This document shows positions 1 through 39,053 of a DNA stretch of 39,053 nt, in pieces. The DNA lies in the NCBI GenBank assembly GCA_030428835.1, contig JAUIEP010000028.1, positions 1 through 39,053 of the forward strand, read 5' to 3'. This DNA is from Gammaproteobacteria bacterium. GTDB taxonomy: Bacteria > Pseudomonadota > Gammaproteobacteria > Pseudomonadales > Halieaceae. Position 1 is the first letter of the stretch. Each line of letters begins with the position of its first letter. The notes below the pieces were generated by a model that was not told the DNA's origin, ran no database searches, and saw only the letters and a list, made by a program, of their open reading frames with translations. The translations under genes and the position numbers were made by a program.

Positions 1-2
1 CC

Positions 3-2585
3 GGCATCTACACCCTCGAGGTGCCGCGCGGCGCCTATGACATCGCCGTCACCGCCCCGGGCTATAACGGCGTGTCGATTTCGAACGTGCGCGTGATGTC
101 CGGGCTCGGTGTGACGGCGGGTATCCGCCTGCAGCCCGAGGGTACCGCCAGTGCAACTTCCGGTATGGTCGAGGAGGTGTTCGTCCTGGGTGTGTTCAAC
201 CCACAGGAAGACGCGGCGAGTGTCGAGCGCTACGCCACGTCCATTACCAACGCGATCGATGTGGCGCAGCTCGAACGCTTCGGCGACTCGGACGTCGCCG
301 CGGCCCTGAACCGCGTGGTGGGTGTTGCGGTAACCGACAGCAAGTACGCCACCGTCCGCGGCCTGGACGGCCGCTACATTTCCAGCACGTTGAACGGCCT
401 GTTGATGCCGAGTACCGACCCGCAGCGGCGCGACGTACAGCTCGATCTCTTTCCCACGGACATCCTGGGCGGCATCAACATCCAGAAGTCCTACACCCCC
501 GACCAGCTCGCGACCACCACCGGCGGTTCGATCCAGATCCTGACCAAGGGCCTGCCCGACGAGGCGGTGCGCAAGATCAGCACGAGCTTCGGCTACAACT
601 TCGATACAACGGGCGAGAAGGTGCTTAAGCATGCCGGCAGCACCACCGACGTGATCGGCGTGGACAACAACCTGCGCGAGATGCCCGACGGCGTTCTGGC
701 TGCCACGGACGGCGGCCGCACTCTCACGGTCTGCGACCCGAACCTCGCGGACTTCTGTACCTCGCCCCTCGACGCGGCGCGCCTGGGCGTGCAGTTCCAG
801 GACGACTACAACGTCGAGGACAAGGACGCGCTGCCCGACGGGGGTTTCTCCCTCGCGGCCGGTGATCGCATGGCGGCCGGCGACGGCGAATGGGGCTACT
901 ACATCGCCGCCACCTACGACCGCTCCACCACGGATCGCGGCGACGCGGAGCTGACCAACCCGCTGGAAACGACGGGCGGGTACGAGCGTTCGCGGATCAC
1001 CGTGGACGCGACCGGCTACGCGGTGCTCGGTTACGAGTACGGCGAGGCGAACGAGGTGTTGTCCAAGACCACGATCCTGCGCAGCTCCGACGACACCACG
1101 CGCGTGGAGAGCGGGGTAGACGGTGCCGAGGAGAACCAGATCGACCGCACCATCCTCGAGTGGGTGGAGCGCCAGTTCGTCTCCCAGGCGTTCACGGGCC
1201 ACAACGAAATCGCCACTGGCGAGATCGATCATGCGCTCGACTGGCGCGTGGCCTACTCGCGCACCGACCGCGACGAACCGGACCGCCGCCAGTACACCTA
1301 CTTCAACAACAACCTGTCCACATCGGCGTTCGAGCGCCGCTGGTCCGACCTGCAGGAAGACGCTGTTGACGTCACCCTGGACTACACCCTGAGCCTGGAC
1401 TGGGGCGATATCAGCACCACCGATCTCAAGGCCGGTGTGCTCTGGTCCGACAAGGACCGCGAGGTCGACCAGTACCGCTTCGGTATTCGCGTCCAGGACA
1501 ATGACCTCGATCTCGGCATCGACCAGGACCTTGAAAAGGATGTGCTGTCGTACAACAACTTCGCCATCGACAGGGTCCGCCTTGCAACGAACACCGCCAG
1601 TACCGACTCCTACGAGTCCCAGGAGGAGGTGCAGGCATTCTACCTCGCGGCCAACACCGAATTCGGCGAGAACTGGTCACTGCTGCTCGGCGCGCGCTTC
1701 GAGGATTTCACCCAGGAGCTGACCTATCCGAACGACACCAGTGCGGCCAGCGAGCTGACCTACGACGACTGGTATCCCGCGCTCAACGTGAGCTGGCGTC
1801 CGGTCGAGGCGATCCAGCTGCGCGTCGGTTACTCCGAGACGGTCTCCTATCCCGGGCTGATCGAGCGCTCCGAGGCGCAATCCTACGACCCGGACACGGA
1901 CGACCCGATTTTCGGTAACCCCAACCTGCAGGTGTCGACGATCGACAATTACGACCTGCGTCTCGAGTATTACTTCTCGGATGCCGAGAGCGTGTCTGTC
2001 GCGCTGTTCGCGAAGGATATCGACCAACCGATCGAGCGGGCCCTGCCCGACGCGTCGGGCTCCGCCGCGAGCCGCGGCATCACCTTCGTCAACCAGGAGA
2101 AGGCCGAACTGCTGGGCGTCGAGCTCGACGCCAACAAGAACCTGATCGACGAGGACGAGTACGTGCTGTTCGTCGGCGGCAACATCGCCTACATCGACTC
2201 CGAGGTGACGCTGTCGGAAGACTCCCTGCGACTGGAAGGCGCCAACGCGGACGGGCGCCAGCTACAGGGCCAGTCCGAGTGGCTCGCCAACCTGCAGTTC
2301 GGTTTCGACCACTATCCGACTGAGCAGAAGGTCACCCTGCTGTTCAACTACTTTGACGACCGCATTTTCCGCATCAGTCGCGGCGCCGCGACTGGTCCTG
2401 AGCTCGAGGTGGAGCGACTGATTATCGATGTCACCTACGAGAAATTATTCAGTGAGAACCTCACCTTCTCCGCGAAGATCCAGAATCTTCTGAACGAGGA
2501 CGTGGAGTACTCACAGAATGGCCGCACCATCGAAAGCTACCAGACCGGTACGCTCCTTGGTGTCAGCTTGAGCTACCAGTTCTGA
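3..2585 (+). CDS. TonB-dependent outer-membrane receptor, 5'-truncated
   Basis: The reading frame is open from the first complete codon of the window (base 3), so the true start lies upstream; 860 residues are visible. The first ~45 residues look like the end of a carboxypeptidase-D-regulatory-type beta-sandwich (PRGAYDIAVTAPGY). A plug domain follows, with typical elements such as VRGLDGRY, a conserved LNG, and the end motif GGSIQILTK near residue 180. The rest is rich in alternating aromatic/polar strands, as in a 22-strand beta-barrel, and ends in the aromatic terminus LSYQF expected for outer-membrane insertion. The family imports bulky substrates using TonB/ExbBD energy; the substrate cannot be told from sequence. 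The next gene, 98 bp downstream on the same strand, encodes a surface-type lipoprotein and is probably its partner. Confidence 0.93.
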   Translation, partial: GIYTLEVPRGAYDIAVTAPGYNGVSISNVRVMSGLGVTAGIRLQPEGTASATSGMVEEVFVLGVFNPQEDAASVERYATSITNAIDVAQLERFGDSDVAAALNRVVGVAVTDSKYATVRGLDGRYISSTLNGLLMPSTDPQRRDVQLDLFPTDILGGINIQKSYTPDQLATTTGGSIQILTKGLPDEAVRKISTSFGYNFDTTGEKVLKHAGSTTDVIGVDNNLREMPDGVLAATDGGRTLTVCDPNLADFCTSPLDAARLGVQFQDDYNVEDKDALPDGGFSLAAGDRMAAGDGEWGYYIAATYDRSTTDRGDAELTNPLETTGGYERSRITVDATGYAVLGYEYGEANEVLSKTTILRSSDDTTRVESGVDGAEENQIDRTILEWVERQFVSQAFTGHNEIATGEIDHALDWRVAYSRTDRDEPDRRQYTYFNNNLSTSAFERRWSDLQEDAVDVTLDYTLSLDWGDISTTDLKAGVLWSDKDREVDQYRFGIRVQDNDLDLGIDQDLEKDVLSYNNFAIDRVRLATNTASTDSYESQEEVQAFYLAANTEFGENWSLLLGARFEDFTQELTYPNDTSAASELTYDDWYPALNVSWRPVEAIQLRVGYSETVSYPGLIERSEAQSYDPDTDDPIFGNPNLQVSTIDNYDLRLEYYFSDAESVSVALFAKDIDQPIERALPDASGSAASRGITFVNQEKAELLGVELDANKNLIDEDEYVLFVGGNIAYIDSEVTLSEDSLRLEGANADGRQLQGQSEWLANLQFGFDHYPTEQKVTLLFNYFDDRIFRISRGAATGPELEVERLIIDVTYEKLFSENLTFSAKIQNLLNEDVEYSQNGRTIESYQTGTLLGVSLSYQF

Positions 2586-2683
2586 GCGCGATCCGGACTG
2601 GAAGCGAATCATCAGTGTGAACGAGGTGCGGACTTTCTGCATGACATTTCAACGTTTTGTTTTAACTAACCAGGGAAAAAACC

Positions 2684-5509
2684 ATGTTTAACAAACGTCT
2701 CATCGCGTTGCTTATTCCCTTCGTCGTACTCGCCTCCGGTTGTGATATCGAGGGCGACGGTGACAACGTAAGCATCGAGAATAATTTCACCAACGGCGGC
2801 GGCAACGGCGGTACCAACGGCGGCAACGGCGGCACCAACGGCGGCAACAGCAGCTGTGACGACGTGCCGATGGCCGACTTCGTGGAGTATAACGAAGACT
2901 GCTCCGAGGGCCTGCTTTCCGGCACCATCGATATGGACTGGACCCTCACCAGCGATATCGCGTGGCAGCTCAGCGGTACCGTACAGGTGGGTACCGGCAA
3001 CGAGGAGGTCAACAGCGAGGCCGACGTGCAGGCGATCAAGGACGCGGGCGTCACGTTGATGATCGAGCCCGGCACCCATGTGCGCGCCTTCGACACCGGC
3101 TCCCTGCTGGTGACGCGCGGCTCCATGCTCATGGCCGAGGGTTCGGCGTCCAGCCCGATCACTTTCTCCAGCCTCGACAACGATTTCGACGGCCTGGGCG
3201 AATGGGGTGGCATCATCATCCAGGGCTTCGCTCCACAGTACGGCCAGGGCGGTACCGGCATCTGCACGGGCGCCAACACCTGGTGTAACGTCGAGGGTGA
3301 AGGCGGCACCGACATCTCGGTCTACGGCGGCAACGACCCGGCGGACAACTCCGGTTCGCTGAGGTACGTGCGCATCGCCGAGGGCGGCCTGGTAGCCGGC
3401 CCGAACAACGAGATCAACGGTCTCACGCTGCAGGGCGTGGGCCACGGCACCGTCCTGGAATACATCCAGGTACACGGCAACCTCGACGACGGCGTCGAGT
3501 GGTTCGGCGGCACCGCCAACCTGCGTTACGCCGTGCTGACCAACAACGACGATGACGACCTCGACTACGACGAGGGCGCCATGATCAATATCCAGAACGT
3601 GATTATCCGGAAGCACCCCGACAAGGCCGCACCGACCGGTTCCAACGACCCGCGTGCGATCGAGGCGAACTCTTCCGACGACGAGTACACCCCGGAGACC
3701 GAGGCGGTGATCGCCAACGTCACGATCATCGGTTCAGCACTGAACAACAATGAAAGCTCCGACGCGGGCGCCCAGCCGGGCATGCGGCTGCGCGGTGCTG
3801 TTACGACCGGCATCTACAACAGTTCCGTCAGCGGCTTTGACGTGGGCTGCGCCCGCATTGACGACGCGGACGTGGACGGCGATGACACCATCGACTTCAC
3901 CTCCAACATCACGCTGGTCAACTTCCTGGCGGATTGCCGGGACGGCATCTACAACAAGCGTGCGGCGGACAGCGCGACGAATGTCCAGGATATCGGCCTC
4001 AGCTACGACGGTAATCTGGCCATCCAGCAGGGCGCGGCGCAGCTCGGTTCACCCACATCGATTCCCGCGGTGAACAACGGCTCCGGCTTCGTGTTCGACC
4101 AGACCGACTACGTGGGCGCGGTCGACCCCAACGGCGAGGCGTGGTGGATGGGCTGGACCCTGCCCGGTACGGTAACGGCACCCGAGCAGGTGGCGATGGC
4201 CGACTTCGTGAGCTGTAACGCCGAGCAGACGGTGTGCACGCTCTCCGGCCTGATCGACGAGGACTACACCCTGGTCGCCGGCGTTGAGTGGCGCCTGCAG
4301 GGCGAGGTGCTCGTTGGCGAGGGCAACGAGGAGATCACCTCCCCGGCCCAGGAAGCGGCTATCAAGGCGGCGGGTGTGACGTTGACCATTCGCCCGGGCG
4401 TACACGTGCGTGCCTTTGACACGGGCTCACTGCTGGTAACCCGCGGCTCCATGCTGTGGGCAGTGGGTACCCCGCAATCGCCGATCACGTTCTCCAGCCT
4501 GGCGGACGATGACTTCGACGGCGAAGGCGAGTGGGGCGGTGTCATCCTGCAGGGCTTTGCGCCCCAGTACGGACAGGGCGGCACGGGCGTCTGCTTCGGT
4601 GCGGACGGCATCTGCAATGTCGAGGGCGAGGGCGGTACTGTCGTGGGTAACTATGGCGGCGACGACCCGGCTGACAGTTCCGGCGCGATCAAGTACGTGC
4701 GTATCGCGGAGGGCGGCCTCGTGGCCGGCCCCAACAACGAGATCAACGGCCTGACTCTGCAGGGCGTGGGCCACGGCACGGTGCTGGAGTACATCCAGGT
4801 ACACAACAACCTGGACGACGCGGTCGAGTGGTTCGGCGGCACAGCGAACGCCAGGTACCTCGTGCTGACCAACAACGACGACGACAGTCTCGACGTGGAC
4901 GAGGGCTACAAGGGCAACATCCAGCACGTCATCATCCGCATGAACCCCAACAAGGCGGCGCCGACGGGTAGCAACGACCCGCGCGGTATCGAGGCGAACT
5001 CCTCCGACGACGAGTACGTGTCCGAGACCGACGTGGTGTTCGCGAACATCCTGATACTGGGTTCTGCGCTGAACAATAACGAGGGCGCCGGGCAGCAGCC
5101 GGGCGCACGCCTGCGCGGCGCGATCACGGCCGGCATGTACAACAGTGCCGTGCGTGACTTCGACACCGGCTGCATCCGCGTCGACGACGCGGACGTGAAC
5201 GGCGACGGCAGTAACATCATCCTGTCGACCGTCACCCTGGTGAACGTGCTCGGTGAGTGCGAGGACGGCTTCTACGACAAGCGCGACGCGGACAACGTGA
5301 CCAACGCCGGTCCGGGAACCGTGACGGTAGATGGGTCTTACGCCCTGACCGACGGAGCGGCAAACGTGGCCGCACCGGGCATCCCGGCAGTGGACAACGG
5401 CTCCGGTTTCACCTTCGACAACACCACGTACATCGGTGCGGTCGAGCCGGGTACCGCGCCTGAAGATACCTGGTTCGCGGAATGGATCATCGAGGGCAGC
5501 CTCGACTGA
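2684..5509 (+). CDS. Large lipoprotein with duplicated beta-helix-like domain, probable partner of the TonB receptor
   Basis: 941 residues. The N-terminus is a lipoprotein signal (MFNKRLIALLIPFVVLASGC) with lipobox LASGC and lipidated Cys20. A Gly/Asn/Thr-rich flexible linker (about residues 37-56) follows, then two homologous ~440-residue units starting at residues 63 and 505, both opening with MADFV. Each unit holds the strings VRAFDTGSLLVTRGSML, WGG(I/V)I(I/L)QGFAPQYGQGG, NNEINGLTLQGVGHGT and VEWFGGTAN. These resemble right-handed beta-helix-like secreted proteins often found beside TonB receptors, but the function of that family is unclear to me. Acidic runs (DDDD, DDADVDGDD) suggest Ca2+ sites, and each unit has a few paired cysteines. 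The ATG is preceded by CAGGGAAAAAACC, an adequate RBS. I infer an outer-leaflet or surface accessory for substrate capture by the upstream receptor; no enzyme signature is seen. Confidence 0.85.
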   Translation: MFNKRLIALLIPFVVLASGCDIEGDGDNVSIENNFTNGGGNGGTNGGNGGTNGGNSSCDDVPMADFVEYNEDCSEGLLSGTIDMDWTLTSDIAWQLSGTVQVGTGNEEVNSEADVQAIKDAGVTLMIEPGTHVRAFDTGSLLVTRGSMLMAEGSASSPITFSSLDNDFDGLGEWGGIIIQGFAPQYGQGGTGICTGANTWCNVEGEGGTDISVYGGNDPADNSGSLRYVRIAEGGLVAGPNNEINGLTLQGVGHGTVLEYIQVHGNLDDGVEWFGGTANLRYAVLTNNDDDDLDYDEGAMINIQNVIIRKHPDKAAPTGSNDPRAIEANSSDDEYTPETEAVIANVTIIGSALNNNESSDAGAQPGMRLRGAVTTGIYNSSVSGFDVGCARIDDADVDGDDTIDFTSNITLVNFLADCRDGIYNKRAADSATNVQDIGLSYDGNLAIQQGAAQLGSPTSIPAVNNGSGFVFDQTDYVGAVDPNGEAWWMGWTLPGTVTAPEQVAMADFVSCNAEQTVCTLSGLIDEDYTLVAGVEWRLQGEVLVGEGNEEITSPAQEAAIKAAGVTLTIRPGVHVRAFDTGSLLVTRGSMLWAVGTPQSPITFSSLADDDFDGEGEWGGVILQGFAPQYGQGGTGVCFGADGICNVEGEGGTVVGNYGGDDPADSSGAIKYVRIAEGGLVAGPNNEINGLTLQGVGHGTVLEYIQVHNNLDDAVEWFGGTANARYLVLTNNDDDSLDVDEGYKGNIQHVIIRMNPNKAAPTGSNDPRGIEANSSDDEYVSETDVVFANILILGSALNNNEGAGQQPGARLRGAITAGMYNSAVRDFDTGCIRVDDADVNGDGSNIILSTVTLVNVLGECEDGFYDKRDADNVTNAGPGTVTVDGSYALTDGAANVAAPGIPAVDNGSGFTFDNTTYIGAVEPGTAPEDTWFAEWIIEGSLD
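2870..5506 (+). repeat. Tandem in-frame duplication inside the lipoprotein gene
   Basis: Unit 1 spans about 2870-4195 and unit 2 about 4196-5506 (442 and 437 codons). The copies align without large gaps. In the core (about 3370-3530 against 4700-4860) they are nearly identical in protein and very similar in DNA, with differences mostly at third codon positions. The flanks have diverged more. This is a whole-domain duplication kept in frame, not a short simple repeat. Confidence 0.9.
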
Positions 5510-5534
5510 CCACCCCTCCTCGGGGTCTATACTG

Positions 5535-5562
5535 GCCGCGCCTTCTGGCGCGGCTTTTTTTT
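5535..5562 (+). terminator. Rho-independent terminator after the lipoprotein gene
   Basis: A perfect 8-bp stem GCCGCGCC / GGCGCGGC closes a TTCT loop and is followed directly by eight T residues. It lies 25 bp after the lipoprotein stop codon, which marks the end of the receptor-lipoprotein transcript. Confidence 0.93.
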
Positions 5563-5683
5563 GCGTGTCCGGCGCGGCTAACTGCCGCAAAGTCCCACCC
5601 GTCGTGAACTTTTTCCCATTCCCGCGTGGGTATGAAAGCTATATCCTTGTAGAAGCCCACAAGCGTAATAAGGTGACTGCCCC

Positions 5684-7801
5684 GTGACTGAAAACGGGCC
5701 TGGCGAACCCGGCGACAGTTCTTCCGGCGTGCAGCCGGGCACAAACGATTCCGGCTCGTGGAGCCCCCTCAAGGCCATCAGGCGCTTCTTCATCAGGCTG
5801 GTGGACTCCGGTATTCCGGAGCACATGCGCAGCGGCGACGTTGACACGTTGCGCCGCGCACGCATCGTGGTCAGCTTCGCCATCGTTCTTATCATGCTCG
5901 GCCTCGAGACGGGCGCGTTTTTCGTGTGGATACTCGTGCCGGAGGCGTCGACGCGGATTCTGATGTCGCTGGTGGCCGGACTGGTGATGATCCTCATGGT
6001 GCCGGCGGTGTTCCGGCGCACGGGCTCCCTGGCGGCAGGGACCAACCTGGTGATCGCCGCTGCGTTCGTCGTCACCGTCACCATATTCACCGTGATCGGC
6101 GGTATCGAATCACCCCTGATCCACTGGTGCGCCCTGTTTCCCCTGCTCGCGGCCTTCATGGGCGCGCGTAAATCCGCCTGGTTCTGGACGATTGCCAGCG
6201 CGGTTACCGTGCTGGCGTTCATCGCGGCCGACGCGCTCGGCATCCAGTTTTTCGACGCGGTGGGTTTTCGCAGCCTGGAGGGGCCGCCGCTCTGGTTCCA
6301 GCGCTTCCTGAACATGGCCTCCTGGCTGGGTATCCTCCTCGCCGTCGCCCTGCTGTTCGTCGATCACAGCGCCGCGCAGCACCGCCGCCTGGTGGCGCAG
6401 AATGCGGAACTGCAATCGCAGATGGCCTACCGCAACCGGGCCGAGCAGCGCAGCCAGTTCCTTGCCTACTACGACGAGTTGACCGGGCTGCCCAACCGGC
6501 GCCTGTTTCTCGAACAACTCAGCACTGCCCTGGACCACTCCATCCGCGCCGATACCGGGGTCGGGCTCCTGTTCATCGACCTGGACCGGTTCAAGGAAGT
6601 CAATGACATGTACGGGCATGCGCGTGGCGACCAGCTCCTGCAGCAGGTGGCGGAGCGACTGCAGCAGTGCCTGCGCGGTTCGGATCGGGTCGGGCGGCAT
6701 GCGGGTATCGGGGAGGGCAATGTCGCCCGCCTGGGGGGCGACGAATTCACCGTGCTGCTCAACGGAATCCATGACCATCGCGACGCGGCGCGGGTCGCCC
6801 AGCGCATCATCGACAGGCTCTGCGAGTCGTTCGACCTGGGCGACCTGGAGTTGTTCATCGGCACCAGCATCGGCATCGCCGTGGACGAGGAGGGTGTCAT
6901 GCAGGCGGGGGACCTCCTGCGCAATGCCGACCTCGCCATGTACCGGGCGAAGAACAGCGGCAAGAACGGCTACGCCTTCCACCAGGAGTCGATGAACGCG
7001 GAGATCATCGCCCGTACCACCATTACCGACGCCCTGCGCCGGGCGCTGGAAGCGGAGCAACTGGAGCTGTATTTCCAGCCCATCGTGGAATCGGCCAACT
7101 GCAGCATCATCGGTGTGGAGGGCCTGGTGCGCTGGCACCACGCGGACGCCGGCGCGGTGTCCACCGAGACGCTCATTGCCGTGGCGGAGGAGAGCGGCCT
7201 GATCATTCCGTTGGGGGAGTGGGTGATCAATGAGGGCTGCCGCAGCTACGAGCGCTGGCGCAATGCCGGTATTCGCCTGGATCGCCTGGCGCTCAATATT
7301 TCCGCCGAGCAGTTTCGCCGTGGCAACGTGGTCGAGACCATCGAGGAGGCTCTGTGGCGCACGCGCATGGCGCCGGGCAACCTGGAGATCGAGATCACCG
7401 AGGGGGCAATGATGGCCGACGAGCACAAGGCGCTGCAGGCGATGGAGGAGTTGCGCCGCATCGGCGTCAGTATCGCGCTTGACGACTTCGGCACCGGCTA
7501 CTCGTCGTTGAGTTACGTGCACCGCTTCCCCGTGGACCGGTTGAAGATCGATCGCTCATTCGTCTCCAATGTCCAGCGTGACCAGGGAGCCCGCGCCATC
7601 GCCACGGCGGTGCTCGCCCTGGGGCAGCAGCTCGAGATGAAAGTGGTCGGGGAGGGCGTGGAAACAGTCTCCCAGGAGCAGTTCCTGAAGGAACACGGTT
7701 GTGATGAGTTGCAGGGTTACCTCTACAGCAAGCCGATTCCCGCGAGCGAGGTACAGCACCTGCTGGCGCAGCAGCGCAAGCGCAGTGACGTGCAAGGTTA
7801 G
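5684..7801 (+). CDS. Membrane GGDEF-EAL protein (c-di-GMP turnover)
   Basis: 705 residues from a GTG start, with AAGG about 10 bases upstream. About six hydrophobic helices (residues 61-225) form an integral membrane input region of MASE type that I cannot assign further. A short linker leads to a GGDEF domain with intact GGDEF at 351-355, and an EAL domain follows. The EAL signature is EGL (479-481). The other catalytic and metal positions are present: NIS 538-540, EITE 570-573, DD 600-601, K621, E657, E660 and Q677. Phosphodiesterase activity is therefore plausible, and cyclase activity too. No RxxD inhibitory site stands at the usual distance before GGDEF, where the sequence carries an insertion (RHAGIGEGN). 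It is a single gene between a terminator and an unrelated lipoprotein gene, and likely links a membrane signal to biofilm or motility control. Confidence 0.95.
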   Translation: MTENGPGEPGDSSSGVQPGTNDSGSWSPLKAIRRFFIRLVDSGIPEHMRSGDVDTLRRARIVVSFAIVLIMLGLETGAFFVWILVPEASTRILMSLVAGLVMILMVPAVFRRTGSLAAGTNLVIAAAFVVTVTIFTVIGGIESPLIHWCALFPLLAAFMGARKSAWFWTIASAVTVLAFIAADALGIQFFDAVGFRSLEGPPLWFQRFLNMASWLGILLAVALLFVDHSAAQHRRLVAQNAELQSQMAYRNRAEQRSQFLAYYDELTGLPNRRLFLEQLSTALDHSIRADTGVGLLFIDLDRFKEVNDMYGHARGDQLLQQVAERLQQCLRGSDRVGRHAGIGEGNVARLGGDEFTVLLNGIHDHRDAARVAQRIIDRLCESFDLGDLELFIGTSIGIAVDEEGVMQAGDLLRNADLAMYRAKNSGKNGYAFHQESMNAEIIARTTITDALRRALEAEQLELYFQPIVESANCSIIGVEGLVRWHHADAGAVSTETLIAVAEESGLIIPLGEWVINEGCRSYERWRNAGIRLDRLALNISAEQFRRGNVVETIEEALWRTRMAPGNLEIEITEGAMMADEHKALQAMEELRRIGVSIALDDFGTGYSSLSYVHRFPVDRLKIDRSFVSNVQRDQGARAIATAVLALGQQLEMKVVGEGVETVSQEQFLKEHGCDELQGYLYSKPIPASEVQHLLAQQRKRSDVQG

Positions 7802-7914
7802 ATTGTCATGGCAGTAGGGGCATCAGTTCACAGTGTCTGCACTAATCTGCGGCGCCGCGACCTGGTTGTACTAGAATATTGTCGGATGTCGAGGCACTTC
7901 GCAGGGAAACGCGT

Positions 7915-9495
7915 ATGCATGTCACACGAATCTGTCGGGTATTTTTCGCCCTGGGTATGTTGCTCCTGTCGGGGTGCCAGTGGCACTGGATCCGCATAGC
8001 AAGCGTCGATAGCGAGGGAATGCAGGGCAGTTCGGGCAGTCGCTACGCCGCTATCTCGGCTGATGGTCGCTACGTGGCCTACGAGTCGAGTTCACCGGAA
8101 CTGGCCCCAGGCAATACGGCCGGTGAAGATGAAATCTATCTTACCGACCAGCTGACCGGCACGACCACCCGCGTCAGCCAAGGCCTTTTTGGTGCAGCCG
8201 CAGACAACGACAGCAGGGAAGCTTCCATCTCCGATGATGGCAGGTTTGTCGCTTACAGTTCATGGGCAAGTAATCTTGTCGTGGGCGACCTTCTCTACAC
8301 CCAGGATATTTTCGTTTACGACCGCGTCACCGGGAAGAATACGCGAATCACCAATCCGAACCCCGACAACAACGGCCTCGGGAACAGCTCGGATCCTGCA
8401 ATCTCCGCTGATGGACGCTATGTAGCCTATGAGTCAGGCGCGAGCGGCCTGGTCCCCGGAGATAATAATCACTCAACAGATATTTTTGTCTATGACCGGA
8501 ACACTGGCGAGACGGAGCGCGTCAGCATTGACAGTGATGGCAATGAGGTGAGCAACGGTGGGTGTATCGCACCGGCCATATCCGGGGACGGGCGCTTTGT
8601 GGCATTTGTCTCTTCGATGGAAGAGCTGGTACCCGGGGACAATAACAACTACCAGGACATTTTTGTCCGCGATCGGCAGGCGGGGATAACGACCCGTGTC
8701 AGCGTCAACCCTGTGGGGGGCGATCCCAACCACAATAGCTTCACCCCGGCTATATCCCACGATGGGCGGTACGTGGCTTATGTTTCCGCGGCAGACAATC
8801 TTGTCGAAGGAGACAGTCCTTTCTTCCGCGACGCGTTCGTGTATGACCGCGAGACCGGGGTTACCAGGATGGCCAGTCGCAGCATTGAGGGGCTTGTCTC
8901 GCGTAGCGCCGTCCATGCCGTGGATATCTCCGCAGACGGCCAGTATGTGGCATTCAGCGGCCAGGGTAATACCTACGTCGACAATGATTTCAACCAGGGT
9001 GACGACGTATTCCTCCATCATCATGCGACCGGTTATACGCGGCTCGTCTCGCTGGACAGCTCCGGGCGACAGGGCATTTATTCCAGTGAGCATCCGGCAT
9101 TGTCTACCGACGGGCGCTACGTTGCGTTCCACGGTACGTCGCCCAACCTGGTGCCCAACGATACCAATGGTTCGCAGAATGACGTGTATGTTCGTGCGCT
9201 CCCCGAACTGTCCGTTACCGGGCTCTCCGTTGATACTCTCTATCCCGGAGCAACCACCCGTGTCGAGGTCAGTGGCAGGGGGTTTGTAGACGGCCTTGAG
9301 GTGCTGGTCAATCACGCCCGGGTGCAGGACGTAGATATCCAGGGCGCTAACCTGATGAGCTTTGATATTACAGTTGCGGCGGATGCTCCGCCGGGCACCC
9401 TGCAGATGTTGCTCGTCGCACCCGGCACAGGACCGGGGATCGAGGCGGGTGCTGCAACGGCCTGCCGCGACTGTTTTAACGTTGCGTCAGAGTAA
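7915..9495 (+). CDS. TolB-like beta-propeller lipoprotein with C-terminal IPT/TIG-like domain
   Basis: I chose the ATG at 7915: it follows AGGGAAACGCGT and gives a clean lipoprotein signal (MHVTRICRVFFALGMLLLSGC, lipobox LLSGC). An in-frame TTG at 7879 would place charged residues before it. The 526-residue product is built of about seven PD40/TolB-type repeats of the form ISADGRYVAYES...LVPGDNN...DIFVYDRxTG, expected to fold as a beta-propeller. The last ~85 residues (from LSVTGLSVDTLYPGATTRVEVSG) look like an IPT/TIG immunoglobulin-like domain. The protein should be anchored to a membrane and face the periplasm or outside. A role in binding proteins or polysaccharide is inference; no catalytic motif is visible. 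Its 3' end overlaps the convergent hydrolase gene by 9 bp. Confidence 0.88.
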   Translation: MHVTRICRVFFALGMLLLSGCQWHWIRIASVDSEGMQGSSGSRYAAISADGRYVAYESSSPELAPGNTAGEDEIYLTDQLTGTTTRVSQGLFGAAADNDSREASISDDGRFVAYSSWASNLVVGDLLYTQDIFVYDRVTGKNTRITNPNPDNNGLGNSSDPAISADGRYVAYESGASGLVPGDNNHSTDIFVYDRNTGETERVSIDSDGNEVSNGGCIAPAISGDGRFVAFVSSMEELVPGDNNNYQDIFVRDRQAGITTRVSVNPVGGDPNHNSFTPAISHDGRYVAYVSAADNLVEGDSPFFRDAFVYDRETGVTRMASRSIEGLVSRSAVHAVDISADGQYVAFSGQGNTYVDNDFNQGDDVFLHHHATGYTRLVSLDSSGRQGIYSSEHPALSTDGRYVAFHGTSPNLVPNDTNGSQNDVYVRALPELSVTGLSVDTLYPGATTRVEVSGRGFVDGLEVLVNHARVQDVDIQGANLMSFDITVAADAPPGTLQMLLVAPGTGPGIEAGAATACRDCFNVASE

Positions 9496-10509
9496 TCCCC
9501 GGGGCGTGAAGTCCTTGAGGTGACCGATGATGGCGTCACTTGTCGCCACTGGTTGCTCGCGCAGCAACCAGTGCCCCGCGTCCACCTCCACCTCCTCGAA
9601 AGGCCCCTGCATGAAGCGGCGCTGGGCGTCTACACCGTAGCGTGCGACCGCCGGGTCACTGCCGCCCCAGACGAACAGGGTCGGCGTGGTGACGGCGCCG
9701 CCGGTGTCTGCCTCGGCGGACCCGGTACTGATGTTCGCGCGATACCAGTTGAACGCCGCTGTGAGTGCCCCGGGTTCGCGCAGCATCGCCAGGTACTCGG
9801 CCATCTGGCTCTCCGACATCGGCGCGAGCATGGCGCGCAGCGCCGCCATGTCGCTCATTGCGAAGAGGCTCTCGGCCAGCCAGGGCGTGGCGAACACCAG
9901 GAAGTAGGAACTGCTGCGGCGTTGTTCGGGGTCATTGCGCAGCGCCTCGGTGAACGCCGCGGGGTGCGGAATGGACAGGGCGGACCAACTGGTGATGCGC
10001 GACGGGTCGCTCAACACCATCTGCCAGCCGATCACCGCACCCCAGTCGTGGCCTACCAGGTGGAAGCGCTGCGCACCCAGCGTGGTGGCGAGTTCGAACA
10101 TATCCGCCGCCAGCAGGTCGGCGCGGTAGGCGGCGCTGCCGTCGGGGCGTGCGCCGGGGCTGTAACCGCGTTGGTCGGGCGCGACCACCCGGTACCCCGC
10201 GGCGGCAAGCTGCGGTATGAGGTCCGCGTACATGGCGGAAGTGGTGGGAAAACCGTGCAGCAGGAGCACCAGCGGCGCCTCCGGGTTCTGCCGGAAGCCG
10301 GCTATCCGTGCGCGAAATTCCATACCGCCGCTCGCTATGCGGACCACGCCGTCGGGACTGCCGTGCGCAAACAGCGGCAGCCGCTGCGTGGCGGCGCTGT
10401 ACGTATAGTCGTGATCCAGCGCCGCGCGCGCACTGAAGTGCAGGGCGATGGCCGCCACGGCAACCAGTGCGAGCAATACCAGCGCGATGTTCCTGAGTAT
10501 TCGCAACAT
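9487..10509 (-). CDS. Membrane-anchored alpha/beta hydrolase, epoxide hydrolase/haloalkane dehalogenase type
   Basis: 340 residues from the ATG at 10509, preceded by GGAG; a longer reading from 10596 would put unlikely sequence before the membrane anchor. One N-terminal hydrophobic helix (MLRILRNIALVLLALVAVA) anchors the enzyme with its catalytic domain outside the cytoplasm. The fold motifs are HGFP (oxyanion region), APDQRGY, and nucleophile elbow GHDWGAVIGW, whose Asp marks the epoxide-hydrolase/dehalogenase branch rather than a Ser esterase. A late WGGSDP acid loop and DAGHW catalytic His complete the set. It hydrolyses an ester, epoxide or C-halogen bond through an Asp-ester intermediate; the substrate is unknown. 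It starts 22 bp after the FG-GAP gene and is probably cotranscribed with it. Confidence 0.9.
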   Translation of the reverse strand: MLRILRNIALVLLALVAVAAIALHFSARAALDHDYTYSAATQRLPLFAHGSPDGVVRIASGGMEFRARIAGFRQNPEAPLVLLLHGFPTTSAMYADLIPQLAAAGYRVVAPDQRGYSPGARPDGSAAYRADLLAADMFELATTLGAQRFHLVGHDWGAVIGWQMVLSDPSRITSWSALSIPHPAAFTEALRNDPEQRRSSSYFLVFATPWLAESLFAMSDMAALRAMLAPMSESQMAEYLAMLREPGALTAAFNWYRANISTGSAEADTGGAVTTPTLFVWGGSDPAVARYGVDAQRRFMQGPFEEVEVDAGHWLLREQPVATSDAIIGHLKDFTPRGLL

Positions 10510-10531
10510 GTCGAGGTTCTCCGTGGTTCGG

Positions 10532-12490
10532 TCAGCGTTCGGTGAGTATATGTTTTCCCGGGCCTGCCAACGCGAAGCTCTGCGGGTCGGCGGCACCGGG
10601 CCAGCGCACCCGTGCCTCCAGGGCGCCGTCGTAACTGCCCAGCCCGAAGTGTAGTTGCAGGGTATCCTGCCCCCGGCCGAATCCCGGCCCGATCTCGCGA
10701 TAGCCCAGCAGGTCCCCGGCGGCGTTGTAGAGCTCCACCTGCGCCCCGATCGCGTCGCGATTCGAGCGCGTGCCCTGCAACACGAGCAGCGCGTGGGCGC
10801 CCGGGTCCGGTGTGCTGTTCAGCCACATCTGGTAGGGGCCGACGTGGCCGGGCATCAGGCCGAAACCGTTGGTGAAAAACAGGTCCGGCAGGCCGTCGTT
10901 GTTGAAGAAGCCGTGCACGATCGCGTCGGCGCGGAAGATATCGTCCTGCGCATTCGCCAGTATATGCTCGAAGGTAAACTGCAGGTCGCCCTGGTTGGTG
11001 AGCAGGAACGGCTCGCCGTTGGGCCTGCCTTGGTCCCGCGAGCGGACGCCGGCGATATCTATAAGTCCGTCGTTGTTGAAATCGGCGGCCGTGAGGTAGT
11101 TGGTCCATTCGCGGTGGCGCAGTTGTTCAGGTGCCAGCAGGTGCCAGCCGCGTCCCTGGCGGTTGATCAGCAGGTAGTCCTGCACTTCATCCAGGGGCCG
11201 CTCCTCCATGCCCGCGGTGCCCAGCAGGGAGATGCCCTCGCCGTAGATGATGCCCTTCGACTTCGCCGGCAGTTGCTCGTCGTGACGCCACACGACCTGC
11301 CAGGTCCCCGTGTCCTCCTCGCGCCACAGGTAGGTGCCGGGTGAGCGCATGTCGGCTGGCTTGCCCGCGGCCTCGCTGTGAGTCAGTTGCCCGCGCCGCT
11401 GCTTCGGGTGCATGCCCCCGCGCCCGATGAAAATATCCGAGGCATCCACCCTGGCGCGCCCCTCGCTGGCGATATGCTGCACGAAGTCAAAGCGCAGCGT
11501 GTCCGAGGTGGCGGTGAAGCTCAGCGCATCTTCCGGGTCCCGGGCCTGGCGTTCCACAACGAAGTGAATTTCGTCGCGATTACTGGAGATGTTGTCGCCG
11601 CCCGAATGGCTGGCGGTCGCGCCGAGGTAGAGGTCCGGGTAGCCGTCGTTGTTGAAGTCGGCCACGGCGCCACTGCGTACCTTGCGCAGGCCGTCGATGA
11701 TCGAACTGACGTGCTCGAGCCGGCCGTTATTGTTGCGGTACAGGGCCGCGCGTTCGGTAGCGATGCTGAGGAAGTCCGGGTCGCCGTCGCGGTCGTAGTC
11801 GAACACCAGGTCCCGGCCGTCCGAGGTGATGCGCGCGTTCAGGGGTGCGTCTCGAGCCACCTGCAACGCGAGTCTGCCGGGCGTGCTGCGGTTGGTGACG
11901 TACAGGTTGGTCGACTCGTCGCGCCGCTTGTGGATCGCCGTGAGATAGAGGTCCACGTGCGTGCCGTCGGGGCTGGCGATGGGGTGGAAGACCCGCGCGC
12001 GCCAGCGCGGGTAGGCGATGTCCGAGTCCGCCGAGGCTTCCGTAAAGGCCAGGGAGCCGCGCTCCACCAGTTCGTTGCGGAAGACGCGATTGACTGAGCC
12101 GGCGCCGATCCCGTCAGCACCGCCACCGGCGTAGATGAAGTCGCGATCGCCGTCGTTGTCCAGGTCGACGAAGGTATAGGCGTGACGGTCGTCGAAGCCG
12201 GTCAGCGGGGCGGGCAGTGGCTGCTCGATAAAGCGGCCGTCGCGGTTCAGAAAGAGCGCGGGTGGGTGGCCGTGGTGGCCGACGAACAGGTCGTCCAGGC
12301 CGTCGTTGTCGAGATCCGTCGCAACCGTGGCGAAGCTCGGCGCGTAGCGGACAAGGCCGGCGTTCCGGGTGTGGTCTGTAAACTGGACAGGCGGAGCGCT
12401 TGCGCGCGGTTCGCGCTGTAATAGCGCGAACAGGATGCCTATGAGCGCGCAGCAGGCGATGATGGCGGGCGCGCCGTTGAATCTGGACAA
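10532..12490 (-). CDS. CRTAC1-family FG-GAP/VCBS repeat protein with ASPIC/UnbV C-terminus
   Basis: 652 residues from a TTG start that is fixed by GAAGGAAG five bases upstream. An N-terminal hydrophobic segment (AIIACCALIGILFALL) is a signal or anchor. The body carries repeated FG-GAP/VCBS blades with Ca2+-binding D-x-D-x-D-G loops: DLDNDGLDD, DLDNDGDRD, DYDRDGDPD, DFNNDGYPD, DFNNDGLID. The last ~85 residues (NRDAIGAQVELY...VRWPG) match the ASPIC/UnbV domain that ends CRTAC1-like proteins. The fold is an extracytoplasmic beta-propeller; no enzymatic residues are recognised. It sits between the carotenoid-oxygenase gene (75 bp upstream) and the hydrolase gene (22 bp downstream), all co-directional. 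This suggests a three-gene unit in which it has a binding or surface role, which is inference. Confidence 0.9.
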   Translation of the reverse strand: MSRFNGAPAIIACCALIGILFALLQREPRASAPPVQFTDHTRNAGLVRYAPSFATVATDLDNDGLDDLFVGHHGHPPALFLNRDGRFIEQPLPAPLTGFDDRHAYTFVDLDNDGDRDFIYAGGGADGIGAGSVNRVFRNELVERGSLAFTEASADSDIAYPRWRARVFHPIASPDGTHVDLYLTAIHKRRDESTNLYVTNRSTPGRLALQVARDAPLNARITSDGRDLVFDYDRDGDPDFLSIATERAALYRNNNGRLEHVSSIIDGLRKVRSGAVADFNNDGYPDLYLGATASHSGGDNISSNRDEIHFVVERQARDPEDALSFTATSDTLRFDFVQHIASEGRARVDASDIFIGRGGMHPKQRRGQLTHSEAAGKPADMRSPGTYLWREEDTGTWQVVWRHDEQLPAKSKGIIYGEGISLLGTAGMEERPLDEVQDYLLINRQGRGWHLLAPEQLRHREWTNYLTAADFNNDGLIDIAGVRSRDQGRPNGEPFLLTNQGDLQFTFEHILANAQDDIFRADAIVHGFFNNDGLPDLFFTNGFGLMPGHVGPYQMWLNSTPDPGAHALLVLQGTRSNRDAIGAQVELYNAAGDLLGYREIGPGFGRGQDTLQLHFGLGSYDGALEARVRWPGAADPQSFALAGPGKHILTER

Positions 12491-12565
12491 GGATGCTTCC
12501 TTCGTTCGGTAGTTGCCCGTTGCAGGATGGGTTTGCGCAGGCCCTGACAGTGCGGGACGTGTGGC

Positions 12566-13876
12566 CTAGAAGGGCACCCAACTGCCGTGGAAGCCCATCG
12601 GTACGCGGGCGGGCAGCAGGACGCGAGCCACGGGTTTTTCCGACATGGTGCTCGCGTCGAGGATCAGCACCTCGCCGCGCTCCGTGCCGCGATCGCAGAT
12701 ATAGGACAGCAGCCAGCCGTCATCCTCGCTCGTCCCGTCGGGGTCCTTCACGAAGACGGCCTCGCTGCCCTCGCGGCCCGCACCCAGTTCCACGGCCTTC
12801 GAGCTGCAGTCTCGCATGTCGAACTTGATATAGCGCTCACCGAACGGGGCGCTCTCGGCGAGTCCGGCCATGTAGCCGTAGCGGTGTTTACGGCCGACGA
12901 GGCTGTCGCAGACGCGCGGGAACTCCGTTGAGCGGTCGTCGAGCTGCGTCTCGCTGACGCGGCCTGCCCGGGTGTCGATCACCCAGCGATTGAGTACGGC
13001 CGGGCCGTCATCAGCGGTGCCGATGCGCGCGTAGCGGCAGATATCGATGACGATGTTGTCGCCGTCTTCGAAGGCGTTGACCGGGTGATAGGCGTAGCAC
13101 GGGTTGATGTCGTACCACACGACGTCGGTATTGCCGCCGTTGCGCGGCATGACGCCGAGGCGCGCGCCGTGGTCGGGGTCCCAGCGCAGCGGCAGGCCGC
13201 CGCCCCCGAGGGCTTCGAGGTCCCACAGTGCCGGCAGGTCCATCCAGATCACATGGTTCTCGGTGATATTGAAGTCGTGCATCATGGTGGCGGCGGGCAC
13301 GTCGATCACTTCACTCTGCACCAGTTCGCCGGCCGCGCTCACGCGGTGGTAGGTAAGGAACGGCGGCGCCAGCCCGTAGGCAAAGAAGAGCATCTCGCCA
13401 TTGGTCGCGCACACCTTGGGGTGGGCGGTCATCGGCGTGTTCAGTTTGCCACCGAAGTCCCAGGCACCCACGGTGTCCAGTTGCGGTGAGATTTCCCACG
13501 GCAGGTGCGCCTCCTCGAGTGCGAGGATCCTGCCCGCGTGCTGGATGACGTGAGTGTTCGCCGCGGACTTGTGCAGGTCGAGCATGGTCTCCACGGCGTT
13601 CGCGTCCGGGTCTTCCCACAGGGGAGTGCGCACGTAGCGGTTGCGGTACCAGTTGGCCCTGCCGTTCTCGAACTCGACGCCGTGGATCATGCCGTTGCCG
13701 AAAAACCAGTGGTCGGACCAGCCGGTCTGGGGATTGGGGCCGTTGCGCAGCAGGCGGCCGTTGAGGGCCGGTGGAATGGCGCCGATGACCTGCATGCCCT
13801 CCGCGCTGACCTCCTCGGTAACCGGTGCGAAGTTGTCGCGCAGGTGGAAGGGTTTCTCTACGATCGCCTGGTTCAT
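12566..13876 (-). CDS. Carotenoid oxygenase family protein (non-heme Fe2+ dioxygenase)
   Basis: 436 residues from ATG 13876; a TTG at 13891 is possible but adds only MRGPA. The four iron-ligand histidines of the RPE65/apocarotenoid/lignostilbene dioxygenase family are visible: H152 (TAHPKV), H200 (MMHDFN), H264 (YHPVNA) and H430 (GFHGSW). The Glu-bearing and blade motifs (NGRLLRNGPNP near the start, HWFFGNGMIHG) are also typical. There is no signal peptide, so the enzyme is cytoplasmic. The family cleaves a C=C double bond of carotenoids, apocarotenoids or stilbenes with O2 to give two carbonyl products. The substrate here is unknown. It is divergent from a TonB receptor and heads a run with the FG-GAP protein and the hydrolase, which supports degradation of an imported unsaturated compound. 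Confidence 0.94.
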   Translation of the reverse strand: MNQAIVEKPFHLRDNFAPVTEEVSAEGMQVIGAIPPALNGRLLRNGPNPQTGWSDHWFFGNGMIHGVEFENGRANWYRNRYVRTPLWEDPDANAVETMLDLHKSAANTHVIQHAGRILALEEAHLPWEISPQLDTVGAWDFGGKLNTPMTAHPKVCATNGEMLFFAYGLAPPFLTYHRVSAAGELVQSEVIDVPAATMMHDFNITENHVIWMDLPALWDLEALGGGGLPLRWDPDHGARLGVMPRNGGNTDVVWYDINPCYAYHPVNAFEDGDNIVIDICRYARIGTADDGPAVLNRWVIDTRAGRVSETQLDDRSTEFPRVCDSLVGRKHRYGYMAGLAESAPFGERYIKFDMRDCSSKAVELGAGREGSEAVFVKDPDGTSEDDGWLLSYICDRGTERGEVLILDASTMSEKPVARVLLPARVPMGFHGSWVPF

Positions 13877-14082
13877 GGCTGGCCCCCGCAATAATTGTGA
13901 TAACTAGCAGTATAGATGGCCCGGATAGGCCCCGCACGCCTCCCGGAGGCCGGTGAGGGTGCCCCGGGCGGGGTCGTTCGGTCCCCGGATAGCCGCTACC
14001 CTGCCGGGGTATTCTGGTCTATCATGCGTCGCATGGGCTCCGGCGCAACGGACTGCCGGTCCGGTATCAGCCCGCAGCAGTA

Positions 14083-14107
14083 TAACGATAACTGTACATA
14101 ACGATAA
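14083..14107 (+). promoter_or_regulatory. Direct repeat TAACGATAA upstream of the TonB receptor
   Basis: TAACGATAA occurs at 14083-14091 and again at 14099-14107 (16-bp period), just before the GAGG ribosome-binding site of the receptor gene. A related GTGATAAC lies at 13896-13903 near the start of the divergent dioxygenase gene. This could be a regulator site in the 243-bp divergent region; no specific regulator is identified. Confidence 0.3.
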
Positions 14108-14119
14108 TGAGGTAGTTTT

Positions 14120-16636
14120 ATGTCCGCTCGCTCACCCAGGGCTCCCCTGGCCGTTGCTATTGCACTCACCGCCGCCGCACCGCTGAGCCACGCCCAGCTG
14201 ATGCTGGAGGAAGTCATCGTCACGGCGCAGAAACGCGCCGAGAGTCTCCAGGACGTCCCGATCTCGGTATCCGCCATGCAGGGCGACAAGATCAACGACG
14301 CCGGCATCGCCAACATGTCGGCCCTGGCCGACTACATCCCCAACTTCAAGATGGGCGATGCGCCGGTGAGCACCAACATTTACATGCGCGGCATGGGCTC
14401 CAGTAACAACCAGGCCTTCGAGCAGTCCGTGGGCATGTACATCGACGGCATCTACATGGGCCGCGGGCGCCAGTACCGTTCGCCGTTCATGGACATCGAG
14501 CGGGTGGAGGTGCTGCGCGGGCCACAGGGTACGCTGTTCGGCAAGAACACCGTGGCGGGCGCGGTCAGCGTGATCACCGCGTCGCCGAGCCTCGACGACG
14601 ACATCAACGGCAGCATCCAGGCCTCTGCTGAAACCAATGACGGTTTCATCACAGAGGGCGTGGTCAGCGGCGCCCTCACGGACAGCTTCGCCCTGCGCCT
14701 GGCGGCCAAGTACCGCGAGACGGAAGGGTACGTGGAGAACACGCTGCTCAAGCAGGACGAGCCCGAGATCGAGGAGACGGTCTACCGCCTGACCGCGGTG
14801 TGGGAAATCACCGACAACTTCGACGCCAATATCAAGTGGGGCCAGTCGGAGTACGAGCGCGACGGCGTGGCGTCAGGCGTTTCGACGTACCTGGGTACCG
14901 TCGAGGAACGCGACGCGCTCGTGCCGAACCGCAGCCTGTTCGCCAACTCGGCCTACCAGGTGATGGATGCGGTCTTCCCGGGCTTCGCCGACGAGGTGCG
15001 CAAGGACTTCTCCATCTTCAAGGACAACGGCGAGGGTGTGCTCGGTAGCGACGGTATCGGCATCAACCCCGAGTCCAGCGACAACGACACGGACAACGGC
15101 GTACTCACGCTCAACTACTATGCCGGCGAGTACACCGTGACGTCTATTACCGGCTATTCCTACTACCAGTATGTCGACGGCGCCGACGTCGACTGGCTGC
15201 CCCTGCAGTTCATCCATCGCGACGACGACCAGGAGTTCGAGCAGTACAGCCAGGAGTTCCGCATCGCGTCCCCGACCGGCGGCTTCTTCGAATACCTGGC
15301 CGGTTTCTACTACGAGGAAAGCAACCTGAAGTTCGACCGCGACGTGACCATCGATACCAGCCTGGGCGGCCAGCTCCAGGGTGTGCTCGGCATTCCGAAC
15401 ATCACGTCGTTCCTGTCGGGTTTCATGTACACGCCTGACCAGATTCGACGCACCCACCTGTACGACCTGGACTCTGAGTCCTATGCACTGTTTGCCCAGG
15501 GTACCTTTAATTTCACGGACTTCTGGCGCGTCACGGTAGGACTGCGCTATACCGAGGAGACGAAAGACGTATCGAGCCGCCAGTACCTCAGCGACGATAT
15601 CACCGGTCTCGGTGTTCCCAGCGAGAACTACTTCCTGGGTGAGATCGAGGCGGAGAACTTCGATACCTACCGCTACAACTACAACGAAAATCGCGAGACC
15701 GACGAGCTGTTGCCTTCGATCAACACGCAGTTCGATATTAACGACGATATGATGGTATACGCTGCCTATTCCGAAGGCTTCAAGAGCGGCGGCTTCACCG
15801 GTGCCGACGACGGCATGCCCGATAACCTCGGCCAGCAGGTCGAGCCCAACGTGGGCGCGTTTGCCTGGCCCTGCGAGACCGGCCAGGACTGGCGCGACTG
15901 CTACGACGAGACCAACCCGTCCGACGACTTCGAGTTCGACGACGAGAAGGTGAAGGCCCTGGAGTTCGGCGGCAAACACACGCTCCTTGAAGGCGCCATG
16001 AACTTCAACTGGGCCTGGTTTTACACGGAGTATGACAACCTGCAGACCTCGATCTTCAAGGGTCTCGGCTTCGGTGTAACCAATGCGGCAGAGGTAACTG
16101 TCACCGGTTTCGAATTCGATGTCCTGTGGCTCGCGGCTGAGGGCCTGCAGATCGGCCTGAACGGTGCCTGGCTGGATTCCGAGTACGACTCCTACTCCGA
16201 CGCACCCTGTAGCGCTGTGCAACTCGATGCAGACCCGCTCTGCGGCCAGCCCGGCGGCGTCACCGACAATGACCTGAAAGGCGAGAACACGACCTTCGCG
16301 CCGGACTACACGGCGGCGGCGTTCTTCCAGTACGACGTGCCGATCAGTGACAGCATGGAGTTCTTCGCCGGCGGTGAAGTGAACTACTCCGACTCCTACG
16401 ACACGCAGGGTGACCTCGACCCGGAAGATCAGGTCGACGACTACACCAAGGTGAACCTGCGCTTCGGTATCCGCGGTGGCGACGGCGCCTGGGAAGTCAT
16501 GGTGTACGGCCGCAATATCACGGACGAGGAAGTGGCGGCCTACGGCTTCGACGTGCCGGTACTGGCCGGTTCACACGCCGACATGTACGACGAGGGCGAG
16601 GTGTACGGGGCGCGGTTCCGCTACATTTTCCAGTAG
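14120..16636 (+). CDS. TonB-dependent outer-membrane receptor
   Basis: 838 residues with ATG preceded by GAGG seven bases upstream. A cleavable signal peptide (SPRAPLAVAIALTAAAPLSHAQ) leads into a TonB-box region, LEEVIVTAQKR. The plug carries QDVPISVS, MRGMG, VGMYIDGIYMGR, IERVEVLRGPQGTLFGKNT and AGAVSVIT, and the barrel ends ARFRYIFQ. This is the large alphaproteobacterial/gammaproteobacterial class of receptors (IroN/FecA-like plug) often linked to hydrophobic or aromatic carbon sources rather than only to siderophores; the actual ligand is unknown. It is divergent from the dioxygenase/FG-GAP/hydrolase run and monocistronic, since a strong terminator follows 16 bp after the stop. I infer that it imports the substrate that run processes. 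Confidence 0.95.
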   Translation: MSARSPRAPLAVAIALTAAAPLSHAQLMLEEVIVTAQKRAESLQDVPISVSAMQGDKINDAGIANMSALADYIPNFKMGDAPVSTNIYMRGMGSSNNQAFEQSVGMYIDGIYMGRGRQYRSPFMDIERVEVLRGPQGTLFGKNTVAGAVSVITASPSLDDDINGSIQASAETNDGFITEGVVSGALTDSFALRLAAKYRETEGYVENTLLKQDEPEIEETVYRLTAVWEITDNFDANIKWGQSEYERDGVASGVSTYLGTVEERDALVPNRSLFANSAYQVMDAVFPGFADEVRKDFSIFKDNGEGVLGSDGIGINPESSDNDTDNGVLTLNYYAGEYTVTSITGYSYYQYVDGADVDWLPLQFIHRDDDQEFEQYSQEFRIASPTGGFFEYLAGFYYEESNLKFDRDVTIDTSLGGQLQGVLGIPNITSFLSGFMYTPDQIRRTHLYDLDSESYALFAQGTFNFTDFWRVTVGLRYTEETKDVSSRQYLSDDITGLGVPSENYFLGEIEAENFDTYRYNYNENRETDELLPSINTQFDINDDMMVYAAYSEGFKSGGFTGADDGMPDNLGQQVEPNVGAFAWPCETGQDWRDCYDETNPSDDFEFDDEKVKALEFGGKHTLLEGAMNFNWAWFYTEYDNLQTSIFKGLGFGVTNAAEVTVTGFEFDVLWLAAEGLQIGLNGAWLDSEYDSYSDAPCSAVQLDADPLCGQPGGVTDNDLKGENTTFAPDYTAAAFFQYDVPISDSMEFFAGGEVNYSDSYDTQGDLDPEDQVDDYTKVNLRFGIRGGDGAWEVMVYGRNITDEEVAAYGFDVPVLAGSHADMYDEGEVYGARFRYIFQ

Positions 16637-16652
16637 GCTCTCCGCAAAAGAC

Positions 16653-16682
16653 AAAGGCCCGGCAATGCCGGGCCTTTTTTTT
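16653..16682 (+). terminator. Rho-independent terminator after the TonB receptor
   Basis: GGCCCGGC / GCCGGGCC form a perfect 8-bp stem with an AAT loop (16656-16674). Eight T residues follow and three A residues precede it, so the stem can extend by A-T pairs and may also work on the other strand. Confidence 0.93.
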
Positions 16683-16724
16683 ACCGTCGTTTTATTCGGG
16701 GCGTGTCCGAACGTGGCGCCCAAC

Positions 16725-16748
16725 CTGTGGGGTCGAATTTATTCGACC
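16725..16748 (+). repeat. Palindromic repeat, copy 1
   Basis: The core GTCGAATTTATTCGAC (16732-16747) has 7-bp inverted arms around TT and is led by CTGTGGG. It is one of three copies in the gap between 16637 and 16971, a stretch that otherwise contains only the terminator and no gene I can support. It is a REP-like dispersed element by structure. Confidence 0.8.
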
Positions 16749-16816
16749 GTGGCGGGTGCCAGCATTGAAGAGGGATGTCTGCCGAGGACTCCCTGCGTGG
16801 GCGGGTTCCACAAACC

Positions 16817-16915
16817 CTGTAGGGTCGAATTTATTCGACGTAGCACGCGCTCTCGATACGAGCGATCGCCCGTATTGAGGTCTGGGTTCCACGTCGAATA
16901 AATTCGACCCTACAG
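16817..16915. repeat. Palindromic repeat copies 2 and 3 as a 25-bp perfect inverted pair (REP doublet)
   Basis: Copy 2 (16817-16841) and copy 3 (16891-16915) are exact reverse complements over 25 bp, each with the GTCGAATTTATTCGAC core and a flanking CTGTAGG. They are separated by 49 bp. The string GGGTTCCAC recurs just before both copies. Together they can form one large hairpin or several small ones, the layout of a bacterial interspersed mosaic element. Confidence 0.85.
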
Positions 16916-16971
16916 CATCACCCCATCACAGCACCAGGGGTACACAGTGCCAGCAGGGCCGCCGGGCCGGT

Positions 16972-17400
16972 TTAACCCAACTCAACCAGCGCGAACGCCC
17001 ACCCGCGTCCAGCCAGGTTCTCCAGCACGCCGGCCAGCTTCTGCAGTGCCGGGGGCAACGTCCCGTCGTCGTACGACACGCCGGGCGCCAGCAGCGCGCG
17101 ACATGTCGCCGCCCTTTGCCTGCCGCCGAGGAACAGTATCGCGTCCGGCTTTGCCCGGAGGTTGCGGACCCAGAAGGAGCGCTCGCCGCGAAAGGTGCTC
17201 AGCAGGCAGTACCTGCCGAGCCGGGTGGCCAAAAGGGGAGTGCGCCGCGCCTGGCCGCTGAGGTAGCCGGTGCTTTCCAGCACGACCAGTGTGCCGGGCG
17301 CGAGGCGCGAGGAGAGCACGCCGGTGCGCACCAGCGGTTCCACCACGCTGTTGAGTGTGCGGAAAAACTGCCGCTCGAGGCGCGGCGCGAGGGTTGTCAT
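16972..17400 (-). CDS. Nitroreductase/quinone-reductase family protein (Ddn-like, PF04075 type)
   Basis: 142 residues, ATG start. The body resembles the Ddn/Rv3547 family of small split-beta-barrel proteins: GQARRTPLL, then RYCLLSTFRGERSFWVRNLRAKP, then VSYDDGTLP. In actinobacteria these use deazaflavin F420 to reduce quinones or nitro compounds. Whether this member binds F420, FMN or neither cannot be told from sequence, because the cofactor contacts are mainly backbone. There is no signal peptide. It lies downstream of and co-directional with alkB-rubredoxin but 123 bp away, so it may be expressed on its own. Confidence 0.75.
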   Translation of the reverse strand: MTTLAPRLERQFFRTLNSVVEPLVRTGVLSSRLAPGTLVVLESTGYLSGQARRTPLLATRLGRYCLLSTFRGERSFWVRNLRAKPDAILFLGGRQRAATCRALLAPGVSYDDGTLPPALQKLAGVLENLAGRGWAFALVELG

Positions 17401-17523
17401 CGTGGTAGCTCCTGCTGGAATGCTTGCTGGGTGCGCGACACTGTACGCGAGAGTGTACCTGTCATCCTACGTGACAAGCTCGGTCGCGGATCAGGTGCGT
17501 GGGGTGTTGGCGGGGACGGAGCG

Positions 17524-17691
17524 TCAGTCCTCGACGGGCTCGAAATCTTCCTTGTAGCGCACTGCGCAATCGGGGCAGGTGAAGTCCTCGGGCAGCGACT
17601 CGAACGACGTACCGGGGGGGTAGCCCTCGTGGGCATCCCCCCGGTCTTCATCGTAGGTGTACTCGCATCCCGGACAGCGGAATTTGCCCAT
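17524..17691 (-). CDS. Rubredoxin
   Basis: A 55-residue iron-sulfur protein with both CxxC knuckles, C6-P-G-C9 and C39-P-D-C42, which hold one Fe(Cys)4 centre. The usual aromatic core (Y11, Y13, F30, F37) and the acidic C-terminus are present. It starts at ATG 17691, preceded by GGGAG, 14 bp after the alkB stop, so the two genes are one operon. In alkane oxidation, rubredoxin passes electrons from rubredoxin reductase to the AlkB di-iron site. No reductase gene is in this window. The length is that of a single-domain AlkG2/RubA-type rubredoxin. Confidence 0.97.
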   Translation of the reverse strand: MGKFRCPGCEYTYDEDRGDAHEGYPPGTSFESLPEDFTCPDCAVRYKEDFEPVED

Positions 17692-17705
17692 ACCAGAGTC
17701 TCCCG

Positions 17706-18908
17706 TCAGGCGGCGGCTACCGCGCCAGGGCCCGCACCGTAGCGGGCGGTGATCTCGTCGTACCGGTCCGGGTCGATGTTGACCTTGGACAGGTCGCCGT
17801 TGATGTGGGGCAGGGCGAGCAGGCGCTTGTCCATCACCTTGTACCAGAGCCACGGGATGTAGGCCAGCAGGTACATGCCGTAGTAGCCGTTGGGCAGCTC
17901 GGGCAGCCCGTCGAAGTTGCGCAGGCTCTGGTAGCGCCGCGTGGGGTTGGCGTGGTGGTCGGAGTGGCGCTCCAGGTGGAACAGCACGATGTTGGAGAAG
18001 ATGTAGTTGGCATTCCAGCTGTGGTGCGGCTGGCAGCGCTCGTAGCGGCCGTTGGGCTCCTTGTCGCGCTTGAGGCCGTAGTGCTCGATATAGTTCGCGC
18101 TGGTGAGCTGGAACCACGCCCAGAAGTTGTGAATGGCGAGGAACGGCAGCATGATCCAGCCGAAGGCGAGGATCAGGCCGCCCTGCAGCACGGCGCTGAT
18201 CGCGTAGGACTGCAGGATGTCGTTGTGGATGCTCCACTCGCTCTTGCCCAGGCGCGCCAGGCGCTCCTTCTCGACCGCCCAGCCGCGGCGCCAGGCGCCG
18301 GGAATCTCGCGCCACACGAACTTGTAGATGGACTCGCCCATGCGCGAACTCGCGGGATCCTCGGGCGTGGCGACGTCGCGGTGGTGGCCGCGGTTGTGTT
18401 CGATACAGAAGTGGCCGTAGGTCGGTACGGCGAGCACGATCTTGGCCAGCAGGCGCTCGAATTCGGGCTTCTTGTGGCCCAGCTCGTGCGCGGTGTTGAT
18501 GCCCAGGCCGGAGTAGCTGCCGGCGGTGATCGCGAGCACCAGCACGGACCAGACGGTCAGGTCCTGCGTCCCCACGAACCACGCGATGGCGATCAACACG
18601 ATGAAGTGCATCGGCACCGTGAGCCACGTGAGCCAGCGATAGTACCTGTCGTCCTCCAGTTGCGGGACGATCTCCTCAGGCGGGTTGTTCTCGTCGGAGC
18701 CCAGCAGGTAGTCCAGCACGGGGATGAGCACGTAGCTGAACAGCAGCGGCAGCGCCAGCGCCCACTGCGTGTCGAACAGGAAATAGGCGGCGACGCCCAT
18801 CATCGGGAACAGGGGCATGAACAGCGAAGACATCCACAGGTAGCGCTTGCGGTCGCTGTACTCGATGTGCCCCTTCTCGGGGTGGTCCAGAACGTAGGTG
18901 GTGCTCAT
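17706..18908 (-). CDS. alkB: Alkane 1-monooxygenase (membrane di-iron hydroxylase)
   Basis: 400 residues with a strong RBS (AAGGAGG, eight bases before ATG). All AlkB histidine boxes are intact: HELGHK (141-146), EHNRGHH (170-176), NYIEHYG (273-279) and LERHSDHH (312-319). About six hydrophobic segments place it in the inner membrane. It hydroxylates the terminal methyl of medium-chain n-alkanes or similar alkyl chains using O2 and electrons from rubredoxin, which is encoded directly downstream. The gene is divergent from an AraC-family regulator, with repeats between them that probably control it. The fatty acids made from its products could feed acyl-CoA enzymes like those in the second half of the window. 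Confidence 0.97.
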   Translation of the reverse strand: MSTTYVLDHPEKGHIEYSDRKRYLWMSSLFMPLFPMMGVAAYFLFDTQWALALPLLFSYVLIPVLDYLLGSDENNPPEEIVPQLEDDRYYRWLTWLTVPMHFIVLIAIAWFVGTQDLTVWSVLVLAITAGSYSGLGINTAHELGHKKPEFERLLAKIVLAVPTYGHFCIEHNRGHHRDVATPEDPASSRMGESIYKFVWREIPGAWRRGWAVEKERLARLGKSEWSIHNDILQSYAISAVLQGGLILAFGWIMLPFLAIHNFWAWFQLTSANYIEHYGLKRDKEPNGRYERCQPHHSWNANYIFSNIVLFHLERHSDHHANPTRRYQSLRNFDGLPELPNGYYGMYLLAYIPWLWYKVMDKRLLALPHINGDLSKVNIDPDRYDEITARYGAGPGAVAAA

Positions 18909-18974
18909 GGTGCGTGCCTCCTTAAGTTGTTATGTGGCCACTGTAGTGCAGCCGGGCCGACGCTTGAATTGCAC

Positions 18975-19005
18975 TAAATGACATAAACATAGTCATTAAA
19001 TGACA
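18975..19005 (+). promoter_or_regulatory. Candidate AraC-family operator between alkB and its regulator
   Basis: TAAATGACA occurs at 18975-18983 and exactly again at 18997-19005, a 22-bp period or about two helical turns. That is the spacing expected for an AraC-family dimer bound to direct repeats. GTCATT at 18993-18998 also makes an inverted match to the second copy. The site lies in the alkB upstream region, 67-97 bp before the alkB start codon. Confidence 0.55.
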
Positions 19006-19034
19006 AAATGAGCGTTATTTCTTACACTGGCGGC

Positions 19035-20060
19035 ATGTCTCGCGTACCCGAAGTCGCCGCCGCCTATGCCCGCCTCGTCCTGCAGTCGGGGCAGATGAGT
19101 CCCGCGGACCTGCTCGAGGGTACCGGCCTTACCGAGCATGCCCTTGCCGACACGGAGTTCGTGCCCGCCGCGCAACTCACGCTGCTGTTCCGGAATTTCG
19201 CGGAACACGTGAATGACTCCACCTGGACGACCCAGCTCGGCACGCGGCTCAACGTTGCCGCCCACGGGCCCCTGGGCTTCGCCGCGCTGAGTGCGCCTAC
19301 CCTCGGCGCCGCCATGGACGTCATGGGCGAACTCGCCGCCTGCCGCAATACCGCCACGCAAATGTCGATGTGCGAGACGGACACGCACTACAGCCTGCAC
19401 CTGCATCCTGCGACGGATGACCTGCAGTTTTACCGCTGGATATCCGAGGTAGTGCTGAAGATTATCGAGATCATGCTGGCGACGATCATCGGTCACCCTG
19501 TCGGGCGCAATGTGGTGATCAGTTTTCCCCACCCGGCGCCCGCAGACGCAACGGCCCTGTGTGCCACCTACGACAGCGCGGTGCGCTTCGGCACCGGCGA
19601 GACCAGTATTGCGGTGCCGCTCGCGTGGCGGCAGTTGCCGTCACCCCTGTACGACGAGTCGGTGTACCGCGCCAACCTGATCGAGTGTCGCGAGATGATC
19701 GTGGCGCGCGAGCAGGCGAACAGCCTGGCGCACGCGATCGCCAACCGCCTGCGCAACCACTTCGACGCGCAGTGTTCCCCCGGCGCCATCCCCGCGGCGC
19801 CGCCAACCCAGGAAGAGGTGGCGGAGCAGCTGCACATGACGCCGCGCACCCTCATTCGGCGCCTGAAGCGTGAGGACACGAGCTTCCGGGCGCTGCTGGA
19901 GTCCCTGCGTCGCGAGTACGCCGAACGCCTGCTGGGCGATGCCCGCCTCACCGTCGCCGATGTAGGCCAGGTGCTCGGCTACCAGGAGGCCGCGAACTTC
20001 GGTCGCGCCTTCCGGCGCTGGTACGGCCGGTCCCCCGCGGCCTGGCGCCGCTCGGGCTGA
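19035..20060 (+). CDS. AraC-family transcriptional regulator, probable alkB activator
   Basis: 341 residues from ATG 19035. An in-frame ATG at 19008 would add nine residues, but those codons are AT-rich and unlike the rest of the gene, and that start sits only two bases from the putative operator. Neither start has a clear RBS. The N-terminal ~200 residues match the arabinose-binding-like domain of OruR/ArgR-type AraC regulators (GPLGFAALSAPTLGAAMD, then FYRWISEVVL). The last ~90 residues are a double helix-turn-helix domain: EEVAEQLHMTPRTLIRRLK and VGQVLGYQEAANFGRAFRRW, ending SPAAWR. The gene is divergent from alkB, and its relatives often activate alkane-oxidation genes. The effector, perhaps an alkane or fatty acid, is inference. 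Confidence 0.9.
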   Translation: MSRVPEVAAAYARLVLQSGQMSPADLLEGTGLTEHALADTEFVPAAQLTLLFRNFAEHVNDSTWTTQLGTRLNVAAHGPLGFAALSAPTLGAAMDVMGELAACRNTATQMSMCETDTHYSLHLHPATDDLQFYRWISEVVLKIIEIMLATIIGHPVGRNVVISFPHPAPADATALCATYDSAVRFGTGETSIAVPLAWRQLPSPLYDESVYRANLIECREMIVAREQANSLAHAIANRLRNHFDAQCSPGAIPAAPPTQEEVAEQLHMTPRTLIRRLKREDTSFRALLESLRREYAERLLGDARLTVADVGQVLGYQEAANFGRAFRRWYGRSPAAWRRSG

Positions 20061-20064
20061 CAGC

Positions 20065-20083
20065 GGGGTAGGGCCGCTACCCC
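20065..20083 (+). terminator. Hairpin just after the AraC-family gene
   Basis: GGGGTAG and CTACCCC form a 7-bp stem with a 5-base GGCCG loop immediately after the regulator stop codon. There is no real T tract, so this is at best a weak terminator. Confidence 0.35.
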
Positions 20084-20159
20084 TTGCCATGGCGCTGGCG
20101 GCCCGTTGCGCCCGGTCGCGCTATACTTGGGCGGCGAGCGACAACAAAAGGGCTATCTC

Positions 20160-21056
20160 ATGAGAATGTTGTATACGGGCAAGCACAGGGCGGTTGTTCT
20201 GGTTCTCATGTCGGGTCTTGCCGGCGTGATGGGTGGTTGCAAACTCGCGGTGATTTCGGGGGAGGGGGGTACGGTGACGTCCCTGTCGGGCAGCCACGAT
20301 TGCCCGGTCGGCAGCTACTGCGTAGCGGAGATTACCGCCGCCCCCTACAGTGAAACGTTTACCGCCAACCCGTTGCCGGGCTACCAGTTCGTGCGCTGGC
20401 AGGACGGCCTGGAATTTCAGTGCGGCGGCTCCACAAATCCCAGCTGTACGGTAACTATTGCCGCCGGCCCACTCGGTGCGGCGGTCGTGGCCTCCTACGG
20501 CGTGAACTACGTCATGCCGATCTTTAAAGACGTGGGGATCGACACCGACGGCGACGGGGTACCTGATCGCGACGATGAGGATGACGACAACGATGGCATT
20601 CTCGATGTCGATGACCCCTGTCCGCTGTTTGTAAACTGCGGTACCGATACGATTGAGCAGACGGTTATCTCGAGTTGCGGCACGGGGGGTAATTTCATCT
20701 ACCAGAGCTTCACCGCTACGGTGACAGGTGAAATAAGAGAATTCTATGTGGCCGCGGATAATGCGTTCGGGCAACTCGGCTACGTGGTATACGAAGGTAG
20801 CGATGATACAGGCCCGGAGGTGACCTCAGGGACCAATTTTCTCCATGACCAGGGCGACGGCTTTCACAGAATTCCCACGCTTCCTCCCTATGAGGTAACG
20901 CAAGGCCAGATGTACACCGTACGCCTTGGCGCACCAGCCGTCTGGGAATACTGTGGCTCCCCCACCGACGAGTACGCCGGCGGGGCGGCGACGGTGGACC
21001 CCGGCCCCTTCGTGTATGACCTCGGCTTCAAGGTGGAGATTGACTACGCCTTCTGA
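20160..21056 (+). CDS. Lipoprotein with thrombospondin-type-3-like calcium repeats
   Basis: 298 residues, with ATG 20160 preceded by AAAGGG. The lipoprotein signal ends in lipobox VMGGC, with the lipidated Cys near residue 27. Residues ~30-115 resemble a bacterial repeat domain of the 'FTANPLPGYQFVRWQDG' kind with paired cysteines. Next is an acidic run, DTDGDGVPDRDDEDDDNDG, typical of TSP3/OmpA-linker Ca2+ repeats. The C-terminal ~120 residues carry three cysteines and no motif I recognise. Probably a surface or periplasmic anchored protein of unknown function. Its 3' end overlaps the likely start of dinB. Confidence 0.8.
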   Translation: MRMLYTGKHRAVVLVLMSGLAGVMGGCKLAVISGEGGTVTSLSGSHDCPVGSYCVAEITAAPYSETFTANPLPGYQFVRWQDGLEFQCGGSTNPSCTVTIAAGPLGAAVVASYGVNYVMPIFKDVGIDTDGDGVPDRDDEDDDNDGILDVDDPCPLFVNCGTDTIEQTVISSCGTGGNFIYQSFTATVTGEIREFYVAADNAFGQLGYVVYEGSDDTGPEVTSGTNFLHDQGDGFHRIPTLPPYEVTQGQMYTVRLGAPAVWEYCGSPTDEYAGGAATVDPGPFVYDLGFKVEIDYAF

Positions 21057-22179
21057 CGCGCGATTGCCTACTGGCGCGCAGGGCGAGCAAGCGCAACGCA
21101 AAGTCATCCATGTTGACATGGACGCCTTCTTCGCCAGTGTGGAGCAGCGCGACAACCCCGAGCTGCGCGGCAAACCCGTGGCGGTGGGTGGCTCCTCGCG
21201 TCGTGGCGTGGTGGCCGCGGCGAGCTACGAGGCGCGCAAGTTCGGCGTGCGCTCCGCGATGCCCTCCGTCACGGCGGCGCGGCGCTGTCCCGACCTGATC
21301 TTCGTGAAGCACCGCTTCGAGGTGTACCGCGCGGTGTCGCGCCAGGTGCGTGACATCTTCGATCGCTACAGCGACCTGGTGGAGCCGTTGTCCCTCGACG
21401 AGGCCTTCCTCGACGTGACGGCGGACAAGCGCCGCATCGGCAGCGCGATGCGCACGGCCGAACACATCAGGGCGGATATCCTGCGCGAGACCGGCCTGAC
21501 CGCGAGCGCCGGCGTGAGCTACAACAAGTTCCTGGCCAAGATCGCGTCGGACCAGAACAAGCCGGACGGCATGTTCGTGATCCGCCCGCAGGACGGCCCC
21601 GGCTTCGTGGCGGGCCTGCCGGTAAGGCGCTTCTTCGGCGTGGGACCGAAGACGGCGGAGCGCATGGCGAGGCTCGGTATCGAGACGGGCGCCGACCTGC
21701 GCGATTGCGACCGCGCCTTCCTGGTAACGCACTTCGGCAAGTACGCGAAGTACCTGTACCACGCCTCGCGCGGTGTCGATGAGCGACCGGTGCGCAGCGA
21801 CCGCACCCGCAAGTCCGTGGGCCGCGAGCGCACTTACGGCGAGGACCTGGTCACGGATGAGGGCATGCGCGACGCACTCGACGAGATCATCGAGGGCGTC
21901 TGGGAGCGCATCGAAAGCAACGGTGTGGCGGGGCGCACTGTGACGCTCAAGATCAAGTACGCCGACTTCCGCCAGATCACGCGCAGCAGGTCCCGGGAAG
22001 ATTACGTTGCCGACAGGGCGACCTTCAGCGCACTCGCGCACGAACTGCTCGACGGTGTCCTGCCGGTGCCCCGGGGGGTACGGCTCGTGGGGCTCAGCCT
22101 GTCCGCGTTGACGGACAAACGAGGGCTGGAATTGCAGGGACCCGCCCCGGTATCGCAGGGGGCGTTTGATTTCAGTTGA
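21040..22179 (+). CDS. dinB: DNA polymerase IV (Y-family translesion polymerase)
   Basis: The catalytic palm is clear: HVDMDAFFASVEQ with the metal-binding Asp, then LSLDEAFLDVT with the SLDE catalytic pair. GVSYNKFLAKIASDQNKPDG and the helix-hairpin-helix LPVRRFFGVGPKTAERM follow. The little-finger domain comes next, and the tail QGAFDFS is a plausible beta-clamp-binding motif. The start is uncertain because there is no ATG close upstream of the palm. TTG 21040 has AAGG six bases before it and overlaps the upstream lipoprotein gene by 17 bp (379 residues); TTG 21064 lacks an RBS. The enzyme copies past damaged bases, at the cost of fidelity. No LexA box was recognised before it. Confidence 0.95.
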   Translation: MTTPSDARLPTGAQGEQAQRKVIHVDMDAFFASVEQRDNPELRGKPVAVGGSSRRGVVAAASYEARKFGVRSAMPSVTAARRCPDLIFVKHRFEVYRAVSRQVRDIFDRYSDLVEPLSLDEAFLDVTADKRRIGSAMRTAEHIRADILRETGLTASAGVSYNKFLAKIASDQNKPDGMFVIRPQDGPGFVAGLPVRRFFGVGPKTAERMARLGIETGADLRDCDRAFLVTHFGKYAKYLYHASRGVDERPVRSDRTRKSVGRERTYGEDLVTDEGMRDALDEIIEGVWERIESNGVAGRTVTLKIKYADFRQITRSRSREDYVADRATFSALAHELLDGVLPVPRGVRLVGLSLSALTDKRGLELQGPAPVSQGAFDFS

Positions 22180-22190
22180 GCGGTGAGGGG

Positions 22191-22207
22191 CGGCGCTGTC
22201 AGCGCCG
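22191..22207. terminator. Palindrome between convergent dinB and PilZ genes
   Basis: CGGCGCTG-T-CAGCGCCG is a perfect 8-bp inverted repeat. The PilZ stop codon lies in its middle. It may act as a weak bidirectional transcription barrier, but no T tract follows on either strand. Confidence 0.3.
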
Positions 22208-23149
22208 GCTGCCGGCCATCTTCTCTATCAGGGAATCCGTCAGCTCGCGCAGCTCGTCCGAGGGGTGCTCGAATTGGAGACCCGCGTGGTAGACCGTTAC
22301 CTTGCCGTGCGTGATGACGTTCTGGCGCACCACGCGGGCGCGCAGTTTCAGGGTGCAGTTGCCGTCCATCGTACTGATGATCGCCTGCAGGGACTGGCCG
22401 ATCTCGAGGGGGTCCGGCACGGTAATCCCGAGGCCGCCCGCGGAGATGTCGTCCAGCGTGGCCTGCAGCGCCTGTTCACCGTCGAACTCGATTTCAAGGC
22501 GCTGGGTCAGCCGCGCGTGTTCGCGCTGGCCGTCCTCGTCGCGGGACTGGGAAAGCAGTTCCAGCAGTTTCTCGAATTCCGTCTCGTCGCGCGTGCTGAG
22601 GCTGGAGAAGCGTGTGGCCATGCCGTAGCCGGCGCCGTCGTCCAGCGTCCAGGTGCGCAGCAGGACCGCCTCGATCCGGATCTCACCGCCGCGCGCGGTG
22701 GGTAGCAGTATTTGCAGTTTGTCGTGCGCGTCGTGCGGCAGGTTCGCAATCTCGATGGCGGCTCCGCCCCAGGAGATATTTTGCAGCCGCGCCGGGACAG
22801 GCTCGGCGCCGGCGTCCCAGACCACCTTGATGGGCGCGCGCACGTTGATGCGCAGCTGCCGCCGGTTTTCGATGGAACCCGCGGGCTCCGGCTGGTCACT
22901 GAACGTGGCCGCGGTCTCGCTCGTGAGTTTGCGCGCGACAGACAGGGCTTCCTGCAGGATATCGTGGCCCTTGGAGAACAGGCCATTGGCGCTGCCCGCA
23001 CCCGACTGCAACTCGCTGGCGGACTCCTGGAAGGCCACGAAACCGCACTTCGCGCGGTGTTGCACGATGCTCACCGCCAGGAGCTGCAGTGCCGATTGCA
23101 GCTCCTCGCGCGAAGCGTCCTCAAGATCTGCTTGCAGTAATTCGGTCAT
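22199..23149 (-). CDS. Double PilZ-domain protein (c-di-GMP receptor)
   Basis: 316 residues, ATG start. After a helical N-terminal ~95 residues of unknown role come two PilZ domains. The first has RRQLR followed by NISWGG; the second has REHAR followed by DISAGG. These are the RxxxR and (D/N)xSxxG motifs that grip c-di-GMP. Both motif pairs are intact, so both domains could bind. No membrane segment or output domain is seen, so it probably acts as a cytoplasmic adaptor controlling motility or exopolysaccharide. It converges with dinB and is not near the GGDEF-EAL gene (15 kb away). Confidence 0.9.
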   Translation of the reverse strand: MTELLQADLEDASREELQSALQLLAVSIVQHRAKCGFVAFQESASELQSGAGSANGLFSKGHDILQEALSVARKLTSETAATFSDQPEPAGSIENRRQLRINVRAPIKVVWDAGAEPVPARLQNISWGGAAIEIANLPHDAHDKLQILLPTARGGEIRIEAVLLRTWTLDDGAGYGMATRFSSLSTRDETEFEKLLELLSQSRDEDGQREHARLTQRLEIEFDGEQALQATLDDISAGGLGITVPDPLEIGQSLQAIISTMDGNCTLKLRARVVRQNVITHGKVTVYHAGLQFEHPSDELRELTDSLIEKMAGSRR

Positions 23150-23307
23150 GCCGGTTTATTCTTTGTTCCCCAGGTCCCCGGGCGCCACCTGCTGGCGGGC
23201 CAGGAGCTTAAGCTAGTCAAAATCCGCAGCGAAGAAAAGCGAAAAACCCCCAAAAGTCACGACAGGTCGCGGAATGTGACACAGTCGACTCCACGCGGGG
23301 GATGCGC

Positions 23308-24420
23308 TCAGCGGTCGATGAAGCCGTATAGCTTGCCGGCGTTCTCGCAGAAGATCCGCCGCTTCTTGCCCTCGTCGATACCCTGCGACATCGCGTTGAT
23401 CAGGTGCTGCGAGTTGGGCCAGTCGGTGATGTGGTGGGGGAAGTCCGAGCACCACATCATCGTGTCCACGCCCACCGCGTCGCAGTTCTGGACGCCGAAC
23501 TGGTCCGAGACCACGCCGACCTTGCAGTTGCGCAGGTAGTACTCGCTCGGCAGCATGGACAGTTCCACGCCGGTCCAGTAGCGATTGCGGCGGTAGCGGT
23601 CGTCCAGCTCCTGCTTGAAGAACGGCACCCAGCCCGCGCCCACCTCGCCGCCCACCACCGTGAGTCCGGGGAAGCGCTCGAACGCGCCCGAAAAAATGAA
23701 CTCCGCGAACAGGACGGGCATGCGGCTCATGGTGGTGGAAAACTGCACGAGCTGCGGCACGCCGCCTTTCTCGGCGACCTTCTTCGTTTTCACCGTCGGC
23801 GGTGTCAGGCCGATGTGGATATGGACGGGCATGTCGAGTTCTTCGGCGGCGTGCCAGAAGGCGTCGTCTTCGTCGGTCAGCAAGGCGCCGCCCGAGGGCC
23901 AGGTGGCCAGTCCCACGCCCACCGCACCGGCGGCGTGCGCGCGCCGCAGCTCGGCAACGGCGTCGTCGATCGTGCCCGCGGGCATCTGCCAGATAGCGCC
24001 GAGGCGCTCCGGCGCGTGGCTGCAGAAGTCGGTAATAAAATTGTTGTAGGCCTGCATGCCCGCCAGGGAGAAGTCGTGCTCCTGGCTGATGAAGTAGATC
24101 ATGGTGCGCTGCGGCGGGAAGAACACGGCGGCGTCCACGCCGTCCTCGTCCATGAGTTCCAGGCGCGGGCCGGGCTCGAAGATGCCGGGGTGCATCTCGG
24201 CGTACTTCACGCCGGTCCACTTGAGGGTGCGCGGCGTCTTGTTCATCGCCGCGACGAGGCCCAGCGATTCGACGGCCTCGCCGAGCAGCCACGCGTCGCC
24301 GCCGTCCTTGTCCTTCACCAGCTTGGGCGCCTTGTCCTGGAATTCCTGCGGCAGGTACTTCTCCCACAGGTCCGGCGGTTCGATCACGTGCTGGTCGCAG
24401 TCAATGGTGCGGTAGTGCAT
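23308..24420 (-). CDS. Amidohydrolase-2 family metal-dependent hydrolase/decarboxylase
   Basis: 370 residues, with GGGGGAA a few bases before ATG. The fold is the TIM-barrel amidohydrolase 2 (ACMSD/TIM-barrel decarboxylase) family. An N-terminal DCDQHVIEPPDLW gives the first metal ligands (D9, H11), HIHIG is the strand-5 ligand (H200, H202), and CSDFPH supplies the late catalytic Asp. Members hydrolyse C-N bonds or decarboxylate aromatic and related acids; many unnamed paralogs lie in steroid- and aromatic-degrading gene clusters. It faces the same way as the acyl-CoA dehydrogenase run but is separated from it by a folded repeat element. It may belong to the same pathway or be independent. 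Confidence 0.88.
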   Translation of the reverse strand: MHYRTIDCDQHVIEPPDLWEKYLPQEFQDKAPKLVKDKDGGDAWLLGEAVESLGLVAAMNKTPRTLKWTGVKYAEMHPGIFEPGPRLELMDEDGVDAAVFFPPQRTMIYFISQEHDFSLAGMQAYNNFITDFCSHAPERLGAIWQMPAGTIDDAVAELRRAHAAGAVGVGLATWPSGGALLTDEDDAFWHAAEELDMPVHIHIGLTPPTVKTKKVAEKGGVPQLVQFSTTMSRMPVLFAEFIFSGAFERFPGLTVVGGEVGAGWVPFFKQELDDRYRRNRYWTGVELSMLPSEYYLRNCKVGVVSDQFGVQNCDAVGVDTMMWCSDFPHHITDWPNSQHLINAMSQGIDEGKKRRIFCENAGKLYGFIDR

Positions 24421-24531
24421 GGCGTTCCCCCGGAGCGGGCGGCGTTGACAGCAATATAATCTATTGCAAGACAGGTGTCATGTAATGGCATTTTTGTTTG
24501 CCTGCTTGGCATGACAACGTGCATGAATCCC

Positions 24532-24650
24532 GGAGCATGAGCGAGTAGCGGCTGGCGGGGACCGCCAAAAAGCGTACATCCCTGTACAGGCTCGGCTGGC
24601 GACATCCATGTCGCCAGACGCCCCCGCCAGCCGCTACTCGCTCATGCTCC
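24532..24650. repeat. Large folded intergenic repeat (BIME-like), 29-bp perfect inverted arms
   Basis: Arms at 24532-24560 and 24622-24650 are exact reverse complements over 29 bp. The 61-bp interior holds two more hairpins: GTACA/TGTAC (about 24574-24588) and GGCGACAT/ATGTCGCC (24598-24615). The whole makes a multi-branched cruciform- or RNA-like fold with no coding content. It lies between the kinase gene's 3' end and the amidohydrolase promoter region. Structure and place fit a dispersed BIME-type element; the copy number in the genome is unknown. Confidence 0.85.
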
Positions 24651-24697
24651 TCGGCTGCGGCGCCCCAATCCTGTCCGTGACCTGGTCCGGATATGAT

Positions 24698-25750
24698 TCA
24701 GGCCGTAGCGGGCAACGTGGAACTTTCCGCCAGTTGCTTCGCCCTCGACGCCATGCTCAGCACCACATCGCCGAACATCGCCATCTTCGGGTTGTCGGCG
24801 CCACCCTGCACGTAGCGCGCGTAGCCGGCCTCCAGCACGCAGGCCATCTTGAAGCGCGCGAGCACGACGTAGTAGTCCATGGCGTCGACCGGCAGGCCGC
24901 TGCGCTGCGCGTAGAAATGCATGAGCTCGTCGCGCGACGGCATGCCCGTGTAGTCGACGTAGCCCTGGTTGCGGTCCTCCCCGGGGTCGGGCCAGGTCAT
25001 GAGTATCCACGCGAGGTCCAGCAGCGGGTCGCCGACGGTGGCCATCTCCCAGTCGACGATGGCGGCGAGGCGCGCGGGCGCGTCGCGGTGGAACATCACG
25101 TTGGCGAACTGGTAGTCGCCGTGGATGATGCCCGGCGTAAAGTGCTTCGGCGTGTGTGTGCGCAGCCATGCGCCGGCCTCCTCGAGGCCCGGCAGGTCGC
25201 GGAACCTGATCTTGTCCAGGTGGGCCAACCAGCGGTCCACCTGGCGGTCGAGGAAGCCCTCCGGCTTGCCGAAGCCCTCGAGACCCGCCGCGCGCCAGTC
25301 CACCTGGCCGAGTTTCGCGATGCCGTCCACCAGTTCATAGGCCATTTGCTGGCGCAGTTCCTCGCTCTCCGCGAAGGGGGAGGGCAGGTCGCCCATCGGC
25401 GTGAAGCCGTCGATGTGGCCCATGATGTAGAAACAGGAGCCCAGCACGGAGGTGTCGTCGCACACCGCGATGCCCTCGGGGTGGGGCACGTCGGTGCCGT
25501 TGAGGGCGTGGATGACGCGGTACTCGCGCAGCATGATCTCGTTGCGCCCCTTCGGCACCTTGCGCGGCGGCTTGCGCAGGGCCATGACCGCGTCGCCGCG
25601 GCGCAGCTCGAAGATCTCGTTGGACGCGCCGCCGCTGATGAAGGTGGCGGAGAGCGGTTCGCCCGCGCCGGGCAGTCCCTGCGCATCCATCCAGCGGGCC
25701 AGCGGTTCTGTGTCGATCGTGGGATCGGCCTCGGGTACGTTGTCCTGCAT
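24698..25750 (-). CDS. APH-like acyl-CoA phosphotransferase (ACAD10/11 kinase-domain type)
   Basis: 350 residues. The kinase fold has a Lys in ALRKPP (K60), the catalytic loop HGDYQFANV (H210-D212, N217), and the metal Asp in IVDWE (D233). The stop codon of the upstream dehydrogenase gene overlaps this ATG by one base (TGATG), so the two are translationally coupled. In animals these two domains are fused in ACAD10/ACAD11, and bacterial pairs such as LvaA/LvaC of levulinate use act on 4-hydroxyacyl-CoA. In those systems the kinase phosphorylates the hydroxyl and the dehydrogenase-like partner removes phosphate to give an enoyl-CoA. That role is inferred here from family and arrangement. Antibiotic resistance is unlikely in this context. 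Confidence 0.88.
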   Translation of the reverse strand: MQDNVPEADPTIDTEPLARWMDAQGLPGAGEPLSATFISGGASNEIFELRRGDAVMALRKPPRKVPKGRNEIMLREYRVIHALNGTDVPHPEGIAVCDDTSVLGSCFYIMGHIDGFTPMGDLPSPFAESEELRQQMAYELVDGIAKLGQVDWRAAGLEGFGKPEGFLDRQVDRWLAHLDKIRFRDLPGLEEAGAWLRTHTPKHFTPGIIHGDYQFANVMFHRDAPARLAAIVDWEMATVGDPLLDLAWILMTWPDPGEDRNQGYVDYTGMPSRDELMHFYAQRSGLPVDAMDYYVVLARFKMACVLEAGYARYVQGGADNPKMAMFGDVVLSMASRAKQLAESSTLPATA

Positions 25751-27060
25751 CAGAGGTTCCCCACCGTGTCGTCGAGGAGGTGCGCGAACTTCTCGCGTGC
25801 CGCCGAGATCTTCGCCGGCAGCCACTCGTTGGGCCACAATCGATCGGCGGCGGGCACGTGGCGGCGCAGCACCTGTTTGGCGATGGTCACGCGGTGCACC
25901 TCGCTCGGCCCGTCCATCACACCCATCATGGGCACTGTGGACCACAGTCCCGCCAGCGGCGTCTCGTTGGAGCAGCCCAGCGCGCCGTGCACCTGTATCG
26001 CGCGGCGCACGATGTCGTGCAGGACCTCCGCGGCCTGCACCTTCACCGCAGAGATGTAGATGCGCGACTTGCGCGGGTCGCCCTTGTCGCACCACCAGGC
26101 CGCGTACAGCACCAGCAGGCGGAACTGCTCGAGCTGTATGAACGAGTCGGCGATGTAGTTCTGCACGCTCTGCTTGTCGGCCAGCACCGAACCCTGGGTC
26201 TCGCGGCTCAGCGCGCGTTCGCAGAGCATGTCCAGCGCCTTGCGGCAGTATGCGACGGTGCGCATCGCGTGGTGTATGCGGCCGCCGCCCAGGCGCTTCT
26301 GGGCCAGCTCGAAGGCCTTGCCCGGCTCACCGAGCACGGCGTCAGCCGGTACCCGCACCCTGTTGTAGCGCACCCAGCCGTGGGCGCCGGGTTCATCGAG
26401 GCTCTCGTACATGAGACCCACGTTGCGCAGGATCTCGATGCCCGGCGTGCTGCGCGGTACCAGGAACATGGTCGCGCCCTTGTGCACGGGCACGCTGTCG
26501 TCGGTGATGGCCATCACGATGAGGAACTCGGCGAAGTCGGCGTGCGACGAGAAGTACTTCTCGCCCTCGATCACCCACTCGTCGCCCTCGCGCCAGGCCT
26601 TGCACGTGAACTGGCCAGGGTCCGACCCGGCCTGTGGTTCGGTCATGGAGTAACAGGACACGATCTCGCCGTTGAGCAGCGGCTGCAGGTACCTGTCCTT
26701 TTGCTCCGGTGTGCCGTAGTGCGCGATGATCTCCGCGTTCCCCGTGTCCGGCGCCTGCGTGCCGAACACGCGCGATGCCCAGTTGGTGCGGCCGAGGATC
26801 TCGTTCATGAGTGCGAGTTTCACCTGGCCGTAGCCCTGCCCGCCGAGTTCGGGCGTGAGGTGACACGCCCACAGCCCGCGTTTGCGCACGGCTTCCTGCA
26901 GGGGCCTGATCAACTCGCAGGTGGTTTCGTTTTTCACGTCGAAGGGATCGGTGGGTTTGCGCCACACGAGCCCGATGGGTTCGATCTCCTCGCGTACGAA
27001 CGCGTCCATCCAGTCGAGCTGGGCCTGGAATTCGGTTTCGGTTTCAAAGTCCCAGGGCAT
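25750..27060 (-). CDS. Acyl-CoA dehydrogenase, ACAD10/11 (LvaC-like) branch
   Basis: 436 residues with AAGGAG nine bases before ATG. The FAD/CoA motifs are MTEPQAGSD (139-147) and EKYFSSHADFAEF. The C-terminal IQVHGALGCSNETPLAGLW holds a Glu (E366) at about the catalytic position of medium-chain dehydrogenases. A longer N-terminus and the LMYESLDEPGAHGW region fit the ACAD10/11 group. It overlaps the downstream APH-like kinase gene by one base. I expect it to take the phosphorylated 4-hydroxyacyl-CoA from the kinase and yield enoyl-CoA; simple alpha,beta-dehydrogenation is the alternative. It lies 96 bp after the 373-residue dehydrogenase gene and is likely in the same transcript. Confidence 0.92.
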   Translation of the reverse strand: MPWDFETETEFQAQLDWMDAFVREEIEPIGLVWRKPTDPFDVKNETTCELIRPLQEAVRKRGLWACHLTPELGGQGYGQVKLALMNEILGRTNWASRVFGTQAPDTGNAEIIAHYGTPEQKDRYLQPLLNGEIVSCYSMTEPQAGSDPGQFTCKAWREGDEWVIEGEKYFSSHADFAEFLIVMAITDDSVPVHKGATMFLVPRSTPGIEILRNVGLMYESLDEPGAHGWVRYNRVRVPADAVLGEPGKAFELAQKRLGGGRIHHAMRTVAYCRKALDMLCERALSRETQGSVLADKQSVQNYIADSFIQLEQFRLLVLYAAWWCDKGDPRKSRIYISAVKVQAAEVLHDIVRRAIQVHGALGCSNETPLAGLWSTVPMMGVMDGPSEVHRVTIAKQVLRRHVPAADRLWPNEWLPAKISAAREKFAHLLDDTVGNL

Positions 27061-27156
27061 AGTCAGTTACTCCTTTTTTGCACCACCGTCGCCCCTGCAT
27101 AGGCGGAGACGACGTTACGGCGGTCAACATACAGTCGCTTATAGTGGCCCGTCATA

Positions 27157-28278
27157 TTATCCCCCCAACCCCAACAACTGCCGCGACACCACGCTGCGCA
27201 TGATCTCCGACGTGCCGCCCCCGATCGTCTCCGTCAGGCTCTGCCGCCAGATCAGTTCGGGGCGGTTGCCGGTCACCAGCGCCTCGGGGCCACCGAGGTC
27301 GAGCACCGCGCGCGCGATGTCCTGGCAAACGGTAGTATGGATGATCTTGTTCATGGCGGCGTCCACCGTGGCGTTGCCCCCGGCGACCATAGTGGCGAGC
27401 ACCTTGCGGCCCAGCATCTCGGTTTCCAGCACGCGCGCGGCGAGGTCCGCCATGCGTTCGCGCACCATGGGGTCGTGGCCCAGGTCGTGGTCGTTGAGCC
27501 AAGCCACCAGGTCCTCCAGGTCGCGCCGCACGCGCCCGGGCGGGAACTGGATGTGGCGTTCGTCCGCCAGCGCCTCGCCGATGATCGACCATGCGCCGTT
27601 CTCGTCGCCGATGCGCTGCTCCACGCTCACGCGCACGCCGTCGAAGAACACCTCGTTCAACTGGTCGCCGTCGAGTGTCGGCAGCGGCGCAACGCGCACG
27701 CCGTTCGCCGCCTTGTCGCAGATAAACAGGCTGAGGCCGCGGCCGCGGCTGTCCTGCGTACCCGTGCGGGCGAGTACCCACAGGAAGTCCATGTCCTGGG
27801 CGTAGGACTGCCAGCACTTCTGGCCGTTGAGTTCATAACAGGTGCCGTCGTCCGACAGGGTCGCCTTCAGGCGCAATCCCGCGAGGTCGGAGCCCGCTTC
27901 CGGTTCGGAGTAGCACAGGGAGAAGTGGATGTCGCCGGTGCGGATGCGCTCCAGCCATGTCGCGCGCTGCGCGGCCGTGCCATAGCGTATGATCGACTTC
28001 GCCACGATGCCGGCCGCGAGGGGATTGCGCGCGGCGCGGGCGTAGGCCACCTCGTTCCACAGGATGTATTCGTGTACCGGCCCCTTGCCCAGTCCGCCGA
28101 ACTCCGTCGGCCAGGTGAGCGCGAGCCAGTTCTTCTGCGCCATCGCGCTGAACATCGACCGGACCTCAGGCCAGCGGTGGCCCTGGCAATAGAAGCCGTC
28201 GAGGTCCGCGTAGTCCGCGAGGAACTCGCGCACCTCGTCGCGAAACGCCAGTTCCTCGCTGTTGAAGCCGTAGTTCAA
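27157..28278 (-). CDS. Acyl-CoA dehydrogenase, large-subunit type (second pair)
   Basis: 373 residues from a TTG start with GGAG nine bases upstream. It has full N-terminal, middle and C-terminal domains, with YSEPEAGSD (123-131) and NGQKCWQSYA. The likely catalytic base is E240 in the ADERHIQFPPGR helix, the position used by isovaleryl-CoA dehydrogenase and by steroid-side-chain enzymes of the FadE29/ChsE2 kind. It ends GGGTSEIMRSVVSRQLLGLGG. It stands 23 bp after the short dehydrogenase gene (28302-29288), its probable partner in an alpha2beta2 heterotetramer. The substrate is unknown; polycyclic or branched acyl-CoA is inferred from the family. Confidence 0.92.
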   Translation of the reverse strand: MNYGFNSEELAFRDEVREFLADYADLDGFYCQGHRWPEVRSMFSAMAQKNWLALTWPTEFGGLGKGPVHEYILWNEVAYARAARNPLAAGIVAKSIIRYGTAAQRATWLERIRTGDIHFSLCYSEPEAGSDLAGLRLKATLSDDGTCYELNGQKCWQSYAQDMDFLWVLARTGTQDSRGRGLSLFICDKAANGVRVAPLPTLDGDQLNEVFFDGVRVSVEQRIGDENGAWSIIGEALADERHIQFPPGRVRRDLEDLVAWLNDHDLGHDPMVRERMADLAARVLETEMLGRKVLATMVAGGNATVDAAMNKIIHTTVCQDIARAVLDLGGPEALVTGNRPELIWRQSLTETIGGGTSEIMRSVVSRQLLGLGG

Positions 28279-28301
28279 TTGAGCGTCTCCGGGTGCTTCA
28301 T

Positions 28302-29288
28302 TTAATTACCGAGTCCCGCGTCCGCGAGCAGAATCGACTGCTCGCGGCTTCTTGCCGGCGCCTCGCTCGCCACCTGTCGTATCCGCCGGGTCAGGTGGAA
28401 GGCCGGCCCCTCGAGTGTCATGCCGATGCCGCCGTAGACCTGGTGGCACGCGTAAGCGGTGGCCAGTGCGCCGCGGCGCGCCGAGTTGATCGCGCCCGCC
28501 GCGAGCCGCCGCGCGGCTGCGATGGGGTCGGGTGACAGGTCGTCAGCGGCGCGCGCATCGAAGGCGGCGGCCGCCGCGTGCGCGAGCGTGTTCGCGGCGG
28601 CAACGGCGATGGCACAGTCCGCCAGCGGGTGCGATACCGCCTGGAACTCACCCAGTGTCTTGCCGAACTGTTTGCGTGTGGCGGCGTGTTCGCTGGTCTC
28701 GCGCACCAGTCGCGCGGCAATACCGGTGAGGTACGCGCTGCGCGCGATATCGCCGATGACGAGGCCGCGGGCGCTGTTCTTTAGAACGCCCGACGCGGTG
28801 AGTGCAGCGCGACCCCAGGCCTCGCCGCCGAGGGTGCGCACGGCCGCGGGGGCTGACGCCGGCTCCGCGTGATGTATACCGTCGTCGCCGGCGATGAGGA
28901 ATACACCGGCGACGGTGCCGTAGGGCAGCAGGGTGTCGCCCGCGCCGCTCAGGCTGACCAGGGCGTCGCCCGCCATGACCTGCTCTCGCGTCACGCCGGT
29001 CAGGACCTGCAGGGCGGCATAGGTGGCGGCGACCGGTCCCGGGAAGGCGTACTCCCCGAGCGTTGCGCAGATGGCCTGCAGCTCGAGCGCGCCGCCCGCG
29101 TCCTCGTAGCCGGGTGCCGCGGGCGCGAATATGCCCATCGCGGCGAGAGCGCGCCACAACTCGAGGGGAAAGTCGCCCTCGGTGTCGCGCGCCGCGCGCT
29201 CTACAGCGTGCGTCTCGCAGAAGCGCGCGACCGCCCCCGCAACTGCCTGCTGCTCCTCCGAGGTCGCGAAATCCAGGGAACCGGTCAC
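28302..29288 (-). CDS. Acyl-CoA dehydrogenase, short-subunit type (second pair)
   Basis: 328 residues from GTG 29288; its GTGA overlaps the upstream stop by four bases, which fixes the start. The middle domain is reduced: there is no SEPEAGSD motif. The C-terminal FAD-binding helices are kept (RKQFGKTLGEFQAVSH, 205-220). At the place where the large subunits have the catalytic ER, this protein reads IARSAYLTG, so it should not be active alone. These are the traits of the non-catalytic partner in heteromeric dehydrogenases such as FadE28/ChsE1. It is placed between the other short gene and the 373-residue large gene. Confidence 0.9.
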   Translation of the reverse strand: MTGSLDFATSEEQQAVAGAVARFCETHAVERAARDTEGDFPLELWRALAAMGIFAPAAPGYEDAGGALELQAICATLGEYAFPGPVAATYAALQVLTGVTREQVMAGDALVSLSGAGDTLLPYGTVAGVFLIAGDDGIHHAEPASAPAAVRTLGGEAWGRAALTASGVLKNSARGLVIGDIARSAYLTGIAARLVRETSEHAATRKQFGKTLGEFQAVSHPLADCAIAVAAANTLAHAAAAAFDARAADDLSPDPIAAARRLAAGAINSARRGALATAYACHQVYGGIGMTLEGPAFHLTRRIRQVASEAPARSREQSILLADAGLGN

Positions 29289-30250
29289 GCCGCGCCCCAG
29301 CGCGCCTCGACCAGGGCGCGCCGCGCGGCGCCGACCCCGCCGAGTTCCTGGCGCAGGGCGAGCAGGCGCATGCTCCACACGTGCAGGTCGAATTCGCAGG
29401 TAAAACCGATCGCGCCGGACAACTGGTGCGTCTCGGTGAACAGGGTGTCCGCCGCCTGCAGCGCGTACGCCGCCGCCGCGGCGACCGCCTCGGGCTGTGC
29501 ATTGTGAAACGCCGCCTCGCGCGTGAGCCAGCGGCTGGCCTCGACCTCGATGGCGCACAGTGACAGGCGGTGCTGGACAGCCTGGAACGAGCCGATGGTG
29601 CGACCGAACTGCCTGCGCTGGCGCAGGTACTCCACCGTGTGGCCGAGCGCGGCATCCATGGTGCCGACGGCCTCGACCGCGAGGCCCAGGCGCCACCAGT
29701 TGCGCAGGGTGTCGGCCGCGCCGGCACCCAACGCCTGGCCCTCCCTGTCCGGCTCGACGGACGCACCCTCCGAGAGCCTGCCCATGGGGTAGCCGAAACT
29801 CGTGCGCACCGGCTCAAAAGTGCCCGGGGCCGGTGACACGAGATAGGCGTCGCCATCATCCAGCACGAGCAGTGACCGGGCGTGCGCGGCGAACCGCACG
29901 GGAGTGGGTTGGGTGAGTTCACCCACCGTGCAGATCGCGACCGGGCCCTCGATGGTGCGTTCGCACAGCGCGGGCGCGACCAGCATCTGCGCCGCCGCCG
30001 CGACCACGCCGCCGCTGCGCGCGATCGCCTCGACGGTGAGCGCCGCCTCCAGTCCTGCGAGCGTGTCGTCGCGCGCAAGGTCCCGGGCGATCTGGTTGAA
30101 GCCCGCCGCCTCCAGCGCCGCATGCAGATCGTGGTCGTAGTCCCCCGCGCGGTTCAGGGCGACAGCGCGCGCCGGTCCCGCGTGTTGCGCCAGCAGGCGC
30201 TCCACGGACTCCAGCACGGCCTGCTGGTCTTCGTTGAGGTCAAAGTCCAC
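29285..30250 (-). CDS. Acyl-CoA dehydrogenase, short-subunit type (first pair)
   Basis: 321 residues from a GTG start nine bases after the stop of the 381-residue dehydrogenase gene; the RBS lies within that gene's end. Again the middle domain is shortened, with no SEPEAGSD. The C-terminal part keeps YLRQRRQFGRTIGSFQAVQH (209-228) for FAD contact. The expected catalytic region reads NWWRLGLAVEAVG, with no ER pair. It is probably the structural partner of the large subunit just upstream. It shares this plan with the next gene, but the two short proteins are quite different in sequence, so this is not a recent duplication. Confidence 0.9.
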   Translation of the reverse strand: MDFDLNEDQQAVLESVERLLAQHAGPARAVALNRAGDYDHDLHAALEAAGFNQIARDLARDDTLAGLEAALTVEAIARSGGVVAAAAQMLVAPALCERTIEGPVAICTVGELTQPTPVRFAAHARSLLVLDDGDAYLVSPAPGTFEPVRTSFGYPMGRLSEGASVEPDREGQALGAGAADTLRNWWRLGLAVEAVGTMDAALGHTVEYLRQRRQFGRTIGSFQAVQHRLSLCAIEVEASRWLTREAAFHNAQPEAVAAAAAYALQAADTLFTETHQLSGAIGFTCEFDLHVWSMRLLALRQELGGVGAARRALVEARWGAA

Positions 30251-30259
30251 GGTGCGTTC

Positions 30260-31405
30260 CTACTCCCGCGGCAGCTTGAGGAAGCGGGCGGCGATCAGGT
30301 TGAGCTGCACCTCGGTGGCGCCCACCGCGACGCCGGCGGTCATGGCCAGGCGGAAGTTGTTGTCGGCGTAGGAGGCGTACTCGCGCGACTCCGGCCCGAA
30401 GATCTCGAGCGCGAGCCGCCCGATGGCGTTGTCGCAGGTGGTGGACAGCACGCGGGCCAGTTGCGTGTCGGCGGTGGGCGGCTGGTCCTTGGCGCGCAGG
30501 TCGATGACTTTATACACGAGCACCCGCGCGGCCTCGCACAGTGCGCGGGCCTCGCCGAGCCTGTCCACGACGATGGGGTCGTCCAGCATGCCGCGCTCGG
30601 CCGCGACTTCCGCGAGCCGGTCGAGGGTCACCGCCGCCCGGGCATAGCGCGCGGCGCCGATGCGCTCGAACTGCAGCGCGTAGTTCACCACGCCCCAGCC
30701 ATTGTTCTCCTCGCCGAGGAGAACGGAGGCGGGCACCGTGACGTCGGTGAAAAACACCTCGTGGAAATAGCGCTCGCCGACGACCGAGGGAATCTCGCGC
30801 ACCTCTATGCCGGGCGTGTCCATGGGCACCAGTAGCACGGAGATGCCCTGTTGGCGGCTGCTCGACGGGTCGGTGCGCACCAGCAGGAAAATGTAGTCGG
30901 CGTGGTTGCAGTAGGAAGTCCAGATCTTGGAGCCGTTGATGACGTAGTTGTCGCCGATACGTTCGGCGCGGGTGCGCAACGCGGCGAGGTCCGAACCCGC
31001 CTCGGGCTCGGAGAAACCCTGGCACCACAACACGTCGCCGGCCGAGATCTTCGGCAGGTGCAACTGTTTCTGCGCCTGCGTGCCGTAATGCATGATCGCG
31101 GGGCCTATCCAGTTGACGTTCATGTACTGCGAGCCGCGCGGCTCGCCGATGGCCCACATCTCCTCGCCGACGATGGAGTGGCGCCAGGGTTCGCAGTCCC
31201 GGCCGCCGTATTCGCCCGGCCAGTGCTGGGTCAGCCACCCCTTCTCGGCCATGCGGCCGCAGAACTGCCGGCTGAACGCGGCCTGCGAGTCGCCGCCCGG
31301 GCCGTGTTGGGATATCTCCTCCCAGTTGTCGGGCAGTTCCTCGTCGAGGAACTCGCGAATCTCCCTGCGGTGCTCGATATCCTCGGGTGACCAGTTGAAT
31401 TCCAA
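30260..31405 (-). CDS. Acyl-CoA dehydrogenase, large-subunit type (first pair)
   Basis: 381 residues from a TTG start with GGGAG eight bases upstream. FSEPEAGSD (131-139) and NGSKIWTSYCNHADY are the FAD/CoA signatures. The catalytic Glu is probably E247 in the helix NYALQFERIGAARY. The C-terminus is NFRLAMTAGVAVGATEVQLNLIA, as in steroid- and hopanoid-type FadE proteins. It is the first gene of a long minus-strand run (large, short, short, large, then the ACAD10/11-like enzyme and the kinase), with 9-bp spacing to its partner. The divergent region of 247 bp before it is shared with the DUF35-thiolase-ligase run, so both are probably co-regulated. Confidence 0.93.
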   Translation of the reverse strand: MEFNWSPEDIEHRREIREFLDEELPDNWEEISQHGPGGDSQAAFSRQFCGRMAEKGWLTQHWPGEYGGRDCEPWRHSIVGEEMWAIGEPRGSQYMNVNWIGPAIMHYGTQAQKQLHLPKISAGDVLWCQGFSEPEAGSDLAALRTRAERIGDNYVINGSKIWTSYCNHADYIFLLVRTDPSSSRQQGISVLLVPMDTPGIEVREIPSVVGERYFHEVFFTDVTVPASVLLGEENNGWGVVNYALQFERIGAARYARAAVTLDRLAEVAAERGMLDDPIVVDRLGEARALCEAARVLVYKVIDLRAKDQPPTADTQLARVLSTTCDNAIGRLALEIFGPESREYASYADNNFRLAMTAGVAVGATEVQLNLIAARFLKLPRE

Positions 31406-31484
31406 CGCCGCTCTCCCGCGCCCTTAAATACAGCGAAAAAATCAGAATGGCAGAATCAATTTCAGTTAACAAGCCAGCTGTCTG

Positions 31485-31507
31485 AAAAAAACCCGGCTCC
31501 CGGTTTG
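31485..31507 (-). terminator. Terminator-like hairpin in the leader of the minus-strand run
   Basis: On the minus strand a 7-bp stem with one bulged base (arms AAACCGG and CCGGGTTT, loop GAG) runs into seven T residues at 31491-31485. It is 80-100 bp upstream of the first dehydrogenase start, with no minus-strand gene before it to terminate. It could be a leader attenuator or chance. The rest of the 247-bp divergent region shows no clear operator. Confidence 0.3.
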
Positions 31508-31652
31508 TGGCTGCCGCGCGGCCTCGCAGGGTCGAAATCATAGAGCCGAAAGTGTTACTGTGACGCTCGCCGCCGGCGCGGTGTGGACCGGTCAAGCCGG
31601 GTGGAATAACCGGCTCGATAACTGGCCGAATAATAAGCGACAAGGAGTAGGC

Positions 31653-32087
31653 GTGAGTAAGCAGTTCAAGCGGCCGCTGCCGCAACTGACGGATCGCAAC
31701 CGGTTCTTCTGGACCGCCGGCGAGGAGGGCACATTGCGTTTCCTGCGCTGCAGCGACTGCGCCAACCTGATACACCCGCCCGTACCTGTGTGCGACAAGT
31801 GCCTGTCGCGGCAACAGGAAGTAGCGGATGTGTCGGGCCGCGCGACGCTGGTCGCGGTCACGGTCAACGAGCAGATGTGGATGCCGATGATCGAGCCGCC
31901 GTACGTCATCGGCATCGTGGAAATCGAGGAGCAACCCGATGTGCGCCTCACCACCAACATCGTTCAGTGCGCGCACGAGGATCTCGCGATCGGCATGGCC
32001 CTTGAGGTCGCGTTCGAGCACTACGAGGACGTCTACCTGCCCGTGTTCCGCCCGGCGGACCCGGCGCTGCGCACGGAGGCGGGGTAA
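31653..32087 (+). CDS. DUF35 Zn-ribbon/OB-fold acyl-CoA-associated protein (ChsH2-like)
   Basis: 144 residues. The GTG start is decided by AAGGAG five bases upstream. A rubredoxin-like Zn-ribbon with C33-x2-C36 and C47-x2-C50 is followed by an OB-fold (ATLVAVTVNEQMW...VIGIVEIEE). This is the classic DUF35 layout. Such proteins pair with thiolase-fold partners: DUF35 with acetoacetyl-CoA thiolases, and ChsH2's DUF35 domain with the Ltp2 retro-aldolase of steroid side-chain degradation. Here the next gene, 4 bp on, is just such a partner. The protein probably shapes or channels the acyl-CoA site and is not itself catalytic. Confidence 0.92.
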   Translation: MSKQFKRPLPQLTDRNRFFWTAGEEGTLRFLRCSDCANLIHPPVPVCDKCLSRQQEVADVSGRATLVAVTVNEQMWMPMIEPPYVIGIVEIEEQPDVRLTTNIVQCAHEDLAIGMALEVAFEHYEDVYLPVFRPADPALRTEAG

Positions 32088-32091
32088 CAGC

Positions 32092-33282
32092 ATGGAAAAA
32101 TTCGAAGACAAGTCCGCGGTCACCGGACTGGGGATGTCGGATATCGGCCGCCGCCTGATGCGGGATCCGCTGGGCCTGACCCTCGACGCCTGCCTGGACG
32201 CGATCGAGGACGCGGGCCTGACGCGGGCGGACATCGACGGCGTGAGCACCTACCCGGGCGTGGTCGGCGGCGCGCCGGGCATCAGCGGCGCCTCCGCGTG
32301 GGACGTCTGCGACGCGCTGCGGCTGGACGTCAACTGGTTCAACAGCGGGCTGGAGCAGTCCGGCCAACTCGGTTCGGTAGTCAACGCGATGCTGGCGGTG
32401 GCGACCGGCCTGTGCCGCCACGTGCTGTGTTTCCGCACGGTGTGGGAGGCGACCTACACCGAGCTGCAGCGTTCGGGACAGATTCGCTACTCGGGCGGCG
32501 CCGGCCGCCTGAGCGGCGGCATGGAGTGGCGCATTCCCTACGGCGCCGCGTCGGCGTCGAACTGGATCGCGATGTACTGCAGCCACTACATGCACCGCTA
32601 CGGACTGACGAAGGAGCAACTCGGGCAGATTGCCCTCAACGGCCGTCGCAATGCCGCGCTGACGCCGTACGCCATCTACAAAGACCCGATGACCATGGAC
32701 GATTACCTGAACGCGCGCGTCATCTCGACTCCTTTCGGTTTGTACGATTGCGACGTGCCCTGCGACGCCTCGGTGGCGTTCGTGATCTCCCACGTCGATG
32801 CCGTGAAGGACAGCCGCCGCGGGCGCGGTATCGGTTTCGAGGCGGTGGGCACCGCGAATACCGAGCGCGTGTCCTGGGACCAGGGCGACCTGCGCTACCT
32901 GCCGGGCGTGAAGGGTGCCGCGGACATGCTGTGGTCGCGCACCGACCTCAGGCACAAGGACATCGACACGGCGCAGTTGTACGACGGCTTCAGTTTCAAT
33001 GCCCTGTGCTGGCTTGAACGCCTGGGCTTCTGCGGCGAGGGCGAGGTGGGCGCGTTTCTCGAGGGCGGTACGCGCATCGCCCGCGACGGAGAGCTGCCGC
33101 TCAATACCAACGGCGGCCAGCTCTCGGCGGGGCGGATGCACGGTTACGGCTTCCTGCACGAGGCCTGCGTGCAGTTGCTGGGCGAGGGCGGCGAGCGCCA
33201 GTTGCCGAATGAGCCGCGGACCGCCGTGTGCAGCGCGGGCGGCGGCGTGCCCGGCGGCGTCCTGCTGGTCAAGGCCCTGTAA
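32092..33282 (+). CDS. Thiolase-fold lipid-transfer/retro-aldolase (Ltp2-like), lacks nucleophile Cys
   Basis: 396 residues, ATG 4 bp after the DUF35 gene; GGAGG lies within that gene's end. Two thiolase halves are visible, starting SAVTGLGMSDIG and ending AVCSAGGGVPGGVLLVKAL. Where a true thiolase has its nucleophilic Cys, the sequence reads NSGLEQSGQLG, with no Cys. Kept elements are LYDGFSFNALCWLE (Y297, D298) and GRMHGYGF (H350). This matches the Ltp2-type group, which uses Tyr/His chemistry for C-C retro-aldol cleavage of a beta-hydroxyacyl-CoA, in complex with a DUF35 protein. The assignment is by family; non-catalytic lipid transfer is the alternative. Confidence 0.9.
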   Translation: MEKFEDKSAVTGLGMSDIGRRLMRDPLGLTLDACLDAIEDAGLTRADIDGVSTYPGVVGGAPGISGASAWDVCDALRLDVNWFNSGLEQSGQLGSVVNAMLAVATGLCRHVLCFRTVWEATYTELQRSGQIRYSGGAGRLSGGMEWRIPYGAASASNWIAMYCSHYMHRYGLTKEQLGQIALNGRRNAALTPYAIYKDPMTMDDYLNARVISTPFGLYDCDVPCDASVAFVISHVDAVKDSRRGRGIGFEAVGTANTERVSWDQGDLRYLPGVKGAADMLWSRTDLRHKDIDTAQLYDGFSFNALCWLERLGFCGEGEVGAFLEGGTRIARDGELPLNTNGGQLSAGRMHGYGFLHEACVQLLGEGGERQLPNEPRTAVCSAGGGVPGGVLLVKAL

Positions 33283-33286
33283 GCGC

Positions 33287-34903
33287 ATGTTCGACTACGC
33301 GGCGCATGGCCTCGTTCCCTCCACGACCCGGCTGCCGCTGCCGGGTGACGGCCCCCAGACCATCGGCGATGTCCTCGCGCGACAGCTTGCGCGCGACCCG
33401 GACCGGCTCGCGCTGGTGGGGCGCGGCGGGCGCTTGACCTACGCGCAGCTCGATGCGGAGGCGGACCGCACCGCCGCGGACTTCCTGGAAGCGGGCATTG
33501 AGCGCTACGACCGTATCGCCGCCTGCCTGCCCAACGACATCGATATCATCATCGCGCTGCTCGCCTGTGCCCGGCTGGGCGCGATCTGGGTCGGCGTCAA
33601 CCGGCCCCTCGCGCCGCCCGAGAAGGCCTTTATCCTCTCCGACAGCGGCGCGCGGTTGTACCTGACCGACGCGGCCGGTGCCGAGGAAATTCATCCGCTG
33701 CTCGGCGAACTGCCGGGGCTGCGCGTGCTGCAGCTCGGCACCGCCGTCATGGAAGGCGGCGTGCACGGTTTCGTGCAGCACCCGAAGCCGAAACCCTACC
33801 CGCGACCCGAAGTCGACCCATTCGAACCCGCCGCCATCGCCTACACCAGCGGCACGACCGGCCGCCCGAAGGGGGCCGTTCACAGTCATCACAACGTGCT
33901 GCTGCCCGGCGCCATCGCGGCACTGGAAGGGCGCTTCGGCGCGGACTGCCCGCAGGGCGTGATGCTACCGCTCACCATCCTCAACCTCATGGTGCTCGCG
34001 CCGATGACGGCCTTCCAGGACGGCGCCAGTTGCGTGTGCATGGACAGCGTGAAACCGCAGGACATCGCCGACTGGGTGGCGCAGGAGAAGATAGGGCACT
34101 TCTCGTCGGTGCCGACCATCATGCAGGACCTGCTGACCTCCGACCTCGTCGACCCCGCGGACCTCGCCAGCCTGGGTAACCCGGACGTCGGTGGCGCGGG
34201 CATCGCCGAGTCCTTCCAGTCACTGTACCGGGAGCGCTTTGGCCGCCACATGACCGTGGCCTACGGCATGACCGAGGCGCCCACCATCGTCGCGAAAACC
34301 AGTCCCCACGAGGCGCCGGTGGAGGAGTTGTGCGGCAGGGCGGTCGCGCAGGTGGAGATCCTTGTCGTCGATGACGAGAATCGTCCCGTACCCGTCGGCA
34401 CGGTCGGCGAAATCTGCGTCCGCCCGGCGACGCAAGGCCCGTACGCCAATGTCTACACCACCATGCTGGGTTACTGGGGCCGGCCGGACGCCACCGCCGA
34501 CGCGCTCGCCGGCGGGATGTACCACACGGGTGATCTGGGCTGCCTCGATGACAGCGGCCAGCTCTTCATCCGCGGTCGGCAGAAGGAACTGATCATCCGC
34601 GGTGGCGCCAACGTGTACCCGGCGGAGGTGGAGCGGGTGCTCGTGACGGATGCGCGCGTCAGCGACGCCGCCGTACTCGGCCTGGACGATGAGCGCCTCG
34701 GCCAGCGCGTGGTCGCGGTTGTGCAGACCGATGTCCAGGACGAGGCGCTGGAAGCGTCGCTGCGCGGCCTGTGCGAGGCGCAGCTCGCGCGCTACAAGGT
34801 GCCGGATCGCATCATTGCGGTGCCGGTATTACCGCGCAATGCCATGAACAAGGTCATCAAGCCGGAACTGGTCGGCTTGTTCGACGCGCAACAGGGTGAC
34901 TGA
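33287..34903 (+). CDS. Acyl-CoA synthetase (AMP-forming ligase)
   Basis: 538 residues; ATG 4 bp after the thiolase-fold gene. The ANL-superfamily motifs are all present: P-loop YTSGTTGRPKGAVHSH (from residue ~186), YGMTEAP (~325), YHTGDLG, RQKELIIRGGANVYPAEVE (hinge), and the late catalytic Lys region NAMNKVIK. It activates a carboxylic acid to its acyl-CoA through an acyl-adenylate, using ATP and CoA. The acid is unknown. In this cluster it would be the entry step feeding the dehydrogenases and the lyase. Length and motifs are normal. Confidence 0.95.
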   Translation: MFDYAAHGLVPSTTRLPLPGDGPQTIGDVLARQLARDPDRLALVGRGGRLTYAQLDAEADRTAADFLEAGIERYDRIAACLPNDIDIIIALLACARLGAIWVGVNRPLAPPEKAFILSDSGARLYLTDAAGAEEIHPLLGELPGLRVLQLGTAVMEGGVHGFVQHPKPKPYPRPEVDPFEPAAIAYTSGTTGRPKGAVHSHHNVLLPGAIAALEGRFGADCPQGVMLPLTILNLMVLAPMTAFQDGASCVCMDSVKPQDIADWVAQEKIGHFSSVPTIMQDLLTSDLVDPADLASLGNPDVGGAGIAESFQSLYRERFGRHMTVAYGMTEAPTIVAKTSPHEAPVEELCGRAVAQVEILVVDDENRPVPVGTVGEICVRPATQGPYANVYTTMLGYWGRPDATADALAGGMYHTGDLGCLDDSGQLFIRGRQKELIIRGGANVYPAEVERVLVTDARVSDAAVLGLDDERLGQRVVAVVQTDVQDEALEASLRGLCEAQLARYKVPDRIIAVPVLPRNAMNKVIKPELVGLFDAQQGD

Positions 34904-34908
34904 TCGCG

Positions 34909-35334
34909 ATGCCGCAAGCACATGAATTCAACCAGAGCGTGCCGGCCCTTGCCGCGGCGCGCGACGCCTTGCGCGCGTCACTGCGGCAGCAGCCACACCT
35001 GCCGGGCGCGGTGCTCGAGCTGTGCCGCCTGCGGCTGGCGCAACTGCACCATAGCGCGGCGGATCTCGCCACAACTGAATACGCCCTGCCCGAAAGCAGG
35101 CGCGGCGCGCTGGGCCACTGGGATTCCTCGTCATTGTTCGGCGCAGCGGAGCGCGCCTGTCTCGCCTTCGCGGAAGTGTATGCCATGGACGCCGCGGCCC
35201 TGACCGACGAGCACGCCGACGCGGTGAAGTCGCACTATGGCGACGCCGGCCTCGTCGCGCTCATCGAGGCCCTGGGGATATTCGACGGCGCGATTCGTGT
35301 GAACCTGTTGTGGGGGGAAGGCGATGACCGGTAA
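34909..35334 (+). CDS. Carboxymuconolactone decarboxylase (AhpD-fold) protein lacking redox cysteines
   Basis: 141 residues, ATG 5 bp after the ligase stop. The core ELCRLRLAQLHHSAAD aligns with the usual ELxRLRVAQxxxCxYC stretch of CMD/AhpD-like proteins, but the two Cys positions are Ser49 and Asp52. The late helix ALIEALGIFDGAIRVN is kept, as in CMD proteins. It should not do disulfide/peroxidase chemistry. It overlaps the next gene, a CMD-family member that keeps the CxxC, by 11 bp, so the two may form a heteromer. It could be a decarboxylase- or isomerase-type member, or a structural subunit; the function is unknown. Confidence 0.8.
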   Translation: MPQAHEFNQSVPALAAARDALRASLRQQPHLPGAVLELCRLRLAQLHHSAADLATTEYALPESRRGALGHWDSSSLFGAAERACLAFAEVYAMDAAALTDEHADAVKSHYGDAGLVALIEALGIFDGAIRVNLLWGEGDDR

Positions 35335-35842
35335 ACCGCGCGCGCACAACCCGGCCGCGCCCAGCGGCAACATGATTGCGGACTCCGCCCTGGGACTGGT
35401 GCCCGAAACACTCGCTTCCTACCTGCACTACAACCGCATGATCTGGGAGGAGGGGCCCTTGAGCCCCGCCGAGGTGGAGGTCGCGCGCCTGCGCAATGCG
35501 CGCAGGGTGAACTGTGTGTTCTGCAAGAGCGTGCGCTATGACATCGCGATCGAGGCGGGGCTTACCGAGGAGCGCGTGGCGATGATCGGCGAGGGCTATC
35601 GCGACAGTGGCCTGAGCGCGCGGGAAAAACTCATCGTGGCGCTGGTGGACCAGTACTACGACGCGCCGGGGTCTATGAGCGAGTCGCTGCGCGCTGAGCT
35701 GGACGCCGAATTCAGCGCGGAGGAGCTGGCCCACCTGTCACTGGCCATCGCGCATTTCAGCGGGTTTTCACGTTGCGCGGTGGCGCTGGGTGGCATGCCC
35801 GAGGAGCTGCCGGTGATGGCGATTTCTCTGCCTGACGGCTAG
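35324..35842 (+). CDS. Carboxymuconolactone decarboxylase/AhpD-fold protein with CxxC
   Basis: 172 residues with RBS GGGGGGAAGG just before ATG and an 11-bp overlap with the preceding CMD gene (coupled translation). The active region is ARLRNARRVNCVFCKSVRYD: C64-x2-C67 is intact, but the His that follows four residues later in AhpD is Arg71. The fold continues with LTEERVAMIGEG and ends in a helix (HLSLAIAHFSGFSRC). It is the last gene of the five-gene plus-strand run. CMD-fold proteins may be peroxidase-like, lactone decarboxylases or unknown; here a late pathway step or redox protection is inference. Confidence 0.88.
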   Translation: MTGKPRAHNPAAPSGNMIADSALGLVPETLASYLHYNRMIWEEGPLSPAEVEVARLRNARRVNCVFCKSVRYDIAIEAGLTEERVAMIGEGYRDSGLSAREKLIVALVDQYYDAPGSMSESLRAELDAEFSAEELAHLSLAIAHFSGFSRCAVALGGMPEELPVMAISLPDG

Positions 35843-35900
35843 GCGCGTGCTCTAACTGGAAGGTGCCGAGTTGCCGGGCATGTTTGCTTTGTGCAGATTC

Positions 35901-35950
35901 CCGTCATTCCCGCGAAAGTGGCGGTCCGACGTTTCGGAATTCAGTGGCGG
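35901..35950 (+). repeat. Left copy of a 50-bp inverted repeat bounding an AT-rich island
   Basis: This segment matches the reverse complement of 36968-37017 at 41 of 50 positions with no gaps, by hand alignment; the shared runs include GTTTCGGAAT and GTGGCGG. It begins with CCGTCATTCCCGCGAAAG, which resembles a common intergenic repeat type. No gene lies between 35843 and 36110. Confidence 0.75.
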
Positions 35951-36110
35951 GTTTGTCCGGCGGATTCAACCGGTGAATGCAACATCTAATCTCTATACAG
36001 GCAGAGAAAAGAGGGCATATTGGAACACTCCGCTTTTCCAATGAACATGGCAGGGTGTTGCGTTGATCAGTTGAATCCACAGCCATAAGCGGACACTGGC
36101 TGTTCAAGCC

Positions 36111-36662
36111 CTATGCGTTGTTTTTGGTGAGCGTTATGCCGATTCCAGCCAGCGATATAGCAAATAAGGCCATTGTCGCCGGAGTAGGTATTCCTTGTCG
36201 TTTAAAAGTCACAAGAGTTAAGAAGCTCAATGAACCCGAGTCTTGGGATCCAGAAAATCCCCAATTGGAAGCACCTGTTGCCCACTCGAATCCGTGCCTG
36301 CTGGCGAAGTTGTTGTCAATATAAACTGAAGGCGAAATAAACTGGTCGGGCACAAACAGTAGGCATATCGGATTCTCACACCCGGCAATATCGCCAGCCA
36401 GAGGTACACCTACAAGGTTAAGCCCCTCTGCAATTGCTGATGAAACGGCGTTCGCCTCTGCTTCATAGGCGGAATCGAAGATAACGTCAGAATAGACCTC
36501 CTCGATCACGCCTTCACGGAAAGTAACGTCGTATAGAATTCCGTCGACATAAACGCCCGTCAAAACGCTGCCATCAGCCGACAAAATTGGCATTGCCATT
36601 GGGTAACTCGAATATACGAGTGTGGCCAAGAAAATAGAGCCTAGTATCATCTTCATAAACAT
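36111..36662 (-). CDS. Secreted protein with variant PEP-CTERM-like sorting signal
   Basis: 183 residues from ATG 36662; nearby in-frame ATGs at 36656 and 36650 are equally possible. A Sec signal (MILGSIFLATLVYSS, then PMAMP) is followed by a short domain with no family I recognise, holding one Cys pair (GCENPIC). The C-terminus, IPTPATMALFAISLAGIGITL, has the proline motif and transmembrane helix of PEP-CTERM proteins. The motif reads PTPAT rather than PEPAT, and the tail is TKNNA instead of an Arg cluster. If functional, it would be processed by an exosortase encoded elsewhere. Codons are AT-rich compared with all neighbours, which suggests transfer. Confidence 0.6.
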   Translation of the reverse strand: MFMKMILGSIFLATLVYSSYPMAMPILSADGSVLTGVYVDGILYDVTFREGVIEEVYSDVIFDSAYEAEANAVSSAIAEGLNLVGVPLAGDIAGCENPICLLFVPDQFISPSVYIDNNFASRHGFEWATGASNWGFSGSQDSGSLSFLTLVTFKRQGIPTPATMALFAISLAGIGITLTKNNA

Positions 36663-36727
36663 CACTGAGTTTTTCTTCGTTCCATAGCACAAGGGGTCAG
36701 AATCCTATTATTAACTCGGACTAAGTG

Positions 36728-36768
36728 TACGTACAAAGGGCTCCGGGTTTTACGTACAAAGCGCTCCG
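36728..36768 (+). repeat. Short direct repeat in the AT-rich intergenic region
   Basis: TACGTACAAAGGGCTCCG (36728-36745) recurs at 36751-36768 with one change (GGG to GCG). It lies in the 406-bp gap between the PEP-CTERM-like gene and mtfA (36663-37068). I see no gene in that gap, only this repeat and the right inverted-repeat copy. Confidence 0.65.
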
Positions 36769-36967
36769 ATCCCATATTTCACGCATTTCCTGTTTTTTTT
36801 TCCTAAAGCCGCAGAGCGAATTGGGTGACGCAGTTCATCGGGGCCGCTCCATGTTATCGCCTGCGAGAAAACTGTAACCTAAAACCACGCGTCCGCTTTA
36901 GGTCGGTAGCTGAAGGTTTGTCGTAGTCTAGTCCAGAAATCCGAGGGTGTCCGTTTCGTGGCAATAT

Positions 36968-37017
36968 CCGCCACCGGATTCCGAAACATCGAACCCCCGC
37001 TTTCCCGGCAAAGACGG
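36968..37017 (-). repeat. Right copy of the 50-bp inverted repeat
   Basis: This is the reverse-complement partner of 35901-35950 (41/50 matches). It marks the point where base composition returns to the high-GC norm, 52 bp before the 3' end of mtfA. Confidence 0.75.
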
Positions 37018-37068
37018 AAATTAGTGCAAAGCTGCTTCGACAACCACCCGGTGCCTGATACCAGGAGA

Positions 37069-37899
37069 CTACCGCTTTTCATGCCAGTCCCTGGGGTCGC
37101 ATCGATAGAAAAGCCGCAATTCCTCGAAAAGCTCCGGACGATGCTTATGCAGCGCGTCGGGCTCCTCAAAAAACGTCTCGGTCGCCACGGCGAAAAACTC
37201 CGCCGGGTTGGTCGCGCCGTAGTCGTCGATCACGGTCGGTTGCCCTTTCATCACCCTGTCCTGAAGGTCCTCGAAGTTCTCCGAGAAGACGCGCGCCCAG
37301 GAGCGGTAACTGTTGTTGCGCAGCACCGGAGCGCCATTGGTGTCGCCCGAGAGTGAATCGAGCTGGTGCGCGAACTCGTGCAGGATGACGTTCTCGCCGT
37401 CCGTGAAATCCGATGCGCCGCGTGCAGCGGCGTCCCAGGCCAGCACGATGCGGCCGTTGTCCCAGGACTCCCCCAGCATATGGTGGGCCTCATTGCTGAC
37501 GGTGCCGTCGTCGTAGTGTTCCTCGCGCCGCGCGCTGAAACCGGAAGGGTAGACGAGTATTGCCGTGAGTCCGGGGTAGACGGAACCCTGCCGGTGCAGC
37601 AACAGCAGGCAGGCCTCCGCGGCGATGGTGAGGCGAATCTCGTCGGTGACTTCCAGGCCTGCGCAGCCGTAGAAGGTCTTGTCGTTGAGAAACAGCTTGA
37701 TGAGCTGGTGCAGGCGTTCCCGCTCCTGGTCGGACAGCCTGGAGTAGACCGCATTGTTGCGCGCGAGAATCTTCTGCCACTCCTGCGCAAACGGCGCCGC
37801 CAACAGGCGCCCGTGCGACCAGTTGCGCCAGCTCCGGTAGAGCAGGAAACCGGCGACAACCAGCGCCGGCGGCAGCAGTGGAATCCAGGAGGAATCCAT
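37069..37899 (-). CDS. mtfA: MtfA-type zinc peptidase (M90 family)
   Basis: 276 residues, ATG start. The short N-terminal hydrophobic stretch (PLLPPALVVAGFLLY) is followed by the MtfA domain. Its HEFAHQLD zinc site gives H174, E175 and H178, with the third ligand probably E234 in NPAEFFAVATETFF. The early IAAEACLLLLH is also typical. In Escherichia coli MtfA is a peptidase that binds and inactivates the repressor Mlc, raising ptsG expression. In this organism the target is unknown, and the N-terminal helix could anchor it to the membrane. It is a lone gene beside the AT-rich island. Confidence 0.92.
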   Translation of the reverse strand: MDSSWIPLLPPALVVAGFLLYRSWRNWSHGRLLAAPFAQEWQKILARNNAVYSRLSDQERERLHQLIKLFLNDKTFYGCAGLEVTDEIRLTIAAEACLLLLHRQGSVYPGLTAILVYPSGFSARREEHYDDGTVSNEAHHMLGESWDNGRIVLAWDAAARGASDFTDGENVILHEFAHQLDSLSGDTNGAPVLRNNSYRSWARVFSENFEDLQDRVMKGQPTVIDDYGATNPAEFFAVATETFFEEPDALHKHRPELFEELRLFYRCDPRDWHEKR

Positions 37900-38155
37900 G
37901 TCCTTACTCTATTTTCACCGCGTTATCACCCCGTCATCATGACCAGCGTCAGTGTACAGCAGTCGGGCGTAAACTTTCCCTATGGCGACACACTCCCGGC
38001 CGCGCCGCGGGTGGGGTGTTGCCCTGTTGGCTTGCCCGGGGTCCGGGCGGGTTTCGGGCACTCGTCACACCATTGCCCGGCGAGCGGCAAACTGCGTCAC
38101 AGTTCTCGCAGCGCGCGGCGTAAATATTGCTGCCCTGGGCTAGCATCGCCTTGAC

Positions 38156-38843
38156 ATGGCGGTCGCGACAGGCGGCCGCGGCACTGCGTCGAGGAAGCTG
38201 CAACCAGTGAACTTCTACTTCGTCAAGGCGGTACGCAAGGTCTTTCCCCTGGCCTTCCTCGAGCCGGAAGGCGGCAGGGGCATTCGCAAGATCGGGCACC
38301 GCGCGTACATCGGCGGGCTGTGGGAAGAAATCGGCAGCCTGCAGTTCAACTTCCTGCTGGCGAAGGGCCTCAGGCCTGAACACTATCTCCTCGATATCGC
38401 CTGCGGCTCGCTGCGCCTGGGCGTGAAGGCGATTCCCTACCTCGAACCCGGCCATTACCTCGGCATCGAGAAAGAGAGCGGACTGCTGGCCGCGGGCCTC
38501 ACCAATGAACTGGACCAGCACGTGAGGGCGCAGAAGCAGCCACGCCTGGAAATCTCGGAGACCTTCGAGTTCGAGCGTTTTGGCCAGCGCGTGGACTTCG
38601 ATGATTGCCGACTGTTTCCGGCAACTCTACCCGGTGTTGCGCCACGGGGGCGTATTCTATGCCACGTATTTCCAGGTGGAGGCTCCCATGCTCAACCCGG
38701 AGCGCCCGCACGCACACGGCTATTTCGCCTACACGGTGGATGAGATGATGGAGTTCGGCCGTGTGCATGGCTACGAGCCGAACTATATCGGCGACTGGCG
38801 CCATCCCCGGGGGCAGGTCATGGTGGAGTATCGCAAGGGCTGA
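38156..38843 (+). pseudogene. Class I SAM-dependent methyltransferase, frameshifted
   Basis: The first frame (ATG 38156, or GTG 38207 with GAGGAAG upstream) gives a methyltransferase N-terminus with motif I LLDIACGSLRLGVKAI and YLGIEKE, up to FERFGQRVDF near 38600. Homologous sequence then continues in another frame: MIADCFRQLYPVLRHGGVFYATYF to the end, VEYRKG, with the stop at 38841-38843. Between the two parts the segment usually present in such enzymes (of the QSxFTHL kind) is missing, so I infer a deletion of roughly 12-13 codons whose length is not a multiple of three. The C-terminal part still reads clean codons, so the lesion may be recent or a sequence error. Confidence 0.75.
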
Positions 38844-38940
38844 AGGCGCCGGATCACCGGGAACGGTGAGTGGAAGGGCTCATCCATGAGCAACACCCTG
38901 GGCTGCGGGGCGAGACAGCTTGCAATCCCGGCCCGTCGTC

Positions 38941-39053
38941 TCACCCCACCGGGAGATTCCCGGGCAGTTGGTCCAGGGCGTGTTCCCTATCTTCGAAGCG
39001 TGCGGCGCCGGCTCTCCGACGGTGGAGTGCGAGAGCGCCGCCGCGTGTGGCGT
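38941..39053 (-). CDS. Possible 3' end of a minus-strand gene, partial
   Basis: A frame open from the window edge ends at a TGA at 38943-38941; its last residues read FEDREHALDQLPGNLPVG. Only 36 residues are visible, with no recognised family. A plus-strand frame from ATG 38884 is also open to the edge but is Arg-rich and looks like a shadow. Weak support. Confidence 0.3.
   Translation of the reverse strand, partial: ATRGGALALHRRRAGAARFEDREHALDQLPGNLPVG

Follow-up and report, generated by a model that had tools for sequence, protein, structure and literature searches.

A divergent eleven-gene acyl-CoA locus with an Ltp2-like YDGF lyase, a candidate component of a dispersed beta-oxidation system

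A divergent cluster of 11 genes at positions 24698-35842 of the window (the whole 39,053-nucleotide stretch of DNA that was analysed) is, on balance, probably half of a dispersed system that degrades, by beta-oxidation, a carboxylic acid of branched and/or cyclic, isoprenoid- or steroid-like structure. We infer each reaction and the substrate from the gene content, its conservation, diagnostic residues and the co-occurrence of two gene blocks within one genus. The host is a marine bacterium related to Halioglobus. In the sequence and its open reading frames, the two runs diverge from a 247-bp gap (31406..31652, strand.), with six genes read leftward (-) and five rightward (+), and the GC content at the third codon position is 0.81-0.93 across all 11 frames. 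The minus strand of the gap holds a single sigma-70-like site, which is weak (shuffles 0.1). The initial annotation gave the same outer bounds, divergent runs and gap, all confirmed here; it counted twelve genes, where both our count and its own list come to 11. Its modules (a ligase, two acyl-CoA dehydrogenase (ACAD) pairs, an ACAD10/11-like dehydrogenase with a kinase, a DUF35/Ltp2-like pair and two AhpD-fold proteins) were borne out by searches of Pfam and of PDB sequences and by a single fold prediction, and its description of the locus as catabolic and CoA-dependent is supported.

In the proposed pathway, the ligase would make the acyl-CoA and the two large/small ACAD pairs would form alpha,beta-unsaturated CoA esters, to which enoyl-CoA hydratase (ECH) and MaoC hydratases encoded outside the window would add water. 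Ordinary rounds would run on the SDRs and thiolase of a second gene block (block 2). At a tertiary, non-oxidisable beta-hydroxyl, the DUF35-lyase complex may instead cut by retro-aldol, yielding a ketone or aldehyde and a short acyl-CoA. A gamma-hydroxyl intermediate would be phosphorylated by the kinase, and elimination of the phosphate by the ACAD11-type enzyme would give a 2-enoyl-CoA that goes back into the cycle. The substrate class first suggested, a branched, cyclic or gamma-hydroxylated acid, is supported as likely.

The kinase gene (24698..25750, -, 350 aa) encodes an APH-family protein of the LvaA/ACAD11 kinase-domain type. It matched Pfam APH at 8.7e-40, scanned as a longer ORF reaching 26095; its top PDB match was 3dxp, followed by 9o56 and the ACAD11 kinase domain (8v3v/8v3u, 4.8e-39), and the catalytic D/N motifs are present (HGD(x4)N at 210-217, DWE at 233). 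The ACAD10/11-LvaC type dehydrogenase (25750..27060, -, 436 aa; Pfam ACAD) matched PDB 4hr3 at 1.4e-75 and ACAD11 (8v3u) at 2.7e-69. In an alignment whose columns were read by eye, and in which PDB chain numbers are one lower, its R256, H264, R267 and D383 align with R626, H634, R637 and the catalytic D753 of ACAD11. The ACAD11/LvaC-specific active-site residues are all kept, in support of the proposed pathway, and the pair may phosphorylate 4-hydroxyacyl-CoA and eliminate the phosphate.

The four genes between this dehydrogenase and the gap encode two ACAD pairs. The large subunit of pair 1 (27157..28278, -, 373 aa, putative TTG start) has ChsE4 as its top PDB match (4x28_A, 4.7e-49), and its Glu240 aligns with residue 247 of that chain, which we take to be the catalytic Glu. 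Its small partner (28302..29288, -, 328 aa) is closest in the PDB to Tcur3481 (6wy8_A, 1.4e-12), with the ChsE5 chain 4x28_D third (2e-11). For the small subunit of pair 2 (29285..30250, -, 321 aa), 6wy8_A ranks second (6.8e-14) and 4x28_D reaches 1.7e-5, while the top NCBIfam model is IpdE2, at 71 bits against a cut-off of 450. The large subunit of pair 2 (30260..31405, -, 381 aa, putative TTG start) matched Tcur3483 best (6wy9_A, 1.4e-54), and ChsE4 (4x28_A) at 4.2e-52. None of the four passes an NCBIfam cut-off. Across the four, with columns read by eye, the helix Glu occurs only in the large subunits (Glu247 in that of pair 2), and the small subunits carry Ala (pair 1) and Trp (pair 2). 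This pattern favours the main reading and follows the rule given for alpha2beta2 steroid ACADs that only one subunit holds the Glu (PMC8399759). The pairs may assemble as steroid-type heterotetramers.

Three further genes complete the rightward run downstream of the DUF35 and lyase genes. The AMP-forming acyl-CoA ligase (33287..34903, +, 538 aa) matched Pfam AMP-binding at 3.2e-70, as a longer ORF from 32915; among the best 25 of 105 NCBIfam models none reached its cut-off, the third best being the steroid-24-oyl-CoA synthetase CasG. The next protein (34909..35334, +, 141 aa) has no Pfam match and no CxxC. Its AlphaFold2 model (mean pLDDT 85.6) has an AhpD fold, with Foldseek matches to 2ijc (4.3e-5) and P. 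aeruginosa AhpD (7xw1, 1.9e-4). The last (35324..35842, +, 172 aa) is a carboxymuconolactone decarboxylase (CMD)/AhpD-family protein (Pfam CMD, 3.3e-8), in which C64-V-F-C67 is kept in 4/4. The AhpD active-site motif is CxxCxxxH; here Arg replaces the His. Both proteins share the AhpD fold, neither has the complete motif, and the pair stands outside the proposed reaction scheme, with no assigned role.

The rightward run opens with a stand-alone DUF35 protein comprising a zinc ribbon and an OB fold (31653..32087, +, 144 aa; Pfam OB_ChsH2_C and zf-ChsH2; PDB ChsH2-DUF35 6ok1_B, 5.8e-17). It is followed by an Ltp2-like, thiolase-fold lyase (32092..33282, +, 396 aa) whose top PDB match is Ltp2 of the Ltp2-DUF35 aldolase (6ok1_A, 9.2e-48). 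At 80 of 80 loci, a DUF35 match precedes the lyase on the same strand by no more than 400 bp, and the two proteins putatively form a physical complex. Steroid side-chain aldolases of this fold use two catalytic layouts, Tyr-Tyr (Ltp2) and Tyr-Cys (Sal). Among the 80 lyase homologues kept from one scan, Y297, G299, R348 and H350 are invariant. The Tyr base of the YDGF motif is retained throughout, with Y297 aligned to Tyr294 of TcLtp2; Gly299 takes the place of the catalytic Cys304 of CtSal and of His296 in TcLtp2, and Arg348 that of the general acid Tyr344 of TcLtp2 and of Gln352 in CtSal. At columns 85, 89, 91 and 94, around the position of the thiolase nucleophile, none of the 80 has a Cys, and the column of the SCP2 thiolase GHP His is Arg. 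A tree of 72 rows, drawing on 27 of the 80 named loci and containing no solved Ltp2 sequence, separates the 52 YDGF rows from the YDHF and YDAF rows by a branch with 100/100 support. Three assignments of the lyase were rejected: to the SCP2 thiolases, by the missing Cys at the checked columns and the Arg in place of the GHP His; to the Sal type, by the Gly in all 80 homologues where the YDC motif has its catalytic Cys; and to the Ltp2 clade, by the separate branch and the change of Tyr344 to Arg.

Since the lyase has the validated catalytic acid of neither Ltp2 nor Sal, retro-aldol activity is not assured. There is a real, if minority, possibility that the YDGF proteins, instead of being lyases, use the thiolase fold for some other CoA-dependent activity, be it decarboxylation, acyl transfer or Claisen condensation, and that no retro-aldol step takes place. 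The loss of both known acids, with Arg at the catalytic His/Tyr place in all 80 homologues, would fit this, as would the DUF35-like subunits that accompany acetoacetyl-CoA and benzoylsuccinyl-CoA thiolases among the matches; the invariant Tyr base, the lack of Cys at the checked nucleophile columns and the Ltp2-DUF35 aldolase as best structural match speak against it. Quite tentatively, and at rather long chances, the YDGF...R proteins may form a third, uncharacterised mechanistic type of DUF35-dependent acyl-CoA C-C lyase, coupled here to the ACAD11/kinase pair and carrying bacteria past gamma-hydroxyl and tertiary-carbon blocks. In such a system the pair would turn gamma-hydroxy intermediates into enoyl or beta-hydroxy CoA esters of the lyase route, and the type would range across Halieaceae, Actinomycetota and, judging from the titles of records, Acidobacteriota and Myxococcota. 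The clade also occurs near a kinase/ACAD11 pair in Actinomycetota, and near P450s in both Pseudomonadota and Actinomycetota. A YDGF paralogue in the window's genome lies in one 20-kb stretch with genes for a P450, a ferredoxin, a ferredoxin reductase, an SDR and a 3-ketosteroid-dehydrogenase-like flavoprotein, in line with the isoprenoid- or steroid-like reading. A clade with this Tyr and an invariant Arg points to undescribed chemistry or an undescribed substrate class.

The arrangement of the locus is conserved in sister genomes. All 11 genes keep the same divergent order in G008 and 9 of 11 do so in G014, at 49-87% identity to the window genes in these two; G010 has nine, split over contigs with most of the order kept. 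An order held at such identities is more than chance. It argues against the view that unrelated lipid genes loosely adjoin here in a genome with dozens of acyl-CoA dehydrogenases, as does the match between the presence of block 2 and of L2 across genomes. We consider that view highly improbable, even though the window's genome has 52 matches to one ACAD-family model and G013 carries the DUF35-lyase pair without the surrounding dehydrogenases and with no L2 match at 1e-80. The G013 case, which also counts against the main reading, indicates that the DUF35-lyase pair can occur without the dehydrogenases.

Steps that the 11 window genes lack turn up in block 2. Its SDRs, TetR and HMG-CoA-synthase-like/DUF35 fusion (HMGS-DUF35) adjoin the rightward run in three sisters (G008, G010 and G014). 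The block's thiolase is a direct neighbour in G008, where the contig end truncates it, and in G014; in G010 it is encoded on a different contig. In the window's genome, block 2 lies on contig C103, accompanied by ECH as well as a MaoC pair, and the thiolase there passes its NCBIfam equivalog cut-off (419.6 against 403). Thiolase motifs are seen as HDCF in G014 and G000, and as GHP in G014. Scanning 37 genomes, its own and the query genome among them, gave HMGS-DUF35 orthologues of at least 67% in four; among 12 genomes examined, L2 orthologues of at least 86% occur in the same four, which supports the two-block reading. Joint regulation of the blocks is at most hypothetical, and it is a point against the main reading that the block 2 TetR operator TTTGACANNNTGTCAAA has no copy anywhere in the window when up to 3 mismatches are allowed.

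The absence of a hydratase, hydroxyacyl dehydrogenase or true thiolase, noted at the outset, stands for the 11 window genes and fails for the sister loci and for the same genome. The leftward run of each of the three sisters (G008, G010, G014) contains an enoyl-CoA hydratase gene. Its orthologue is missing from the window's genome (best match 37%), a point against the main reading. It had been proposed that kinase elimination and retro-aldol cleavage replace standard beta-oxidation steps; a shunt of this kind, with the 11 genes as the whole pathway, would suit the window's gene content. Some 3-hydroxyacyl-CoA is also reported from LvaC/ACAD10 reactions, in the available part of a study that does not exclude contamination (PMC11342911). 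We regard the shunt as improbable, given the hydratase within the sister runs, the SDRs, TetR and HMGS-DUF35 beside the rightward run in three sisters, and the same set with a thiolase on C103 here.

A strict steroid side-chain locus for bile acids or sterols, a divergent counterpart of the igr and Shy-Sal systems, is conceivable but rather unlikely. Steroid enzymes are the first or near-first solved relatives of the ACAD pairs, the DUF35 protein and the lyase; G014 has a canonical-type Ltp2 (YDAF) followed by DUF35 on the cluster's contig, with SDRs and a sulfatase at the cluster; and the 3-ketosteroid-dehydrogenase-like flavoprotein is encoded in the same 20 kb as the YDGF paralogue. That match, however, falls below its cut-off (612 against 789), no steroid equivalog is passed among the NCBIfam models listed, the 11 genes include no MaoC-DUF35 hydratase (ChsH2/Shy), and the lyase clade stands apart from Ltp2, without the steroid enzymes' catalytic acids. 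IpdE2, a marker of steroid ring C/D degradation, is above its cut-off, which may be lineage-tuned, in 0 of 18 genus genomes; this also weighs against the broader isoprenoid- or steroid-like reading.

As initially noted, no described pathway uniting all these modules was found in the literature, judging by titles and abstract openings. As in ChsE4-ChsE5, Tcur3483-Tcur3481 and IpdE1-IpdE2, large and small ACAD genes adjoin and only the large subunit has the helix Glu; the locus differs in having two such pairs side by side. The igr-type operon (ChsE1E2-ChsH1H2-Ltp2) includes the MaoC hydratase ChsH1-ChsH2, which is absent from the 11 genes, whereas a MaoC pair is found on C103. Ltp2-ChsH2(DUF35) and Sal-Shy(DUF35) share with the locus a thiolase-fold lyase with a DUF35 partner, the YDxF Tyr base and the lack of Cys at the checked nucleophile columns, but here DUF35 is a gene of its own, not fused to a MaoC hydratase. 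The peroxisome-like branched-chain set consists of an MFE2-type SDR and an SCP2-type thiolase and may be comparable to block 2 with its SDRs and thiolase; the bacterial system adds the HMGS-DUF35 fusion and the DUF35-dependent lyase. ACAD10/ACAD11 and LvaA-LvaC, like the locus, combine a kinase with an ACAD bearing Arg/His/Arg and the catalytic Asp; the lva operon also includes the small protein LvaB, to which none of the longer ORFs here was assigned. Unlike in ACAD11, kinase and dehydrogenase are two separate genes here. The pair also sits among ACAD pairs and a DUF35-lyase, neighbours not mentioned in the available parts of the texts on lva and ACAD10/11, and the locus thereby places an ACAD10/11-type route in a bacterial setting seemingly built for complex lipids.

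The catabolic cluster at 24698-35842 encodes eleven proteins, six in a leftward and five in a rightward run from a 247-bp gap, and not the twelve counted in the initial annotation. It lies on contig C14 (39053 bases, complete in the window) of the 5.23 Mb source genome G000, which comprises 319 contigs. An examination of start sites and coding bias gave GC3 values of 0.81-0.93 across all eleven frames. Domain, structure-database and residue evidence for each protein bore out the modules listed earlier, namely an acyl-CoA ligase, two large/small ACAD pairs, an ACAD10/11-like dehydrogenase with an APH kinase, a DUF35/Ltp2-like lyase pair and two AhpD-fold proteins.

Gene order in other genomes, the check proposed at that stage, revealed that both runs are kept together in two relatives. 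A lyase search of 57 genomes, G000 included, returned three others at 78-80% identity. The nearest lyase matches among the named genomes (best 80 of 161) came from two Halioglobus MAGs and one Gammaproteobacteria MAG, all three of which also ranked as 'same genus' in a genome search. Halioglobus DT_44 (G008) carries 11/11 genes in the identical divergent order; MAG 3_bin.63 (G014) has 9/11 in order, with the AhpD-fold pair ~26 kb off on the same contig. Nine of the eleven are also present in the related genome G010, spread over two contigs (the kinase, the ACAD11-type dehydrogenase, both subunits of ACAD pair 1, the small and part of the large subunit of pair 2, the ligase and both AhpD-fold genes). 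The DUF35-lyase pair is missing from this assembly, which is 89% complete and gave 33% as its top lyase identity; both contigs stop at that point. Halioglobus NAT121 (G013) contains the DUF35-lyase pair without dehydrogenases around it, and an A2-like gene (68%) lies ~9 kb away.

The kinase of the leftward run has HGD(x4)N and DWE motifs and matched the ACAD11 kinase domain in a PDB sequence search, in which its partner matched ACAD11 (8v3u) at 2.7e-69. In the available part of PMC12440821, ACAD10/11 and LvaC are set apart by R626, H634, R637 and the catalytic aspartate D753. The window protein conserves each of these diagnostic residues, as R256, H264, R267 and D383, so that its ACAD10/11-LvaC membership rests on residues and not on overall similarity alone. 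The remaining four leftward proteins form the two large/small ACAD pairs. Tcur3483 or ChsE4 was the top PDB match of the large subunits, and Tcur3481 ranked first or second for the small ones, with ChsE5 lower. A helix glutamate, at a position that we take to be that of ChsE4 Glu247, was confined to the large subunits when alignment columns were judged by eye. The pairs thereby agree with the rule of one glutamate per ACAD pair, as worded in the part of PMC8399759 available to us. None of 18 genomes had a protein above the cut-off of the IpdE2 model. Family models identify the ligase only as a generic one and gave no indication of its specificity. One of the small genes was assigned to the AhpD fold by Pfam and the other by predicted structure only; neither protein has a complete AhpD active site.

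The initial annotation noted that no hydratase, hydroxyacyl dehydrogenase or true thiolase is encoded in the cluster. In G008, G010 and G014, an enoyl-CoA hydratase gene lies between the small and large subunit genes of ACAD pair 1; this in-run hydratase has no orthologue in G000 (best 37%). The rightward run of G008 and G014 continues into a second block of SDR, TetR, HMG-CoA-synthase-like/DUF35 fusion and thiolase genes. In G008 the contig ends within the thiolase gene; the thiolase of G014 has HDCF and GHP motifs. In G010, the TetR, SDR and HMG-CoA-synthase-like genes share a contig with the ligase and the AhpD-fold pair, and the thiolase and the remainder of the HMG-CoA-synthase-like gene are on another. 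G000 carries the block on contig C103 in the order SDR3-TetR-SDR4-HMGS-DUF35-thiolase-ECH, after which come a MaoC pair and a further thiolase. The fusion gene (507-1964 of locus L023; 4284-5765 of L154, the C103 locus) lies beside a thiolase gene; the L154 copy scored 187.7 bits against the cut-off of 244 of an HMG-CoA synthase model. Orthologues of the HMG-CoA-synthase-like protein at at least 67% identity were found in 4/37 genomes (own and query genome included), and the same four carry an orthologue of the large subunit of ACAD pair 2 at at least 86% (12 genomes examined). With hydratase, SDR and thiolase genes on C103 and in sister genomes, the reported absence holds as a matter of gene linkage in G000 and fails for the pathway. 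The same genes contradict the proposal that kinase-elimination and retro-aldol steps replace those of beta-oxidation, and a minimal shunt was dropped on these grounds.

Just beyond the rightward run, GC falls to 0.55 at 36001-38000, and an M90 metallopeptidase is encoded at 37069-37899. The relatives' second block starts on that side, and 36001-38000 could thus mark a rearrangement boundary.

A perfect palindrome, TTTGACANNNTGTCAAA, precedes the second block in 4/4 genomes with unlike spacers, and is a putative TetR operator. In G000 it lies before the TetR/SDR/HMGS block (L154, C103, 1785-1801), and a second perfect copy stands just before a TonB-dependent receptor gene (L164, C211, 7493-7509). 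Because the palindrome is shared, uptake and block 2 look co-regulated. It is absent throughout the window, even allowing three mismatches; neither run of the cluster thus shares this sign of co-regulation, and a single TetR regulon over both blocks was dropped for lack of the operator in the window.

Taken together, the gene set is consistent with beta-oxidation of a branched or cyclic acid. In such a system, a tertiary beta-hydroxyl would be dealt with by retro-aldol cleavage, and a gamma-hydroxyl by the kinase and the ACAD11-type dehydrogenase. The substrate most probably belongs to the isoprenoid- or steroid-like acids. This reading is limited by the IpdE2 result, by the lack of an orthologue of the in-run hydratase in G000, by the occurrence of the DUF35-lyase pair apart from the dehydrogenases in G013 and by its absence from the G010 assembly. 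A sulfatase gene adjoins the ligase in one sister genome (G014, L021, 5950-7905), hinting at sulfated substrates. Elsewhere in the window, ~11 kb from the cluster, an RPE65-family (carotenoid-oxygenase-type) gene (12566-13891, minus strand) adjoins a TonB-dependent receptor gene (14120-16636, plus strand), a pair with a possible role in isoprenoid uptake and cleavage. Genes for a Y-family (IMS) DNA polymerase (20926-22179, plus strand) and a PilZ-domain protein (22199-23149, minus strand) lie between an AraC regulator and the cluster.

In the rightward run, a stand-alone DUF35 protein (31653-32087) directly precedes the thiolase-fold lyase (32092-33282); among solved structures, the lyase is matched best by the Ltp2-DUF35 aldolase 6ok1. 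In 80/80 named loci, a DUF35 match is located upstream of the lyase, on the same strand and within 400 bp; DUF35 aside, no gene family is near-universal there, and a conserved neighbourhood for the whole clade was dropped. P450 matches occur no more than 3 kb from the lyase in 20/79 named loci (L060 dropped, having no lyase ORF past the overlap filter) and in 7/12 loci from relatives and G000. In four closely related actinobacterial loci, L060 and L073 (Acidimicrobiaceae), L063 (Actinomycetota) and L077 (Acidimicrobiales), the lyase-DUF35 pair shares its neighbourhood with an APH-ACAD11 pair at 57-61% identity; L073, the one annotated of the four, also has P450, ECH, CoA-transferase and ACAD genes. 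ACAD11 at at least 50% identity lies near the lyase gene in 9/77 loci (L038-L040 left out), against 0.58 expected from the density in four genomes not picked for such a neighbour; four of these nine loci belong to that single actinobacterial lineage, and clustering is usual for catabolic genes. Among the matches listed for two Mycobacterium genomes (G057, G058), the lyase-family genes within 20 kb of ACAD11 (at least 50%) are of the YDGF type only, one in each. G000 itself has a second YDGF lyase-DUF35 locus (L030, contig C98), with P450, ferredoxin, ferredoxin reductase, SDR, amidohydrolase and PQQ dehydrogenase genes within 20 kb and a 3-ketosteroid-dehydrogenase-like flavoprotein below the cut-off (612 bits against 789).

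Identity of this clade with mycobacterial Ltp3/Ltp4 was dropped by inference from gene positions and identities in the M. interjectum genome. There, the lyase-family match closest to the YDHF Ltp2 gene (~15 kb off) shares only 30% identity with the window lyase, and the YDGF genes, at 58-59%, lie away from the Ltp2 region.

Every single module is of a known kind; their combination was not found in the literature searched, a partial coverage that is no proof of its being undescribed. The YDGF clade would be the part new to a specialist. A tree of 72 rows (27 of the 80 named loci, relatives and thiolases) placed the 52 YDGF rows on one side of a 100/100 branch; some of the other rows sit on long branches, so only this split was used. 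Tyr297, Gly299, Arg348 and His350 are invariant within the clade in 80/80 loci, chosen by two query peptide patterns as the best 80 of 161 relatives. Arg recurs in 12 of 13 further YDGF relatives, the other sequence being truncated at that place, and in eight relatives at ~33% identity the motif is YDAF or YDHF, and Tyr stands where the clade has Arg348 (8/8). The available part of PMC12329534 gives Tyr294 and Tyr344 as the catalytic residues of TcLtp2, and Tyr302 and Cys304 as those of CtSal, in which Gln352 occupies the Tyr344 place. At those places the alignment puts Tyr297, Gly299 and Arg348 of the window lyase. Compared with Ltp2 and Sal, it thus has the Tyr base but neither known acid, and may employ another acid, His350 being also invariant, or catalyse another reaction.
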